From an uncultured Gallionellaceae bacterium (GTDB lineage Bacteria; Pseudomonadota; Gammaproteobacteria; Burkholderiales; Gallionellaceae), in NCBI GenBank assembly GCA_903847155.1, contig CAINCU010000054.1, forward strand, positions 1-64,000: 64,000 nucleotides of DNA, read 5' to 3'. The position numbers and the translations under genes are program-made. The notes under the pieces were generated by a model. The model had not been told where the DNA came from, ran no database searches, and saw only the letters and a program-made list of their open reading frames with translations. This document shows, piece after piece, positions 1 to 64,000 of this stretch. Position 1 is the first letter of the stretch. Every line of letters starts with the position of its first letter.

Positions 1-535
1 GCGGCCGACCAGCCCGCCAACATTCGTCGATCCATTCACCACCGTGCCGGTATCGACATAGCTATTGCTGATGCGCCCGCCCCAAAATGAGACGAACGTT
101 CCGCCGCTGCTGTGACCATAATCATTAGTACCGACCAGCCCGCCGATATTGCTGCCTCCGTAGAATCCGTTGCCACTTACCGTGCCACTGCTGACATGGC
201 TGTCGCTGATAATTCCGTTGTTGTATCCCACCAGCCCGCCGACATTCGACGACCCATTCACCAGTGTGCCAGTATCGACATAAGTATCAACATAGCTGTT
301 GCTGATGCCGCCAGTGCCGCCCTCTCCCCCATCGTTAAGGCCTACCAGTCCACCGACATTAGAACCACCTGTCACGCTGCCGCCGCTGACATGGCTGTCA
401 CTGACCGTGCCGTAGTTGGAGTTATAGCCTACCAACCCGCCGACATTGTTGCCGCCATTCACCGTGCCACTGGAGGAACTGCTGTTGATAATATTGCCTT
501 CGTTCCAGCCAGCCAATGCGCCGACTGTCGAATAA
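1..535 (-). repeat. GLUG repeat block 2 of the adhesin (continues past window)
   Basis: Repeats with the GGLVG core lie near 7, 133, 229, 343, 430 and 508 at 80-125 bp spacing, and the array runs off the left edge. It is preceded by a second FDGAGFTISNLYIN segment near 625-690, so the whole module (IDLAS strand, FDG segment, GLFG, GLUG array) is duplicated relative to block 1. Unit lengths vary more than in block 1. Confidence 0.78.
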
Positions 536-3069
536 CCTGTCACAGTGGAATTCAGCAGCGTCATGTTGCTCACAGTGCTGTCGAGTGCGATGTGGCCGAA
601 CAAACCCAGGTTGTCGTTAAACGTCTGGTTGATGTAGAGGTTGGAAATCGTGAAGCCTGCCCCGTCAAAATGGCCCGCCAGCTCGGGAATGTACAAGCCG
701 GAAGCGGACGCGAGGTCTATGCTGTTTGCCAAGCTGAAGCTGTAAACCGGGTTGTCGGCAAAGCCGAGCAGGTCTTTCATGCCCTGCACTCCGTTGACGG
801 TGTAACTTCCGCCACTGCCGGGAAGCGTCGCAGAATAGTTAGCGATGTCCAGCGTCAGGCCGTGGGTGTTCCAGTCCAGATATTGATCATTATAGAGTCC
901 GCCCAAGGTGACATAAGTGCCGTCTTGTATGGCGACAGCATCAATGTTGTAGTGTGAATTGACCAGCGCGCCTTGGTTTTTGCCGACCAACCCGCCAACA
1001 TTATGGAACGAGCCCCACACGTATCCGCTGCTGACGTAGCTGTTGCTGATCGTGCCTAAGCTGTAGCCCGCCAGTCCGCCGACATTGCTGCCGCCGGTCA
1101 CATTGCCGCTGGCGTAACTGTTGTCGATACTGCCACCGTAGTTGTTAGTGCCCACCAGTCCGCCGACACTGCTCCAATTACCCGTCACACTTCCGCCGCT
1201 CACATAGCTGTTGCTGATGTTGCCGTCGTTATTTCCCACCAACCCGCCAACCGAACTACCCCCAGCCACGGTGCTGTTACTGACCGAACTGTTCCTTATC
1301 TGGCTGTTGCTTCCGTTGTAGCCCGTCAATCCGCCCACGCTCCCGTTACCCGTTACGTTGGCGTTCACTAGCCCGACATTGCTTACATTCCCGCCCCACA
1401 CATAACCAAATAATCCGACAAAGCTTTCGGTGGGTCGGTTGATATACAGATAGCTAACGGTGTGACCCAAGCCATCGAACGTGCCAGTGAAATTAGTTGC
1501 CGAATTGCCGACTGGTGCGAAGCCGTAATAACCACCGCTTCCATCACTGTTCCAAGTCGCGGTTGCCGTGGCAACTATGTTACTGCCCAGCACATAGTTG
1601 CCCTCCAGGTTGCCGTTCATGCCCTGCAAATCCGCAGCGGTAGCGCTGCCTTCCGCGCCCAAGCTGGTGATGACAGTAAAGTTTTTGACGATGCCATCCG
1701 AACCGAGCAGGGTGCTGAAGTTATTGCCTGCGGGTAGATTGACTTGCGCGCCGCTGTTCAGGTAGTAGTTGCTGGTGTTGCCTGCCGCAACTGCGCCTTG
1801 ACCATATTCCAGCGCGAGGCTGGCAGTGCCGGATGCGTTCAGGTTGGCGTTGATATTGATGTTGTTCTGGGCGTTAAAGGTGAGTTGGTTAGCGCTCCAC
1901 GCCACCACGTCATTCACGTTTACATCGCCCGCCGTACCGCTTGATCCAGCGCTGCTCTGGATGATGACGCTGCCACTACCGAGACTGGACGAGAGCGTTG
2001 CACCAGTCATGTCGCCACCCATGGCGGCAATAGTGAAATCAACCGGGTCAATCAGCCAGGTGCCGCTGTTGCCATTGACCGCTGCGGTGGTGATGTGCGC
2101 GCTGTCCGCCACTTGCACATGCGCTGCCGAAGTTTCGATGAAGCCGCCGTTGCCACTGCCGGGAGCGGATGCATCCAGTGTGCCGCTAACATTGACTGCG
2201 CCGTTTTGCATATCGGACAGCATTTTGATCTCGCCGCCGCCTACGCCTTGAGCGCTGATGGTGCCGCCTGCTTCCACACGCTGGCTGGCTCTGAACACGA
2301 TCTTGCCGCCCTGCATGGTGGCGCTGTCTGCACTGACCGTTCCTGTGTTTTTAACCACGGCTCCAAATAATCCAAGCCTGCCTGCACTGGCGATGAGTTG
2401 GCCGACGTTGGTGGCATCACCTGCCGGAGCGATGATGTTGACTCTGAGGTTGGGGTCGAGGCTGTTGACGAGTTGGACTTCGTGTCCGGCTGTCAGCAGG
2501 ATTTCTCCGTTGGGGGCGTTGATGATGCCGGTATTCGTTACGTCGGGGGCGATCAGGTAGATTTCACCGCCTTCCCGGGCGGTGAGGTTGCCTGCGTTGC
2601 TCACTGCTTGTGCGCCGGGCACTTGGGTGAAGTGGTAGTGGCCTGCGAGGAAGTCGGCGTTTCTGAGGTTAAGTGAGGTGGCTACCAGGCCTGCGACATC
2701 CACTGTGGAGCCAACACCGAAGATGATGCCATTGGGGTTGACGAGAAATACTTGGCCGTTGGATTGCAGGGTGCCGAGGATCAGGCTGGGGTTGTTGGTG
2801 ACGACGCGATTTAATACGGTGGAGCTGGCACTCTGCTGGGCAAAGCGGGTGATTTCGTTTTGCTGGATGTTGAAGCTTTGCCAGTTGATGATGGTGCCGG
2901 GGGTGTTGGCAACGGTGAGGGTGTTACCGCTGCTGGCAAAGCTGGCCTGTCCGTTGACGACTGCGCCACCTAATGGGTTGGCTTGCGCGGTCTGCACTCC
3001 GAAGGCCAGGAGGACTGCGGCACAAACAGGGGCGAGTTGAAACGCGTGTTTGTTGGAATTCTTGCGCAT
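1..3069 (-). CDS. Filamentous-haemagglutinin-type adhesin, 5' part (C-terminus beyond window)
   Basis: The reading frame is open without a stop from ATG at 3069 to the window edge, more than 1,020 codons. It begins with a signal peptide (MRKNSNKHAF..., cleavage near VQTAQA-NP) followed by a two-partner-secretion haemagglutination domain (about residues 30-260), with the typical QSFNIQ and NPNGI motifs. Then come a beta-helical stretch and two modules, each having an FDG-x-G-xT-xS-x-LYIN segment followed by a run of GLUG repeats (NVGGLVG). Such proteins are exported by a TpsB outer-membrane partner and act as surface adhesins or exoproteins. No TpsB gene is visible here; it may lie to the left. 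An AGAGG-like ribosome site precedes the ATG. Substrate or host target cannot be inferred. Confidence 0.88.
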   Translation of the reverse strand, partial: MRKNSNKHAFQLAPVCAAVLLAFGVQTAQANPLGGAVVNGQASFASSGNTLTVANTPGTIINWQSFNIQQNEITRFAQQSASSTVLNRVVTNNPSLILGTLQSNGQVFLVNPNGIIFGVGSTVDVAGLVATSLNLRNADFLAGHYHFTQVPGAQAVSNAGNLTAREGGEIYLIAPDVTNTGIINAPNGEILLTAGHEVQLVNSLDPNLRVNIIAPAGDATNVGQLIASAGRLGLFGAVVKNTGTVSADSATMQGGKIVFRASQRVEAGGTISAQGVGGGEIKMLSDMQNGAVNVSGTLDASAPGSGNGGFIETSAAHVQVADSAHITTAAVNGNSGTWLIDPVDFTIAAMGGDMTGATLSSSLGSGSVIIQSSAGSSGTAGDVNVNDVVAWSANQLTFNAQNNININANLNASGTASLALEYGQGAVAAGNTSNYYLNSGAQVNLPAGNNFSTLLGSDGIVKNFTVITSLGAEGSATAADLQGMNGNLEGNYVLGSNIVATATATWNSDGSGGYYGFAPVGNSATNFTGTFDGLGHTVSYLYINRPTESFVGLFGYVWGGNVSNVGLVNANVTGNGSVGGLTGYNGSNSQIRNSSVSNSTVAGGSSVGGLVGNNDGNISNSYVSGGSVTGNWSSVGGLVGTNNYGGSIDNSYASGNVTGGSNVGGLAGYSLGTISNSYVSSGYVWGSFHNVGGLVGKNQGALVNSHYNIDAVAIQDGTYVTLGGLYNDQYLDWNTHGLTLDIANYSATLPGSGGSYTVNGVQGMKDLLGFADNPVYSFSLANSIDLASASGLYIPELAGHFDGAGFTISNLYINQTFNDNLGLFGHIALDSTVSNMTLLNSTVTGYSTVGALAGWNEGNIINSSSSSGTVNGGNNVGGLVGYNSNYGTVSDSHVSGGSVTGGSNVGGLVGLNDGGEGGTGGISNSYVDTYVDTGTLVNGSSNVGGLVGYNNGIISDSHVSSGTVSGNGFYGGSNIGGLVGTNDYGHSSGGTFVSFWGGRISNSYVDTGTVVNGSTNVGGLVGR
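985..1425 (-). repeat. GLUG repeat block 1 of the adhesin (N-terminal block)
   Basis: Five to six imperfect repeats of roughly 84 bp encode units of the form NVGGLVG-N-x-G-x-ISNSYVSG. Copies of the GGLVG core lie near 985, 1069, 1150, 1237 and 1321, with a degenerate one near 1405. The block follows an FDGLGHTVSYLYIN segment near 1440-1500. This is protein-level repetition inside a coding gene, matching the Pfam GLUG motif, and not a CRISPR array. Confidence 0.8.
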
Positions 3070-3293
3070 AATAACCTCTCGTTTCAGCTAGCACTTCTAG
3101 CACTTAAGGGTTGCAAATATGGCTTATCTATGCGCGTGATTATCACCCTAGATAACAAGAAATGGTATAGGCCAATATATCTATACCTAGCCTATATCTT
3201 TATCCGAGTTTGCTACAAGGTTTCTATAATGTTGCTGGCAGATTTCTCCAGCACGTGGCACGATTGAGTCAATTTATTGAACGACTTAAAACC
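3070..3293. promoter_or_regulatory. Divergent intergenic region between adhesin and sulfotransferase cluster
   Basis: This AT-rich 224 bp spacer separates two divergent genes. A TATAAT hexamer lies at 3225-3230, placing a likely start site near 3237 for the rightward cluster; no good -35 box is seen. An inverted repeat with arms TATAGGC (3165-3171) and GCCTATA (3190-3196), and a nested GGTATAG/CTATACC pair, could be an operator. No protein that binds it is known. Confidence 0.35.
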
Positions 3294-5435
3294 ATGCGGC
3301 CAACCTCTTCCAACTCCGGCTTCAGTTTCACTTCGCCGCAGCCCAGACAGCTCAGTCTGGATCAGGCGTTGGCATTGGCCGGACACTTGCAGGAACAAGG
3401 CAAGCTCGCCGAAGCGGAGCATTGGTTGCGCCAGATACTTCAGCAACAACCTAACCACGCTACGGCGCTGCATCTGCTCGGCGTGGTAGCGTACCAAGCG
3501 GGCAATCTGATACCCGCAGCAGAATTGATGCAAAAAGCAATTTCTTTATTGCCGGACGCAGCGCTGTTTCATGCCAACTTGTGCGAGGTGTTGCGCCGAT
3601 TGCATCAGCTGGATGAGGCACTGGCACATGGCAAACGCGCAGTGATGCTCGAACCCAATATGGCAATGGCACACAGCAATCTCGGTATTGCTTATTACGA
3701 CCACAAGGAATTCGAAGCCGCCGCCGCGAGCCAGCAGCGCGCACTGCAATTAGCTCCGGGTTTTGCGCCCGCGCTGAATAACTTGGGCAACATTCACCGC
3801 GAACAGGACGACAAGATTGCGGCGATGGATTTCTATCGCCAAGCCATCGCGGCGAATCCCCGCTATCTCGAACCATTGAGCAACCTCGGTGCACTGCTGC
3901 TGGAAGAGGATCGCACCGACGAAGCAGAGGCTGAACTCAATAAAGCGCTGCAGCTGAAACCCGATTATCCCGAGGCCATCTGCAATCTGGGCGGTGTGTT
4001 TCTGGCGCGCGAGCAAAACGAAACTGCACTCGCGCACTATCAACGTGCCTTGCGCATTCGTCCGGTATATGTGGAAGCGCAGATGGGATTGGCCAAGGCT
4101 TTTCAGGCACTGGAAAACCTGCCGGATGCTGAAGCGGCGGCACTGCACGCGATTCGGCTTGATGGCAACAACGCCAAGGCGCACGCGCTGTTGGCCAGCA
4201 TTTACGCTGAAATCGCCCGACCTGAACAAGCCGAAGTCGAATACAACCGCGCTTTGGAAATTGATCCAGAAAACGATGATGCATTATTGGGTTTTGGCCA
4301 TCTGTGCATGGAGAACGGCCAACTGGAACGTGCCGAGGAATTGTTCAATCGCGCACTGGAATCCAAAACGGACAATCTGTCTGCGCACATCCATCTGGTG
4401 CAGGTGAAAAAAGTGCTACCCGAAGACACAAGTTTTGCGGCGCTGCTGGAACAGGAAAAACAGTTCGACACGCTTTCCGACAACCGCCAGTTGTCGTTGA
4501 ATTTCGCGCTGGGCAAATGTTACGACGACACCAAGGATTACGAACATGCGTTCCCGCATTTCCTCAATGGCTGCCAACTGAAACGCGCCAAATTCAACTA
4601 CGACCCGGATGTGGTAGCCAGGCAGTTCGCGGAGTTGCAGGAAATATTCAGCAAGGAAACCATAGCCCGTTTGCGCGGTGGCGGCGATCCTTCCAACTTG
4701 CCGATTTTCGTGCTCGGCATGCCGCGTTCCGGCACCACCTTGACCGAACAAATCATCGCCAGTCATCCCGAGGTTTATGGTGCTGGAGAGTTGGGAGACC
4801 TGCTGCGCATCGCGCACCGCAAGACTGATCCGGCAGCGACCACCTTTCCCGACAACTTGCGCTTTTTAGATCATGCAACTCTGACCGCGTGGGGAGCCGA
4901 ATACATTGCCGGTCTCAAGCCACGCGCGCCGAACGCTAAACACATCACCGACAAGATGCCCGCGAATTTCCTCGCCGTGCCGTTGATCCATCTGATGTTG
5001 CCCAATGCGAAGATCATCCACGTCAAGCGCAACCCGGTGGATACCTGCTTGTCATGCTTCACGCGCTTGTTCAACCGCAAGCAGGAACACACTTACGACC
5101 TGGCCGAACTCGGGCGCTATTACGCCGACTACGCGCGGCTGATGGAACAATGGCGCAAGGTGTTGCCCGCAGACGCTCTCCTCGATGTGCAATACGAGGA
5201 CATCGTCGCCGACCAGGAAAAACAGGCGCGCCGCTTGCTCGAATATTGCGGATTGGAATGGAATCCGGCCTGTCTGGAGTTCCACAAAACCAAACGCCAG
5301 ATCCGCACCGCCAGCGTGACGCAAGTGCGCCAGCCGATCTACAACACCTCGGTGGAGCGCTGGCGCAAATATGAAAAGTTTCTGGGGCCGTTGCTGGATG
5401 AACTGGGCGATCTGGTTCCGCACAGTGCGCGATGA
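3294..5435 (+). CDS. TPR-repeat sulfotransferase
   Basis: The 713-residue protein has about ten tetratricopeptide repeats (residues 25-400, pattern AxxNLGxxxxxxxxxxxAxxxxxxALxLxP) followed by a PAPS-dependent sulfotransferase domain. The 5'-phosphosulfate loop GMPRSGTT lies near residue 474 and the 3'-phosphate site HVKRNPVDTCLSCF near 575. It should transfer sulfate from PAPS to an unknown acceptor, perhaps held by the TPR superhelix. An in-frame TTG at 3210 exists upstream, but it precedes the TATAAT at 3225, so the first ATG at 3294 is preferred. An APS kinase gene that could supply PAPS closes the same cluster at 8952. No signal peptide is seen, so it acts in the cytoplasm. Confidence 0.88.
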   Translation: MRPTSSNSGFSFTSPQPRQLSLDQALALAGHLQEQGKLAEAEHWLRQILQQQPNHATALHLLGVVAYQAGNLIPAAELMQKAISLLPDAALFHANLCEVLRRLHQLDEALAHGKRAVMLEPNMAMAHSNLGIAYYDHKEFEAAAASQQRALQLAPGFAPALNNLGNIHREQDDKIAAMDFYRQAIAANPRYLEPLSNLGALLLEEDRTDEAEAELNKALQLKPDYPEAICNLGGVFLAREQNETALAHYQRALRIRPVYVEAQMGLAKAFQALENLPDAEAAALHAIRLDGNNAKAHALLASIYAEIARPEQAEVEYNRALEIDPENDDALLGFGHLCMENGQLERAEELFNRALESKTDNLSAHIHLVQVKKVLPEDTSFAALLEQEKQFDTLSDNRQLSLNFALGKCYDDTKDYEHAFPHFLNGCQLKRAKFNYDPDVVARQFAELQEIFSKETIARLRGGGDPSNLPIFVLGMPRSGTTLTEQIIASHPEVYGAGELGDLLRIAHRKTDPAATTFPDNLRFLDHATLTAWGAEYIAGLKPRAPNAKHITDKMPANFLAVPLIHLMLPNAKIIHVKRNPVDTCLSCFTRLFNRKQEHTYDLAELGRYYADYARLMEQWRKVLPADALLDVQYEDIVADQEKQARRLLEYCGLEWNPACLEFHKTKRQIRTASVTQVRQPIYNTSVERWRKYEKFLGPLLDELGDLVPHSAR

Positions 5436-5448
5436 AATTCCCACACCC

Positions 5449-6807
5449 ATGACACTGACCCCGCGCAGCATGATAGACGGCATTTCATGGCCACTGATTG
5501 CCACCCCGCTCGGTGCAGGTCTGATGGCGATGCAATATCAACTCGATCACTCCCAGCAACTGCCCCCTGAAAAGCTCGAACGCCATCAACTCGATCAGGC
5601 CGCCATACTGCTACGGCATGCGCTCGCCACCGTACCGTATTACCGCGAAAAATATGGCACCCGCGCATTGCCCGACAAGCTCGATTGTGATGTCTGGCGC
5701 AGCCTGCCCTTTCTGGAAAGAAGCGACATCCAGCAGCATTTCGAGTTGATGAAAAGTTCAGGAGTCCCGCCCAGTCACGGCAATAGTAGAATGTATGGAT
5801 CATCCGGCTCCACTGGCAGACCCATCAAAACGCTGGGCACGGATACCACACATTTTTTTTGGCTGAGCCTTTCTCTGCGCGATCATGTCTGGCATCAGCG
5901 CGATCTGACAAAGAAGCATGGCGCGATACGCACCAAGGTCAACAACGGTACCTCTCAGGGCTGGGGAGAATGGAGCGTCGGTATTGTCTCCGGCCCCAGT
6001 AGCGTACTTAATATCGAGGCCCCTGTGGACCAACAACTCGATTGGCTGATCGTGGAAAATCCCAGCTACCTGACTACCCATCCGACCAACCTGCACGCGC
6101 TGCTCACCCGTGCCGCCGAACGCAACTTGCACCCGACCAATCTGTGCGAGGTGCGCACCTTCGGCGAGATGCTGCAACCCGATCTGCGCGATCTGGTGCG
6201 GCAAGTGTGGGGAGTCAAACTGACCGATATGTATTCAGCGGAAGAGGTCGGTTACATCGCCTTGCAATGCCCTGAGACAGAGCACTACCATGTCCAGTCG
6301 GAAAATCTGCTGGTGGAAATATTGAACGAGCGCGGAGAGCCGTGCCAGCCCGGAGAAATTGGCAGTGTCGTGGTGACCACTCTGCATAATTTTGCCATGC
6401 CGCTGATCCGCTACCGCATCCTCGATTACGCCGAGGTCGGCGCGGCTTGCCCTTGCGGCAGGGGTTTGCCTGTAATCAAGCGCATCGTCGGCAGGCAGCG
6501 CAACATGGTCATGCTACCCGATGGGAGGACTCACTGGCCAAGTTTCCCCAGCGCAGCCTGGCTCGCCATTGCCCCGATCCAGCAGTTCCAGCTGATCCAA
6601 CTCGACACACAAACCATCGAAATCAAACTCGTCTGCCCGCGTCCTCTTAACGCACAGGAAGAGTCAGCTATCCGGATCATGCTAACGGAAAGATTGAGCT
6701 ACCCATTCAATTTCCGCTTCAGTTATCAGGACAGAATCGAACCCCGGCCTAATGGCAAGTACGAGGATTTCATTTCACTCGTGAAAGATCGGCGGGTCAA
6801 CAATTGA
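5449..6807 (+). CDS. Adenylate-forming enzyme of the phenylacetate-CoA ligase (PaaK) family
   Basis: The protein of about 452 residues carries the AMP-binding loop SSGSTGRP near residue 117, an acidic YSAEEVGY motif near 262 and a C-terminal CPCGRG-x-PVIKRIVGR segment typical of PaaK and coenzyme F390 synthetase-like enzymes. It should activate a carboxylic acid as acyl-AMP, then pass it to CoA or an amine. The chosen ATG lies 13 bp after the sulfotransferase stop; an in-frame ATG at 5371 would overlap that gene and adds sequence unlike the family. It overlaps the next gene by 4 bp, so it is translationally coupled within the cluster. The substrate is unknown and no paa genes are nearby. Confidence 0.8.
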   Translation: MTLTPRSMIDGISWPLIATPLGAGLMAMQYQLDHSQQLPPEKLERHQLDQAAILLRHALATVPYYREKYGTRALPDKLDCDVWRSLPFLERSDIQQHFELMKSSGVPPSHGNSRMYGSSGSTGRPIKTLGTDTTHFFWLSLSLRDHVWHQRDLTKKHGAIRTKVNNGTSQGWGEWSVGIVSGPSSVLNIEAPVDQQLDWLIVENPSYLTTHPTNLHALLTRAAERNLHPTNLCEVRTFGEMLQPDLRDLVRQVWGVKLTDMYSAEEVGYIALQCPETEHYHVQSENLLVEILNERGEPCQPGEIGSVVVTTLHNFAMPLIRYRILDYAEVGAACPCGRGLPVIKRIVGRQRNMVMLPDGRTHWPSFPSAAWLAIAPIQQFQLIQLDTQTIEIKLVCPRPLNAQEESAIRIMLTERLSYPFNFRFSYQDRIEPRPNGKYEDFISLVKDRRVNN

Positions 6808-8174
6808 ACCACTCCGCTTCTCATGGCGCTTTATATGGTGGCATGCCCCCACAGGGTATCGCCACCGATCCGCTCATCATCAATGCCTGTCTTACCGGCA
6901 ACGTTTCCACCAAGGAAACTAGCCCGCATCTGCCGGTAAGCGTTGAAGAAATCGTTGAAGATGCCGCTGCTGTATTGGAAGCCGGCGCGAGCATGTTGCA
7001 TATCCATGCTCGCGCTGCTGACGGCAGCCCTGCTTGGCAACCGGATATTTACGGGCGTATTTTTGAGGGTATCCGGCGCCACTATCCCGAAGCCATCTTA
7101 GTGGCAACTACCAGCGGTCGGCTGCATGACACTTTGGAAAAACGTGCCGCAGTGCTTGAGTTGGATGGTAGCGCCAAGCCCGACATGGCATCGCTCACAC
7201 TCGGGTCGCTCAATTTTCCCGATCAGGCATCGATCAATGCTCCGCACAACATACAAGCGCTTTGTACGCTTATGCGTAAACAGGGAATAATGCCGGAGCT
7301 CGAAGTCTTCGATCCCGGCATGTTGAATTACGGATTCTATTTGCAGCGCAAAGGCTTTCTTCCCTATGCTTGTTACGTCAATCTGCTGCTCGGCTCGCTC
7401 GGCAGCGTGCCCGGACGCGTACTGGATCTGGCCAATCTGGTGCGCGAGATTCCGCGCGATTGGGTTTGGGCGGCTGCCGGAATCGGTCGTTATCAGCTTG
7501 CCATGAACACTGCCGCATTGCTGATGGGTGGGCATGTGCGGGTGGGACTCGAGGACAATCGTTTTTACGATCCCGCCAGCTGCGCAGCTGCGACGAACCG
7601 GGGGCTGGTCGAGCGTATTGTTCGCCTAGCCAGGGAATTCGGTCGCCCGATTTCTTCCTGCGGCGAAACACACGCCAAACTGCGGCTGGGCCAACCGGAA
7701 AATTGGCATGCCACGCAAGTACTCATCCGGAAAATGCAGAGCGAAGACATGGCGACCGCAATAGCGCTACTCGCCCAATGGAACATGGCACCAGTGCAGG
7801 CAAGTACCTTTATTCCCCAACCCGAACGCGATCATCTGGAACTGGAAAACACCTTCGTCGCCATACTGCAGGGCAAACTGGTAGGCGTGGCAAGCTGGTT
7901 GCGAATCAACGCAACCAGCGCTGAAACCGCCAGCCTGGCAGTGGATCGAGAATTCATCGGCTGCGGTATCGGCCAGAAACTTCAAGAGGCACGGATCGCG
8001 GAAATGCGCAGCAAAGGTATCGTGCAAGTGCGCACAGAGGCGGATAGACCAGACATCATCCGCTGGTACATGGACAAGTTCGGCTATCGCATCGTCGGCA
8101 CCAATAAAAAGAAACATGCCTTCAGCTTGGTGGAACAGGACTGTTGGACTGTGCTAGAACTGGAATTGCATTAA
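6804..8174 (+). CDS. DUF849/BKACE beta-keto acid cleavage enzyme fused to a GNAT acetyltransferase
   Basis: Residues about 20-290 match the BKACE (DUF849, 3-keto-5-aminohexanoate cleavage) fold: the zinc-binding H-x-H motif in LHIHARAADG (near residues 65-70) and the active-site VGLEDN motif (near 248) are both present. Residues about 300-456 form a GNAT domain with the acetyl-CoA loop GCGIGQKL near 384 and a WYMDKFGY motif near 430. The family cleaves beta-keto acids with acetyl-CoA to acetoacetate and a CoA ester; the GNAT half would N-acylate an amine. The start is TTG at 6804, overlapping the preceding stop as TTGA; ATG at 6843 is an alternative that still keeps the whole domain. Confidence 0.8.
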   Translation: MNHSASHGALYGGMPPQGIATDPLIINACLTGNVSTKETSPHLPVSVEEIVEDAAAVLEAGASMLHIHARAADGSPAWQPDIYGRIFEGIRRHYPEAILVATTSGRLHDTLEKRAAVLELDGSAKPDMASLTLGSLNFPDQASINAPHNIQALCTLMRKQGIMPELEVFDPGMLNYGFYLQRKGFLPYACYVNLLLGSLGSVPGRVLDLANLVREIPRDWVWAAAGIGRYQLAMNTAALLMGGHVRVGLEDNRFYDPASCAAATNRGLVERIVRLAREFGRPISSCGETHAKLRLGQPENWHATQVLIRKMQSEDMATAIALLAQWNMAPVQASTFIPQPERDHLELENTFVAILQGKLVGVASWLRINATSAETASLAVDREFIGCGIGQKLQEARIAEMRSKGIVQVRTEADRPDIIRWYMDKFGYRIVGTNKKKHAFSLVEQDCWTVLELELH

Positions 8175-8258
8175 CGTCATAACCAATATTGAAGCCATTT
8201 TTCCATAAGGTCACTTGATGCACTATGAGAGAAATCTGATACCGCAGCCGGAGGCAGC

Positions 8259-8864
8259 ATGGCCACTTTGCTGATGCTCTCTGGCGGAGCCGACAGCGCA
8301 GCTGCCCTTGTCAAGTTGTTGACCGACAACCGCGATCCGGTTTTTGCCCACCACATCATTATTGCAGACAGTGAAAGCCCGACGCGATACAAGGCTGAAA
8401 ACATCGCCTGCGACAGGGTGGTCCAATACTGCCGCGAGCAATACCGCGACTTCGTCTATACCAAGTCGCTCTGGGACTTCCAGCTTCGCTACTTTGGCTG
8501 GAACCTGACCTTGTGCGCCTTTGTCGGCGCGCGAGTGCTACGTTCCTTCCCTGAAGCCAAAATTAATCGGTACGCGGTTGGTGTCATTGACGAACCGCAC
8601 AGCTTGGGCATGTGGAAAGAGCGTGTCGAAGAAGCGCAGGCCACGTTCTACGCGGGACTGACTACCGCCGGATTGACCTACAGGCCGGAAATAGTCTGGC
8701 CCGTCGCGCACATGACGAAGGCCGACGTTCTCAACTTCCTGCCTCCGGCACTGAAAGAGATGGTTTCTTTCTGCCGCAATCCATTCGAAGTCGGCCAGAA
8801 TATGTTCCGCCCCTGTGGCAAGTGCATATCCTGCAATACCCGAAAAAACATCGGACATATATAG
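8259..8864 (+). CDS. QueC-like PP-loop ATPase (7-cyano-7-deazaguanine synthase family)
   Basis: The 201-residue protein starts with the PP-loop LSGGADSAAA (residues 8-17) and ends with a zinc-site set of four cysteines (172, 186, 189, 192, pattern C-x13-CGKCISC), the layout of QueC. QueC turns 7-carboxy-7-deazaguanine into the nitrile preQ0 with ATP and ammonia; relatives are used in natural-product and defence contexts. The middle of the protein diverges from housekeeping QueC as I know it, and no queD, queE or queF lies nearby, so a changed substrate within this cluster is more likely than queuosine synthesis. A strong CCGGAGG ribosome site precedes the ATG. Function beyond ATP-dependent adenylation is not determined. 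Confidence 0.75.
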   Translation: MATLLMLSGGADSAAALVKLLTDNRDPVFAHHIIIADSESPTRYKAENIACDRVVQYCREQYRDFVYTKSLWDFQLRYFGWNLTLCAFVGARVLRSFPEAKINRYAVGVIDEPHSLGMWKERVEEAQATFYAGLTTAGLTYRPEIVWPVAHMTKADVLNFLPPALKEMVSFCRNPFEVGQNMFRPCGKCISCNTRKNIGHI

Positions 8865-8951
8865 AAAAGCGCTGGTTTCACTGGAAGTCGCCGCTACAAG
8901 TACAATCATTCATCATCGCTGGTCAAATAAACCAAGTTCAAGGAAAGATTC

Positions 8952-9530
8952 ATGAATCGTATTTCAGTTTTTCGGCACGAAGGCCATGTCTCGGCCGAAC
9001 ACCGCGCCGCCTTGCTCGGGCAAAAACCGGCGACGATATGGATGTCCGGCTTGAGCGGTGCAGGCAAATCCACGCTGGCCTATGCGCTGGAGCGGGCGCT
9101 GCTTGGCGAGGGACGCGCGAGTTATGTGCTGGATGGCGACAATGTGCGGCACGGCTTGAATCGTGATCTTGGTTTCAGCGCGCAGGAGCGCAGCGAAAAC
9201 ATCCGCCGCATCGCCGAAGTCGCCAGGCTGATGAACGATGCCGGACTCATTGTCATCACCGCGTTCATCTCGCCGTTCCGCGCGGATCGGGCCATGGCGC
9301 GCAGCATCATCGGCGCTGAGCATTTTAGGGAAGTGCATGTGAGTACGCCGTTGGCGGTGTGCGAGCAGCGCGACCCGAAGCAACTTTACCAGCGCGCCCG
9401 TCGCGGCGAAGTTGCCGAATTCACCGGCATCTCATCGCCGTACGAAGCACCGAGTGCACCCGACCTCATTCTTGATACCTCCGGTATTTCACAGGACGAA
9501 GCGATCAAGCTACTTTCAAGACTATTGTAA
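8952..9530 (+). CDS. cysC: Adenylylsulfate (APS) kinase
   Basis: The 192-residue protein has the P-loop GLSGAGKS (33-40), the DGDNVRHGLNRDLGF motif that binds APS, and the lid region with the conserved FISPF segment. It phosphorylates APS to PAPS, the sulfate donor used by the sulfotransferase at the head of this cluster. No ATP sulfurylase genes are adjacent, so APS must come from elsewhere. The ribosome site AAGGAAAG precedes ATG by 6 bases. It is stand-alone, not fused to CysN. As the last gene of the cluster it is followed by a dispersed palindromic repeat. Confidence 0.93.
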   Translation: MNRISVFRHEGHVSAEHRAALLGQKPATIWMSGLSGAGKSTLAYALERALLGEGRASYVLDGDNVRHGLNRDLGFSAQERSENIRRIAEVARLMNDAGLIVITAFISPFRADRAMARSIIGAEHFREVHVSTPLAVCEQRDPKQLYQRARRGEVAEFTGISSPYEAPSAPDLILDTSGISQDEAIKLLSRLL

Positions 9531-9557
9531 TATTCCGAAATACCATCTTGTGAAGAT

Positions 9558-9614
9558 GCCCGTAAATAGGCGCTATACCATGCATACCGCATGAAGATTG
9601 CCGTGTTTATTGCC
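9558..9614 (-). repeat. Dispersed palindromic repeat, copy A
   Basis: This copy reads on the minus strand as CAATAAACACGG...CGCCTATTTACGGGC and matches the six other copies in this window (16088, 19395, 19665, 40631, 48899, 52252). The left end resembles CAATAAACACGGGCATCT and the right end GATCGCCTATTGACGGGC, with partly complementary inner halves. It sits between the convergent ends of cysC and a methyltransferase gene, where it may also work as a transcription stop. Confidence 0.75.
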
Positions 9615-9652
9615 TTGGCGCTGAGGTGTATTTTTAAAAAACCCTTCCCCGC

Positions 9653-10258
9653 TTATTTTTTGCTCGCCACCACATCAATCAACGCCGACATACCGCTATG
9701 TCCCGCGCCTTCGCGGATGATGTCGTCGTGTTCGGACAGGTGCAGGATGTCCATGTCAGCGAACACTTCGCGCAACATGGTTGCGGTGTAAAGGTTCTCA
9801 GCCTGCGACGGTCCGCCGGTGCGATATTCCAATTGGCGAGGCGTGTAGCCTTGCAGCATTAGCAAACCGTCCGGTTTGAGACTGCGTTTGATGTACTCAA
9901 ACATTTGCTCGCGCAAGGCGGGCGGTACGAACTGGATGAAGATCGCCGCAACCACATCGAATTTATTTTCACCCCATTGCCATTGCATCAAATCGACCTG
10001 TTCAAATTGCACTGTCACGCCGCGTTGCTGTGCCAGTTTCCTGGCTTTCTCCAGCGCCACCGGCGATGAATCCACCGACAACACATGCAATCCCTGTTGC
10101 GCCAACCACACGCCGTTGCGCCCTTCGCCATCAGCCACGGCCAGACAAGTCATGCCCGGTTTGAGCCGCGCTTGTTGCGTCACCAGAAAAGCATTCGGTT
10201 CGATACCGAAATGGTATTCCTCGCCAGCGTAACGTTCGTTCCACACACTCACGACCAC
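9653..10258 (-). CDS. Class I SAM-dependent methyltransferase
   Basis: The 201-residue protein resembles the TehB/thiopurine-methyltransferase-like group. It starts with WNERYAGEEYHFG, a motif common in this group, followed by the SAM-binding motif I VADGEGRNGVWLA (about residues 41-53), an acidic motif II ending in VDSS, and DLMQW near 90. Its substrate is unknown; members handle small molecules such as tellurite or isoprenoid quinone-like acceptors. It converges on cysC with a repeat between them. No signal peptide is present, so it is cytoplasmic. Confidence 0.8.
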   Translation of the reverse strand: MVVSVWNERYAGEEYHFGIEPNAFLVTQQARLKPGMTCLAVADGEGRNGVWLAQQGLHVLSVDSSPVALEKARKLAQQRGVTVQFEQVDLMQWQWGENKFDVVAAIFIQFVPPALREQMFEYIKRSLKPDGLLMLQGYTPRQLEYRTGGPSQAENLYTATMLREVFADMDILHLSEHDDIIREGAGHSGMSALIDVVASKK

Positions 10259-10393
10259 CTCCCAAAATCCAAATTTCGTCGCAATTCTGCGTTGCTCACA
10301 AAAAATTACTTCTTACATATTTCATATATGCCGCGTCGCAATTTTTTGCTCGCGCCTTGTCTTGCTTAGAACTTTGAATTTTTGGAGGTGGCC

Positions 10394-11299
10394 TCATACC
10401 GCTCTCCACAAATACCACCACGCACTCAGCGTGACGAAAGAAATAATCAATCCAACCGCAACCATCAAGTTCACCAGTGGTGGATCGAGATCGTGTTCCG
10501 ATGCCACGATAGCGGCGGTAATCATCGGCGGCATCGCCGCTTCGAACAAGGTAACTTGAATAGTCTGTCCGTGCGCGCCGAACAACTGCACATACAGCAG
10601 GTAAATCGCCAGCGGCGCGAGAATCATCTTGAAACTCAGGCCTAAAGCCAAGTTGCGTTTATGTTCGGCAATATGTCCCATGCGCAACTGCATCCCCACC
10701 GACAACAATGCCAGTGGCGCGAGCGTATCGCCCAGGCGTTTCAACAGCACCATGAACCAATCAGCGTACTCGACCGGTATTAGTAGCAACGCGATGACCA
10801 GCGAAATGAATGGAGGAAACATTGCGATGCGTTTAACGATCTCCGCCGCCGTAGGACGACCCGACGAATAGATCCCAGCCACCGTGATGCCCAATACCGA
10901 CAGCACAAAAAACGAACCGAGTTGATCGGCAACGATAGCGGTTGCGATTCCTGATTTGCCGTAAAACGCTTCCACCATCGGCACCCCGAGGAACGAGGTA
11001 TTGCCCAACCCGCCGACCAGCATCAATGCGCCCACCGTGGCGCGCGGCAAATGCAAACCGCGTCCGACCAGCCAGAAGAAACCAGCCGACAAAGCAAACA
11101 CCAGCCAAGCCATCGCCGCCACCAGAACCACATCTCCCGAAAAGTGCAATTCGTGGATGTACAACAGCGTCAACGCGGGCAGCGAGACATGAATGATGAA
11201 GCTATTGAGCGTGGCCGGTGCGTTGTCCGGCATACGCTTGAAGCGACGCAGCAGCATGCCGGCGATGAAGCAAAGAATGAGAAGAAGCAGGTTGTTCAT
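10394..11299 (-). CDS. AEC-family (auxin efflux carrier-like) permease
   Basis: The 301-residue integral membrane protein has about ten predicted membrane spans in two five-helix halves, as in the AEC family. The motif GGLGNTSFLGVPMVEAFYG (about residues 95-113) is the conserved N-terminal half crossover, and FEAAMPPMITAAIVASEHDL is its C-terminal counterpart. Bacterial members export or import small organic acids such as malate. Substrate cannot be assigned. It is a lone gene transcribed away from the DnaJ-like operon. Confidence 0.85.
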   Translation of the reverse strand: MNNLLLLILCFIAGMLLRRFKRMPDNAPATLNSFIIHVSLPALTLLYIHELHFSGDVVLVAAMAWLVFALSAGFFWLVGRGLHLPRATVGALMLVGGLGNTSFLGVPMVEAFYGKSGIATAIVADQLGSFFVLSVLGITVAGIYSSGRPTAAEIVKRIAMFPPFISLVIALLLIPVEYADWFMVLLKRLGDTLAPLALLSVGMQLRMGHIAEHKRNLALGLSFKMILAPLAIYLLYVQLFGAHGQTIQVTLFEAAMPPMITAAIVASEHDLDPPLVNLMVAVGLIISFVTLSAWWYLWRAV

Positions 11300-11455
11300 T
11301 TTTTGTGGTTCCGTTTATTTATTTTATCAAGCAACACAGGAGGTTAATCAACTACACACACATCAGCCAACCACCAAATCAAACCAAAGAAATAATTCTA
11401 AATGTACCTGCATTTTGGCAAAAATGTAGAATTGCGTGTTAGCAGGAGACATTCA

Positions 11456-11764
11456 TTGGAAAATCCATACAACATTCTGGGCGTATCGCCGACCGCTTCG
11501 ACCGAAGAAATCAAGAAGGCTTACCGTGTGTTGGCCATGCGGCATCACCCGGACCGGAATCCGCACTCCAGCGCGGAAGTTCGATTCAATGCCATCAAGA
11601 CGGCTTACGAGCTGCTGTCCGACCCGCAAAAAAGGGCTGAATATAATCATAGCCTCAACCATCGCATCATCATTGATCCCGAAAATGAAGCACAGACATT
11701 ATGGGATTCACTTTTCAATCGTTGCGGCATCGTGCTTGAGCACAACGACCGTTCATCAACTTAA
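11456..11764 (+). CDS. Small J-domain (DnaJ-like) co-chaperone
   Basis: The protein of about 102 residues is nearly all J domain: NPYNILGV at the start, helix [12 protein letters not shown], the HPD tripeptide that stimulates DnaK ATPase, and helix III ending in DPQKRAEY. The start is taken as TTG at 11456 because AGGAG sits 8 bases upstream; an ATG at 11402 is in frame but adds residues outside the J domain and lacks a ribosome site. It heads an operon with three unknown proteins (gap of 12 bp to the next), suggesting that they are clients or partners. Confidence 0.82.
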
Positions 11765-11776
11765 AGACCAGACACC

Positions 11777-12292
11777 ATGAATAATATCCATCCTGAATTC
11801 GCTTACCAGTCGCGTGAACTGGGCATCCAGATCGAAGATACCCTGGGCGAACCGCCCGATAGAAAGAACTATGACCGGGTCATTAAATCGTTGATCGACG
11901 AATACGCCCACGGCTTCAGACTTGACGATGTGAATCTGTTGAGCTTCGCGCTGGCCGGGCACCTGCGCTTTGACGATGTTGCAGGGCTGTTGGCACAAGG
12001 TGCGCAATATGAAAAAGGTGATGCCGCGTCGGTTTTGCAGATGGTCAAATGCGACGATGCCGAAGCGAGTGCGGCGTTAACGGCGGTGGCGAATACCGAT
12101 CCTGAATTGGCGCGCAAGGCGATCATCACTGCTTTCCTCTACATGAACCGCAAGCGTTGGACTGACGAAGACCATTCACTCGAAGCCCTGCAAAAAGACG
12201 AAGACGACGAAGAGGATGAGGACGAAGATCAAGTCGGACAGGGGCAGGATATTGACCATTTGTTTGACTCGCACGGAGACGAGAATGTCTGA
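11777..12292 (+). CDS. Uncharacterised acidic protein in J-protein operon
   Basis: I do not recognise this 171-residue protein. It is mostly helical and has a strongly acidic tail (about residues 135-157, runs of D and E such as KDEDDEEDEDEDQ), with no signal peptide and no membrane span. It follows the J-domain gene by 12 bp and overlaps the next gene by 8 bp, so the genes are cotranscribed and coupled. The acidic tail recurs in the next protein. A chaperone-adaptor or nucleic-acid-mimic role is possible but unsupported. Confidence 0.6.
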   Translation: MNNIHPEFAYQSRELGIQIEDTLGEPPDRKNYDRVIKSLIDEYAHGFRLDDVNLLSFALAGHLRFDDVAGLLAQGAQYEKGDAASVLQMVKCDDAEASAALTAVANTDPELARKAIITAFLYMNRKRWTDEDHSLEALQKDEDDEEDEDEDQVGQGQDIDHLFDSHGDENV

Positions 12293-13085
12293 CAAGTCCA
12301 ATCTTCCAGCAATCCGGCAGCAAGTTACCGAGCTGGTGCTGTCCGGCTCGACCAAACATGCGGAAGAGGCCATCAACGAGACTGCCGAGAAGTTCGGCGA
12401 TCTCGCTGTGGTTGAAGTGCTGGAAAACTTGGAGCCGCATGTCGCATCACTGCATTTGTCCGCGTTCGATGGCGGCAAGTTGTCGCTGGCGACGCTGCTG
12501 ATACCGCCCAAGGTTTGGGCCGAGAGCTTGGCTTACTTCGCCGCCATGTGGGACGAAGATTTGATCGAAGATGAGCCGGAAGTTTTGGCCGAGTCACTGT
12601 TCGCGCACATCCATGGAATTATATTTGCCACTGACGATCCTGAACGGCGGGCGGAGCTGATCCACGAAGCGTTGGCAACCGACTGGGGGACGACGGCATT
12701 TGCCGTGCTGTTCTCGACGGCGACCGAGGAAATCATTGAAATCGCCAATGCCATCCACAACCAGGATGCGCATCGAAGCGGGCAGACCACTTCCGATCAC
12801 GATGTGATTCCGCTCGCGTTGGAAATTGCCCGCACCGATGAAGAAGCCTGGGATCGGGTGTTGTTCGAAATATTCCCCGACTGGATTCCGGGTGAAAACC
12901 AATTGCACGCAAAGTCTGACGAAGATGATGATGGCGATGACGACGAAGATGTAGAGCATGAATATGCCACAGGCCGCACGACTAAAGAATTACTGTTGCG
13001 CTTGCGCAAACAAGTACCCAGTAAATCTGCCAGCACATCTAAAACGGGCCGCCGTCCGAGTCTGGGTGAGGATATTTTTTCTTAG
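12285..13085 (+). CDS. Uncharacterised protein with internal acidic cluster, J-protein operon
   Basis: This 266-residue protein is not recognised. It appears all-helical, has an acidic patch near residues 205-225 (SDEDDDGDDDEDVE) and a basic Ser/Thr-rich end (KSASTSKTGRRPS). The ATG at 12285 overlaps the preceding stop; longer in-frame starts from 12216 would run deep into the upstream gene. It shares the acidic style of its neighbour, suggesting related roles or an old duplication, although the sequences differ clearly. Confidence 0.6.
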   Translation: MSDKSNLPAIRQQVTELVLSGSTKHAEEAINETAEKFGDLAVVEVLENLEPHVASLHLSAFDGGKLSLATLLIPPKVWAESLAYFAAMWDEDLIEDEPEVLAESLFAHIHGIIFATDDPERRAELIHEALATDWGTTAFAVLFSTATEEIIEIANAIHNQDAHRSGQTTSDHDVIPLALEIARTDEEAWDRVLFEIFPDWIPGENQLHAKSDEDDDGDDDEDVEHEYATGRTTKELLLRLRKQVPSKSASTSKTGRRPSLGEDIFS

Positions 13086-13114
13086 CACACAAGTTCGCCC
13101 AAAAATAATTACCC

Positions 13115-13987
13115 ATGCAAATTACTGGCTTCACATTACGCCCGCCGCAATTAGTACAAGCGCTCGAAACGCTGGCGCAGCGCGCTGACCATCAACAGGC
13201 AGCCAGCACGCTTTTTCAGGAACTCAGCGGGATTACCGTGCTGGTCGCCAAAAAATTCACCAATGACAGAACGGCGGAGGGCATGCTTGAAGCGTTCTAT
13301 CTGACGATAGGCTGTATCTCGCTGGGAATCAGTCAGGCCGAAATTGCACAAAGCAATGAATCCAGATTGTCGTTCCTGCTGCAACATGGCGCTGAACGAG
13401 TATTCCAGATGGGATTCCGCCAGATCAAAGCATTATCCGCTCTGTCCTATGCGGCGTTCATTTCCGATTTCGACAGCGACCCGTTCATACAACAGCGCAA
13501 CGTCAAAATGCTGTTCACGGAGATATGCCGCGCCGATCCTGGCTCGGCATGGCTAGGCGACAGCGTCTACAAGAATGAGTTGCTGGATCGGAAGAACAAC
13601 CAGCGCATCATTGAGTGTGCCAAATGGCTGCGCAAAAATCATTACGCCGGCCCCGTAAAGGACTCCGAACTCGATGCCAATGCGGTTATCGCGATCTCGG
13701 TAATTTTCGCGATTGCCGGTGACGGGCCCATCGTCGCACGAGTCAGACAAACAGATATCGAAACCCTGATTCAGGGTGTACGAAAAACACCGCTGGATAT
13801 CGAAGCGGGCTGGAACGCATTACTGAAAAAAGTCCCGCCTGAATACCAACCGATACTGCGTACACGCATGGACGAATACCGCGGCACCATCGTCAAGAAG
13901 ATACTCTCCAAAACCAAAATCAAAACCGTCGTCACCGAGATACAGGATTATTACGCGGGCAATGAGCAGGATACTGACTACCCGTAA
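13115..13987 (+). CDS. Uncharacterised protein, last gene of the J-protein operon
   Basis: The 290-residue protein has no family I can name. It is soluble and helical, with a hydrophobic central part (AVIAISVIFAIAGDGPIVARV near residues 190-210) that is probably a buried helix and not a membrane span. The C-terminus is Lys-rich then acidic. It begins 29 bp after the previous stop and ends the operon before a short spacer. The only contextual clue is cotranscription with a J-domain protein. Confidence 0.6.
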   Translation: MQITGFTLRPPQLVQALETLAQRADHQQAASTLFQELSGITVLVAKKFTNDRTAEGMLEAFYLTIGCISLGISQAEIAQSNESRLSFLLQHGAERVFQMGFRQIKALSALSYAAFISDFDSDPFIQQRNVKMLFTEICRADPGSAWLGDSVYKNELLDRKNNQRIIECAKWLRKNHYAGPVKDSELDANAVIAISVIFAIAGDGPIVARVRQTDIETLIQGVRKTPLDIEAGWNALLKKVPPEYQPILRTRMDEYRGTIVKKILSKTKIKTVVTEIQDYYAGNEQDTDYP

Positions 13988-14089
13988 ACTGGCAGAGCAG
14001 AACTAACCCTGCGTTGGGAGATAGTGATTAAGCCGAAAAGAGATGAACGCAGATTGAAATTGCTTCAGCAGCTTATTTCCCGCAGGAAA

Positions 14090-15025
14090 TCACCCCAGCA
14101 AATGCGCCACCGTCAGCAGCAATAGCATCAGCAGCTGAAACACCAGCGCGCGCCACACCAAGCCGATAGCGCTTTGCATGTAATCGGCATCGGCTTCGTC
14201 GTCCATGCCGATCTCGGGACGGAACACGGGGTGCTCGTCTTGTACGATGGTCTGCCCCAGCCTCACGCCAAGTGCGCCCGCGCCGCTGGCAAGCAGGATG
14301 CCGGCTTCCGGGTCGGGCCAGCTTGCAGCTTGGTTGCGCCAGCAATAGGCGGTGTCTTCAAAGTTGCCGACGATGGCGAAGGTGCTGGCGGTGAGGCGCA
14401 GCGGCAGCCATTCCATCAGGTGATACGCCTGCCGTGCGAACACGCCGAAATTGCTAAACTCGGCTTCATTTTGCATACCCCAGCGCGTGTTCAATACTTG
14501 GGCGAGACGATACAGGATGGCACCGATCGGCCCCAAGCCCAGCATCATGAAAATGACAAACCAGGACACTACGCCAAACACGTTGCGGTGCGAACACAAC
14601 AGCGCTTGCTCGATGGTGACGCGCGCCACTTCTTCCTGACTCAACTCGCGGCAGGATACGCCTAGCCATTCGCCGAGCAGATCACGCGCCTTGTCCAACT
14701 GGTTGGCGCGCAATGCTTTATGGATGTCGGTGTAGTAATGGCTGAACTGGCGGAAACCCATGGTGAGGTAGAGCACCAGCACGCTGAATGCCCAGGCAAA
14801 GATGGGATGCGCGATATACAGCAGCAAATATACCGAGGTCACCAGCACCAGCGGCGCTGTCATGGTGAGCAGCCATGCAATGCGCCCATGTTTGCGTTCG
14901 CCCGCGTTGAAATTGCGCTGGAAAAATTCCACATAACCTTCAAGCCATGTGTAGAGGAATTTGCGCGAGGACAGCGGGTGCAGTTGCTCCAGAAACAACG
15001 CGGCGATCAAAGAGAGCAGGCTCAT
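14090..15025 (-). CDS. CobD/CbiB-family (AmpE-like) membrane protein
   Basis: The 311-residue protein has about five membrane spans and the N-terminal FLEQLHPL segment found in betaproteobacterial proteins annotated CobD/CbiB family or AmpE-like. The cobalamin enzyme CbiB joins aminopropanol to cobyric acid; AmpE affects beta-lactamase induction. No cobalamin genes surround it, so the vitamin role is doubtful. The gene stands alone and converges on the J-protein operon. Confidence 0.6.
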   Translation of the reverse strand: MSLLSLIAALFLEQLHPLSSRKFLYTWLEGYVEFFQRNFNAGERKHGRIAWLLTMTAPLVLVTSVYLLLYIAHPIFAWAFSVLVLYLTMGFRQFSHYYTDIHKALRANQLDKARDLLGEWLGVSCRELSQEEVARVTIEQALLCSHRNVFGVVSWFVIFMMLGLGPIGAILYRLAQVLNTRWGMQNEAEFSNFGVFARQAYHLMEWLPLRLTASTFAIVGNFEDTAYCWRNQAASWPDPEAGILLASGAGALGVRLGQTIVQDEHPVFRPEIGMDDEADADYMQSAIGLVWRALVFQLLMLLLLTVAHLLG

Positions 15026-15324
15026 GGCTTTATGGGTTTAATTGCGGATGGCGAGAAGATACCACAGGCGAATGAGTGGACGAAATACACAGCCATGCTT
15101 GCGCGGCTTTGAAACAACGCATCTACTCCGAAATGAGCCATATTCGGCTGCGGATGAACGCAGATCGAGTTAGACATTCGCGCAATCTCATCGGTGTTAA
15201 GGCACTGTTCGTAAAAACCAATACCTGCGCAGCTTCGGTTATCATTTCATCGAACTGTGCGCGCCACAGTTCAAACGCGATGTGGCGGCGAAAGCCTTGC
15301 GTCTGACAACATAGGAGAAACACT
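15026..15324. other. Intergenic stretch with no gene
   Basis: About 300 bp separates divergent genes. I see no convincing coding frame or known RNA in it. An AGGAG ribosome site at 15313-15317 belongs to the nitroreductase GTG start. The stretch GGATGAACGCAGAT near 15151 is partly echoed near 14042 (GATGAACGCAGATTG), which may be a short repeat or chance. Confidence 0.4.
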
Positions 15325-16062
15325 GTGAATCAAACCCTGCAAATCCAACAACACCACCGCAGTATCCGCAGTTTCAGCAACGAACCGGTCAGCGACGAGA
15401 TGCTAGCCCAGATCATCGCCGCTGCACATCAGGCACCGACCTCAATGAATGCGCAGGAGATTTCGCTGATTGTGGTGCGCGATGCCGAGCACCGCACCAA
15501 AATCGCCGAACTCGCGGGCAGGCAAGCGCACGTCGCACAAACGCCGGTGTTCATCGTGATCGTCATCGACTTTAACAAGACCGACATCGGCATGCGCAAG
15601 GCGGGCAACACGCAGATCATTCACGAGAGCATGGAAGGTTTCGGCGTGGGCGCGGTGGATGCGGGCATCGTGCTCGGCACTCTGATTACCGCCGCCGAAT
15701 CCTTAGGGCTGGGCATCACGCCCATCGGCGGCGTGCGCCACGATCCGCAAGGCATGGTTGAATTGCTCGACCTGCCGCCACTCACCTTTGCCATGGTCGG
15801 CCTATGCATCGGCCACATCGCCCACGACGCGCCGGTCAAACCGCGCATGGACATCAAAACATTCCGCCACGACGAACGCTACGATGCCTCCGGCTATTCC
15901 GCCGCTATCGACGCTTACGACAAAACCATCATGCAACACTGGCAGAATGTCGGGCGCAGCGACGGCACTCCGTGGTCAACCAGCCTCGCCCCGTTCCAAA
16001 GCGTGTACTACCCCGCCGTGCGTCCGGTGGCGGCGATGCAGGGCTTGTTGAACGACAAGTAG
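15325..16062 (+). CDS. NfsA-type nitroreductase / flavin reductase
   Basis: The 245-residue protein starts with HHRSIRSF, the FMN-phosphate-binding motif of the nitroreductase family, and has the HQAPTSMNAQ segment and GLGITPIGGVRHDP of the NfsA/FRP branch, which is longer than the NfsB branch. It would reduce nitro compounds, quinones or flavin with NAD(P)H and FMN in the cytoplasm. The start is GTG with AGGAG eight bases upstream. Its natural substrate cannot be told from sequence. Confidence 0.88.
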   Translation: MNQTLQIQQHHRSIRSFSNEPVSDEMLAQIIAAAHQAPTSMNAQEISLIVVRDAEHRTKIAELAGRQAHVAQTPVFIVIVIDFNKTDIGMRKAGNTQIIHESMEGFGVGAVDAGIVLGTLITAAESLGLGITPIGGVRHDPQGMVELLDLPPLTFAMVGLCIGHIAHDAPVKPRMDIKTFRHDERYDASGYSAAIDAYDKTIMQHWQNVGRSDGTPWSTSLAPFQSVYYPAVRPVAAMQGLLNDK

Positions 16063-16087
16063 AATTTTAAATACTCATTTGAGCGCA

Positions 16088-16145
16088 AACCAATAGGCAC
16101 GGGCATCTGCATCAAGTGCATGATGCAGATCGCCTATTGACGGGC
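16088..16145 (+). repeat. Dispersed palindromic repeat, copy B
   Basis: Plus-strand copy running from AACCAATAGGCACGGGC to GATCGCCTATTGACGGGC, with inner complementary parts GCATCTGCATCA and TGATGCAGATCGC forming a strong hairpin. It lies between the convergent ends of the nitroreductase and thioredoxin-like genes. Confidence 0.78.
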
Positions 16146-16171
16146 TTTACCACGAGGTGAGGTTTCTGGAA

Positions 16172-16534
16172 TTATTTCGCAGTGGTTGTCGCCGCATGTT
16201 TGGCGATGACGTTGTCGATGAAGTTGCGCAAAAAACTTTCGGTCTGCGAACTATGGAAGCGATCCACTTCCACGCCGTGGCTGTAGGCGACCACGGTGGG
16301 GAAACCGCGTACTTTGTGCCTTCCGGCGATCTTCATGTTCTCGTCGGCATCCACCACGCCCAGATAGAACTTGCCGTTGTAATCAAACACCATCTTGTGC
16401 AGCAGCGGCCCCAGCACGCGACACGGTGCGCACCACTCCGCGCTGATGTCCACCAATATTGGCAACTCATGCGAACGCGCCACCACCAGTTCATCGAAAC
16501 TATCTTCTTCCACGTTGTACGAATAATCACTCAT
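16172..16534 (-). CDS. Thioredoxin-fold protein with WCAPC active site
   Basis: The 120-residue protein has a thioredoxin fold with ISAEWCAPCRVLGP carrying the CxxC redox pair, and the cis-proline region FPTVVAY. The dipeptide Ala-Pro replaces the Gly-Pro of standard thioredoxin, which shifts redox potential. ATG at 16534 is preferred over 16555 because GAGG lies 8 bases upstream. It has no signal peptide. A canonical WCGPC thioredoxin is encoded separately at 27614, so this one is probably specialised. Confidence 0.85.
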   Translation of the reverse strand: MSDYSYNVEEDSFDELVVARSHELPILVDISAEWCAPCRVLGPLLHKMVFDYNGKFYLGVVDADENMKIAGRHKVRGFPTVVAYSHGVEVDRFHSSQTESFLRNFIDNVIAKHAATTTAK

Positions 16535-16620
16535 TGCAACAGCCTCATCTATCAAGTTAATTCAATATTTCACAAACTCGTCATTCCGGCGAAGGCTGGA
16601 ATGACGGGCAAAAAAACAAA

Positions 16621-18165
16621 TCAATTCGCTCCGCGCTTGGCGAAGTCTTTCATCCGAAAACCCAGCGCGAACAGCACCGCGAAATATACCACCACGCCGG
16701 CCATCACCAACCACGACAGGTGGATGATGCGCGTCCAGCCGTGGGTGGTGAGCCAGTGTTGTTGGCTGCCCATGCCGAACCACAGCGTCAGCCCCAACGC
16801 CAGCAGCGCGACACACAGTTTGAGGAAGAATATTCCCCAGCCCGGTTCGGGTTGGTAGATGCCGCGTTTGCGCAGGAAATAGAACAGCACAGCGGAATTG
16901 AAGCAGGCGCCGAGGCCGATGGAGAGCGCCAATCCGGCATGGTGCAATTGCATACCGAACACGAACAGCAGGTTCATCATTTGCGTGGCGAACAAGGTGG
17001 CGAGGCCGATCTTGACTGGAGTCCTGATGTCCTGCCGCGCATAGAAGCCGGGAGCCAGCACTTTCACCGCGATAATGCCGATGAGGCCGACGCTGTAGCC
17101 AACCAGGGCGTAGCTGGTTTTCAGCACATCGTCGGCCGCAAATGCGCCATGCTGGAAGAAGGTCGCCAGCAGCGGCACGGCGATCATGCCCAGCGCCAGC
17201 GCGGCGGGCAGCGTGAGCATGAACACCAGACGCAAGCCCCAATCCAGCAATTTGGAATATTCCAGCGGGCTGTTGTCGGCGTGGTGTTTGGAAAGCGAAG
17301 GCAGCAAAATCGTGCCCAGCGCCGCGCCCAGCAGGCCGGATGGGAATTCCATCAGCCGGTCGGCAAAATACAGCCAGGACACGCTGCCTGCCACCAGAAA
17401 CGAAGCGAAGATGGTGTTGATGATGAGGCTGATCTGCGCGATGGACACGCCGAACATGGCCGGCCCCATTTGTTTGATGACGCGCCACATGCCGGCGTCT
17501 TTCAGGCTGAAACGTATGCTCGGCAGCATGCCGATCTTTTTCAGGAACGGAACCTGGAACGCGAGTTGCACAAAGCCCGCCACGAACACCGCCCACGCCA
17601 AGGCCAGAATGGGCGGATCGAAATACGGCGCCAGCCACAGCGCGCCGACGATAAAGCAGATATTGAGCAATATGGGCGCGAAGGCGGGCACCCAGAATTT
17701 GTTGTAGGTATTGAGAATGCTCGCCGCCACCGCCACCAGCGAGATGAAAAAGATATACGGCGAGGTGATGCGCAGCAACTGCACAGTGAGGTCGAACTTC
17801 TGCGGGTCTTTGACGAAGCCCGGCGCGCTGATCATCACCAGGATGGGTGCGGCGATGATGCCGATCAGCGTGACAATGAACAGGATGATGGCCAGCATGG
17901 TGGTCACGTGATCCACCAGCAGCTTGGTCTCTTCTTCACCTTTGCGGTGTTTGTATTCGCCGAAGATCGGCACGAAGGCCTGCGAGAACGCGCCTTCGGC
18001 AAACATGCGGCGCAACAGGTTGGGCAGCTTGAAGGCGACCAGAAAAGCATCCATTGCCATTCCCGCACCGAAGATGCGCGCCATTAACACATCGCGCACA
18101 AACGCAAGGATGCGCGAAAGCAGCGTCAGGCTGCTGATGGTAGCAAGGGCTTTAAGGAGATTCAT
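16621..18165 (-). CDS. murJ: Lipid II flippase MurJ
   Basis: The 514-residue polytopic protein has 14 predicted spans and typical MVF/MurJ landmarks: N-terminal SLLSRILAFVRDVLMARIFG, the RRMFAEGAFSQAFVPIF motif, and ADRLMEFPSGLLGAALGTILLPSLS. It moves lipid-linked peptidoglycan precursor across the inner membrane. Position next to rpsT on the opposite strand is usual in betaproteobacteria. A ribosome site (AAGGAG) precedes ATG at 18165. Its first ten codons and upstream region are duplicated in tandem just upstream (see 18138-18578). Confidence 0.95.
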   Translation of the reverse strand: MNLLKALATISSLTLLSRILAFVRDVLMARIFGAGMAMDAFLVAFKLPNLLRRMFAEGAFSQAFVPIFGEYKHRKGEEETKLLVDHVTTMLAIILFIVTLIGIIAAPILVMISAPGFVKDPQKFDLTVQLLRITSPYIFFISLVAVAASILNTYNKFWVPAFAPILLNICFIVGALWLAPYFDPPILALAWAVFVAGFVQLAFQVPFLKKIGMLPSIRFSLKDAGMWRVIKQMGPAMFGVSIAQISLIINTIFASFLVAGSVSWLYFADRLMEFPSGLLGAALGTILLPSLSKHHADNSPLEYSKLLDWGLRLVFMLTLPAALALGMIAVPLLATFFQHGAFAADDVLKTSYALVGYSVGLIGIIAVKVLAPGFYARQDIRTPVKIGLATLFATQMMNLLFVFGMQLHHAGLALSIGLGACFNSAVLFYFLRKRGIYQPEPGWGIFFLKLCVALLALGLTLWFGMGSQQHWLTTHGWTRIIHLSWLVMAGVVVYFAVLFALGFRMKDFAKRGAN

Positions 18166-18578
18166 GCGGGTCGTTGGCTATCTGCTGAAAACGGCGCGCA
18201 TCATACCATTGCAGTCGCCTGCGCCGCGCAGTCAGAGCCCGCCACAGGAATCCACGCTGATGTCTTTACCGCTCTGTTTGGCGGTGGGCATGCGTTGCTC
18301 GGCGAGATCGACCAGCGCTTTCCAGTCAGCGGCGTTTTGGGGATTGGCGGGAAACCGTGGTCTGTCCCCTATTATTCTGATGGTGGCGAGGGCTTTAAGG
18401 AGATTCATGCGGGTCTTGGCTATCTGCTGAAAACGGCGCGCATCATACCATTGCAGTCGCCTGCGCCGCGCAGTCAGAGCCTGCTACAGGAATCCACACT
18501 GCAGTCCTTACCGCTCTGTTTGGCGGCGTACATGCGCTGGTCGGCAATATCCACCAGCGCTTTCCAGTCAGCGGCATT
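18138..18578. repeat. Tandem direct duplication spanning the murJ 5' end and a GGDEF scrap
   Basis: About 198 bp at 18138-18335 is repeated at 18381-18578, an offset of 243 bp, with roughly 90 percent identity by eye. Each unit holds the murJ ribosome site and first codons, a palindromic-looking spacer, and a minus-strand fragment coding the end of a GGDEF domain. Between the units is a short AATAGGGGACAGACCACGG stretch resembling sequence found near REP-associated transposases. Confidence 0.8.
18232..18408 (-). pseudogene. Chimeric mini-frame: duplicated murJ start fused to GGDEF tail
   Basis: The duplicated murJ start (MNLLKALATI) reads in frame through the junction into NAADWKALVDLAEQRMPTAKQSGKD, the last helix region of a GGDEF diguanylate cyclase domain, and stops after 58 codons. 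It keeps the murJ ribosome site, so it could be translated, but has no complete domain. In the sister copy the GGDEF text reads ADQRMYAAKQSGKD, closer to the family consensus; this copy has lost the tyrosine. Treated as a by-product of duplication. Confidence 0.6.
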
Positions 18579-18587
18579 GACTCGTTC
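18474..18587 (-). pseudogene. Remnant of a GGDEF domain C-terminus
   Basis: The minus-strand frame codes about 35 residues, NAADWKALVDIADQRMYAAKQSGKDCSVDS, ending in a stop. The ADQRMYAAKQSGK segment is the classic final helix of diguanylate cyclases. The remainder of the gene is absent: upstream sequence switches to a transposase-like fragment. Confidence 0.65.
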
Positions 18588-18625
18588 CACGATTCCGCTA
18601 ATTTAATGCGTGGGCGACGTGGCAT
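18588..18625 (-). mobile_element. Possible scrap of a REP-associated tyrosine transposase (RAYT) start
   Basis: An ATG at 18625 starts MPRRPRIKLA, like the first residues of REP-associated Y1 transposases (MPRRPRIxLPG...), then the frame runs out of similarity after about 12 codons. Together with the GGGGACAGACCACGG stretch near 18360 this suggests that a RAYT-like element took part in the rearrangement. Evidence rests on a short match. Confidence 0.35.
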
Positions 18626-18730
18626 GGTTGTTCAAAAAGTATTGTGATGCCGTTGATTTTTCCGATGCCAGAAAGCTGAACTTTGCTACAGGCTCTTTCG
18701 TGGACTTTGCAGCCATTCACCAGTAGCTGC

Positions 18731-19222
18731 TTAATTTTGGTTTGTAAAGAAGCTGAAATCGAAGTAGTGGGGCTTATCTTTTACCCATTCTTCTCCATAC
18801 GCACAATCTTCCCCCATCGGGATCCCGCTCAACGGTTTTCCCATTGCGTCCTTGAGTTCCATAACAGATCCGAATCGGACTGAATATGAATTTTTATCGA
18901 ACGGAATCGCCATCCAGTAGGCTTCGGCAACCAATTCATTTTCCACCGCCGCAACATGCGTCTGCTTCAGGTTGTACCTATTATTTAGCGTACCGTTCTT
19001 CTGAAACTTATTCCTAGCTTTGACGCTTATCGCATATTTTTTACCATCCTTCTCTGCGAGAAGATCCGCAAAATGAAAATTCCTTCTTTTTGTATCGTTA
19101 AGATGCGAAATTTTTTCAAAGCCATTATCAACAAGGGTTTTAAGTGCGATCAACTCGCCCAACTCACCTAATGCTTTCTTCCTCATAGCTTCTTTCTTGC
19201 TATCCGTCTTCTCGCTGTCCAT
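18731..19222 (-). CDS. Uncharacterised protein with possible PD-(D/E)xK nuclease fold
   Basis: The 163-residue soluble protein is not firmly recognised. It has the order GELGELIALKTLVDNGF, then FADLLAEKDGKKYAISVKAR, resembling the helix-beta core of PD-(D/E)xK enzymes with Glu18-like, Asp and xVK positions, as in Holliday-junction resolvase-like or restriction-like proteins. The rest (YWMAIPFDKNSYSVRFG) fits a beta-rich end. It lies in a rearranged, repeat-bearing, AT-richer zone between murJ and rpsT, so it may be acquired. A DNA-cleaving role is inference. Confidence 0.5.
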   Translation of the reverse strand: MDSEKTDSKKEAMRKKALGELGELIALKTLVDNGFEKISHLNDTKRRNFHFADLLAEKDGKKYAISVKARNKFQKNGTLNNRYNLKQTHVAAVENELVAEAYWMAIPFDKNSYSVRFGSVMELKDAMGKPLSGIPMGEDCAYGEEWVKDKPHYFDFSFFTNQN

Positions 19223-19394
19223 TAGTGATTATCCTTTGCCGAAATTGAGTTGGCTTGATAAAAATTTACAAAGCTAATAGTAGCAAAGAGCACTCGCTTC
19301 CGAGTGCATTCCCGCCGACAGTTATGTCCACGCGGAGCCAACGGGAGCAAGTCTTGCATTACGACATTTTCAAACATACCCACTGCACCGCAAC

Positions 19395-19449
19395 GCCCGT
19401 CCATAGGCAATCTGCGCCATGTGCTTGATGGAGATGGCCGTGGTTACTG
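19395..19449 (-). repeat. Dispersed palindromic repeat, copy C
   Basis: Minus-strand copy beginning GCCCGTCCATAGGCAATCT and ending GGCCGTGGTTACTG on the plus strand. It is among the more diverged copies. Confidence 0.65.
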
Positions 19450-19664
19450 AGTTGGAGGTCATAACGGGGCCAGCATCACATTAAATTTTCGCATTTCACA
19501 TCTCCTGTTCAGAATCTAGATTCACTTTGATCGGGCACCACCAGCGACATACAGGCTTTGAGGCGAATGATTTCGAGCGGTAGCCGGTTCATGCCCGCAC
19601 CCTGACTTGTGTGCCATGCTTGGTCAATAAACAAATCGACCTAAATATTCCACTGCCTTGCCTG

Positions 19665-19724
19665 CAACCCAATAAACACGGCAATCTCCATCAAGCGCAT
19701 GATGTAGATCGCCTATCGACGGGC
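19665..19724 (+). repeat. Dispersed palindromic repeat, copy D
   Basis: Plus-strand copy from CAACCCAATAAACACGG to GATCGCCTATCGACGGGC, close to the consensus. The inner part ATCTCCATCA pairs partly with TGATGTAGAT. Confidence 0.78.
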
Positions 19725-19813
19725 GTTTCCGGGCAGGTGGGGTGTGAAAATCCCATAAAGGTCGGGGAAGCCTCGACTTCTGGGGTAAACCAACCCGGTT
19801 CCGAAAAAACCGT

Positions 19814-19842
19814 TTGCCAAACCTTGAATGAGCCTCTAGAAT
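19814..19842 (+). promoter_or_regulatory. Sigma-70 promoter of rpsT
   Basis: A -35 box TTGCCA (19814-19819) and -10 box TAGAAT (19837-19842) are separated by 17 bp, placing the start near 19849 and giving a leader of about 33 bases before the rpsT ATG. Confidence 0.65.
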
Positions 19843-19881
19843 GCGCGCCTTTCTGGAAAGCCGAATTCTCAAGGAGTAGTC

Positions 19882-20145
19882 ATGGCAAATAGCGCACAAG
19901 CCCGCAAGCGTGCTCGTCAGGCAGTAAAACAAAATGCTCACAACGCAAGCTTGCGTTCGGAGTTGCGTACCGCGATCAAGAAGGTTGCCAAGGCGATCGA
20001 AGCTGGCGACAAGGCTGCTGCAAAAGCCGTGTTCAGCGAATCCACCAGTGTGGTAGATTCCATCGCCGACAAGAAGATCATCCATAAGAACAAGGCGGCG
20101 CGTCATAAGAGCCGATTGTCCGCTGCGATCAAGGCGATGGCCTGA
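19882..20145 (+). CDS. rpsT: 30S ribosomal protein bS20
   Basis: The 87-residue basic helical protein begins [14 protein letters not shown] and contains [17 protein letters not shown], both diagnostic for S20, which binds 16S rRNA in the small-subunit body. Length matches the family. AAGGAG lies 7 bases before ATG. It is a single-gene unit with its own promoter and a strong terminator. Confidence 0.98.
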
Positions 20146-20176
20146 TTTATTGCAGACGTTAAGTCTGCGACAACAG

Positions 20177-20203
20177 GGCCGACAGTTTAGTCGGCCTTTT
20201 TTG
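20177..20203 (+). terminator. Rho-independent terminator of rpsT
   Basis: Stem GGCCGAC / GTCGGCC with loop AGTTTA, followed by a run of six T. Confidence 0.9.
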
Positions 20204-20250
20204 TTTTATAGTTTCAACATTAGAGATGTAACAAGACCGGAAGACTTGCC

Positions 20251-21426
20251 ATGTCCCATTTGATGAACACTTACGCAAGACAAAACGTCACCTTCACCCA
20301 CGGCGAAGGCGCCTGGCTTTGGGACGTCAACGGCAAACGCTATCTGGACGCGCTGTCCGGCATCGCGGTCAATACGCTGGGACATGCGCATCCGCGCTTC
20401 ACTGCCGCGCTTTCCGCTCAAATCGGCAGGATGATTCACACCTCCAATCTTTACCAAGTACGCGAACAGGAATTGATCGCCGATAAGCTGTGCGAGATTT
20501 CCGGGATGGACGAAGTGTTCATGTGCAATTCCGGTTGCGAAGCGAACGAAGCCGCGATCAAGCTGGCGCGGCTGTATGGCAACCAGCGCGGTATCGATAC
20601 GCCGACCATCATCGTGATGGAAAAAGCTTTTCACGGACGCACACTGGCCACGCTTTCCGCCACCGGCAACCGCAAGGTGCAGGCGGGCTTTGAGCCGCTG
20701 GTGAAGGGCTTCGTACGCGTGCCTTACGACGATCTCGACGCTATCCGCCAGGTTGCGGCGCACACACCCAATATCGTCGCCGTGCTGGTCGAGCCGATCC
20801 AGGGCGAAGGCGGCATTCGCACCCCCGACATCAGCTATCTGCAAGGCTTGCGCAAGATTTGCGACGAGCATGAGTGGCTGTTGATGCTGGACGAGGTGCA
20901 ATGCGGTCTGGGCAGAACCGGCAAGTGGTTCGCGTTCCAGCACACCGGCATCATGCCGGACGTGATGACGTTGGCCAAGGGTCTAGGCTCCGGCGTTCCC
21001 ATCGGTGCGTGTTTGGCTGCGGGCAAAGCAACGGGCACGTTCAAGCCGGGTAATCACGGTTCGACTTTCGGCGGCAATCCGCTGGCGTCGACTGCCGCGC
21101 TGACTACATTGAACATCATGGAGCAGGACAAATTGCTCGCCCACGCCGATAAACTGGGCGCGTGGATCAAACAACAATTGCAAACCCGTTTGGGTGGTTT
21201 AAAGGGAGTAGTCACGGTACGCGGACAAGGCTTGATGCTGGGCATCGAACTGAACAAACCGTGCGGCGTGCTGGTCGCACAAGCATTAGGGCAAGGCCTG
21301 CTTATTAACGTCACCGCCGACACGGTGATACGCATGTTGCCGTCGCTCATATTCACTGAAGATGAAGCACAACAGATGCTGGATATCCTGTGTCCACTGG
21401 TCACGGAATTTCTGGCGAAGGAGTGA
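20251..21426 (+). CDS. argD: Acetylornithine aminotransferase
   Basis: The 391-residue PLP enzyme of the class III aminotransferases shows NSGCEANEAAIKLAR, KAFHGRTLATLSATGN, the acidic LMLDEVQCGLGRTGKWF before the cofactor, and the lysine region TLAKGLGSGVPIGA. It makes N-acetylornithine from the semialdehyde in arginine synthesis and can also act in lysine synthesis. It is followed 3 bp later by argF and then argG two genes on, forming an arginine operon. Confidence 0.95.
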   Translation: MSHLMNTYARQNVTFTHGEGAWLWDVNGKRYLDALSGIAVNTLGHAHPRFTAALSAQIGRMIHTSNLYQVREQELIADKLCEISGMDEVFMCNSGCEANEAAIKLARLYGNQRGIDTPTIIVMEKAFHGRTLATLSATGNRKVQAGFEPLVKGFVRVPYDDLDAIRQVAAHTPNIVAVLVEPIQGEGGIRTPDISYLQGLRKICDEHEWLLMLDEVQCGLGRTGKWFAFQHTGIMPDVMTLAKGLGSGVPIGACLAAGKATGTFKPGNHGSTFGGNPLASTAALTTLNIMEQDKLLAHADKLGAWIKQQLQTRLGGLKGVVTVRGQGLMLGIELNKPCGVLVAQALGQGLLINVTADTVIRMLPSLIFTEDEAQQMLDILCPLVTEFLAKE

Positions 21427-21429
21427 GCC

Positions 21430-22359
21430 ATGAGCAGCAAATCCGTCAAACATTTTCTGCAATTCAAAGATTTGAACCGCGACGAGTTTGAGTATCTGTT
21501 CGAACGCACGCGCATCATCAAACAAAAATTCAAGGCTTATCAGCAATACTGGCCGCTACAGGATCGCACGCTGGTGATGATCTTTGAGAAAGCCAGTACA
21601 CGCACACGCCTATCGTTCGAGGCGGGCATGCAGCAGCTTGGCGGCTCAGCCATCTACCTGAATACGCGCGATTCGCAACTGGGACGCGGCGAGCCGGTGG
21701 AAGATGCCGGACAAGTCATTTCGCGTATGAGCGACATCGTGATGATCCGCACCTATGAGCAAAGCATCATCGAGCGCTTCGCTGCCCATTCGCGAGTGCC
21801 GGTCATCAACGGCCTGACCAACGAATACCATCCCTGTCAAGTGCTGGCGGACATCTACACCTACGTCGAACATCGCGGCAGCATCAGCGGCAAGACCGTG
21901 GCATGGATTGGCGATTCCAACAATATGTGCAACACCTGGCTGCAAGCAGCGGAAATCCTGGATTTCAACGTGCATGTTTCCACCCCACCCGGCTACGAAG
22001 TGGAAGCGGAACGCGCCGGGCTGTATGGTCACGAACACTACGAAGAATTCACCGACCCGATGGAAGCCGCGCGCGGCGCGGATTTGCTGACCACCGACGT
22101 GTGGACTTCAATGGGCTTCGAGGCCGAAAACGAAGAGCGCATGAAAGACTTCGCCGACTGGCAAGTGGATGGAGACATGCTGAGTGTCGCCGCCAAGGAT
22201 TCGTTGTTCATGCACTGCCTGCCAGCCCATCGTGGCGAGGAAGTTGCGGCGGATGTTATCGACGGCGAACAGTCTGTAGTGTGGGATGAAGCAGAGAACA
22301 GACTGCATGTGCAAAAAGCGCTGATGGAATATCTGTTACTGGGCAAAATAGCTGAATGA
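21430..22359 (+). CDS. argF: Ornithine carbamoyltransferase, anabolic
   Basis: The 309-residue enzyme has the carbamoyl-phosphate motif KASTRTRLSFEAGM (STRTR), the HPCQ motif in NEYHPCQVLAD and the ornithine-binding region containing HCLPAHRGEEV. It makes citrulline from ornithine and carbamoyl phosphate. It starts 3 bp after argD and its stop overlaps the next gene as ATGA, so the set is translationally coupled. Confidence 0.96.
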   Translation: MSSKSVKHFLQFKDLNRDEFEYLFERTRIIKQKFKAYQQYWPLQDRTLVMIFEKASTRTRLSFEAGMQQLGGSAIYLNTRDSQLGRGEPVEDAGQVISRMSDIVMIRTYEQSIIERFAAHSRVPVINGLTNEYHPCQVLADIYTYVEHRGSISGKTVAWIGDSNNMCNTWLQAAEILDFNVHVSTPPGYEVEAERAGLYGHEHYEEFTDPMEAARGADLLTTDVWTSMGFEAENEERMKDFADWQVDGDMLSVAAKDSLFMHCLPAHRGEEVAADVIDGEQSVVWDEAENRLHVQKALMEYLLLGKIAE

Positions 22360-22697
22360 ACGACGAATCAACGGATAACAGCGCTGCCAACAATAGCAAA
22401 TATATTCGTTTGGCTGACCACATACTGCCGTCATCAGCCACCATGATCGGTGTCTGCATGACGGTTATCAGCCTGGCTCATCTGATTCCAAAGCCTAACA
22501 TCAGCAGACACGTCAATGAAATGCTGGCTTTTGACAGTCTGCTTTTTTTAAGCAGCGCCATGTTGTCTTACTTCTCGCTACGCCATCACGAAATGGCGGC
22601 AAAATTCGAACGTATGGCCGACGTTATTTTCCTGGTTGCCATCTCGCTTATGGTAGTAGTGGGATTTGTCGTTTCTTTTGAATTACTAATTGACTAA
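22356..22697 (+). CDS. Small membrane protein inserted in the arginine operon
   Basis: The 113-residue protein has a short soluble N-terminus and three predicted membrane spans (about residues 28-46, 58-75 and 87-110, the last ending FVVSFELLID). No family is recognised. It overlaps argF by 4 bp (ATGA) and precedes argG by 15 bp, so it is expressed with arginine genes. The overlap favours a real gene; its role is unknown. Confidence 0.7.
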   Translation: MNDESTDNSAANNSKYIRLADHILPSSATMIGVCMTVISLAHLIPKPNISRHVNEMLAFDSLLFLSSAMLSYFSLRHHEMAAKFERMADVIFLVAISLMVVVGFVVSFELLID

Positions 22698-22712
22698 CAC
22701 GAATGATAAATT

Positions 22713-23939
22713 ATGTCTGACATCAAAAAAGCCGTCCTCGCCTACTCCGGCGGACTAGACACCTCAGTTATTCTCAAGTGGCTGCAAGACACTTACCAAT
22801 GCGAAGTGGTCACCTTCACCGCCGATCTTGGCCAGGGCGAAGAACTTGAACCTGCACGCGCCAAGGCGCTGAAAATGGGCATCAAGCCGGAGAATATTTT
22901 CATTGACGACTTGCGTGAAGAATTCGTGCGCGATTTCGTGTTTCCAATGTTTCGCGCCAATACAGTGTACGAAGGTGAATACCTGCTCGGCACGTCTATC
23001 GCGCGCCCTTTGATTGCCAAGCGTTTAATCGACATCACCAACCTCACCGGCGCAGATGCCATCTCGCACGGCGCGACCGGCAAGGGCAACGACCAGGTGC
23101 GTTTCGAATTGGGTGCCTATGCGCTCAAGCCTGGTATCAAGATCATCGCGCCGTGGCGTGAATGGGATTTGCTGTCGCGCGAAAAGCTGATGGCGTATGC
23201 CGAAAAGAATGGCATTCCGGTTGACATGAAACACAAGCAAGGCGGCTCGCCCTACTCGATGGATGCGAACCTGCTGCACATTTCCTTTGAAGGCCGCCAT
23301 CTGGAAGATCCGGCTGCTGAAGCTGAGGAGAGCATGTGGCGCTGGTCGGTATCCCCGGAGAAAGCACCGGATGCCGCCGAATATCTCGACCTTGAATTCG
23401 CCCACGGCGACATCGTGGCGCTGAACGGCAACAAGCTGTCGCCCGCACAAGTACTGACCAAACTGAACGAACTGGGCGGCAAGCACGGCATCGGTCGCCT
23501 CGATCTGGTGGAGAACCGCTACGTCGGTATGAAGTCGCGCGGCTGCTACGAAACGCCCGGCGGCACCATCATGCTCAAGGCGCATCGCGCTATCGAGTCC
23601 ATCACGCTGGATCGCGAAGTTGCTCACCTCAAAGATGATTTGATGCCGCGTTACGCCAACATGATCTACAACGGCTACTGGTGGAGTCCTGAGCGCAAGG
23701 CATTGCAGACGTTGATCGACCACACCCAGAGCTGCGTAAACGGCTGGGTGCGCGTCAAGTTATACAAGGGCAATGTCATCGTCGTCGGCCGCGATTCCAA
23801 GACCGATTCGCTGTTCGACCCGACCATCGCCACTTTCGAGGACGACAAAGGCGCTTACGACCAGAAGGACGCGGGCGGCTTCATCAAGTTGAACGCGTTG
23901 CGTTTGCGCATTGCGGCGAATCTGAAGAACCGGAAATAA
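22713..23939 (+). CDS. argG: Argininosuccinate synthase
   Basis: The 408-residue protein begins with the PP-loop [15 protein letters not shown], and contains [15 protein letters not shown], the citrulline/aspartate-binding text [12 protein letters not shown], and [22 protein letters not shown]. It joins citrulline and aspartate with ATP, the penultimate step to arginine. Length is standard for the short type. It follows the small membrane protein closely. Confidence 0.97.
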
Positions 23940-23962
23940 TGCTGGCAAGTTAAGGGGGCACC

Positions 23963-24454
23963 ATGCTTCACGAACTGAGTGGTGACATTCTGTTGAGCAG
24001 TGCGAAAGCCATCGTGCAAGGTGTCGCGCCGAATGACGATTTCCATCAGGGTCTCGCGCTGCAACTGCGCGAGCGCATGCCGGCCATGTATAAGGATTTC
24101 CGCCACTACTGCCAGACGCAGCATCCCAAGTCCGGCGAGTTGTGGACATGGATGAGCGCCGACGGTCGCTATCTGGTCAACCTATTCACGCAGGATGGCG
24201 CTTACGCCCATGGCAGCAAGCCCGGCAATGCCACGCTGCATCACATCAACCACAGCCTGCACGCGCTGCGCAACTTCGCGCAAAAAGAGAAGGTCGCCAG
24301 TTTGGCTTTGCCGCGCCTGGCTTGCGGAGTGGGTGGTCTGGATTGGGCGGAGGTTAAGCCGCAGATCGACAAACATCTCGGCGACCTCGGCATTCCGGTA
24401 TATGTGTATAGCAATTACCAAAAAGGCATCAAAGCCAACGAACCCACAAAATAA
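23963..24454 (+). CDS. Macro-domain protein (ADP-ribose binding)
   Basis: The 163-residue protein fits a compact macro domain: GDILLSSAKAIVQGVAPN at the N-terminus (the usual Asn-rich ligand loop), and ALPRLACGVGGLDWAEVKPQI, which is the conserved GxGxxGxxW-like second ligand loop. Such proteins remove or bind ADP-ribose groups. AAGGGGG precedes the ATG. It is followed by a nucleoside phosphorylase, which could suggest nucleotide salvage or repair, but this is inference. Confidence 0.8.
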   Translation: MLHELSGDILLSSAKAIVQGVAPNDDFHQGLALQLRERMPAMYKDFRHYCQTQHPKSGELWTWMSADGRYLVNLFTQDGAYAHGSKPGNATLHHINHSLHALRNFAQKEKVASLALPRLACGVGGLDWAEVKPQIDKHLGDLGIPVYVYSNYQKGIKANEPTK

Positions 24455-24481
24455 TCAAACAAGCCCAAAGGAAATCCCAGC

Positions 24482-24802
24482 ATGTCAGACAAAATTGAAA
24501 ACGTCAGCGTCAGCAAAAAAGCCAATGTGTTCTTTGACGGCAAGTGCGTGTCTCACTCGGTGTTTTTTGCGGATGGCTCACGCAAAACCGTCGGCGTAGT
24601 TCTGCCAAACAGCCAACTCACCTTCAATGTCGGCTCGCCGGAATTGATGGAAATCAGCAGCGGTACCTGCCAAGTTAAAATCGCCGGGGAGTCGGACTTC
24701 AAAACTTATGCTGAAGGCAGCAGCTTCAGCGTCGCCGCCAACGGCAGCTTCGATATTCACACCGGTGCGGATGCGGTGCATTACGTTTGCAGTTTTGGCT
24801 AG
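24482..24802 (+). CDS. ppnP: Pyrimidine/purine nucleoside phosphorylase (DUF1255)
   Basis: The 106-residue cupin-like protein contains SHSVFFADGSRKTVGVVLP and the beta-roll GESDFKTYAEGSSFSVAANGSFDI of the PpnP/YaiE family, which splits several nucleosides with phosphate to base and ribose 1-phosphate. Length matches. A GC-poor spacer separates it from the macro-domain gene by 27 bp, so joint transcription is likely. Confidence 0.9.
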   Translation: MSDKIENVSVSKKANVFFDGKCVSHSVFFADGSRKTVGVVLPNSQLTFNVGSPELMEISSGTCQVKIAGESDFKTYAEGSSFSVAANGSFDIHTGADAVHYVCSFG

Positions 24803-24882
24803 GACTAACCTGAAGGTAAGCCTTCGCCACAACACACCGCAAAACGGTGTGTTGTGATTGATCCAAATTCTAAGGAATAACT

Positions 24883-25371
24883 ATGCCAACTTTCGACATC
24901 GTTTCTGAAGTAGATAAGACCGAAGTCAAGAATGCGGTCGAGCAGACCAACAAAGAGGTTAGTACGCGCTTCGACTTCAAGGGTTCCGATGCCCGCGTCG
25001 AGCAGGCAGAACTGAAGCTTACTGTATGGGCCGACAACGAATTCCAGCTCGACCAAGTGCAAGACATCCTCAACGGCAGACTGACCAAACGCGGTGTGGA
25101 CATCAAGTGTCTGGAGATCAGCGACAAGGTCGAAAAAGTCAGCGGCAACAAGGTGAAGCGCGGTTGTGAAGTGAAGGTCGGCGTGGAAATCGAATTGGCG
25201 AAAAAGATCGTCAAGCACATCAAAGACAGCAAGATGAAGGTGCAAGCCAGCATTCAAGGCGACACCGTGCGCGTGACCGGCAAGAACCGCGACGATCTGC
25301 AAGATGCCATCGCCTTCATCAAGAAGACGATCACCGATTTCCCGTTGCAATATCAGAACTTCCGCGATTGA
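24883..25371 (+). CDS. YajQ-family nucleotide-binding protein (DUF520)
   Basis: The 162-residue protein begins [21 protein letters not shown] and holds [13 protein letters not shown] and [20 protein letters not shown], signatures of YajQ. Members bind cyclic di-GMP or other nucleotides and act as regulators through partner proteins. A ribosome site AAGGAATAAC precedes the ATG. Its stop overlaps the TTG of the next gene by 4 bp. Confidence 0.95.
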
Positions 25372-26156
25372 AACGCGCACCACGATTTTTCTGTCTCTCG
25401 CTGCTGGCTTGGTGTCTGACACACCGAGCCAGCGCTGACGAACTCTCCTATCCCGAACTGGTCATTGACGATATAAAACACGTCGTCACCGCCCCTGCAC
25501 GCTGGGAAGAGGCGGATTGGCGCAAGGTGGGCTGGACCTCGCTCGCCGTGTTGGGCACGGCAGTGGTGATCGACCGCCCTTGGCGCGACGAGATGCGCCG
25601 TCATTCCGGCAACGACCCCTTCCTCAAACAAGCCGAACGCTTCGGCTTGCAGTACGCTCCAGTCGTTCTGGGTGGGTTTTATCTGGCGGGTGTCGCCACC
25701 GACAACAAGAACGCAGTGGAGGTCGCGCAGGACGGCCTGGCAGCCAGCATCATCGCCAGCGGCCTGATCTCTCCCGCCATCAAGCTCGCAGTGGGGCGCA
25801 GTCGCCCGCGCGACAATGTGGGCATCGCTCATCTCAAACCGTTCAGCGATCCCGACGCATCCTTTCCCTCCGGTCACACCACCGAAGCCTTCGCCTTGGC
25901 TACGGTCATCTCAAGCCACTACGATGAAGCCTGGGTGGGCTATACGGCCTATTCGGTCGCAGGACTGGTTGGCGTCGCGCGCACCTACCATGACGCGCAT
26001 TTCGCCTCGGATGTGTTGCTGGGTGCGACCATAGGCACACTAGTCGGTAAAAGCGTAGTCGCACATAACAAGACAATGCGTTCAAACAAGCTGGTCTTGC
26101 TTCCAGATGTGTCTCCGGGTCTAATTGGCGTACGCATCGTCGGGAGATTCCAATGA
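25368..26156 (+). CDS. PAP2-type phosphatase, exported
   Basis: The 262-residue protein has a signal peptide ([22 protein letters not shown]) and the three PAP2 motifs: [11 protein letters not shown] (about residues 142-152), PSGHT (166-170) and [13 protein letters not shown] (205-217), with both catalytic histidines. It would dephosphorylate lipid phosphates, such as undecaprenyl or phosphatidyl phosphates, at the periplasmic face. The start is TTG overlapping the yajQ-type stop (TTGA), and its own stop overlaps the next ATG. Confidence 0.85.
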
Positions 26157-26698
26157 AATCCGTACTCGTCCCTCTGGCACAAGGCAGCGAAGAGCTTGAA
26201 GCAGTCACTGTACTCAACATCCTGCGCCGCGCGGGCATCGAAGCGGTGAGTACCAGTCTGGACGGCCACCCGATACGTGGCAGTCGCGGCACGATGCTGA
26301 TTCCCGACACATCGCTGGACGAAGCGCTCAAACGCAATTTCGACATGGTGGTGTTGCCCGGCGGACAGCCCGGCACTAATAATCTCAAGGCCGATGCGCG
26401 CATCATCAAGCTGGTACAACGCATGGTGGAAGAAGGCCGATATGTCTGCGCAATCTGTGCTGCGCCTGCGGTGCTGGCATCGGCAGGTCTACTCGACGGC
26501 AAGCGCGCCACCAGTTATCCCGGCTCATTAAATAGTTTTCCCAAGGTGCTGCTCCAAACACAAGCCGTGGTTGAAGACGGTATGCTCATCACCTCGCGCG
26601 GCCCCGGCACTGCCATGGATTTTGCTTTGACTCTGGTGGAGCGTCTGGCGGGCAAAGCCAAACGGGATGAGGTCGAAGCCGGGTTGGTGCGCGTGTGA
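26153..26698 (+). CDS. DJ-1/PfpI-family protein (YajL type)
   Basis: The 181-residue protein has VPLAQGSEELEAVTVLNILRRAG at the start, the nucleophile elbow CAICAAPAVLASAGLL with Cys near residue 103, and TSRGPGTAMDFALTLVERL, matching the YajL/ThiJ branch. Members act against oxidative or carbonyl stress. It overlaps both flanking genes by 4 bp, so the run from yajQ-like to the methyltransferase is one coupled operon. Confidence 0.9.
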   Translation: MKSVLVPLAQGSEELEAVTVLNILRRAGIEAVSTSLDGHPIRGSRGTMLIPDTSLDEALKRNFDMVVLPGGQPGTNNLKADARIIKLVQRMVEEGRYVCAICAAPAVLASAGLLDGKRATSYPGSLNSFPKVLLQTQAVVEDGMLITSRGPGTAMDFALTLVERLAGKAKRDEVEAGLVRV

Positions 26699-27456
26699 CT
26701 TCGCTTCTCAAGCGACTGCCTCCTTCTGCTATCGCTTTGCTGCTTCAAGTATCAGCATTTGTGCTTACCGTATTGATCTTGAGTCTGCTCGATTTGCATC
26801 CTGCACCGCTGGGCTTCGCATTAATCTGCGGCATTCTTGCATCCTCACTCAGCTACATAGCTGGTCTGGTACGCTGGTGGTGGTTCATCCAATTCGCTTT
26901 CGTGCCTGCGCTAGTGCTGATGCTGATGCTCAATATTCCTCCCTCCTTATTCCTCGCAGCCTTCCTCATTTTGCTGGCTGTGTACTGGAGCACATTTCGC
27001 ACGCAAGTACCGCTTTACCTTTCCAGCAACAAAGTTTGGCTGGCATTGGAGACTCAGATTCCTGTCGAACAACCTTTCATCTTCATTGACCTCGGTTCAG
27101 GCATTGGTGGAGTGTTGTTACATCTCGCCCGAACCCATCCGCACGGAAGTTATCACGGAGTGGAAGCTGCACCGCTGCCTTTCCTGTGGAGTTGGCTGCA
27201 TATCAAGTTCGGCGGCTATCGCAACTGCACGGTGCATTGGGGTAGCTTGTGGAATTGCGATTTATCGGAGTACGACGTGGTGTTTGCCTACTTATCTCCG
27301 GTGCCAATGGAACGACTCTGGCTCAAAGCTAAACAAGAGATGCTTCACGGCAGCCTATTCATCAGCAACACCTTCGCGGTGCCTGACCATTCGCCTCAAA
27401 ATACTCTTGCCGTTGACGATCTGCATCACTCGACTCTTCATCTCTGGCGAATGTAA
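26695..27456 (+). CDS. Membrane-anchored class I methyltransferase-like protein
   Basis: The 253-residue protein has three or four membrane spans in residues 8-100, then a SAM-binding motif FIFIDLGSGIGGVLLHLAR (about 126-144) and GVEAAPLPF as motif II. The GTG start overlaps the preceding stop. Substrate unknown. The combination of N-terminal membrane anchor with a Rossmann methyltransferase suggests a lipid or membrane-protein target, which is inference. Confidence 0.7.
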   Translation: MTSLLKRLPPSAIALLLQVSAFVLTVLILSLLDLHPAPLGFALICGILASSLSYIAGLVRWWWFIQFAFVPALVLMLMLNIPPSLFLAAFLILLAVYWSTFRTQVPLYLSSNKVWLALETQIPVEQPFIFIDLGSGIGGVLLHLARTHPHGSYHGVEAAPLPFLWSWLHIKFGGYRNCTVHWGSLWNCDLSEYDVVFAYLSPVPMERLWLKAKQEMLHGSLFISNTFAVPDHSPQNTLAVDDLHHSTLHLWRM

Positions 27457-27613
27457 CAAAACACCGCTAGACACATCAATGAGTTAGCGCGCTGCTGGCA
27501 AAACACTTCCCAACCCCGAATTTTTTAGTTAGGATGCCATCCCATCCCGTGGTACTTCAAGTCGGCCAAGACCGCACCAATCCTAAATCTTTAAACCAAA
27601 GCGAGAACCAAAC

Positions 27614-27940
27614 ATGAGCGAACATATCCGTTATGTCACCGATGCCTCTTTCACCGCCGAGGTGCTGCAATCGCCGCTACCCGTACTGGTGGACTACTGG
27701 GCAGAGTGGTGCGGCCCTTGTCGAATGATTGCCCCGATCCTGGATGAGGTTTCCAAGGAATATGCAGGTCGTCTGAACGTCGCCAAGTTAAACGTGGACG
27801 AGAATCAACAGACCCCACAAAAATATGGTGTGCGCGGCATCCCGACATTGATGTTGTTCAAAAACGGCAATATCGAAGCAACCAAAGTTGGTGCCTTGTC
27901 CAAGTCGCAACTCACTGCCTTCATTGACAGCCATATCTGA
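27614..27940 (+). CDS. trxA: Thioredoxin
   Basis: The 108-residue protein has the canonical active site [13 protein letters not shown], cis-Pro GIPTLMLF, and family length. It is the general cytoplasmic disulfide reductant. It sits just upstream of rho, the widespread trxA-rho order in proteobacteria. Confidence 0.96.
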
Positions 27941-28117
27941 ACCATTTAATCTCCAGCCCGTGCCTGAGCTGTTTCGTCCTGAAATTCACCAAACAAAATT
28001 AAGTTAGAGACAATAACAGCAGTTCGGCGCGGGATTTTCCGCAATAACCCCAAAGAAACCTGCCACACTTCCCCGGCAACTCATCACAACCTAGCGCCAT
28101 CGCGCCCCATCCCGACT

Positions 28118-29374
28118 ATGCATTTATCCGACCTCAAGACCAAACACATCACCGAACTGGTGGAAATAGCCACCACCAACCAGATCGACAATGCCAACCG
28201 CATGCGCAAGCAGGACTTGATTTTCGCCCTGCTGAAGAATCAGGCAAAAAAAGGCGAGAGCATTTTCGGCGAAGGCACTCTGGAAGTATTGCCGGACGGC
28301 TTCGGTTTTTTGCGATCCCCGGACACTTCATACTTGGCCGGGCCGGATGACATCTACGTCAGCCCCAGTCAGGTGCGCCGTTTCAATCTGCATACCGGCG
28401 ATTCGATTGAGGGTGAGATACGCACACCGAAAGAAGGCGAGCGCTATGTAGCGCTAGTGAAGGTCGATAAGGTCAATGGCGAACCGCCCGAAAACGCCAA
28501 GAACAAGATCCTGTTCGAAAATCTGACGCCGCTGTTCCCAACTGTGCACATGACGCTGGAGCGCGACATCCGCGCTGAAGAGAATATCACCGGTCGCATC
28601 ATCGACATCGTCGCACCCATCGGCAAAGGCCAACGCGGCTTGTTAGTCGCCTCGCCAAAATCCGGCAAGACGGTGATGCTGCAGCACATCGCACACTCTA
28701 TTTCCGCCAACAACCCAGACGCGATTTTAATCGTATTACTGATTGACGAACGCCCGGAGGAAGTTACCGAGATGAGCCGCACCGTGCGCGGCGAAGTGGT
28801 CGCCTCCACCTTCGACGAACCGGCCACACGTCACGTGCAGGTCGCAGAGATGGTGCTGGAAAAGGCTAAGCGCTTGGTCGAACACAAAAAGGATGTGGTC
28901 ATCCTTCTCGATTCCATCACCCGTCTGGCACGCGCCTATAACACCGTGATCCCCTCTTCCGGCAAGGTACTGACCGGCGGTGTGGATGCCAATGCCCTAC
29001 AACGCCCCAAACGCTTCTTTGGCGCGGCACGCAACATCGAAGAAGGCGGTTCGCTGACCATCATCGCCACCGCGCTGGTGGATACCGGCAGCCGTATGGA
29101 TGATGTGATCTACGAAGAATTCAAAGGCACGGGCAATATGGAAATCCATCTGGATCGTCGTATGGCCGAAAAGCGCATCTACCCAGCGATCAACGTCAAC
29201 CGCTCCGGTACGCGCAAGGAAGAATTGCTCATCAAGCAAGAATTGCTGCAACGCATCTGGTTACTGCGCAAGTTGCTGTATCCAATGGACGAATTGGAAG
29301 CAATGGAATTTTTGTTGGACAAAGTAAAGGCGACCAAAAACAACGCCGAGTTCTTCGACTCGATGCGCCGCTAA
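28118..29374 (+). CDS. rho: Transcription termination factor Rho
   Basis: The 418-residue protein has an N-terminal Rho domain, the RNA-binding cold-shock-like part ([25 protein letters not shown]), Walker A SPKSGKT near residue 184, Walker B region [17 protein letters not shown]-loop [14 protein letters not shown] and R-loop [11 protein letters not shown]. It is the hexameric RNA helicase that ends transcription. Length is near the E. coli 419. Confidence 0.98.
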
Positions 29375-29381
29375 AAATGGT

Positions 29382-29409
29382 TTGTCGAATTGAAGTGTTT
29401 ATGTATAAT
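29382..29409 (+). promoter_or_regulatory. Sigma-70 promoter of rplU-rpmA
   Basis: A -35 box TTGTCG (29382-29387) and a perfect -10 TATAAT (29404-29409), spacer 16 bp, just after the rho stop. Leader to the rplU ATG is about 30 bases. Confidence 0.75.
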
Positions 29410-29445
29410 GCGCGGCTCTGAAAAACCGCATCCAGCGAGGTCGTT

Positions 29446-29757
29446 ATGTACGCAGTAATCAAAACCGGTGGCAAGCAATATCGCGTTGTCGAAGGTGAAA
29501 CTCTGAAGATCGAAACCATTGACGGCGACGTCGGCGGTGCGATTGTGTTGGACAAAGTGCTGATGGTTGGCAATGGCGACACAGTCTCCGTGGGCCAACC
29601 CCTGTTGAGCGGTGCTACCGTCAAGGCGACTATCATCGCCAACGGTCGCCACGACAAAGTGACCATCTTCAAGATGCGTCGTCGCAAGCACTACCAGAAG
29701 CATCAAGGACATCGTCAAAACTTCACCGAGATCCGCATCGACGGCATCTCGGCTTAA
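29446..29757 (+). CDS. rplU: 50S ribosomal protein bL21
   Basis: The 103-residue protein starts [14 protein letters not shown] and has the C-terminal [23 protein letters not shown] signature of L21, which binds 23S rRNA. It is followed 18 bp later by rpmA, the usual pair. Confidence 0.98.
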
Positions 29758-29775
29758 TTCTGAAGGAGCTAGAAC

Positions 29776-30033
29776 ATGGCATCGAAAAAAGGCGGGGGTA
29801 GTACCAGTAACGGCCGCGACTCACACTCGAAACGACTGGGCGTTAAGAGCTACGGCGGCGAACTCATCAGCGCGGGCAGTATCATCGTGCGCCAACGCGG
29901 CACACAGGTTCACGCAGGCGACAACGTCGGCATGGGCAAGGATCACACCCTATTCGCCAAGATCACCGGCAAGGTGCAGTTTGCGATCAAGGGTGCTTTG
30001 AAGCGCAAGACAGTCAGCATCGTCGCAGCTTAA
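29776..30033 (+). CDS. rpmA: 50S ribosomal protein bL27
   Basis: The 85-residue protein starts [22 protein letters not shown] with its flexible N-terminal tail near the peptidyl-transferase centre, and continues [16 protein letters not shown] precedes ATG. A terminator follows. Confidence 0.98.
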
Positions 30034-30050
30034 ATCGCGCAAGCGGTTAA

Positions 30051-32290
<2,240 letters not shown>

Positions 32291-32318
32291 AACAGCAGTA
32301 TGAGGTTGCGGTGTAGGC

Positions 32319-32335
32319 TAACTTGCATAGCAAGT
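32319..32335. repeat. Short inverted repeat after proB
   Basis: AACTTGC-ATA-GCAAGTT forms a 7 bp hairpin about 30 bp after proB, possibly a weak stop or a mobile-element scar. It has no T-run. Confidence 0.35.
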
Positions 32336-32423
32336 TAAACCGCGTAGCACCGAAACCACAATCTGGCTCTGTTGCAAAACACCACAGCAGGATGCTACAC
32401 CTTAAACTTCAAACTTAACCACT

Positions 32424-32840
32424 ATGATTGAATACATTTTCTTCGAAGTCACACTACGCGACAAATTCGTGACATACGCCGAGCAGCATGGCGTGCCATG
32501 CATTGCTTCTGACGACAACATGGGCTTAGTGGTAGCGATACCAGAGGACTTGGCGGACAACGTGGCGGATAAAATAGAGGAGTATTACGACACGCTGGAA
32601 GAAGAGCAGGTAATCCTCAGCAAAAATGAAGGCGATCTGAAGCGCCTTGCTGGCTTTCGCTTCACCCTGCCGGATGGTCAGTCGCGTATGTTGCCGCTAC
32701 AAACAGATATGGCGAACCGTTTGTTGGCCAATTTCAGTCTAACAGAGATTCAGGGCCTGTTCGATGCAGTGGCGTACTGCACGCTGAATCCAAATGACGA
32801 GCATTTGTGCCACATACTCGCCGCCCAACAGTATCAATAA
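32424..32840 (+). CDS. Uncharacterised conserved-looking protein
   Basis: The 138-residue soluble protein (MIEYIFFEVTLRDKFVTYAEQ...) has no family I can name. It has an acidic middle (EEYYDTLEEEQ) and codon use like its neighbours. It has no signal peptide or membrane span. It is followed by a decayed lepB on the opposite strand. Confidence 0.65.
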   Translation: MIEYIFFEVTLRDKFVTYAEQHGVPCIASDDNMGLVVAIPEDLADNVADKIEEYYDTLEEEQVILSKNEGDLKRLAGFRFTLPDGQSRMLPLQTDMANRLLANFSLTEIQGLFDAVAYCTLNPNDEHLCHILAAQQYQ

Positions 32841-32841
32841 A

Positions 32842-33476
32842 GCGATTTCCCAAAACAGTTGATGCGCGGAAACCAGAATACACTCGGCCTTTCGAATCAA
32901 TTGCTTGCGCTGGATAAGGCCGATGTAACACGAATCAGCACTGTTGTCACGGTTATCACCCAGCATCAGAATTGACCGGCGGAAATGGTTACAGAACCGA
33001 AACTCGACGCGCGCGTCAAATCCGGCAACCATTGGATAGTGCGCTGATCATCACCCAATCGTTCAGTAAGGTGTAAAACCGGGAGCATCGAACCATCCCC
33101 CATCGGCTCAGTTGATACATCGTGCAATTTGTATTCTGCTCACTTGCCGTTGATGAGCAATTGCTTGTCGCGCATTTCGACCACATCGCCGGGCAGTGCA
33201 ATCAAACGTTTGATCAACCTTTTCCCGTCAGCAGGAGAAGTGAAGGTGACGATGTCGCCACGTTGAGGATCGCCCAAGTGCGCCAGTATTTCATCAGTCA
33301 AAGGCAGTCTCAGTCGTAAGCCAGCCGTTTAACAAATACCTCGTCACCTTCGAGCAGGCTGGGACGCATGGAGCCGGAAGGAATCGGATTCCAATCGGCT
33401 ATCGCTGTGCGAAAGTCTGCAAAGTGCTGAATAAAAAAACGATGAATTCCCGATTTTCACGTAGCCATTTTTTCAT
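32842..33476 (-). pseudogene. lepB: Frameshifted signal peptidase I (lepB) remnant
   Basis: Pieces of a signal peptidase I are spread over three minus-strand frames: MKKWLRENREFIVF at the start (ATG at 33476), AIADWNPIPSGSMRPSLLEGDEVF with the catalytic Ser (PSGSM), GDPQRGDIVTF...KRLIKRLIALPGD with the catalytic Lys, a stop after LLINGK, then FLMLGDNRDNSADS near 32965-33010. At least three frame breaks exist, the first near 33400. The text is still easy to read, so decay is recent. A working lepB must exist elsewhere if the cell is viable. Confidence 0.85.
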
Positions 33477-33515
33477 ACGCACGCCCCAAATTCACAACTT
33501 CGCCCGAACACAAAC

Positions 33516-34001
33516 CTAGTGATGATGTCCGCCGTCGCCATGCACATGCCCATGCGTCAATTCCTCGGTTGAAGCGGCGCGTACGCCAGTGACAGTACCG
33601 GAGAAGATGAGCGTCTTGCCGGCCAGCGGATGGTTGCCATCGACAGTGACTTCATCCTCGGTGATTTCGGTAACGGTGTACAACATGAAATCTTCGTCAT
33701 CATCACCTTCCGCGCCTCCTTCGAATTGCATACCGACGGCAACATCAGCCGGGAACATGTTGCGCGGTTCAGCGCGCACCAGATCGTGTTCATATTCGCC
33801 GAAGGCATCGTCCGGCTCCATGCTGACAGAGAATTTGTCGCCCTCTGCCTTGCCGTGCAGTGCTTCTTCAACCAGAGGGAAAATGCCATCGTAGCCACCA
33901 TGCAAGTAGCTGATTGGTTCGCTATTTTTTTCCAGTAGCGCGCCGCTGGCATCGGTAAGTTCATAGGTTAGCGAGACAACGGCGTTCTTTTCGATCTTCA
34001 T
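33516..34001 (-). CDS. slyD: FKBP-type peptidyl-prolyl isomerase SlyD
   Basis: The 161-residue protein has the SlyD FKBP domain (VVSLTYELTDASGALLE, YLHGG, IFPLVEEALHGKAEGD) with an inserted IF domain and GNHPLAGKTLIFSGTV, and ends in a His-rich tail (HGHVHGDGGHHH) that would bind metals such as nickel. It is a cytoplasmic chaperone-isomerase. It overlaps the upstream peroxiredoxin gene by 4 bp on the same strand. Confidence 0.93.
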   Translation of the reverse strand: MKIEKNAVVSLTYELTDASGALLEKNSEPISYLHGGYDGIFPLVEEALHGKAEGDKFSVSMEPDDAFGEYEHDLVRAEPRNMFPADVAVGMQFEGGAEGDDDEDFMLYTVTEITEDEVTVDGNHPLAGKTLIFSGTVTGVRAASTEELTHGHVHGDGGHHH

Positions 34002-34507
34002 TTCATTTCCTTTATCAATTTAAGTATCTCTTGGGGATGTCCGTGTGCGTGGACACCATACAAGACATGGCGCAACTTGCCTTTTTTGTCAATGATGAAA
34101 GTGGAACGCTGGATGGCAAGTTTCTTGTGCCCGTCTCCATTTTGACCATGTTCGGTACAGGCTTCTTTCTCATACAACACGCCGTATTTCTTGCAAACGC
34201 GCGCTTCAGGATCGGCCAGCAGCAACACCGAAAGTCCGTATTTGTCGCGGAAAGATGCGTGGCTGATGCAGTCATCACGACTGATGCCAATCACTTGTGT
34301 TTCCAGTTTGGCAAACTCCTCGTCCAGATCGGAGAATTCGTTCGCTTCCATGGTACAACCGGGCGTATCGTCCTTTGGATAAAAATACAACACGACATTG
34401 CGCTTCCCCTGCTGCGCGACCAACTTGAACACTTCCATGTCCGCATCCGGCAATTCAAAATGTGGCGCTTCCATTCCGATATGCAACGTTACAGCTTGTG
34501 ATGGCAT
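33998..34507 (-). CDS. Peroxiredoxin of the Bcp/PrxQ group
   Basis: The 169-residue protein has YFYPKDDTPGCTMEANEF with the peroxidatic Cys, and RSTFIIDKKGKLRHVLYGV. The resolving Cys expected five residues after the first (TPGCTxxxC) is absent: that position is Asn, so it may be a 1-Cys form or use one of its other cysteines. ATG at 34507 is preferred over 34537 because CAGGAGG lies just upstream. Reduces peroxides in the cytoplasm, probably with thioredoxin. Confidence 0.88.
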   Translation of the reverse strand: MPSQAVTLHIGMEAPHFELPDADMEVFKLVAQQGKRNVVLYFYPKDDTPGCTMEANEFSDLDEEFAKLETQVIGISRDDCISHASFRDKYGLSVLLLADPEARVCKKYGVLYEKEACTEHGQNGDGHKKLAIQRSTFIIDKKGKLRHVLYGVHAHGHPQEILKLIKEMK

Positions 34508-34611
34508 GGCTTCCTCCTGAGGTTGCATTCTATCCAAATTTCCGCTTGGCGATTACCGGAATTTTCAGTACAAGCTCTTTCCAATACAAGCGACATGGAT
34601 ATAATCCGCAC

Positions 34612-35346
34612 ATGAAAAAAACATTACATAGCGGGCTCACTCCGCAACAATTCGTGCGCGATTATTGGAAAAAGATACCCTTGCTGATCCGTCATGCGGT
34701 GTCCGGCTTCAAGGGTTTGCTCAATTCACAACAACTGATCAAACCAACTTGCGATGACAATGTGCAAGCGCCCATCGTGACTCAGCAGCGCGACAAATTC
34801 ACCTTGCAACATTTGCCTTTTGTTGCAGATGATTTCCAGTACTTTGGCAAAGCCAAATGGTCAGTGCTGGTACAGGGGGTAAACCACTCCCTGCCTACCG
34901 TGCCTGATCTGTTCAAATTATTCAACTTTATCCCGCATGCACAGCTCGATGGCCTGATGGTGAGCCATACCCCCAAGGACAAAAGAGTCGGACCGCGCTT
35001 CGATGCTTATGAATTATTTCTACTGCACAAAGTTGGACGGCGGCGCTGGCAAATTTCCACGCAAAATGATCAAACGTTGATCGAACGTACGTCCCTGCCA
35101 AGCCTTATAGCAAAGTTAAATTTGCACAAGCATTGCAATAATTCTGCGTGACTCTGGACAAGAAAACTCAAATGCAACACTATGCTATAAGAGCACAGTA
35201 TTCATTAACGGCGAAACCCACCCGCTATGTAAAGCGGCTTACCGCAGCTTCCGATATGCGCAGACAAGCTGGCACAGACCCTCATGGCGCTGTTTTATGA
35301 GTGGTATCTGGACGGTTATCTCACACTCCGGCGCGGCCACCAATGA
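34612..35346 (+). pseudogene. Broken ribosomal-protein arginine/histidine hydroxylase (RoxA/YcfD-like cupin)
   Basis: The first 178 codons match the JmjC/cupin-4 oxygenase that hydroxylates L16: GLTPQQFVRDYWKKIPLLIRHA, KWSVLVQGVNHSLP and RVGPRFDAYELFLLHKVGRRRWQIS. The iron ligand His of GPHxD is Arg here, and the frame then breaks before the second His. The C-terminal tail survives as two pieces, VFINGETHPL near 35200 and LMALFYEWYLDGYLTLRRGHQ ending at the stop 35344-35346. Both the active site and the reading frame are gone. Confidence 0.82.
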
Positions 35347-35355
35347 GACGTTGAA

Positions 35356-35847
35356 ATGAACGATGACACACTGCAACACACACTATTCGACGGCGCTATA
35401 GATTACATCGCGGCGCTGGATACGGTGTGCTCATCGGCGCAACACACGCTAAATATTTTTGAAAATGATTTCTCGGATATCGGCTTCAACTCTGAGGCGC
35501 GCTTCAACACCTTGCGCCGTCTCCTTTTGGGCGGCCCGAACAATCGCTTGCAATTGCTGGCTCACGATCCGCAGCATCTGATTCGGTTTTGCCCGAGGAT
35601 GATGCATCTATTACGCGAATTTAGTCACAATATGGCAATCTTCCAGACTCCGCCGCACATGAAGAACGTAACCGAGCCTTTCGCCGTTGCCGACAATACG
35701 CATTACGTACGCCGCTATCACTTCGACGATGCACGCGGCCTGCTCGCCAAAAACGACCCGGAAGGCGCGCGCCTGCTCAATGCGCGCTTCCAGGAGATGT
35801 GGCTTTCGTCACATTCTGGCGCAACTCCAACCAGGCTTGGATTGTAA
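35356..35847 (+). CDS. Uncharacterised protein downstream of roxA remnant
   Basis: The 163-residue soluble protein (MNDDTLQHTLFDGAIDYIAALD...) is not assigned with certainty. It has a helical N-terminus and a middle reading RLQLLAHDPQHLIRFCPRMMHLL, like the DUF7931-type proteins often found beside acetyltransferases in betaproteobacteria. It begins 10 bp after the roxA remnant, so it was probably the second gene of that operon. Confidence 0.6.
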   Translation: MNDDTLQHTLFDGAIDYIAALDTVCSSAQHTLNIFENDFSDIGFNSEARFNTLRRLLLGGPNNRLQLLAHDPQHLIRFCPRMMHLLREFSHNMAIFQTPPHMKNVTEPFAVADNTHYVRRYHFDDARGLLAKNDPEGARLLNARFQEMWLSSHSGATPTRLGL

Positions 35848-35971
35848 TCCACTAGCTTTTCCTGTAGGAATTGCTAGAATGTTGCGCCTTTTGCAGTGGG
35901 AGGGTTGCTGCATAGGTATTGCCTTACTGACCCTCACTTAATGTAATTATTGTCCGATAGGAAGAAACGAA

Positions 35972-36160
35972 ATGAAACTCTCCGCCCTGATTGCTGCCCT
36001 GTTTGCCTTGTCCTTGACTGCTTGCGGTCAAAAAGCTGAAGCACCCGCTGCACCTGCTGTTGTTGTTGCACCTGCTGTAGAAGTTGCTGTTTCAGCTGTT
36101 GCTGCTGCCTCCGCACCTGCTGCTGCACCTGCTGATTCCGCTGCTCCAGCAAAGAAATAA
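35972..36160 (+). CDS. Small Ala/Pro/Val-rich lipoprotein
   Basis: The 62-residue protein has a lipoprotein signal peptide with lipobox SLTAC (Cys 18) and a mature part of low complexity (APAAPAVVVAPAVEVAVSAVAAASAPAAAP). It would be a membrane-tethered spacer-like lipoprotein; function unknown. GGAAG precedes ATG and a terminator follows, supporting a real gene. Confidence 0.75.
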   Translation: MKLSALIAALFALSLTACGQKAEAPAAPAVVVAPAVEVAVSAVAAASAPAAAPADSAAPAKK

Positions 36161-36176
36161 GTTTTACCCGCTCGAT

Positions 36177-36204
36177 AAAAAAGCCGACGCAAGTCGGCTT
36201 TTTT
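36177..36204 (+). terminator. Bidirectional terminator after the small lipoprotein gene
   Basis: Arms AAAAAAGCCGAC / GTCGGCTTTTTT with loop GCAA. It also serves the convergent metallohydrolase gene. Confidence 0.88.
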
Positions 36205-36224
36205 GTTTTTGCTTTTCCATTCGC

Positions 36225-36989
36225 TTACACAAGCTCACGCCAATCCAGTCCCTGCGCTTGTGTCGCCACTGCAATTTTATCCTGTGTGCAGCCGAGTACG
36301 GCGCTTAGCGCCTCAACTGCCAGTTCAGCCAGGTTGTTGTTGCTGCTCAAATGCGCCGCCACGATGTGCTGCAACCGACTGTTATCCAAACGCGACAACA
36401 ATTCTGCCGATTGCAGATTGTTCAGATGCCCGAAACGCCCAGCTACACGCTGCTTGAGGCTGTAAGGGTAACGCCCGCTACGCAACATCTCTGCATCGTG
36501 ATTGCACTCCAGCACCAGAGCATGACAACCGGAAAGTATGGCTTGGATGTGTGGCGTGGCATGTCCAGCATCGGTCAGCACGCCCAATTTTTTTTTGCCG
36601 TCGCTGAACACGTACTGCACCGGCTCTGCCGCATCGTGCGGAACCAGATAGGGCTGCACTTCAATGTCGCCGATTACAAATGCGGTGTGCGGATTGATCT
36701 CGGTGACATTCAATTTAGCGAACGCCTCTTTCTGCGAACGCAAAGTGCCATGGGTCATCCATATGGGAATGTCGAATTTGCGCGAGAGTTTCGCCACACC
36801 GGCAATGTGATCACTGTGTTCGTGAGTAACCAGAATACCGCTGAATTGATCGGCTTGCAGCCCTAACCGTGCCAAACGCGACACAGTTTCGCTTAAGGAA
36901 AAACCACAGTCCAACAGCACACAAGTTTGAACAACTTGTACAACAAGGGCGTTACCCTCGCTGCCGCTACCTAGCAGGGCGAACCGCAT
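36225..36989 (-). CDS. Metallo-beta-lactamase-fold hydrolase (YycJ/WalJ-like)
   Basis: The 254-residue protein starts MRFALLGSGSEGNALVV and has the metal motif THEHSDH (55-61), an Asp in GVLTDAGHATP and a late HLSSNNN. This is the YycJ-like exonuclease-type MBL group. ATG at 36989 is chosen over 37076, which would add 29 residues unlike the family. It overlaps bamC by 23 bp on the same strand. Confidence 0.88.
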   Translation of the reverse strand: MRFALLGSGSEGNALVVQVVQTCVLLDCGFSLSETVSRLARLGLQADQFSGILVTHEHSDHIAGVAKLSRKFDIPIWMTHGTLRSQKEAFAKLNVTEINPHTAFVIGDIEVQPYLVPHDAAEPVQYVFSDGKKKLGVLTDAGHATPHIQAILSGCHALVLECNHDAEMLRSGRYPYSLKQRVAGRFGHLNNLQSAELLSRLDNSRLQHIVAAHLSSNNNLAELAVEALSAVLGCTQDKIAVATQAQGLDWRELV

Positions 36990-37593
36990 CGCCACGATTG
37001 ATTTTATCCAAATTCTGATGCAGTGCTTCGAGGATACGCATGCTTTCGCCGGCATTGATTCCTGCACTCTGCTCAACTGTTACCAGCGAAATGCCATCGG
37101 TTTCACGCACTATCAACTGCATGCCGTCCACCTTTTTATCTTTGTCGCCCGTCTTAAGAAAGTAGACGCCTTTACTTCTATCTACATCACCGACGGCGAT
37201 TCCCGCATGCTCCAATGCCAATCCCACTTTGCGCCAGCTTCGATCAAACGACTCATTCAACAAAATAAACCGGATGCCGCCCACCTCCAGCAACTTGGCT
37301 TCAGGAGCAGCAGAGGATACCGCTGTTGTTGCCGGACTGGCAAGCTCAGCCGCAGTCTGCCCGTTTGTTTTTTCGCGGGAGTAATCGGAATACTTCGCCA
37401 CTTGCGTACCATCGGCTGCCGGTATCGTATTGCGCTGTTCAGTCGTTGGCACAGTCATATCAGGCGGAACTTCCAGCGATGGAGCTTCCACTGCCCCCAC
37501 CTTGTAATCCACCTGCTTGCGCTCGAAGAAACTGCCGCATCCTGCCAGCAGCAAAATTACCGCAAGCACAATTACGATGTTCGTTTTTCTCAT
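36967..37593 (-). CDS. bamC: Outer membrane assembly lipoprotein BamC
   Basis: The 208-residue lipoprotein has lipobox LLAGC, an early extended part with VEAPSLEVPPDMTVP that binds BamD, and one helix-grip domain (FDRSWRKVGLALEHAGI). It is shorter than the two-domain E. coli protein, as is common in betaproteobacteria. It directly follows dapA, the same order as in many proteobacteria. ATG at 37605 is an alternative start. Confidence 0.88.
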   Translation of the reverse strand: MRKTNIVIVLAVILLLAGCGSFFERKQVDYKVGAVEAPSLEVPPDMTVPTTEQRNTIPAADGTQVAKYSDYSREKTNGQTAAELASPATTAVSSAAPEAKLLEVGGIRFILLNESFDRSWRKVGLALEHAGIAVGDVDRSKGVYFLKTGDKDKKVDGMQLIVRETDGISLVTVEQSAGINAGESMRILEALHQNLDKINRGDAVRPAR

Positions 37594-37604
37594 AGTTATT
37601 CCCA

Positions 37605-38480
37605 TTAAATGGCACCAGCCTGACGCATCGCTGCTTCCACCACAGGTTGCATCCCTGTGGAGAGTGGCGTAAGCGGCAATCGCAAATTATTCTTCATCTT
37701 GCCCATGCGCGCGACCGCCCATTTCACCGGAATAGGATTGACCTCAACAAACAAGTGGCGATGCAAACCCAGTAAGCGGAAATTTATTTCACGTGCCTTG
37801 GCAAGCTCGCCGTTCAAAGCAGCAGCGCACATTTCATGCATCAACTTCGGCGCCACATTGGCTGTCACAGAAATAGTGCCGTGTCCTCCAAGCAGCATCA
37901 GCGCCAATGCGCTCGCATCGTCCCCGCTATAAATGGCGAAGTCTTTCGGGGCGCGTTGCAACAGGTCGCTACCGCGCTCAATGCCGCCGGTAGCATCCTT
38001 GATGCCGACAATATTTTTGATCTGCGCCAGACGCAGCACAGTATCGTTGTTCATGTCCGCGCCAGTGCGTCCCGGCACGTTGTATAAAATATGCGGCATG
38101 TCTACCGCTTCGGCGATGGCTTTGAAGTGCTGGAACAGACCTTCCTGTGTCGGCTTGTTGTAATACGGCACAACAGTAAGCGAAGCGTCTGCGCCCGCCT
38201 TCTTGGAGAAGGTCGCCAGTTCAATGGCTTCTTTGGTCGAGTTTGCGCCGGTTCCGGCAATGATGGGAATACGCTTGGCGGCATGTTTCACTGCTTCGGA
38301 AATCAGCAACTCGTGCTCTTCCACATTCACCGTGGGGGATTCACCGGTGGTGCCAACCACCACGATGGCATCCGTACCTTCGGCAATATGAAAATCGATC
38401 AACGCTCGAAACGACACCATATCCAGACTGCCGTCCTCGTGCATCGGCGTAACAATCGCTACGATACTTCCCTTAATCAT
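37605..38480 (-). CDS. dapA: 4-hydroxy-tetrahydrodipicolinate synthase
   Basis: The 291-residue class I aldolase starts [20 protein letters not shown], has [11 protein letters not shown], the catalytic [11 protein letters not shown] and the Schiff-base lysine in IVGIKDATG. It condenses pyruvate and aspartate semialdehyde in lysine and cell-wall synthesis. The ATG at 38480 fits family length; longer in-frame starts are unlikely. Confidence 0.97.
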
Positions 38481-38594
38481 GTTCGTGCTCGCTGCTGCAA
38501 AATAAAGGCCGCATTCTACCCCAATCACACCGCCCAACGCGACAAGAGCGGCACCCCTGTGAAATAATGCGCGTTCATAAAAATCCACTTGATC

Positions 38595-38828
38595 ATGTCT
38601 GCTCTCACTCTGGCCCAGCTACATTCCGGCGACACCGCCACCATCGTTGCCATTCACGCCGAAGAAGCTCTGCACCAGCGCTTGCTGGCGCTGGGGTTCC
38701 GTAGCGGCAAGCAAATCGAACTGATCCGCAAGGCCAGTTTCTCCGGCCCGTTGCAGGTGCGCATCGGCACCACCGACATTCTGCTGCGGCGCAATGAAGC
38801 AGCGAAGATCACGGTGTGCCGACCATGA
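38595..38828 (+). CDS. feoA: Ferrous iron transport protein FeoA
   Basis: The 77-residue SH3-like protein ([35 protein letters not shown]) matches FeoA, an accessory of FeoB. ATG at 38595 is chosen over a TTG at 38589. Its stop overlaps the feoB ATG (ATGA), so the two are coupled. It is divergent from dapA. Confidence 0.93.
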
Positions 38829-40612
38829 AACGCATCGCGCTATTGGGCATGCCCAACACCGGCAAATCAACGCTATTCAACCGCATGACCGGCGGCGCGG
38901 CGCGCGTCGGCAACTGGCCGGGCATCACGGTGGAACTGCTTAGCGGCAAGATCCTGCTCGGTTCAGACATGGTGGAGATCATCGACCTGCCGGGCATCTA
39001 CGACTTGCACGGCTTCTCCGATGACGAACAGGTGGTGCGCCATTTCCTGCACGACAATATTCCCGATCTGGCATTGGTGATTCTTAACGCCACGCAGATC
39101 GAACGCCAGATGAGTTTGCTGCTGCAACTCAGGCAGCTCAACATGAACATCGTGGTGTTGCTCAACATGTCCGACGAGGCGAAGAAATACGGCATCAGCA
39201 TCGACAGCAAAAAAATGACTGAGATGCTAGGCGTGCCGATCTTCCTGCTCAGCGGCAAATACGGCACGGGTTATCAGGAAGCGCTGCAAGCGATCACCAA
39301 AGCGCTGCGCTACCCCACGCCCGGCATGGCGGAACAACTGCGCAGCCAACTGGAACAGGACGAACACATCGAATCCGAAATGGCGCGCGTACTGAAACAC
39401 GCGGTGCAAGTCCCGGCACAGTTGCCGGAGAATCTCACCGACAAACTCGACCGTGTGCTGCTGCATCCGTGGTTGGGACTGCCGATCTTCTTCGGCATCA
39501 TGTATCTGCTGTTCCAGGGCATCTTCCTGCTCGGCCAGCCGCTGCAAGGCTGGGTCGGCGACGCCCTCGGCTGGTTGCGTGTTTCCGCGCTTGATCCCGC
39601 TTGCGCGGGACTACCCGTGTGGCTTTCCGGTCTGTTGCTGGATGGCATCTACAACGGCGTGGCCACCGTCGCCGCTTTCGTGCCCATCATCATCCTATTC
39701 TTCCTGTTCATGGCGATGGTGGAAGACAGCGGTTACCTGTCGCGCGCCGCGTTCCTGATGGACGCGCTGATGGCCAAGATGGGCTTGGACGGACGCGGCT
39801 TCGTCATGCTGCTAATGGGCTTCGGCTGCAACGTGCCCGCACTGATGGGCACGCGTGTGATGCGCTCGCGCAGCCTGCGCCTGCTCACCATGCTGGTGAT
39901 TCCGTTCTCGCTATGCTCGGCGCGCTTGCAGGTATTCGTGTTCATCACCGCTGCACTGTTCTCGCCAAAGGCCGCCCCAGTGGTGCTGTTCAGCCTGTAC
40001 CTGTTCAGCTTCGCCGCCGCCATCGTTACCGCGCTGCTGTTCAAGACAAAATTCAAGAACAACGAACCGTTCGTGCTGGAACTGCCGCCCTACCGCTTCC
40101 CCACCGTGAAACAGATGCTGTTGCGCGGCTGGCTGGAAGTGCGCCACTTCCTGCAACGCGCCACGCAATTCATCGTGGCCGGTGTGGTGCTGGTGTGGTT
40201 ACTCACCCATCTGCCGCCTTCCGCCGCACCTGCAGGTGCAGGCACGCTGGCTGGCATGATAGGCGGTCTGTTGCATCCGATCTTCGCCCCCATCGGCATC
40301 AACGAACAACTCACCATTGCGCTGCTGTTCGGTTTCGTCGCCAAGGAGATCGTCATCGGCTCGCTGGCCGTCATTTACGGATTGAGCGGGGATGCGCTGG
40401 GTCACGCGCTGGGACAGCAACTGGACTGGGTGCAGGCCTACAGCTTTATGCTGTTCACGCTGATCTACACGCCCTGCCTGTCCGCCATCGCCACCTTGCA
40501 TAACGAAGCGAAAGACCTGCGCTACACGCTGTTCGCTCTTGCATGGTCGCTCGCCTTGGCTTGGGCGGTCAGTTTTGTGTTCTATCAGGGCGCGCGTGCG
40601 CTGGGGTATTAA
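38825..40612 (+). CDS. feoB: Ferrous iron transporter FeoB (short form)
   Basis: The 595-residue protein has an N-terminal G domain (GMPNTGKST, GNWPGITVE, DLPGIYDL) and a membrane part with two Gate-type repeats (RAAFLMDALMAKMGLDGRGFVMLLMGFGCNVPALMGTR and FGFVAKEIVIGSL). It imports Fe(II). It is shorter than E. coli FeoB (773 residues), lacking much of the linker and C-terminal part; no feoC is seen. Relevant to a lineage that lives with dissolved iron. Confidence 0.95.
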   Translation: MKRIALLGMPNTGKSTLFNRMTGGAARVGNWPGITVELLSGKILLGSDMVEIIDLPGIYDLHGFSDDEQVVRHFLHDNIPDLALVILNATQIERQMSLLLQLRQLNMNIVVLLNMSDEAKKYGISIDSKKMTEMLGVPIFLLSGKYGTGYQEALQAITKALRYPTPGMAEQLRSQLEQDEHIESEMARVLKHAVQVPAQLPENLTDKLDRVLLHPWLGLPIFFGIMYLLFQGIFLLGQPLQGWVGDALGWLRVSALDPACAGLPVWLSGLLLDGIYNGVATVAAFVPIIILFFLFMAMVEDSGYLSRAAFLMDALMAKMGLDGRGFVMLLMGFGCNVPALMGTRVMRSRSLRLLTMLVIPFSLCSARLQVFVFITAALFSPKAAPVVLFSLYLFSFAAAIVTALLFKTKFKNNEPFVLELPPYRFPTVKQMLLRGWLEVRHFLQRATQFIVAGVVLVWLLTHLPPSAAPAGAGTLAGMIGGLLHPIFAPIGINEQLTIALLFGFVAKEIVIGSLAVIYGLSGDALGHALGQQLDWVQAYSFMLFTLIYTPCLSAIATLHNEAKDLRYTLFALAWSLALAWAVSFVFYQGARALGY

Positions 40613-40630
40613 CAAATAAGCATCGTGCCC

Positions 40631-40691
40631 GCAAACCAATAAACACGGGCATCTTCATTAATAACATGATGTAGATCGCCTATTGACGTGG
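40631..40691 (+). repeat. Dispersed palindromic repeat, copy E
   Basis: Plus-strand copy from GCAAACCAATAAACACGGGC to GATGTAGATCGCCTATTGACG, close to the consensus, between feoB and a strong terminator. Confidence 0.78.
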
Positions 40692-40722
40692 ACTTTCAGG
40701 CAGTGCATTAACAAAAATCATA

Positions 40723-40759
40723 AAACGAAACGCCCCGGACTAGCCGGGGCGTTTCGTTT
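40723..40759. terminator. Strong bidirectional terminator after feoB
   Basis: A perfect 16 bp stem, AAACGAAACGCCCCGG / CCGGGGCGTTTCGTTT, with loop ACTAG, serves feoB and the convergent periplasmic protein gene. Confidence 0.9.
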
Positions 40760-40776
40760 ATTTCCTTCCGTTCAGG

Positions 40777-41088
40777 CTATTCTTTCCAGGCTTGATCCAA
40801 CAATGCCTGCGCCTTGTCGAACTTGGCTTTGGCTTGATCCAGCTTCACCTTCGAGGCATCCGCTTTTTTCTTGTCTTCGGCCAAGCGCTTCTGCGCCTCA
40901 GCCAAGTCTTTCTCCGAATCGGCGACTTTCTTCATATCGTCCTGATGCTCGGCTTCGGCCTTGAGCAGTCCGTCGCGCGCATATTCAACACCCGCTTGTT
41001 GCGCCGAGACATCCTTGGCCTGTACCAGCGTTGACACCGAGACCAGCATCGCCCCCAGTAAAGCTACTACCAGCATCGTTCTCAACAT
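40777..41088 (-). CDS. Small periplasmic coiled-coil protein
   Basis: The 103-residue protein has a signal peptide (MLRTMLVVALLGAMLVSVSTLVQA) and a mature part that is one charged helix with heptads (DDMKKVADSEKDLAEAQKRLAEDKKKADASK). No family is named. GGAGA precedes the ATG. It is followed downstream by the terminator at 40723. Its upstream neighbour on the same strand is an outer membrane protein, suggesting an envelope role. Confidence 0.75.
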   Translation of the reverse strand: MLRTMLVVALLGAMLVSVSTLVQAKDVSAQQAGVEYARDGLLKAEAEHQDDMKKVADSEKDLAEAQKRLAEDKKKADASKVKLDQAKAKFDKAQALLDQAWKE

Positions 41089-41116
41089 GTTATCTCCTTA
41101 AATCGGCAATAGTGGT

Positions 41117-41683
41117 TTAGAACGACAACCTCACCCCGATGAGCGGACCGTTGTCCAGCACGCAGGGTCCGACAGTGGTGAGGTAAAATTTTGTGGTCCG
41201 ATAGCCGATGTAGGCCTGGGTCTGCGGAGAGACGGAAAATTCGGCGCGCACTGCACCCTGGTAATAACGCTCCGAATCGCCGAAGCTGATGATCTTGGGC
41301 GCGTAGTGAAATTCGCCGACAAATGCAAAACGGCGATCGGTCGGAACTTCAAAGCGCACTTGTGCGCCCAAGGCGATGCCGGAAACCAGCTTGCGGTCAG
41401 GCGCAACCTTGTTCAGCGAAGCAACCACCGCCTTGGCACCGATGCCGAGCGACAGCCCCGGAATCGAGCCTTCCTCATTCAGCACCATCAGCCCTGCCTC
41501 GCCCAACAGGCTGTTGGCATCGTTGTACATGAAAGAAGCGAACAGATCGGACTTGCCTGCAATGCCGCTAGCCGCGCTGTACTTGAACTGGGCTGCGCTA
41601 TTGCTCAGATCGATACCGACTGTGTCCGCGACGGCGCCGGAACTGATTACCAACAAAGACAAAGCAACAAGACGACGCAACAT
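41117..41683 (-). CDS. YfaZ-family outer membrane beta-barrel protein
   Basis: The 188-residue protein has a signal peptide ending AVA-DT, alternating beta strands and a terminal aromatic (VRLSF), typical of small barrels. GLSLGIGAKAVVASL and SGIALGAQVRFEVP resemble YfaZ. ATG at 41683 follows AAGGAG by 5 bases. Function unknown. It lies directly downstream of the tRNA-Ser gene, same strand. Confidence 0.75.
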   Translation of the reverse strand: MLRRLVALSLLVISSGAVADTVGIDLSNSAAQFKYSAASGIAGKSDLFASFMYNDANSLLGEAGLMVLNEEGSIPGLSLGIGAKAVVASLNKVAPDRKLVSGIALGAQVRFEVPTDRRFAFVGEFHYAPKIISFGDSERYYQGAVRAEFSVSPQTQAYIGYRTTKFYLTTVGPCVLDNGPLIGVRLSF

Positions 41684-41702
41684 AATCACTCCTTATAAAA
41701 TT

Positions 41703-41792
41703 TGGCGGAAGCGGTGAGATTCGAACTCACGAAGGACTCTCATCCTCGCTAGTTTTCAAGACTAGTGCCTTCAACCGCTCGGCCACGCTTCC
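41703..41792 (-). tRNA. tRNA-Ser (anticodon UGA)
   Basis: The 90-base gene on the minus strand reads GGAAGCGTGGCCGAG at its 5' end, has the D-arm, an anticodon loop CTTGAAA with anticodon TGA, a long class II variable arm (GCGAGGATGAGAGTCCTTCGTG region), GTTCGAATC in the T-loop (with one transition around it) and an encoded CCA end. It reads UCA and related codons. Confidence 0.93.
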
Positions 41793-41984
41793 AGACTGCT
41801 CTTTACATCCTGCGGATGCCGCTTTACGGCTGTCATGTCGGCGATAAGTCCCCGACAAGACCCGACACCCGTTAGAACAATGGCGCGCATGATACCTGAA
41901 ATTTCACCCACTCTAAAAGGCTATGCTGATACTTGTTGCGTACGTATCGCGCATCGGCTTCGATACGTGGCGGACAGACAAGGG

Positions 41985-42130
41985 TTATAGACATAGTGAA
42001 TTCGCATCTATGGCCGTTGCTACGCCGACTTGAACATCTAAACCATATTCCGGGATCAATAATTCAAATTTCTCTAGCGGAACAGGCTTGCTTAAAAGAT
42101 AACCTTGGGAAGCATAGACAGCCGTGCAGG
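41985..42130 (-). pseudogene. Tail of an EAL-domain (c-di-GMP phosphodiesterase) gene
   Basis: The minus-strand frame ending with TAA at 41985-41987 codes VYASQGYLLSKPVPLEKFELL, the C-terminal signature of EAL domains (QGYLLSKPxPxxxFE). Upstream the frame has no EAL similarity and soon hits a stop, so only about 45 codons remain. It occupies the spacer between tRNA-Ser and a nitroreductase gene. Confidence 0.6.
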
Positions 42131-42232
42131 TTGAGTGAATTATGCGGGAAACGCCAAACGAAATTCTGTTGTGAAATTACTGAAAGTTGACGCCCAGAAT
42201 GCGTACCTCATGATCGAAACCAACAATAGGGT

Positions 42233-42835
42233 TCATTGCTTCCAGGCCAGAACCAGCGGTTCTTTTCTTGGAGTTGCAAGTGTCTCTTTTTCCGGTATCC
42301 CCACGATGATTGGCGCAATTGCGGTGTATTCCTCCGGAATACCCAATTCCGTTTTCACCATGCGTATATTCAGGGTAGAAACGGTTGAACCGATGACGCA
42401 ACTACCCAGCCCCATTTCGCAGGCAACCAACATCAAATTCTCGGCAGCCAACCAGCAATCCGCAACAACGAATGGGCTCGACGGCTTGGCACAGATGATG
42501 ACGAGGGTATTTGCTCCATGGATTAGATCGAAATCCGGCTTGGTAAAATGTTCAAATGAGTGGCTCATTCCATGGGAATTATGGTGGCGCACCTCCTCGA
42601 CAAATATCGGCTTGGCGCGATCCGATATTTGCTTCAATAACTGTTTGTCCTGCACTACGACAAAGGCCCACGGCTCCTCATGCATCGCCGTGGGCGCACG
42701 CACAGCGGCTTCCAACAAGGACTGAACGATGTCACGATCAAGTTTGTCCGCTGTAAATGCGCGTACCGAACGCCGCGCAAGAATGGCTTCAATTACATTT
42801 TTTCCATGTGGCTTTCCGATAGTGGGCAGTACCAT
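42233..42835 (-). CDS. Nitroreductase-family FMN protein
   Basis: The 200-residue protein has ILARRSVRAFTADKLD (FMN site), AAVRAPTAMHEEPWAFVVV and ENLMLVACEMGLGSCVIG, the typical family triad. Ends in GIPEKETLATPRKEP. It lies in tandem orientation to a LuxR-type response regulator gene with 86 bp between. Substrate unknown. Confidence 0.88.
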   Translation of the reverse strand: MVLPTIGKPHGKNVIEAILARRSVRAFTADKLDRDIVQSLLEAAVRAPTAMHEEPWAFVVVQDKQLLKQISDRAKPIFVEEVRHHNSHGMSHSFEHFTKPDFDLIHGANTLVIICAKPSSPFVVADCWLAAENLMLVACEMGLGSCVIGSTVSTLNIRMVKTELGIPEEYTAIAPIIVGIPEKETLATPRKEPLVLAWKQ

Positions 42836-42921
42836 AGCAATTACCTCCAGATTCCCTGTATTGCATCATCAAATGATGGCGCGATGAAATCAGTACGAAT
42901 ACATATTCCGGTTGGTAATTA

Positions 42922-43530
42922 TTACAGTGATGGCAATGTGGTCATGCGCGCTAGTTCCAGCATATTGGTTGCGCCGGTTTTCTGCATAATGTGAGCGCGG
43001 TGTATTTCCACCGTCCGATAGCTGATATACAGACGTTGCGCAATTTCCTTGCTGGTTTGCCCTGCAACAGCCAGCATCATTACTTCACGTTCACGCTCAG
43101 TCAGCATTGCTAATCGAGCGGCGACAGATTGAGCAATTTTGGCCTGATTTTGCAGGATGGAACACTGCTCCAATGCACTTTGGACGCTAGCCAGTAATAC
43201 AGTTCCCTTCACTGGCTTGGTTAGAAAGTCCATCGCACCTGACTTGAGAGTGCGCACCGTTAGCGGGATGGAACCTTGTCCTGAAAGAAAAATAATCGGC
43301 AGTCGCAATCCTCGACGTGTCAATTCTTCCTGCAACGTGGGACCGTCCATATCGGGCATGTTCACGTCAAGGATGACGCACCCCTCAGTATCCGGGGTAC
43401 AGATATTCAGAAAATCAACGGCATTTGAAAATGTTGCGACGGTTATACCAACAGTTTCCAGCAGCATGGAAATCGAATCCCGCACTGATGCATCATCATC
43501 CACGACAAATACTTTTGCCATATTGCTCAT
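42922..43530 (-). CDS. FixJ/NarL-type response regulator, orphan
   Basis: The 202-residue regulator has a receiver domain (VFVVDDDASVRDS, phosphoacceptor in CVILDVNMPDMDG, Lys in DFLTKPVKG) and a LuxR helix-turn-helix (LTEREREVMMLAVAGQTSKEIAQRLYISYRTVEIHRAHIMQKTGA). No kinase gene is next to it. A PAS-only protein is encoded divergently at 43909 and could be a partner. Start 43530 or 43521 are equally possible. Confidence 0.88.
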   Translation of the reverse strand: MSNMAKVFVVDDDASVRDSISMLLETVGITVATFSNAVDFLNICTPDTEGCVILDVNMPDMDGPTLQEELTRRGLRLPIIFLSGQGSIPLTVRTLKSGAMDFLTKPVKGTVLLASVQSALEQCSILQNQAKIAQSVAARLAMLTEREREVMMLAVAGQTSKEIAQRLYISYRTVEIHRAHIMQKTGATNMLELARMTTLPSL

Positions 43531-43566
43531 ATTGCAAGGGGTAAAGTGAGATGGAACTTGGCGCAT

Positions 43567-43908
43567 GCTACTTCATGAGAATCAACCCATCGCTGGCCGC
43601 CATTCGCTTCGGGAAGTGAATGATTGACTGCAAGCCCCATACCAATACTCTTAGTTCGCATCATTTTTATAATGGCGTCGATTATTAGAATCTTTTGTTT
43701 AATCCAATAGATCAGATATACATTGTATTAATATTAACAGCTAGTTAACACAATTATCAACGCGCCATGTATGTTGGAAATCTTCCTACATCTCGACACG
43801 CTACGTATTGTCACATATGTACTCGCCCGTATTTATTCAATCGTAATGCTGCTGTAACTTCACTCCTCCGGAATTGCTAACCCTTCAAGCTTTTTCAAGG
43901 AGTGAGAG
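43567..43908. other. AT-rich divergent intergenic region
   Basis: About 340 bp between a response regulator and a PAS protein. It is notably AT-rich around 43690-43760 (GTATTAATATTAACAGCTAGTTAAC) with short palindromes such as TTAATATTAA and AGCTAGTTAAC that could be regulator sites. AAGGAG at 43900-43905 is the ribosome site of the PAS gene. No gene seen. Confidence 0.45.
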
Positions 43909-44331
43909 ATGAACTTATTGAGAGTGGAAAACGCAAACTTCGAAAATCATACTCCATCCCAAGTTTCTCGGCAGAAATTGACTGATAAACCCTTGACTGA
44001 GCATTATGATCCGCCATCGTTGTCATTGGACGAGCGAGGCATGATTCTGGAGTGCAGCAAGGCTTTCGAAATGCTGTTCGGCTTCCGCCGTCATGAGTTG
44101 GCCTGGCAACATATATCAAAACTGATTCCCAAGCTCGAGGGAGTGGAATTGATACAGGACGGACAATTCAATCCTTTACTCAATTACCTCTGCCATTGCG
44201 GACATATCTATCAAATATTAAATCAGCAAGGTGAAGCCATCATCAGTAATTTGAGTTTTGTCCGTATTGAATATGAAGGAAAACGAACCTTGAAGCTGAT
44301 TGTGCGTCCTTCTGACAAAGTAGTGTCATGA
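43909..44331 (+). CDS. Stand-alone PAS-domain protein
   Basis: The 140-residue protein has one PAS domain: SLDERGMILECSKAFEMLFGFRRHELAWQHISKLIP (about residues 39-74), then HCGHIYQILNQQGEAIISNLSFVRIEYEGKRTLKLIVRP. It has no output domain, no membrane span, and no heme or flavin motif that I can identify. AAGGAG precedes the ATG. It could sense a ligand and bind another protein; divergent from the orphan regulator. Confidence 0.78.
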   Translation: MNLLRVENANFENHTPSQVSRQKLTDKPLTEHYDPPSLSLDERGMILECSKAFEMLFGFRRHELAWQHISKLIPKLEGVELIQDGQFNPLLNYLCHCGHIYQILNQQGEAIISNLSFVRIEYEGKRTLKLIVRPSDKVVS

Positions 44332-44610
44332 GCAGCAGCTTTCCTTCAATCTGGCAAAGTCAATTTGGCATGAATGGCCATGGCTAAGCCAGGTAGGGGT
44401 ATAAACGATTTCATTAATGCCGAATAGTGATACTGCCGTAGCGGTTTCTCGCACATACAGCTATTACAGGCATATCTGCCGCCTCTTTGTATCTTGCACT
44501 CACAGTCGACGCTAAAAAGCCAATTCATCATCGTGGTTGCAACTTTTATGCTGCTTCTGTAGTCTCACGCTTGCCGTGCGCACTGACGCACTTTCATTTT
44601 GGAGAAAGCA

Positions 44611-45297
44611 ATGGCATTTCAAACTCAACCTGTAGCAATCGGCACGCTTGCCGTCGAACAAAACAAAGTTTTGCGCAACACCTACATGATGCTGGCGCTC
44701 ACCATGATCCCCACGGTCATCGGCGCATTCATCGGCATGTCGATCAACTTCTCGTTCATGGCGGCACATCCGTTTATCTACGGATTGCTGATGTTCGGCG
44801 TGATGATGGGCTTGCTGTTCTCCGTCACCGCACTACGCAACAGCGTGTGGGGCATCGTTGCCCTGCTTGGCTTCACCTTCGTGGCTGGCGTATTCCTTGG
44901 CCCAATCCTGCAAGTCGCCTTGCACCTAAAGAACGGCGCACAACTGGTCGGTATTGCCGCAGGCGGTACCAGCGTCATCTTCTTCTCGCTGGCCACCATC
45001 GCCAGCGTGACCAAGAAGGATTTCAGCTTCATGGGCAAGTTCCTGTTCATCGGGCTGATGCTGCTCATCGTCGCTTCGCTGGCGAACATGTTCTTCCAGA
45101 TTCCCGCACTGGCACTGACCATCTCCGCCATCGCCGTGATGATCTTCTCCGCATACATCTTGTTTGATGTAAGCCGCATCGTCACCGGCGGCGAAACCAA
45201 CTACGTGATGGCTACGCTATCGTTGTATCTGGACATCTACAACCTGTTCATCAACCTGCTCAGCCTGCTGATGGCTTTAAGCGGAGAACGCAATTAA
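44611..45297 (+). CDS. Bax inhibitor-1/YccA-family membrane protein
   Basis: The 228-residue protein has seven membrane spans and the family ending LYLDIYNLFINLLSLL, with the aspartate pair thought to sense pH. LRNTYMMLALTMIPTVIG starts the first span. Related proteins regulate FtsH (YccA) or leak ions. ATG at 44611 has GGAGAAA upstream; TTG at 44599 is less likely. A terminator follows. Confidence 0.92.
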   Translation: MAFQTQPVAIGTLAVEQNKVLRNTYMMLALTMIPTVIGAFIGMSINFSFMAAHPFIYGLLMFGVMMGLLFSVTALRNSVWGIVALLGFTFVAGVFLGPILQVALHLKNGAQLVGIAAGGTSVIFFSLATIASVTKKDFSFMGKFLFIGLMLLIVASLANMFFQIPALALTISAIAVMIFSAYILFDVSRIVTGGETNYVMATLSLYLDIYNLFINLLSLLMALSGERN

Positions 45298-45314
45298 ACA
45301 TTGCACGCATCCAT

Positions 45315-45342
45315 AAAAAAGCGGCCAGCAGGCCGCTTTTTT
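45315..45342. terminator. Bidirectional terminator between BI-1 and rhodanese genes
   Basis: Arms AAAAAAGCGGCC / GGCCGCTTTTTT with loop AGCA, between convergent genes. Confidence 0.9.
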
Positions 45343-45355
45343 AATTCCTGCATCA

Positions 45356-45826
45356 TCATGTTTGTTTCGGCTTGTGTTGCTCATGCCGCACACGCGGCGC
45401 AAGCAGCACATCGCCATCATCTGCGTCCAGCGTTTCGCCGTTGGCATTGGTCATCGGTTGCTCGTAATCGCTCCAGCCGCGCACGCCAGTCTTGAGCGAG
45501 ACCACGTTGGTAAAGCCCATGCGCCGCATCATGTCCGCAGCGAGAACCGAACGCTTGCCGGAACGGCAGATGACCACGATCTCCTGTTCGCGGCTGGCCG
45601 CCAATTCAGGCACAGTCTCGTCATAATCCCATTCGCAGGATTGTTCCAGCACACCGCGCGGGACGTTGATCGAACCGGGAAGACGCAGCGAATCGAATTC
45701 AACCGCCTCGCGCACATCGAGCAGGATGGGCTTCTTGCCTTCGGCCAACGCACGGCTCAAATCCCACGGCATAATCTCTTTCACGCGCGTGAGCGCCTCG
45801 GCCACCAGATCGTCGTAACCTTCCAT
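45356..45826 (-). CDS. Rhodanese-domain protein
   Basis: The 156-residue cytoplasmic protein has one rhodanese domain, PILLDVREAVEFDSLRLPGSINVPRG and active-site loop VICRSGKRS with Cys near residue 87. The tail (NGETLDADDGDVLLAPRVRHEQH) extends past the domain. It likely transfers sulfane sulfur; partner unknown. It lies 12 bp after rlmD on the same strand. Confidence 0.88.
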   Translation of the reverse strand: MEGYDDLVAEALTRVKEIMPWDLSRALAEGKKPILLDVREAVEFDSLRLPGSINVPRGVLEQSCEWDYDETVPELAASREQEIVVICRSGKRSVLAADMMRRMGFTNVVSLKTGVRGWSDYEQPMTNANGETLDADDGDVLLAPRVRHEQHKPKQT

Positions 45827-45838
45827 TTTTAAATCCCC

Positions 45839-47158
45839 TTAAATATTTTCCCGAGCAAATACGGCAATCGATTCCACATGCGAAGTCTGCGGGAACATGT
45901 TCATCACGCCCGCCGCTTTCAGCGTGTAGCCCTTGGCATGCACCAGCACTTCGGCATCGCGCGCCAACGTCGAAGGACTGCACGAGACATACACGATGCG
46001 ACGCGGTGCGATTTCATCACTGATGGATTTCATCAACTCGAATGCGCCATCGCGCGGCGGATCGACCAGCCATTTATCGAAGCGTCCCAACTTCGCCAAT
46101 GCCTCTTCATTCATCTCGAACAGATTCATTGCCTTGAACTCAGTGTTCCTCGTCAAACCGTTGTACGCGGCATTCTGCATGGCGCGTTTCACCAATGCGT
46201 CGCTGCCTTCAATGCCCAGCACTTGCGCGCCGCTTCTGGCGATGGGCAGCGTGAAGTTGCCGAGGCCGCAGAAAAAATCGGCGATGCGTTCGCCGGGTTG
46301 CGGTGAAAGCAAGCGCACCGCACGGCTGACCATCAGCCGGTTCATGTCGCTGTTGACCTGGGTGAATTCGGTCGGTGCGAACGGCATGGTGATGGCGAAT
46401 TCCGGCAGGCTGTAACTCAGTTCGGGAGCATCCAGCGGATAGAACGGTTTTACCGTTTCCGGCCCTTTGGTTTGCGTCCAGAACTGCACTTGGTGCTCGT
46501 CGGCGAACTGTTTGATATGCGCCACATCCGACGGCGTGAGCGCATCCAGAATGCGCAGCACCAGCACATCCACATGCTCGCCTACCGCCACTTCGATCTG
46601 CGGCAGAATATCGCGCACCGTGAATTTTTCATTCAACTCACCCAGCAACGGCAACAGGTTGGCGATCTTCGGCGTGAGGATTTCGCAGTGCTGCATGTCC
46701 GCCACATATTTGCCGTTCTGTTCGCGGAAGCCGACCAGCGTCTTGTTCTTCTTCAACACATGGCGCACCGACAAACGCGCGCGCTGACGGTACGCCCAAG
46801 CCTGGCCGTAGATCGGCGGCAGCATGACTTCCGGCTTCACTTTGCCGATGCGTTGCAGATTGTCTTCCAGCACGCGCTGCTTGACCGCGACCTGCGCACC
46901 CGAATCCAGATGCTGCATCGAACAGCCGCCGCACACGCCGAAACTTGCGCACTTCGGCTGCACGCGCATGAACGACTGCTTCAGAATCTTTTCGACCTTC
47001 GCCTGCTCGTAATTGTTCTTTTTGCGATACGAGGAATAAGTCACGCGCTCGCCGGTCAGCGCGCCCTCGATGAAGATCACCTTGCCGTCGGCATGCGCGA
47101 TGCCGCGCCCTTCGTGATCCAGCGATTCAATTGTTACTATGTGTTCAGTGTTTGCCAT
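45839..47158 (-). CDS. rlmD: 23S rRNA (uracil-1939-C5)-methyltransferase
   Basis: The 439-residue protein has an N-terminal TRAM domain ([26 protein letters not shown]), the iron-sulfur cysteines in [15 protein letters not shown], the SAM motif [16 protein letters not shown] and the catalytic [13 protein letters not shown]. Length fits RlmD. It overlaps an upstream VanZ-like gene by 14 bp. Confidence 0.95.
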
Positions 47159-47513
47159 TTATTTCCAACATCCTCAAAACATTTCCCAAGCGGGTTTGCG
47201 CCAAGCCCCAACCGATCATCACACCGGTTGCATTGGCCAGCATATCGGCATATTCAAATTGACGGTAACCCGTCATGCGCTGCAAGTATTCGATGGCGAC
47301 ACCCATCGCTACCAGCGACAGCAACACCCTGAAGCGCACCTTGCCGCTGTAGATTTGGCAGAACCACAACGAAAGCGAGCCATACGCCAGCGCGTGTTCC
47401 AGTTTATCTGCGCCATTGAACGACAGCGGCTCAGGCGGATGCGGCGTGAGCGACAAATAAAACACAGTGCCTATCCCCAGGCAACCCAAGACCAAAAAAA
47501 CTTTACGCAGCAT
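47145..47513 (-). CDS. VanZ-family small membrane protein
   Basis: The 122-residue protein has four membrane spans and the family text [16 protein letters not shown] and [28 protein letters not shown]. Role unknown; the family was named from teicoplanin resistance. It starts 3 bp after the upstream exonuclease stop, so it lies in one operon with that gene and rlmD. Confidence 0.85.
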
Positions 47514-47516
47514 GCA

Positions 47517-48296
47517 TTACCCCTTGTTCCAAGCGGCGAGATACTCCGCCCAATGCGGCTCTGCGGATTTGCTCAAAGTGCTGCGTACCAGTTCGATCTC
47601 TTTTTCATAACGCACTTTGGTGAACTGCCCGCGCATCAACTGAAAGCGCGCAAACACTAGCCAGGTATTCACTACATCGGTCTCGCAGTAGTTGCGAATC
47701 TCCGCCAGCTTGCCTTGCTGATACGCCTCCCACACTTTGCTGCCGTCCATGCCTAGCTTGCCGGGAAAGCCGATCAGCTTGGCCAGTTCGTCCAGCGGCG
47801 CGTTGGCGCGTCCGGTGTAAATCGCCAGCAAATCCATCAGGTCGAGATGGCGCGAGTGGTAGCGGCTGATGTAGTTGTTCCATTTAAAATCCTTGTCGTC
47901 CTCGCCCTGATCCCAATAGCGCGGCGCCTGGATACCGTGGATCAGCCCGCGATAATGCAACACCGGCAGATCGAAACCGCCACCGTTCCACGATACGATC
48001 TGCGGCGAATATTTTTCGATGCCGTCGAAGAAGCGCTTGATGAGACTGCCTTCGTCCTCATCCATCTCGCCCAGCGTCCACACCTTGAAGTTGTCGCCCT
48101 CGCGCAACACGCAGGAGATCGCCGCGACGCGCTGCAAATGATGCGGCAGAAAATCGCTGCCAGTCTTCTGGCGGCGCATCTGAAATGCCATCTCCGCCAC
48201 TTCGGCATCGCTCACCGCGCCGTCCAGTTCATACAAGGTGCGCAGCCCGGCGATGTCGGGAATAGTTTCAATGTCGAAAACAAGTGTGGGATTCAT
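47517..48296 (-). CDS. Predicted 3'-5' exonuclease (PolB-like DEDDy family)
   Basis: The 259-residue protein has MNPTLVFDIETIPD (Exo I, DxE), QIVSWNGGGFDLPVLHYR (Exo II), and the later YCETDVVNTWLVFARFQ (Exo III), the layout of the PolB-like exonuclease family of unknown role. ATG at 48296 fits; 48356 adds 20 unlikely residues. Same operon as the VanZ-like gene. Confidence 0.88.
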   Translation of the reverse strand: MNPTLVFDIETIPDIAGLRTLYELDGAVSDAEVAEMAFQMRRQKTGSDFLPHHLQRVAAISCVLREGDNFKVWTLGEMDEDEGSLIKRFFDGIEKYSPQIVSWNGGGFDLPVLHYRGLIHGIQAPRYWDQGEDDKDFKWNNYISRYHSRHLDLMDLLAIYTGRANAPLDELAKLIGFPGKLGMDGSKVWEAYQQGKLAEIRNYCETDVVNTWLVFARFQLMRGQFTKVRYEKEIELVRSTLSKSAEPHWAEYLAAWNKG

Positions 48297-48377
48297 GGCG
48301 GACTCACCGTGCAAATTGGAAACGGATATTACCAAACCGTTGCTAAAATGCCGCACGAAAATTAAGGAAGGCCGCCC

Positions 48378-48878
48378 GTGAAAACAATTAAACGCCTGTT
48401 GCTGGTACCGCTGTCATGGCTCGCCGCCATTGTTTTCCTGATCGAGGAAGCCATCTGGGACTGGACGGCCAAGCTCATGGCGCGACTCGGCGCAGTGCGC
48501 TTGGTGCATGCTATTGAGAAACACATCGCCACCTTGCCGCCGCGCTGGGCTTTTGTCACGTTCCTGCTGCCCAGCCTGATCCTCATTCCCGCCAAACTGC
48601 TGGGCCTGCACGCCATCGCCAGTGGTCACTGGCTTGTCGGCAGCAGCGTCTTCGTCATCGCCAAGCTGCTCGGCGTGGCGCTGTTCGCGCGTATCTTCAA
48701 CCTCACCCGCCCGGCGCTGATGCAACTCGCCTGGTTCGTGCGCCTGTACGACACCGTCATGCATTACCGCAACCTTATCCACGCCTATCTGGACAACTGG
48801 GTTGCCTATCAGCACATCAAGCAAAGCATCAAAGCGCTAGTCGCGCGCATCAAAGCGGTGTTCAAACGCAGCATATAA
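48378..48878 (+). CDS. Uncharacterised membrane protein
   Basis: The 166-residue protein has about three membrane segments (residues 8-25, 55-75 and 80-104) and amphipathic, basic ends. No family is recognised with certainty. The start is GTG with AAGGAAGG upstream. It is divergent from the exonuclease operon and followed by a dispersed repeat. Confidence 0.7.
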   Translation: MKTIKRLLLVPLSWLAAIVFLIEEAIWDWTAKLMARLGAVRLVHAIEKHIATLPPRWAFVTFLLPSLILIPAKLLGLHAIASGHWLVGSSVFVIAKLLGVALFARIFNLTRPALMQLAWFVRLYDTVMHYRNLIHAYLDNWVAYQHIKQSIKALVARIKAVFKRSI

Positions 48879-48898
48879 AAAGCTTACTTCGCGGAAAC

Positions 48899-48955
48899 GC
48901 CCGTCAATAGGCAATCTACATCATACTATCAATGGAGATTGCCGTCTTTACTGCC
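48899..48955 (-). repeat. Dispersed palindromic repeat, copy F
   Basis: Minus-strand copy beginning GCCCGTCAATAGGCAATCTACATCAT on the plus strand as two segments and ending GATTGCCGTCTTTACTGCC. Close to consensus. Confidence 0.75.
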
Positions 48956-49092
48956 TTTCGAGCGAGGTGGCTATTCAGATTTTATATTTCACTTTGCCTG
49001 CCGACTTCACTTGACGCGAAGACTTGGAAGGTCAAAAATCCTTCCGTCATAGAAGGATTTCATTTCAACGCAGTTCGACTAAGGGGACCAAC

Positions 49093-50013
49093 ATGAACAA
49101 ACATTTGATCAATTGGGTAGTCGTAGCCAGCAGTCTGTGTTTTTCCACCGCGTTTGCCGCAACCGGCGAACAATGGCAAGTGACCACCAAGGCGGAGATG
49201 GCCGGTATGCCGATGGCGATGCCGGAAACTACCATGACGCTGTGTCTGCAGAAGGGCGCGGAGAAAGACCCCAAACAGATGATGAAGCAGGATGGCGAAT
49301 GCAAAATCACCGACATGAAAACTGCGGGCAACCACACCACTTGGAAAATGCGCTGCGACAGAAACGGTGATGTGATGAACGGCACGGGCGAGGTTACCAA
49401 CAAAACCGGCAGCTATCAGGGCGTGACCAAACTGTCGGGCAAATCTGAAGGCCATGACATCAATATGACGGCGAACTTCAACGGCAAGCGCATCGGCACT
49501 GCATGCGACACTTCGGCAGCGCCGGTGGTTGCCGTGCAGGGCATGGAAAATATGAACGACATGATGGGCATGGCGAAATCGCAAATGGCAAGCGCGATGG
49601 CTGAGCAATGCGAGGTCTCCAACTTCAAGGCCGTCGAACTGATCTCCAGCAGATTCTTTGGCGATAGCGCAGCCTGTCCCGGCAAGGAAAAGTTCGCTTG
49701 CAAAGCCATCGCCAAGGATGCGGTCAGAAACGTCGAGGTCTACGTGAAGCTGTCCAAGCATGACGACACTTCCGACGTGTCCATTGCCAAGACCTGCGGC
49801 ATCAACATGGCGGCAGCGACCAAGTCTATTTGCGCCAAAGTGGACGATAGCAACCACGAGGAACTCGCCGACTATTGTCCGAACGAAGCCAAGTCGTTTG
49901 CGGTGCAGCGCAGTTATTCCAGCACGCCAAGATCGACCAGCGTGATCACCGACAACCCCGTCGGCAATGCCATCGACAGCGCGAAAAAATTAAAGGGAAT
50001 GTTCGGTTTCTGA
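49093..50013 (+). CDS. DUF3617-type exported protein
   Basis: The 306-residue protein has a signal peptide (LINWVVVASSLCFSTAFA) and a mature start TGEQWQVTTKAEMAGMPMAMPETTMTLCLQKG like the DUF3617 family, with paired Cys. The second half (residues about 170-306) has eight more or less regularly spaced Cys and no clear family. Periplasmic, disulfide-rich; role unknown. AAGGGGACC precedes the ATG. It is followed 7 bp later by a D,D-carboxypeptidase. Confidence 0.75.
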   Translation: MNKHLINWVVVASSLCFSTAFAATGEQWQVTTKAEMAGMPMAMPETTMTLCLQKGAEKDPKQMMKQDGECKITDMKTAGNHTTWKMRCDRNGDVMNGTGEVTNKTGSYQGVTKLSGKSEGHDINMTANFNGKRIGTACDTSAAPVVAVQGMENMNDMMGMAKSQMASAMAEQCEVSNFKAVELISSRFFGDSAACPGKEKFACKAIAKDAVRNVEVYVKLSKHDDTSDVSIAKTCGINMAAATKSICAKVDDSNHEELADYCPNEAKSFAVQRSYSSTPRSTSVITDNPVGNAIDSAKKLKGMFGF

Positions 50014-50020
50014 TCGCGTG

Positions 50021-50818
50021 ATGAAGTATCTTTTCGGGGTGTTGCTGTTCTGCCATGCACTTGCGGCAACAGCGCACCCCGATGCTTTTCCGCAAGTCGC
50101 GTCGGCGTATCTGGTCGAACTCAACAGCGCGCCGCTCTGGGAAAAACAGGCGCACCAGCGCTTGCCGCCTGCCAGCCTGACCAAGCTGATGGTCGCGTTG
50201 CTGGTGGCAGAACACAACCAGCCCGATGCACTCATCACCATCAGCCAAGCCGCAGCGCACGAAACCGGCTCGCGCATCCACCTCAAAGCGGGAACGATTT
50301 TTCGCAGCGACGATTTGCTGGCGGCACTGCTGATCGCTTCGGCCAACGATGCTTGTCACGCTCTAGCTGATGCAATTGGCGGAGACCAGATTCATTTTGT
50401 GCAAATGATGAACCGCCGCGCCAAAGAACTGGGCATGCAGGACACGCATTTCGCCAACGCCTGCGGCCACGATGCGCCGGATCATTTTTCTAGCGCGCAT
50501 GATTTGGCGTTGCTGGCGCACGCAGTATTGCAGCATCCGGCGCTGTTGAAACTCACCTCACGCATCGATGCGCACATCGCCACCCAAGACGGCGCGCACC
50601 AATACCAGTTCGAAAACAAGAACGAGTTGATCGGTCGCTATCCCGGCGCATTCGGCCTGAAAACCGGCCACACTCCCAATGCCGGAAAATGTCTGATCGC
50701 CTACGCCAAGCGCGGCGAGCAGCGCGTGTTGCTGGTCATGCTGCACGGCAAGAATCGCTGGTGGGATACGGTGGATATGCTGGATGCGGCGTTTGCCCAT
50801 GCGCAGCCTGCGCACTGA
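50021..50818 (+). CDS. D-alanyl-D-alanine carboxypeptidase (PBP5-like)
   Basis: The protein of about 265 residues has a signal peptide and the three penicillin-binding motifs: SxxK in PPASLTKL, SxN in IASANDA and KTG in GLKTGHTPNAGKC. It lacks the C-terminal beta domain and amphipathic anchor of PBP5, so it is a short, possibly soluble form. It trims the fifth alanine of peptidoglycan stems. Its end overlaps the next gene by 20-35 bp. Confidence 0.88.
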   Translation: MKYLFGVLLFCHALAATAHPDAFPQVASAYLVELNSAPLWEKQAHQRLPPASLTKLMVALLVAEHNQPDALITISQAAAHETGSRIHLKAGTIFRSDDLLAALLIASANDACHALADAIGGDQIHFVQMMNRRAKELGMQDTHFANACGHDAPDHFSSAHDLALLAHAVLQHPALLKLTSRIDAHIATQDGAHQYQFENKNELIGRYPGAFGLKTGHTPNAGKCLIAYAKRGEQRVLLVMLHGKNRWWDTVDMLDAAFAHAQPAH

Positions 50819-52142
50819 AACTCCGGCAGCAGTGTGGCTATGGCTGACGCTGGCCGTGTGCATCAGCTATGCCAATGTGCTGAGCGGCGATTTTCAATTC
50901 GACGACTACAACGTCATCGTCAATGCAGCGCAAGTTCACACTTGGGAAAATTGGCTCGCACATCTAGGGAGCGGCATCCGCCCCTTGCTCAAATTCAGCT
51001 ACACCCTGAACTGGACCATGGGCACCGGCGTGATCGGCTTTCACCTGACCAATCTGCTGATCCATCTGGCGAACGCGTATCTGGTGTACCGCCTCGCGCA
51101 GGAGTTTGTGCAACAGCAATGGCAACAGGAAAAACTGCAACAAGTGCCGCTGTTCGGCGCACTGCTGTTCGCCGTGCATCCAATCAACACCGAAGCGGTG
51201 ACTTACATCTGCGGGCGTTCGGCCTCTCTCATGGCGCTGTTCTATCTGGCCGCGCTGCTGTGCTACGTGCTTGGTCGCGCGCAACAAAACAAAATGCTGT
51301 TGTATGTCGCCACGCCCTTGCTGTTCGTGCTGGCACTGGGCGTCAAGGAAACAGCGGTGACCTTGCCACTGGCATTGCTGATTTGGGAATTTTGCTGCGG
51401 TGGTCGCTGGAAAATCTCACTCAAACAAATGTGGCCGTGCTGGGTAGTATTGATCGTCGCCACGCTGCTATTTCTGTTCAGCGACAGCTACGCAGCTCAG
51501 ATGCAACGCAGCGCCGCATTCAACGATATGCAAGGCAATGTCGCCACGCAACTCGCCGCCTTCGCCTACCTGATGCGGCAATGGGCGCTGCCGCTATGGC
51601 TGAACATCGACCCCGACCTGCCGCTGCTAAAAAATCTCGCCGACGCATTCTTGCCGCATGCATTGTTTATTGCACTGGTTGGGTTGATGCTGCTGTGCTG
51701 GCGCAAACGCCCGTGGCTCAGCTTTGCACTGGCGTGGGCGATGCTGCATCTGATTCCGCTCTATCTGTTGCTGCCGCGCATCGACATCGCCAACGAACGC
51801 CAACTGTATCTGGCTGCGTGGCCGCTGCTGCTGGCGTTGGTGATTGAGCTGCGTTTGTGGCTGGACAGCAGAATATTCCAAATCGCGATTGCTACACTCC
51901 TGCTCGCCTTTGTCAGTCTGACGGTGCTGCGCAATCAGGTATATGCCAACGAAATCGCACTATGGCAAGACACCGCAATGAAGTCGCCGCACAAAGCGCG
52001 CGTGCATAACAACCTCGGCAGCGCCTATCTGCTTGCTCAGCGTAACGCAGAAGCACGAAGTGAATTCACTACTGCACTGCAACTTGACCCGCAATTGGAC
52101 AAAGCGCGCGACAACCTGCGCCTGCTTGAGAAATTCCCATAG
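50799..52142 (+). CDS. TMTC-like GT-C membrane protein with C-terminal TPR
   Basis: The 447-residue protein has about ten to eleven membrane spans, an early exposed FQFDDYNVIVN (acidic pair in the first loop, as in GT-C glycosyltransferases of the TMTC/DUF1736 type), HLTNLLIHLANAYLVYRL, and VHPINTEAVTYICGRSASLMALFYL typical of this group. One or two TPRs end it (ARVHNNLGSAYLLAQRNAEARSEFTTALQLDP). Predicted to transfer a sugar, or to act in envelope biogenesis. ATG at 50784 is an alternative start. Coupled to the carboxypeptidase gene. Confidence 0.72.
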   Translation: MRSLRTETPAAVWLWLTLAVCISYANVLSGDFQFDDYNVIVNAAQVHTWENWLAHLGSGIRPLLKFSYTLNWTMGTGVIGFHLTNLLIHLANAYLVYRLAQEFVQQQWQQEKLQQVPLFGALLFAVHPINTEAVTYICGRSASLMALFYLAALLCYVLGRAQQNKMLLYVATPLLFVLALGVKETAVTLPLALLIWEFCCGGRWKISLKQMWPCWVVLIVATLLFLFSDSYAAQMQRSAAFNDMQGNVATQLAAFAYLMRQWALPLWLNIDPDLPLLKNLADAFLPHALFIALVGLMLLCWRKRPWLSFALAWAMLHLIPLYLLLPRIDIANERQLYLAAWPLLLALVIELRLWLDSRIFQIAIATLLLAFVSLTVLRNQVYANEIALWQDTAMKSPHKARVHNNLGSAYLLAQRNAEARSEFTTALQLDPQLDKARDNLRLLEKFP

Positions 52143-52251
52143 GGCGGGCCACCCCGTCGCCGCAACAGTTACCGAAGCGAGGCTCTGAGATTGAATTGAA
52201 TATCAAAATGGCGGGTGTGCCTCACCCTACAAATTCACTACTTGCTCGCAA

Positions 52252-52307
52252 GCCCCGTCAATAGGCGATCTACATCATATGACCGCGTGTAGATCGCCTA
52301 TTGACGG
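52252..52307. repeat. Dispersed palindromic repeat, copy G (near-perfect palindrome)
   Basis: This copy has two right-end halves facing each other: CCGTCAATAGGCGATCTACA at 52255 and its exact complement ending at 52307 (TGTAGATCGCCTATTGACGG). The centre is TCATATGACCGCG. It appears to be two inverted half units of the repeat family. Confidence 0.8.
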
Positions 52308-52505
52308 ACATCTTCAGTCAAGTGGATATTGAGAATGTTTGCGGAATTTATGCGATTGGACAAGGTTCCAGATCGTCCGGGTTGTGCCCAATCCGATCAC
52401 ACAAAATATTCTCCAATGGGGACAGTCAATTTTATTATTTGGCTCACACTTCTTCGGCCATTGGTGGCAATGCTGGTATCGGAGGATGTTAAATCTTCAT
52501 TGTGT
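52308..52505. other. Spacer before tmRNA with no gene
   Basis: About 200 bp without a convincing coding frame. It holds a CAATGGGGACAGTC stretch near 52420 resembling the element-like text upstream of murJ. A -10-like TAAAAT lies at 52506-52511. Confidence 0.4.
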
Positions 52506-52517
52506 TAAAATACTCCG

Positions 52518-52842
52518 CATTGTTGTGAGCAAACTTCGGTTTGCGAAAACTCCGGCTCAATAAGGGTTTGTTGGACGGCGGTTCAATTCCGCCCATCTCC
52601 ACCATAAGTGCAGTGATCTCAGTGTGCTTATGATGGGGATGACCTGGTTTCGACAGCGAGCAGATAGGTTTCGGGGCGACACGTCAGGCGATCGACGTAA
52701 ATGAAGCAAGCATGTAAATGCAAACGATGAAAACTTTGCTATGGCGGCCTAAAAAACCGTAAGCCGGGGCTGTTGAGCCTTGTCATACAACACAACTAGA
52801 TGAGCCTCGGGTGATAATGATCCCGAGGCTCATTGATTTTGT
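52518..52842 (+). ncRNA. ssrA: Circularly permuted (two-piece) tmRNA
   Basis: The tRNA-like 3' half comes first: T-arm GGCGG-TTCAATT-CCGCC followed by CATCTCC-A-CCA (ends 52604). After a 30-base linker the 5' half begins GGGGATGACCTGGTTTCGACAG at 52635. GGGGATG pairs with CATCTCC (one G-U) as acceptor stem. GGCTCAA (52554-52560) pairs with TTGAGCC (52773-52779) as helix P2. The tag frame GCA-AAC-GAT-GAA-AAC at 52720 codes ANDENFAMAA and a stop. A UUCG hairpin (52529-52544) lies near the 5' end. The precursor is expected to be cut in the linker to give two RNAs. Exact ends are approximate. Confidence 0.93.
52800..52840 (+). terminator. Rho-independent terminator of tmRNA
   Basis: A 12 bp stem ATGAGCCTCGGG / CCCGAGGCTCAT with loop of about ten bases, then TGATTTTG. 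Confidence 0.88.
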
Positions 52843-53169
52843 GGGGTTGCGATTTTGTTATTGATCGGCCCTAAGTTAAACGTCAGCTTAATGGGCGGTT
52901 GATTTGAGAGATCACTGGCAGGTCCGTGCCATCTGCGAAACTTCACATATGCCAAGCTGTACGACCTGTATTGATTGCGCAACAGACACTGGCGAGTAAA
53001 ATGTTCGACATCCCGCTATCGGCCATGAAGCGACAGTCGAGGTTGAAAACTCGATGCCGGAAAGCTGACATTCGTCACGGACGGCAGCGTGCCATATGGA
53101 GACATTCGCAGCTGTGTTCCGATTGTATGGGTGCATACCGCCACTGCAATCGCCCGACACATGATCGTT
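52843..53169. other. Intergenic stretch between tmRNA and the regulator sites
   Basis: About 330 bp with no recognisable gene. Codon-like stretches on either strand lack ribosome sites and similarity. GGACGGCA near 53080 recurs near 60920 (CACGGACGGCA), perhaps a scrap of a shared repeat. Confidence 0.4.
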
Positions 53170-53205
53170 GTCATGCAAACGTGCAAACTGTCATGACATC
53201 ATGAC
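53170..53205. promoter_or_regulatory. Tandem activator sites upstream of the kinase gene
   Basis: A perfect site GTCATG-ACAT-CATGAC lies at 53190-53205 inside a 26 bp palindrome (AAACTGTCATGA / TCATGACAGTTT, 53185-53210). A decayed site GTCATG-CAAA-CGTGCA lies at 53170-53185, its centre exactly 20 bp away. The same pair occurs at 56437-56472. Likely binding sites of the sigma-54 activator encoded at 55087, about 84 bp upstream of a sigma-54 promoter. Confidence 0.72.
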
Positions 53206-53279
53206 AGTTTAAGTTTATTGCTGTTGAACCATGTCTTTTTAAGCAATTGTTCTTATGGTGATAAAACCTAGTCACGATA

Positions 53280-53294
53280 TGGCATACAGCTTGC
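53280..53294 (+). promoter_or_regulatory. Sigma-54 promoter upstream of the kinase gene
   Basis: TGGCATACAGCTTGC matches the -24/-12 consensus TGGCAyr-N4-TTGC with correct spacing. Predicted start near 53306, giving a leader of about 315 bases to the kinase ATG. A small frame of 61 codons (ATG 53409 to 53591) lies in the leader but has no clear support. Confidence 0.68.
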
Positions 53295-53621
53295 TGTTAA
53301 TTTTAGAGGTGCAAATAGGAAGAGACAGATCGAGGATTGTAGTTCAGAGAACACTCATCGCCATTTGAGCCCAGCACGTTGGCATCATGCGACGACAGAA
53401 GTGGAATGCCTACCGCCGTAGAGCTAATGGGAGAATTGAATGTGCTACTCAAGACGATTTCAAGTTCCTATGAAACGCACCGCGTGCCTTCCAGACACCT
53501 TGCAGTTATTTTGCCGATCACTTTGAAACCTTACCCGAATCTGTTGGCAGGCCAACAATTTCGTGTCCGAAATTGCCAACGCTGTAGTTAAAAACTAGCA
53601 CACGTCAGGACTCTGCAATAA

Positions 53622-55112
53622 ATGCACAAAATAAAAAATCTCCCCACATCGCTTGTAACAGCCTTGGGCTTAGATAGGTTAGGTAAGCGCTTGCGGATGA
53701 CACCGCCTACATTATTCGCAGTCATTAGCTTCGCATTGATAGCAGTGACAGCAATCCTTTCGAGTTTTACTCAATTATCTTTCTTTCGCCAAGCGATCAT
53801 TGACCAAGAATCAGTGGTTATCAGTGAAATGGTGACGGCAATTGTTCGCGAGCAGCAAGCTGGACAACAGCTATCAGCTACGGATATGGATCGCTATACT
53901 GAGGCCAGCGCGCACGCCAAATTGGAGCGAACTTTCCATGCTTTGGAAAATCTTTCCGGCGTGGTTCTCATCAAAGTGTTTGACCGGAACAAAACCATCA
54001 TCTGGTCCAACAAACCCAAACTTATTGGAAAAAGACTGACACACCACCAGGAAGCATTGACTCGTGCGATTAGCGGCGAAGTACGTGCCGCATTTAACGT
54101 GCCTGAACAGGCGACCTTTCCAGAGGAAGAGCTACCTAAATTTCAGCTGATTGAGTTTTACGTTCCGTTTCGCTTGGACGAGTCCAGCGCATCCGATATG
54201 GCAACCAGCGGTGTAGTTTCCATTTACCGTTCTCCAGATGAACTTAATCGCACTATTTGGCATGGTCTGCTTTTGTTGTGGTCGGTAACGTGGGTGGGGG
54301 GCTTGTTGCTGTTTATTGCCCTGTACAGGCTTTTCCTGACTGTTTACCACGGACAGCGCAAGGCGGAATCGCAACTCGCCAAATTGAGTACCGAGCATGA
54401 GCGAATTATCCATATTGAAAAACTCTCGGCAATGGGTCAGTTGGTCAGCGAGATCGCGCATCAGCTGAATAATCCGCTGGTTGGGGTAATCAACCTGGCT
54501 GAACTTGCCGAACGCGAAGTGAACAATCCACAGCGAGTGAAAGAGTTGCTCGGAGAAGTCCGACAAGCAGGCGGGCACTGCCGCGACTTTGTTCAGAAAA
54601 TGCTGCTCCTCAACAAGGTGGCTCGTTATGAGCCGCAGCAAACCGATATGATCGGCCTGGTGCGCGAGACCATTGAATTTTTCCGGCAGAGTCTGGGCAA
54701 TGAGTCAATCGTAACGCTGGAGACACCGGAAAGCCCGATGATGCTTGAAGTGGACCCGGTTCTGATTCGTCACGCCCTGTTCAACCTGATCCACAATGCG
54801 GTCGAAGCTGCGCCCAAGATGCCTGTAGCGGTTTCACTTACGCTCGATACTAGAGACGGTGTTACAGGCTGCCGCCTGACTGTGGCCGATACCGGACCGG
54901 GCCTTAAACCGAATGTCATGGCTAAGCTATTTACGCCATTTTTTACTACGAAGCCGAGTGGTACCGGACTCGGACTTTCTGTGGCGCAGCATATTGCCGT
55001 ATTGCATGGAGGCAGTATTCGCGCAGAAAATAGGGCAGAAGGCGGTTCGTGCTTTACCATCTGGTTACCCAAACAAAGGCGAATGCATGAAATCGAAAAT
55101 TCTGCTGGTTGA
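53622..55112 (+). CDS. Membrane sensor histidine kinase
   Basis: The 496-residue kinase has two membrane spans (about residues 32-54 and 208-236) around a periplasmic sensor of roughly 150 residues, then a short linker, dimerisation helix with EIAHQLNNPLVG (His280), and an ATPase domain with N-box HNAVEA, G1 DTGPG and G2 GTGLGLSVA. The NtrB/DctB-like H-box and pairing with an NtrC-type regulator fit sigma-54 control. It overlaps the regulator gene by 26 bp. The sensed signal is unknown; downstream targets suggest a redox or electron-donor cue. Confidence 0.92.
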   Translation: MHKIKNLPTSLVTALGLDRLGKRLRMTPPTLFAVISFALIAVTAILSSFTQLSFFRQAIIDQESVVISEMVTAIVREQQAGQQLSATDMDRYTEASAHAKLERTFHALENLSGVVLIKVFDRNKTIIWSNKPKLIGKRLTHHQEALTRAISGEVRAAFNVPEQATFPEEELPKFQLIEFYVPFRLDESSASDMATSGVVSIYRSPDELNRTIWHGLLLLWSVTWVGGLLLFIALYRLFLTVYHGQRKAESQLAKLSTEHERIIHIEKLSAMGQLVSEIAHQLNNPLVGVINLAELAEREVNNPQRVKELLGEVRQAGGHCRDFVQKMLLLNKVARYEPQQTDMIGLVRETIEFFRQSLGNESIVTLETPESPMMLEVDPVLIRHALFNLIHNAVEAAPKMPVAVSLTLDTRDGVTGCRLTVADTGPGLKPNVMAKLFTPFFTTKPSGTGLGLSVAQHIAVLHGGSIRAENRAEGGSCFTIWLPKQRRMHEIENSAG

Positions 55113-56445
55113 TGACGACCCATTCACGCGACGTTTGTTTGAAGGATTGCTGCGTGACGCTCCAATTGAGCTACACACAGCGGTCACAGCAGCCGAGGCG
55201 CGAGATAAATACCGTTTAGCCGATTTCAATCTTGCCATCCTCGATCAGCGGTTGCCGGACGGTAACGGTCTGGATCTGTTCGCGGAGATGCGTCGTGAGC
55301 GCCCGCGACAAATGGCTATCCTCATCACTGGCTTCGCCGAAGTGCGCGATGCGGTGCGTGCTGTGCGGGAAGGGCTGTTTGATTACCTGACGAAGCCTTT
55401 CGAGAATCTGGAGGAGCTGGATGCGGTAATCGGCAAGGCTTTGGAAATGGATGCTGCCTATCGCGAGATCGCCGATTTGCGCGAGACGCTGGAAGCACGT
55501 CCAGGGCATCCGATCATCATCGGTCATTCTGCCGTCATGGAAAAACAACTTCTTCAAGTGCGCCAAGTGGCGCCGCTTGACGTCACAGTGCTGATCGAAG
55601 GCGAAAGCGGCACTGGCAAGGAATTGGTCGCCAAGCAAATTCATGCGATGAGCAGTCGCGCCAAGATGCCGCTGCTGGAAATCAACTGCGGGGCGCTGTC
55701 CGAATCGCTGCTGGAGGCCACGTTGTTCGGTTATGAAAAAGGTTCTTTTACCGGTGCGGCAAAGGCAACTCCGGGCTATTTTGAGAATGCCGATGGCGGC
55801 ACGCTTCTGCTCGACGAAATCACGGACATGAGCCAGAAACTCCAGGTTAGTCTTTTGCGTGTGCTACAAGAACGAACTTTTTCCCGCATCGGAAGCACGG
55901 TGCAGCGACCCAGCGACTTTCGTTTGATTTGCGCAACCAACAAATCACTGGAAGCCGAGGTGAAGGCCGGGAATTTTCGTTCCGACCTGTACTACCGCAT
56001 CAATGTTGTAGTGTTGTCTGTTCCTCCATTGCGCCAGCGTCCAGATGATATTTTGCCGCTGGCATTGTTCTTTCTCGACCACTTCAATCGCAAATTCAAT
56101 AAGAATGTAGAAGCCTTTTCGCACGACGCCATTACAGCCATGGAGTCGGCGTACTGGGCTGGCAACGTGCGCGAGTTAAAGCATGCGATAGAGCGTGCTG
56201 TAGTCATCAATGTGGGTGGCCCTATCCGCCCAGCAGACATCGGCATAACCAGCCCTCCTTTTCAGGAAGCAGCACTTGGCACCCAGATACAGCCTTTCCG
56301 CGAAGCACGTGAGCAGTTCGAGCGAGTCTATTTCACAAATCTTCTTCAGGTGGCTGGAGGTAATGTTTCAGAAGCGGCTCGTCTGTCCGGCATCGCCCGC
56401 CAAAATTTTCACACCCACATCAAGCAGCTTGGAATTGTCATGTAA
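55087..56445 (+). CDS. NtrC-family sigma-54-dependent response regulator
   Basis: The 452-residue regulator has a receiver domain (phosphoacceptor Asp53 in LAILDQRLPDG, TKPF motif), an AAA+ domain with Walker A GESGTGKE (about 173-180), the sigma-54 loop GSFTGA (about 219-224, Ser replacing Ala of GAFTGA), Walker B GGTLLLDEI, and a Fis-type helix-turn-helix (GNVSEAARLSGIARQNFHTHIKQLGI). ATG at 55087 fits the family; longer frames into the kinase are spurious. Its final codons overlap the tandem activator sites of the downstream promoter. Confidence 0.95.
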   Translation: MKSKILLVDDDPFTRRLFEGLLRDAPIELHTAVTAAEARDKYRLADFNLAILDQRLPDGNGLDLFAEMRRERPRQMAILITGFAEVRDAVRAVREGLFDYLTKPFENLEELDAVIGKALEMDAAYREIADLRETLEARPGHPIIIGHSAVMEKQLLQVRQVAPLDVTVLIEGESGTGKELVAKQIHAMSSRAKMPLLEINCGALSESLLEATLFGYEKGSFTGAAKATPGYFENADGGTLLLDEITDMSQKLQVSLLRVLQERTFSRIGSTVQRPSDFRLICATNKSLEAEVKAGNFRSDLYYRINVVVLSVPPLRQRPDDILPLALFFLDHFNRKFNKNVEAFSHDAITAMESAYWAGNVRELKHAIERAVVINVGGPIRPADIGITSPPFQEAALGTQIQPFREAREQFERVYFTNLLQVAGGNVSEAARLSGIARQNFHTHIKQLGIVM

Positions 56446-56472
56446 TCATGACTACTGTCATGGAATCGTGAC
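56437..56472. promoter_or_regulatory. Tandem activator sites upstream of the heme-porin gene
   Basis: Two sites GTCATG-TAAT-CATGAC (56437-56452) and GTCATG-GAAT-CGTGAC (56457-56472) have centres 20 bp apart, two helix turns. The second centre is about 84 bp upstream of the -24 element of the sigma-54 promoter at 56548. The first site overlaps the stop of the regulator gene. The arrangement copies that at 53170-53205. Confidence 0.8.
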
Positions 56473-56547
56473 GACACTTCCCCAATAGAGCTGGTGAAAA
56501 CATTATTTAATATATTGTTTTGTTTAATAAAAATAAACTTCCGACTC

Positions 56548-56562
56548 TGGCACGTTGATTGC
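56548..56562 (+). promoter_or_regulatory. Sigma-54 promoter of the heme-porin gene
   Basis: TGGCACGTTGATTGC is a perfect match to TGGCACG-N4-TTGC. The start should be near 56574, leaving about 59 bases to the ATG at 56633. The 75 bp between it and the activator sites is very AT-rich and could be bent by IHF. Confidence 0.85.
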
Positions 56563-56632
56563 GGTGAATACAGTGGTATCCAAGAAACTTTGCGATCCAC
56601 TTTTGTCTCTACAATTAACGAAGGGGAGAAAC

Positions 56633-57958
56633 ATGAAATTCAAACTAAGAGTGTCTGCAACTTTGGCGCTTTGTTCGATGTTGCTGTTTGCTGCGACCAA
56701 CAGCAATGCAATGCCGAACTTTGCAAGGAAATACAACAAGAGCTGTGCGATGTGCCATACCGAAGTTCCAAAATTAAACCGTACCGGGTTTGAATTCAGG
56801 CTGGCAGGTTACCGGTTTCCAGAAGAGATTGGCCAAGCGGAAGGGGAACTCAAAATGAGTGATTTCTTTGCGGCTCGGATACAAATGCAGGAGAACGTTA
56901 CATCAGGTACTAATGCAAATGGATCGGCGGTTACATCAAGTAATCAGATGACATTTTATGAAGGCACTCTGTATCCGTTGACAGGGTCATGGGGAAGTAA
57001 CTTTGCTTCTCTGGTTGAGCTTTCCATGGCTCCAGGCGGAGGCTTTGAAGTGGAAAATGCCTATGTCAGAGGCGTTTGGGGTGATGCAACGACTGGTGGT
57101 TTTTTCTCTGGAAAAATCGGCGTCATGCATCCGCAGGAAGGTTTTGGCGCTTCGGATCGCCCGCTAGGCAATAACCGGCCCTTGATCCAGAAACAACCCT
57201 CCACAGGTAACCCGTTCTACCTTTGGAATATTGATGAAATGGCCGCTGAAGTGGGTTACTACTGGCCCCAGACCGGCACCAACCTGTCCGCAAGGATCAG
57301 CAACGGTGTTATCTGGAAAGGTGATCCAACATCCGGGACTGATCATGCGGATCCTGCGCAAGGCGGTGCTTTAATGAAAAACCCCAACGCGCCAGGCTTG
57401 AATCATAAAAACTGGCAAATCGTATTGAATCAGTATGTCACTAATGATTCCGGCTTCTCGGTTTACTATTACAGTGGCCTAATTCCTTTCGGTGATTCCA
57501 ATGTTGCTCAAACATATACCGAAAACACCTTCAGCAGACTGGCGCTCTATGGAAACTGGTATGTCATACCTAAAAAGTTGAATCTCCTGACGGGCTTTTT
57601 GTCTGCGAAGGATACCTTGGCAGATCCTACTGTGACAGGGACAATATTGGGTGCAAACGGGGGGGCTAACACCACGGTGAGCGGTAGCAAGGTTGGCAGC
57701 AGTGGCGGCTATTTCCTTGAAGCCAATTATGAAGTGATTGACAACCAGTTGGCATTTGGGACTCGTTATGATGTGTTCGATCCATCCAAAAACATCGATC
57801 ACAATACCCAAAAAGCCATATCGGCTTCTGTAAATTATAAACCACTAACCAATGTGCAATTGATTGGGGATTTGGTGCATAAAACTACTGAGGCTGGTGC
57901 AACACCGGGCAACAATACATCTAATCAGCTCTTGGCTAGGGCTATCTTCATTTTCTAA
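56633..57958 (+). CDS. Outer-membrane monoheme cytochrome-porin fusion (Cyc2-like architecture)
   Basis: The 441-residue protein has a signal peptide cleaved after SNA (residue 26), then at once a heme motif MPNFARKYNKSCAMCHTEVPKLN (CxxCH at 38-42), then about 390 residues of alternating beta strands ending in the aromatic RAIFIF, as in a 16-strand outer-membrane porin. A single heme plugged into a barrel is the plan of Cyc2 iron oxidases; the FARKY-x-CxxCH-x-xxPKLNxxG text also occurs in less studied porin-like proteins, so iron oxidation is only a hypothesis. GGGGAGAAAC precedes ATG; promoter is sigma-54; a terminator follows. Confidence 0.75.
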   Translation: MKFKLRVSATLALCSMLLFAATNSNAMPNFARKYNKSCAMCHTEVPKLNRTGFEFRLAGYRFPEEIGQAEGELKMSDFFAARIQMQENVTSGTNANGSAVTSSNQMTFYEGTLYPLTGSWGSNFASLVELSMAPGGGFEVENAYVRGVWGDATTGGFFSGKIGVMHPQEGFGASDRPLGNNRPLIQKQPSTGNPFYLWNIDEMAAEVGYYWPQTGTNLSARISNGVIWKGDPTSGTDHADPAQGGALMKNPNAPGLNHKNWQIVLNQYVTNDSGFSVYYYSGLIPFGDSNVAQTYTENTFSRLALYGNWYVIPKKLNLLTGFLSAKDTLADPTVTGTILGANGGANTTVSGSKVGSSGGYFLEANYEVIDNQLAFGTRYDVFDPSKNIDHNTQKAISASVNYKPLTNVQLIGDLVHKTTEAGATPGNNTSNQLLARAIFIF

Positions 57959-57969
57959 GGCAATCCAGG

Positions 57970-57998
57970 CCGGGATTCGAATCGGATCCCGGTTTTTT
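57970..57998 (+). terminator. Terminator after the heme-porin gene
   Basis: Arms CCGGGAT / ATCCCGG with a nine-base loop, then TTTTTT. Confidence 0.85.
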
Positions 57999-58099
57999 AA
58001 TATCAAATATCAGTAGTGTCCGGTTAAAAATAAAACAGAATCATTTGGTTGCTGTGCAGTGGTGCGGCGACTGCAGAGGCATCCGGCTGCAAAGCGCAT

Positions 58100-58318
58100 G
58101 AAATATGGGTTTTCTCGAAATTTGTAATCTTCGGAATTTCATTTGGAGCTTATGCTGCCGAAATCCCGCCCAACCTAACCGACCAACAGGTTGCGATGCA
58201 CCAAGATAATTATGTTCCAAGTATGAAGGATAGCAAGAAGTTCAGAGACTGATTCGACAGTCTGACCAGAGCATGCAACGCACGTGACAAAAGTATCCAA
58301 ATTACCCGATTTCAATAA
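58100..58318 (+). pseudogene. Internally deleted copy of the cytochrome c'-like gene at 60300
   Basis: The text FVIFGISFGAYAAEIPPNLTDQQVAMHQDNYVPSMK matches the start of the intact gene (GISFGACAAE...DERQDIYVPGMG), then jumps straight to DSKKFRD, a stop, and FDSLTRACNA, matching DSKKFISSFDNLTRACNSCH near its end. About 80 codons are missing and the heme site reads ACNARD, so the second Cys-His is gone. The copy lies in a repeat-flanked spacer between heme-porin and cytochrome genes. Confidence 0.8.
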
Positions 58319-58349
58319 AATTTTATAACGCAATTTTTAGGAGATTCAA

Positions 58350-58700
58350 ATGAACTGCCAAGCTCAAACCCCAATGTTACTCGGTGTGGCCGCCGCTATC
58401 GTACTGGCTTTTTCACTCAATGCATCCGCCGCTGATGCCGATGCAGCGAAGATGTTGGCTCGTGAAAACAGTTGCTTCAAGTGTCACGGCATTGAAAAGC
58501 CCAAAGACGGCCCCTCATGGAAAGAAGTGGCCGACAAATATCGCGGCAAGGCCGGTGCCGAGGAAAGATTGATCAAGCATCTCACCACAGGTGTAAAAGC
58601 CAAGTTCCCCGACGGCCATGAGGAAGAGCACAAGAACATCAAGGACAAAGCGTCGCCGGAAGCAATCAAGAATCTCGTGGACTTTATTCTTTCACTCTAA
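58350..58700 (+). CDS. Periplasmic class I cytochrome c (monoheme), copy 1
   Basis: The 116-residue protein has a signal peptide ending ASA-AD (about residue 27), heme motif SCFKCHG (42-46) and a C-terminal helix ending NLVDFILSL. The distal Met expected in class I cytochromes is not obvious; His or Lys in FPDGHEEEHK might take its place. It resembles small shuttle cytochromes such as MtoD of iron oxidisers by size and position only. AGGAG precedes ATG. It and the next gene are paralogues. Confidence 0.85.
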   Translation: MNCQAQTPMLLGVAAAIVLAFSLNASAADADAAKMLARENSCFKCHGIEKPKDGPSWKEVADKYRGKAGAEERLIKHLTTGVKAKFPDGHEEEHKNIKDKASPEAIKNLVDFILSL

Positions 58701-58747
58701 GCGGCGACAAGAACCAAACGTTCAAACTATAAATCAGGGAGAAACCA

Positions 58748-59104
58748 ATGTGCCGAAAAGCAAGTACCAATATTCTGGCCGGAATGATCGTCAGCGCTAT
58801 TGTCCTTTCGTTTTCGGCACCCGCGTTTGCCCAGGATGCTGCGGCCGCAAAGAGCATGGCGCGCAAAAGCAGTTGTTTGAGATGTCATGCGGTAGGCAAG
58901 AAAAAGGAGGGGCCTTCGTACCAGACCATCGCTTACGAATATAAAGGCAGGGGTGACGCTGCCGACGTATTGGTCAAGCACATCACCACGGGCGAAGACA
59001 GGGTCAAGCTCACCGATGGCCATGTGGAGCTGCACAAGGACATCATGGGCAAAGAATCGCCGGAAAGCATCAGGAATCTTGTGGCGTGGATACTCGCGCA
59101 GTAG
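58748..59104 (+). CDS. Periplasmic class I cytochrome c (monoheme), copy 2
   Basis: The 118-residue paralogue of the preceding gene has a signal peptide ending AFA-QD, heme motif SCLRCHA (43-47), the shared text KKKEGPSYQTIAYEYKG and LTDGHVELHKDIMGKESPESIRNLVAWIL. A Met in DIMGKESPE could be a distal ligand here. GGGAGAAACC precedes ATG. The tandem arrangement suggests a local duplication. Confidence 0.85.
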   Translation: MCRKASTNILAGMIVSAIVLSFSAPAFAQDAAAAKSMARKSSCLRCHAVGKKKEGPSYQTIAYEYKGRGDAADVLVKHITTGEDRVKLTDGHVELHKDIMGKESPESIRNLVAWILAQ

Positions 59105-59154
59105 GCGTTTAGGGAAAACCCAACCAAACACAACTATAAGAATCGGGTGAAAAA

Positions 59155-59376
59155 ATGATTTCAATACGAAAAGAATTTTTCTTGGGTGTGCTCATCGGAT
59201 GCCTGGCTTGGATACCGGTAGCGCTGGCAGTAGATGCGCCTGCGCAACAGAGCCAGCCTGCCAGCGCGGCGGCTCCTGCGGCGTCTGCGGATGCGGCAGC
59301 CATGTCGATGAAAAAGGATGCGACCTGTACCAGATGCTACGATGAAAGCGAGACCAACCTCACCAGAGCGATGTAG
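59155..59376 (+). pseudogene. Truncated DmsE/MtrA-type multiheme cytochrome, heme 1 broken
   Basis: The 73-codon frame has a signal peptide, an Ala/Pro-rich linker and KKDATCTRCYDESETN, the first heme region of periplasmic decaheme proteins (KDATCTRCHDE...). The axial His is Tyr (CTRCY) and the frame stops 11 residues later, directly before a terminator, so nine hemes are missing. It is probably a remnant of an MtrA/MtoA/DmsE-type gene. A functional role for the short product is unlikely but cannot be excluded. Confidence 0.65.
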
Positions 59377-59381
59377 TTTGG

Positions 59382-59412
59382 CGGGGACGATGTTGTGCCC
59401 CGTCTTTTTTTC
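59382..59412 (+). terminator. Terminator after the truncated multiheme gene
   Basis: Arms CGGGG / CCCCG with an 11-base loop followed by TCTTTTTTT. Confidence 0.7.
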
Positions 59413-59486
59413 TCATCTGGAATAGCAAGTGCAATAGCAATAAGCAAGACTGATAACATTTTAATAATTAATAATGCGAGGAAATC

Positions 59487-60083
59487 ATGGATAACAAACC
59501 AGGCATGTTGAAGAGCACATGGAATATGCTGAAAACACCAAGTGCAAAATATTCCCTACTGGCGTTGCTGGTGGTGGGCTTCTTCGCCGGCATCATTTTC
59601 TGGGGCGGCTTTAACACTGCCATGGAAGCAACGAATCGATTGGAATTCTGTATTGGTTGTCATGAAATGCGCGACACCGTGTATCAGGAATACAAGAATA
59701 CTATTCACTACTCGAACCGTACCGGTGTGCGCGCTGTCTGTTCCGATTGCCACGTACCCAAGGATTGGGGTCACAAGATGTTGCGCAAGATTCAGGCAAG
59801 CAACGAAATCTGGGGCAAGCTCACTGGTTTTGTGGATACGCCTGAGAAATTTGAGGCGCACCGCATGGAACTGGCAACTCACGAATGGGCGCGCATGAAG
59901 GCTTCCAATTCGCGTGAATGCCAAAACTGCCATAATTTCGAAGCCATGAGCGGCGAGAAACAAAAGCAGACCATCTTCAACAAGCACATGAAGGCGAAAG
60001 ACGATGGCCAGTCTTGTATCGACTGCCATAAGGGTATTGCCCACCATCTGCCGAAAGAGTACGTGGATCCTGATGAGCAGTAA
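59487..60083 (+). CDS. NapC/NirT-type tetraheme quinol dehydrogenase (CymA-like)
   Basis: The 198-residue protein has one N-terminal membrane anchor (about residues 22-42) and four heme motifs: CIGCH (55-59), CSDCH (85-89), CQNCH (145-149) and CIDCH (177-181). This matches the NapC/NirT/CymA family that passes electrons between the quinone pool and periplasmic cytochromes. In iron oxidisers the same kind of protein may run in reverse, feeding the quinone pool. GAGGAAATC precedes ATG. Confidence 0.93.
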   Translation: MDNKPGMLKSTWNMLKTPSAKYSLLALLVVGFFAGIIFWGGFNTAMEATNRLEFCIGCHEMRDTVYQEYKNTIHYSNRTGVRAVCSDCHVPKDWGHKMLRKIQASNEIWGKLTGFVDTPEKFEAHRMELATHEWARMKASNSRECQNCHNFEAMSGEKQKQTIFNKHMKAKDDGQSCIDCHKGIAHHLPKEYVDPDEQ

Positions 60084-60299
60084 TGTAAGTTGCTAACGCC
60101 ACTTTCGGAACGAAAGCGTGCTGAACTTATTGAAACGCTGTTTACTTGGGCTAAAGCACGCGGCACAACGTTGGACATTAGTGATCGCTGGAAATGCAAA
60201 ATACCAAAAGAGGTTCGATGACCTCTTGCTAGCGAGAATGGATGCCGGCAGATTCACTATCGAACACGTAAACAGGACTGTATGCATTATAGGAAGATA

Positions 60300-60803
60300 A
60301 TGAAAGTCATTTTCATAGCATCGTTTTTTGTATTCATTGGAATTTCATTTGGAGCTTGTGCTGCCGAAAATCGGTACAAGCTATCCAACAAACAGGTTGA
60401 TGAGCGCCAAGATATTTATGTACCTGGTATGGGCGAAATTATGGGCGCCACGCAAATGCGCCACGCAAAGCTATGGTTCGCCGGTAAGAACAAAAACTGG
60501 GGACTTGCGAGTTATGAATTAGATGAAATCAAGGAAGGATTAGCTGATGCAATCAAATACCATCCTGTGTTCAAAAAAGACGCGCCTATTGCAGCCATTC
60601 TTGAAGAATTCACAAACCCACCACTAAATGAACTTGCGAAAGCTATTGAGGCAAGGGATAGCAAGAAATTTATAAGCTCGTTCGACAATCTTACGCGAGC
60701 ATGTAATTCATGCCATGAAGCAGCTAGTCAGGAATTCATCATTATCAAGCGCCCCAGTATTTTGTCCTTCAGCAATCAAGAATTTTCTGTTAAGAAAAAG
60801 TAG
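60300..60803 (+). CDS. Periplasmic monoheme cytochrome with C-terminal heme (c'-like)
   Basis: The 167-residue protein has a signal peptide ending near GACAAE and a helical body with heme motif RACNSCHEA (135-139) near the C-terminus, the layout of class II cytochromes c'. It may hold a four-helix bundle; the text EFIIIKRPS after the heme is unusual. GGAAG precedes ATG at 60300. A deleted second copy lies at 58100-58318, so the gene was duplicated inside the cluster. Confidence 0.75.
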   Translation: MKVIFIASFFVFIGISFGACAAENRYKLSNKQVDERQDIYVPGMGEIMGATQMRHAKLWFAGKNKNWGLASYELDEIKEGLADAIKYHPVFKKDAPIAAILEEFTNPPLNELAKAIEARDSKKFISSFDNLTRACNSCHEAASQEFIIIKRPSILSFSNQEFSVKKK

Positions 60804-61277
60804 TCTGATTAAAACTTGCATCAACATCAACGCAAGTCTGTTTTTCACAAAAGCGAGCGTCGTTTAAGGGCCGAAAGCCGAATTTTGATCTGCACAATTG
60901 GCAGCTACAAAGCAGACGATTGCCACGGACGGCAATGGGTTATCAAGAGACTATCGGTATACCAATCCACATCAGATTGAAGGGCTGCAACATGAAGTGA
61001 AGCAGTCACTCATTTGATCCACCTTGTAGGCCGCCTTTGGGTCGTTTGCTGTCAACCTCCTCCACATTCATGAGCCTGATGTCGCGATCCAAGAACGGGA
61101 TCATGCCTGCACTTACGCAGCCACCCGGACATGGGTGGTGTGTTCTGTTCCATCACCCCAATATCATTTCCCGCGTTCAAATATCTATGTCTGAGGAATA
61201 TGTGTTAACGCAAGTCCTGATGCCATTCATGCATTCTTAACTCAGGACGGCAATTAGAACCGGGAGCAGCCTGGGTT
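60804..61277. other. Intergenic stretch without a recognisable gene
   Basis: About 470 bp after the last cytochrome gene. Short frames here lack ribosome sites and similarity. GACGATTGCCACGGACGGCA near 60908 partly matches text near 53070-53095. It may be remnant sequence. Confidence 0.4.
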
Positions 61278-62126
61278 TCAAGGCTTCATCTGATAAAAAC
61301 GTGTAGCCAGCGCTGCACCCTTGATGCTGTCAAACCGTTCGCCCATAGCGGTATCGAGTTTGGTCAGCCTGTCTTCGGGCAACGGGTGGGTCTTGAACAA
61401 CAGCGCGACGCTTCCTTCGTCTTTGGCGATGTGTCCAATCTGTTGCAATACGCTGGGCAAGCCGTAAGCATCGTATCCGGCACGTGTCGCCAGCACCACG
61501 CCGATGCGATCCGCCTCAAACTCGGCATCCTTGTCCAGACCGCGCGCGACGATCTCCGCGCCGCTGCCGATCATCTGCTGCACTTTGTCATCCCCGCCGA
61601 CTTGTCTGGAAAACAGTTTGCCGCCCGCATCGACCAGCTTGCTCTGCTGCAATATTTTCAGGTGATGTTTGCGAATGACGTGGCCGATCTCGTGCCCCAG
61701 CACACCGGCCAAATCCGCTTCGTTTTGCAGCAGGCGATACAGCCCCAGCGTGACGTACACATAGCCGCCGGGCGCGGCGAAGGCGTTCACATCCTCCGAC
61801 TGAATCACCCCGAAATGCCAGGGCAGATCGGCTCGCTCACTCTGGCTTGCCACCCACTCGCCAACCTGATTCACATACTTTTGCAACTTGGCATCTTTGA
61901 CCAAGGGTGCTGCACCCAGCAGGTTGCCGGCGATCTGTCTGCCGATGGCGATCTCTTCGCTTTCGTCCGGGCCTCTGACTTCCTTGGCCACATCCACTGC
62001 ATCAAGCAGCTTGGGATTGACCTGCGATTTGAGTTGATCGCGCAGCGAGCCAAAATCCAGTGCGGCGCTGTTCGCTGCCAGCATCAACAAACCTATTAGC
62101 GGGAGATATCTCATCATAGTTTTCAT
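61278..62126 (-). CDS. M48-family metalloprotease, exported
   Basis: The 282-residue protein has a signal peptide, the zinc motif HEIGH (about residues 147-151) in AGVLGHEIGHVIRKHHLK and a third ligand Glu in EFEADRIGVVLATRAGYD, and ends with KTHPLPEDRL. It resembles the BepA/YfgC-like protease core without the TPR domain, thus a periplasmic quality-control protease. It forms an operon with the SH3-domain gene upstream (9 bp gap). Confidence 0.9.
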   Translation of the reverse strand: MKTMMRYLPLIGLLMLAANSAALDFGSLRDQLKSQVNPKLLDAVDVAKEVRGPDESEEIAIGRQIAGNLLGAAPLVKDAKLQKYVNQVGEWVASQSERADLPWHFGVIQSEDVNAFAAPGGYVYVTLGLYRLLQNEADLAGVLGHEIGHVIRKHHLKILQQSKLVDAGGKLFSRQVGGDDKVQQMIGSGAEIVARGLDKDAEFEADRIGVVLATRAGYDAYGLPSVLQQIGHIAKDEGSVALLFKTHPLPEDRLTKLDTAMGERFDSIKGAALATRFYQMKP

Positions 62127-62135
62127 GTCGTCCCC

Positions 62136-62636
62136 TTATTGCGCATCAGGCAGATAGTCGAACGGACGCGCCACCAGTTTGCCTTGCGCGGCGAATTTTT
62201 TCGCATCGTCTTTTTTGATTGCATACGATTCGGAAAGCTGCAATTCCCTGGCATTGAAACTCGCCGCTTTCAATTCCTCTTCGTTCAAACCGCGTATGCC
62301 GGTAGTCGCCACCACCTTGCCCGTCGCGGCACGACCAGAACTCAACGCCAGCAAGCCGGTTGCTGCAGAAGCACTTTGTTTGGCTGCGCCGATACGCACA
62401 CTCAGCATGCGCACCCAGCCGCTGCTGTTGCCTACTTTGATTTTGTACCATCCGCCATCTTTGCTGATCATGCTGATGGTCTCACCCGCTTTTAACGCCT
62501 TCAGCGTTTTAGCATCGCGGAACGGCTCCGACTTCAACTCGTCGTCCTTCATCATTGAGCCGCTTTGCGCCGCCCAAACTACCGATGCGCTCAACAGCAC
62601 ACACAAAGCGACGGCCTGTTTCAATTTGTTTTTCAT
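62136..62636 (-). CDS. Exported SH3b-domain protein
   Basis: The 166-residue protein has a signal peptide (LKQAVALCVLLSASVVWA) and an SH3b domain (LKSEPFRDAKTLKALKAGETISMISKDGGWYKIKVGNSSGWVRM), commonly used to bind cell wall or proteins. The C-terminal part (GLNEEELKAASFNARELQLSESYAI) recurs in such periplasmic proteins upstream of M48 proteases. Start ATG at 62636 is chosen because the residues upstream do not fit a signal peptide. Confidence 0.82.
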   Translation of the reverse strand: MKNKLKQAVALCVLLSASVVWAAQSGSMMKDDELKSEPFRDAKTLKALKAGETISMISKDGGWYKIKVGNSSGWVRMLSVRIGAAKQSASAATGLLALSSGRAATGKVVATTGIRGLNEEELKAASFNARELQLSESYAIKKDDAKKFAAQGKLVARPFDYLPDAQ

Positions 62637-62670
62637 GATTTTCTGCACCGCTAAAAGGTGGAATGTATCG

Positions 62671-64000
62671 TCATAGATCAATATGCGTTGTCGGATTAAC
62701 CCAAGGTTTTTCCCATTCCAGCAACGCTTCCGCAAACAACAAACGCCAACCATCTGCCGCCAACTCGCCGCAGTGTATGTTGCCGCGATGCAGCAGATGG
62801 CTGGCCGCACCTTCGACATGAAACAGGTTCTTGCGCAGCAGCGGTTGCAATGCGGACAGCACTAGTTCCACATCGGCTACCACCGCCTGCTGCGCTGCCC
62901 CATCGCCTATATCCGCGACCCAGGAAATGGCGATGGTACTTTCAAACAAACCCCAGATGCCTTTTTGCTCACCTCTCATCACCTCCACGCTTTTGTGCGC
63001 GGAACCGGTGCGTTTCAACGCAAGGCGGATTTTTTCCAGCATGGTCGCCGGTATCACATTGCGCCGCTGGTCGAAGCGGATCAACAGCAAGGTGGCTTGC
63101 AATTCGCCCGCGCGCGCCGCCGTCACCCGTACCATATTTTGTTCCAGCGCCTTGCTGGTCGCCGTGGAATACAGGCGCGCCAGCGTAAAATAGGCGATGC
63201 CCAGCAGTACCGGCCCCGCAAGGTTGATGTAGGTATTAGTGAAGTTGATACTGGCGAACGAGAACGCGATCAAGATCATCTGCGACAGGCCGAACAGTCT
63301 GTCGATGTTGCCGCGCCCGTCTTCGCGATAGAAAGCCCAGGCCGTACCCCATATCAAAGCCAGCGTGATGAACAGATACCAGATTTGCCCTTCGGGGAAA
63401 CGCAGCGAATCGCCGTGTTTGACGTTGTCGATGGCGGTCGCCAGCACTTCCACGCCGGGATGCATGCGCGCCATCGGTGTGGCACGCAGGTCATACAGTC
63501 CGGAAGCGGTTGAGCCGATTAGTACGACCTTGCCTTTGAATTCATCTTGCGCGCGTTGCTTCTGCTTGCTGCCCATATCCAGAAAGACATCGGAGAAGCT
63601 CACATACTTATAGCTGAAAGGCATACCGCGCCAGTTCAACAACATTTGCTCGGTGCTTGGTCGTGGCCAGCCGAATTCGCTGCCGATGCGCGCAGGCAGG
63701 GAAGGCAGTTTCCAACCGTACCCGGCGATATACACCGGGTAGCTGCGCACCACGCCGTCGCTATCCAGCGCCACGTTATTTGTGCCCAGCCGTCCGCCAT
63801 CCAGCGCCGCCTGAAAATGCGGCAGGATGACGCTCATGGTGGCATCGGCATCCTGGTCCTCCTCCGGCATCTTCATCACACCCGGAATCTGCGCCGCCTT
63901 GATCTGGCTCTGCGCATCGCCTGACGGATCAAGGCGCAACATCGGGAAGAAGGTGTTGTTGGTGGCGGCGATGGACGCATTAAAATACGCATCGCTTGCG
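62671..64000 (-). CDS. CHASE2-domain membrane sensor, 3' part (N-terminus beyond window)
   Basis: The frame is open from the window edge down to a stop at 62671, at least 443 residues. The visible start reads ASDAYFNASIAATNNTFFPMLRLDP, inside a CHASE2 extracytoplasmic domain (LGTNNVALDSDGVVRSYPV, GKVVLIGSTASGLYDLRATPM, PGVEVLATAIDNV). Two or three membrane spans follow (about 63170-63350), then a C-terminal soluble part that matches neither GGDEF nor guanylate cyclase as far as I can see. It lies upstream of the SH3b and M48 genes on the same strand with 34 bp between, so they may form one operon. Confidence 0.85.
   Translation of the reverse strand, partial: ASDAYFNASIAATNNTFFPMLRLDPSGDAQSQIKAAQIPGVMKMPEEDQDADATMSVILPHFQAALDGGRLGTNNVALDSDGVVRSYPVYIAGYGWKLPSLPARIGSEFGWPRPSTEQMLLNWRGMPFSYKYVSFSDVFLDMGSKQKQRAQDEFKGKVVLIGSTASGLYDLRATPMARMHPGVEVLATAIDNVKHGDSLRFPEGQIWYLFITLALIWGTAWAFYREDGRGNIDRLFGLSQMILIAFSFASINFTNTYINLAGPVLLGIAYFTLARLYSTATSKALEQNMVRVTAARAGELQATLLLIRFDQRRNVIPATMLEKIRLALKRTGSAHKSVEVMRGEQKGIWGLFESTIAISWVADIGDGAAQQAVVADVELVLSALQPLLRKNLFHVEGAASHLLHRGNIHCGELAADGWRLLFAEALLEWEKPWVNPTTHIDL

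Follow-up and report, generated by a model that had tools for sequence, protein, structure and literature searches.

What switches on a Cyc2-like cytochrome-porin gene that lies directly behind the genes for a sensor kinase and a sigma-54-dependent regulator is the question raised by this locus, which sits in a 64,000-nucleotide stretch of DNA (hereafter, the window) from an uncultured Gallionellaceae bacterium. A sequence-only reading had described a self-amplifying circuit, in which the regulator acts through duplicated pairs of palindromes on both its own operon and the heme-porin gene. Our analysis confirms that description in part and lends partial support to its interpretation. We put a probability of roughly 80% on the locus being a two-component sigma-54 switch, complete in itself, that controls an outer-membrane electron conduit and feeds back on the kinase-regulator genes.

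The kinase gene (53622–55112, + strand) encodes two predicted membrane helices, inferred by modeling, which flank a Cache-like domain (a weak match, E 0.002, under the Pfam cut-off) and are followed by HisKA-HATPase; translation may instead begin at the ATG at 53697, close to the start of several orthologues. The regulator gene (55087–56445, + strand) encodes REC (PF00072, E 1e-20), sigma-54 AAA (PF00158, E 8e-67), and HTH_8/Fis (PF02954, E 1.6e-6) domains, in agreement with the earlier assignment as an NtrC-type activator with a Fis-like DNA-binding end. GSFTGA, corresponding to the GAFTGA loop of such activators, is readable in its sequence. The regulator falls below the NCBIfam cut-offs for AtoC (389 of 714 bits), GlrR (344 of 763), and NtrC (323 of 559), and a search for plasmid relatives at E 1e-90 returned nothing useful; rpoN has one match in the genome. 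Kinase residue C320, 40 residues after H280, is invariant in 16 of 16 kinases. In RegB a cysteine serves as a redox sensor; because a cysteine at this position is common in this kinase class, C320 was set aside as evidence of RegB-like redox sensing. Among the relatives, locus L019 has two kinase-regulator pairs.

The palindrome GTCATG-N4-CATGAC occurs exactly at 53190–53205 and 56437–56452, and these are its only two places in the 3,080,294 bases of the genome searched (control, 0), each upstream of a sigma-54-type promoter in the window. The copy at 56457–56472 has one mismatch and the copy at 53170–53185 has three. The 20-bp distance between centres and two exact copies were thus as previously described; the wording of a duplicated pair is unsupported: the distal of the two upstream copies is degenerate, which leaves one excellent site and a poor half-site (53169–53186, + strand; matrix score 5.2, rank 24 among the window's strand-specific 18-mers) on the kinase side. 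At up to two mismatches, the palindrome is hardly commoner genome-wide than its reversed control (83 vs. 76), so that only near-exact copies carry meaning; as a genome-wide regulon motif it was rejected, being without clear excess over controls at one or two mismatches. Exact matches to TGTCAY-N5-CRTGAC in the 3.08-Mb genome are confined to three sites in the window (56456, 53189, and 56436). The same three places head the window's ranking under a weight matrix built from 36 18-mer sites in 18 relatives, with the window left out of training, and their scores were unmatched by any of 3 million random 18-mers. (The matrix omitted L033, a near-duplicate of L032; the operator set omitted fragments L026 and L038 and distant matches L037, L039, L041, and L042.) Predicted operator 1 (56436–56453, + strand) overlaps the regulator stop codon (TAA, 56443–56445) and has the same position in orthologues; predicted operator 2 (56456–56473, + strand), 20 bp downstream, has the window's maximum score of 25.2. 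The proximal predicted operator upstream of the kinase gene (53185–53210, + strand) is a 26-bp palindrome that includes the exact motif and scores second-best (23.2).

Both proposed sigma-54 promoters are present. The −24/−12 promoter of the heme-porin gene (56548–56562, + strand; TGGCACGTTGATTGC) matches the TGGCAC-N5-TTGC consensus, with its GG/GC, perfectly and lies 92 bp from operator 2; that before the kinase-regulator genes (53280–53294, + strand; TGGCATACAGCTTGC) has one mismatch and lies 91 bp from the proximal operator. Both distances are counted from the first base of the proximal 18-mer up to the −24 element; the gap of about 84 bp given earlier holds when counted from the site centre. 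One-mismatch promoter matches within the window are at chance level (8 vs. 9.3 expected). Genome-wide, TGGCAY-N5-TTGC occurs at 33 sites (reversed-pattern control, 2+2), and the search for operators near such promoters found a matrix match above 9 within 300 bp upstream of just two of them, both in the window; these two promoters probably make up the whole regulon here. Both spacers are AT-rich (0.72 and 0.69). A conserved IHF site within them was considered and rejected: the best window matches have one mismatch in the downstream unit and two in the upstream unit, and among 15 relatives L024 has a perfect match, L031 one mismatch, and the others two to four. Sigma-54-like sites also stand 50–75 bp ahead of the start of the regulator gene in L022, L025, L030, and L040; these were likewise discarded, as they fall in the end of the kinase gene.

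In relatives, a tandem operator pair 20 bp apart straddles the regulator stop codon, and the genes behind it are MtrAB-like, EB_dh, multihaem, or molybdoenzyme genes where the window has a Cyc2-motif gene. When the tested locus was left out of the matrix (with its whole clade for eight Rhodoferax-type loci, and with both members for L032/L033), the best predicted site ranked first in 19/19 loci and the two sites ranked first and second in 14/19; because the sites in the training loci were placed by eye, following the 20-bp register at the regulator end, these ranks are not fully independent. Further orthologues outside training all have the pair as their two best matches, 20 bp apart, at the regulator end (5/5; L169 was dropped as lying on the same contig as L022, and L171 and L172 are closely related). 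Not every locus has two strong sites: L029, L032/L033, and L040 have one member of the pair that is weak or missing, L023 has one that ranks fourth, and in L034 both have low scores; no good promoter stands at the usual distance in L032/L033, L034, or L172. Among the four distant control loci, L042 has a match of 20.3 within coding sequence, so that matrix score by itself is no proof. The exact pattern TGTCA-N8-TGACA-NN-TGTCA has no occurrence in 369 genomes of the class, and the window's own pair also fails it.

Operator–promoter distances in 16 relatives fall at 89–95, 102, 112–114, and 124 bp, in steps of roughly one helical turn (R 0.73 for a period of 10.5 bp; P about 0.005 on 10 distinct distances). 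This statistic left out L032, L033, and L034, which have no promoter at the usual distance, as well as the further loci L168 (92 bp), L170 (93 bp), L173 (70 bp), and L172 (about 243 bp). Since most of the 112–114 bp group comes from a single clade, and periods of around 21 bp do nearly as well, the phasing is supporting evidence only. The layout expected in relatives was recovered on the heme-porin side, where sequence and conservation together bear out the predicted operator and promoter. Because the operator pair recurs in relatives, including 5/5 untrained orthologues, the regulator very probably drives the gene directly behind its own, as had been proposed for the heme-porin gene.

The claim that the activator also drives its own operon fared less evenly: this genome has a second operator–promoter unit, and 24 relatives do not. 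A scan that began 600 bp before the kinase frame and ran to the kinase core (L170 dropped, as its contig ends inside the kinase) gave a best score outside the kinase frame of 8.4 in these relatives, so that no comparable operator accompanies the expected layout on the kinase side; L173 has a match of 13.3 inside the frame. About 320–390 nt of leader separate the 53280 promoter from the kinase start. We considered the upstream operator as the relic of a lost second regulator gene and dropped the idea, as similarity searches were empty: tblastn of 13 window proteins against 52833–53620 had no match better than E 0.05, and neither blastn nor tblastx against 8 loci gave any.

It is conceivable, though unlikely, that the regulator drives the heme-porin gene only, from 56548, while the kinase-side palindrome and promoter are non-functional and a constitutive promoter serves the kinase-regulator genes. 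The absence from relatives, the degenerate distal site, and the mismatch in the 53280 promoter would all fit, and the comparable aioXSR genes of Rhizobium NT-26 are uninduced by arsenite (PMC6011840). However, the single strong kinase-side operator stands at a distance that mirrors the heme-porin unit to within 1 bp, in a genome where so few sigma-54-like promoters have any operator, and sigma-70-like promoters in 52800–61300 are without excess (10 vs. 9.5 expected). In this genome, the kinase-side unit predicts autoregulation.

Bacteria usually encode several enhancer-binding proteins, and the binding of this regulator to the operators is a prediction; that another such protein reads them is nevertheless very improbable, as the operator lies at the end of the regulator's own gene in 19 + 5 further loci, the genome has no other exact consensus matches, and nothing of the kind stands at the regulator end in the distant paralogue loci L037 and L039. 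Still less probable are hairpins, terminators, or chance inverted repeats in place of operators: 53185–53210 scores as a terminator-like stem and the palindrome at two mismatches is about as frequent as its control, but the T tail after 53210 is poor, and consensus, 20-bp pairing, and promoter spacing are kept in orthologues despite different downstream genes.

The predicted target (56633–57958, + strand) encodes a Cyc2-like monoheme cytochrome-porin. Cyc2 has been characterized by AXPXFAR[QK][TY] immediately ahead of a single CXXCH, by PXL behind it, and by a length above 365 aa (PMC8406198); the window protein has AMPNFARKY, then three residues, CAMCH, TEV, and PKL, with one CXXCH in 441 aa. 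Alignment with Cyc2-like proteins of the genus is limited to about its N-terminal 65–130 residues. The 16-strand porin barrel of Cyc2 is putative here: the sequence had no match in the PDB at E ≤ 10, its AlphaFold2 model (built from a 2-row alignment) has a pLDDT of 26, and plasmid relatives sought at 1e-5 yielded nothing useful. The motifs make it a Cyc2-type candidate iron oxidase. A terminator-like hairpin with a T run (57967–57995, + strand; 13 pairs, 7 GC) directly follows the gene and has the longest stem among the region's 13 terminator-like matches (9.9 expected in shuffles), which fits the suggestion that the heme-porin gene is the only downstream target. Beyond it, on the + strand, the same block holds two class I cytochromes c (58350–58700, for which operator control is putative, and 58748–59104; both Pfam Cytochrom_C), a NapC/NirT tetraheme cytochrome (59487–60083; PF03264), and a monoheme cytochrome (60282–60803) with a weak cytochrome c′ match (E 0.0015, under the Pfam cut-off).

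In the mechanism we favor, the membrane kinase would sense through its Cache-like domain and phosphorylate the NtrC-type regulator, which would bind the tandem TGTCAYG-N4-CRTGACA operators across its own stop codon as adjacent dimers. DNA looping would put it in contact with sigma-54 RNA polymerase about 92 bp downstream, switching on the Cyc2-like gene as a presumed single-gene transcript. From the extra operator 91 bp upstream of the 53280 promoter, the regulator would raise kinase-regulator transcription, a positive feedback.

Autoregulated sigma-54 two-component systems are known. According to PMC7657598, the regulator of the ZraSR (HydHG) system of Escherichia coli has binding sites in front of both its own operon and zraP, the same pair of target types as predicted here; its effector is a chaperone, whereas the window's is a cytochrome, and the passages describing it mention no operator in the regulator stop codon. 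ZraR-annotated proteins are 41–42% identical to the window regulator, which, at 334 bits, falls far short of the 760 that the ZraR model requires. As described in PMC6011840 and PMC7533571, AioXSR/aioBA likewise sets a kinase and sigma-54 regulator beside the operon of a redox enzyme, which has a promoter of the form TGGCAC-N5-TTGC; its effector is arsenite oxidase instead of a Cyc2-like heme-porin, and the window lacks an AioX gene immediately before the kinase, as no ORF between the TPR gene and that gene is of AioX size (52143–53696; longest stop-free stretch, 98 codons). Acidithiobacillus ferrooxidans, an iron oxidizer, encodes a kinase and a sigma-54 regulator (AFE_0026/0027) ahead of a sigma-54-dependent lithotrophy gene, the tetrathionate hydrolase gene tetH (PMC5506826). 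The same paper gives sigma-54 promoters for tet and cyd only, the others being mapped as sigma-70, including that of the rus operon, which starts with cyc2.

How iron-oxidizing and electroactive bacteria switch their outer-membrane conduits seems little known. For Sideroxydans ES-1, section 8 of PMC8788666 goes no further than placing transcriptional regulators ahead of its three cyc2 genes; a term search of a 2026 paper on the Mto pathway (PMC13390432) found neither "regulator" nor "two-component", and a limited search of open-licence PMC gave, among the matches listed, no title about control of cyc2 or mto genes by a sigma-54 two-component regulator. New here, on sequence evidence, is a conserved stop-codon enhancer linked to exchangeable electron-transfer genes. 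Its recurrence in distant bacteria before other such genes makes the tandem operators look like a reusable respiration switch. The odds seem about even that kinase, regulator, and tandem enhancer form a traveling cassette that controls whatever conduit follows, with sensor domains swapped and an own enhancer and promoter gained here for feedback. If so, its targets would span a Cyc2-like porin, an MtrAB/MtoAB-like pair, an EB_dh cytochrome, a multihaem cytochrome, and a molybdoenzyme, serving both extracellular and periplasmic electron transfer, and the extra front enhancer and promoter would give a Cyc2-type candidate iron oxidase a positive-feedback circuit. With operator, promoter, and regulator defined, the system is directly testable, and targets in other genomes can be predicted from sequence by means of this operator. 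The signal of the kinase could show what is sensed ahead of building the conduit.

The sensor kinase ORF (53622-55112, +) overlaps the NtrC-type regulator gene (55087-56445, +) and is followed by the ORF of a 441-residue monoheme protein, the putative heme-porin (56633-57958, +). The regulator comprises a receiver, a sigma-54 AAA domain, and a Fis-type HTH, in keeping with the activator proposed by the sequence-only reading; among the 25 best models, it reaches no named equivalog cut-off. Both sigma-54 promoters proposed in that reading were recovered, at 56548 (perfect) and 53280 (one mismatch). Exact copies of the palindrome GTCATG-N4-CATGAC stand at 53190 and 56437; the copy at 56457 carries one mismatch and that at 53170 three. 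The position and spacing of the paired palindromes claimed upstream of each promoter thus hold, but the kinase-side "pair" is one strong 26-bp palindrome (53185-53210) with a decayed half; the tandem pair at 56436-56473 precedes the heme-porin.

These putative operators are rare in the genome (3,080,294 bases). The exact palindrome occurs only at 53190 and 56437, and TGTCAY-N5-CRTGAC only at the three strong window sites; with two mismatches allowed, palindrome counts are close to control (83 vs. 76). The promoter pattern TGGCAY-N5-TTGC occurs 33 times, compared with 2+2 for the reversed pattern, and is therefore enriched; a single rpoN match was identified. Of these 33, the two window promoters alone carry an operator in the 300 bp ahead of them (next-best matrix score 8.8).

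A similar arrangement is found in relatives. Scanning named genome contigs with the regulator returned 25 loci, of which 19 are orthologues whose regulator end could be read. The kinase core adjoins the regulator in 19/19, and the genes behind vary. At the regulator stop codon, relatives carry two palindromic sites 20 bp apart (consensus about TGTCAYGAAATCRTGACA), and a sigma-54-type promoter follows in 16/19 loci, 89-124 bp from the start of the second site. When every window 18-mer on either strand was scored with a weight matrix built from 36 sites in 18 relatives, excluding the window, the three highest places were 56456, 53189, and 56436; in a set of 3 million random 18-mers, no score came up to theirs. 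In a leave-out test that removed the locus under study or its clade, the best predicted site ranked first in 19/19 loci and the pair took ranks 1 and 2 in 14/19, though site positions were set by eye and these ranks are not fully independent. Three of four distant control loci (L037, L039, L041, L042) had no match above 10.3; the other had one of 20.3, in coding sequence. The matrix score is strong, yet no proof by itself.

Across 399 genomes of the order, a further search at E<=1e-130 that scored up to 4 candidates in each placed the regulator in at least seven, the window's own included. One hit, L169, lies on the same contig as L022; the others (L168, L170, L171, L172, L173), none in the matrix, form a further set in which L171 and L172 are close kin. 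In 5/5 of these loci (5-11 kb each), the two best matches were the predicted pair, spaced by 20 bp where the regulator gene ends. A promoter follows at 92 bp in L168, 93 in L170, and 70 in L173, and only at ~243 in L172; the L171 sequence ends too early. The 16 earlier distances fall at 89-95 (8), 102 (1), 112-114 (6), and 124 bp (1), in steps of about one DNA turn, and the window's spacings of 92 and 91 bp lie within the main class. Phasing at 10.5 bp gave R 0.73 (R 0.63 for the 10 distinct values, P ~0.005 vs. random distances); because periods near 21 also give R ~0.67 and a single clade supplies most of the 112-114 group, helical phasing is taken as supporting only.

The kinase-side operator (matrix score 23.2) stands at standard spacing from its promoter, and positive feedback on the kinase-regulator genes is therefore predicted. 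The earlier proposal that the activator drives its own operon agrees with this arrangement in the window, but no comparable kinase-side site was found in 24 relatives in the stretch from the kinase core back to 600 bp before the kinase frame. The best score outside the frame there was 8.4; a 13.3 match in L173 lies inside it. The nearest relative, L018 (regulator 78% identical), carries a promoter-like sequence closely resembling that of the window (TGGCATACATCTTGC) but no operator. The feedback loop, if real, would be confined to this genome or unsampled kin. A sequence search showed no sign that this operator was left behind by a lost second regulator gene. Translation of the kinase may in fact begin at 53697, close to the start of several orthologues, giving a leader of almost 400 nt. 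A 54-codon ORF (53427-53591) ending in CQRCS lies in this leader, between the sigma-54 site and the kinase gene.

Directly 3' of the heme-porin gene lies a terminator-like hairpin (57967-57995), where transcription from the sigma-54 promoter probably stops; expression of the cytochromes at 58350-60803 would depend on separate promoters. The heme-porin contains AMPNFARKY, matching AXPXFAR[QK][TY] before CXXCH, a published Cyc2 criterion (PMC8406198). Against a profile of eight same-genus Cyc2-like proteins, it scored 34.0 bits (best of 300 shuffles, 9.5), aligning over its N-terminal part only. Matches at E<=1 occur in 26/34 genomes of the genus, its own counted, and in none of the other 8; all but the self match are N-terminal, and 7/9 congeneric ORFs extracted have the strict motif. 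Most iron oxidisers among the Gallionellaceae are reported to have Cyc2 (PMC10734462), and this content therefore suggests an iron-oxidising, Gallionellaceae-like host.

The surrounding 9-kb block lies between genes for a TPR protein (50784-52142) and an M48 peptidase (61278-62126). In the congener L125, the aligned ends of these flanks are 11 bp apart and the interval 52143-61277 is missing; L125 lacks the kinase, regulator, porin, and cytochromes, which are likewise not present between the same flanks in L126, where other genes fill the interval. Because of this absence, and because a search of 60 relatives, 33 of the genus among them, did not recover the regulator (E<=1e-100, up to 27 candidates scored in each), the block, permuted tmRNA included, looks acquired, the alternative being loss in congeners. 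The apparently acquired block encodes the Cyc2-like porin, class I cytochromes, and NapC/NirT, parts that would fit a path, as we infer it, from the outer membrane to the quinone pool. The genome has two tmRNA genes, the permuted one (52512-52843, +; tag ANDENFAMAA) and a standard one-piece gene on another contig (C15, L148 758-1126; tag ANDEKYALAA); the beta-type tmRNA family exceeds its Rfam cut-off in 6/34 genomes of the genus.

Elsewhere, different electron-transfer genes stand behind the operator. Directly behind it in L170 (69-3413) are a DmsE/MtrA-kind decaheme and an MtrB/PioB barrel, which pass the TIGR03508 and TIGR03509 cut-offs and whose best PDB sequences are 6r2q chains A and B, an entry we take to be the MtrCAB complex, though its names differ; these form a candidate regulated mto/mtr-like pair. 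In L168, the genes encode a diheme cytochrome, a heme-porin that matches its window counterpart at the N-terminus, and a NapC sharing 60% identity with that of the window. Multihaem cytochromes follow in L020 and L024, and EB_dh cytochromes by Pfam in L021, L025, L027, and L032, or by resemblance or weak matches only in L023, L028, L029, L033, L034, L036, L172, and L173. Some genes further down, L032, L035, and L040 encode molybdoenzymes nearest PhsA but below its cut-off. The L019 heme-porin lacks the strict Cyc2 motif. This lake MAG locus has two adjoining kinase-regulator pairs in opposite directions (296-1666, -; 5590-8365, +), with a decayed operator pair visible by eye at the second regulator's end (matrix score just 0.7). 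Downstream of the regulator in L030 and L031 stand two clusters that look alike, each combining small cytochromes with a tetraheme protein and a TtrB/DsrO-like iron-sulfur protein (by NCBIfam in L030, by resemblance in L031). The kinase sensors also vary: weakly Cache-like in the window, dCache_3 in L032 and L035, and PAS-GAF in L040.

In E. coli ZraSR, a sigma-54 regulator is described as binding upstream both of the operon that encodes it and of an effector gene (PMC7657598), a working parallel to the window circuit, in which binding is predicted. Lithotrophy offers parallels in AioXSR and in the kinase-regulator pair next to tetH of A. ferrooxidans. Across the loci compared, the constant elements are the kinase core, regulator, and predicted operator. 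The features that differ from known systems are a putative operator that spans the stop codon of the regulator gene and is conserved even as the electron-transfer genes behind it change, and the predicted use of this operator in front of a Cyc2-like gene.
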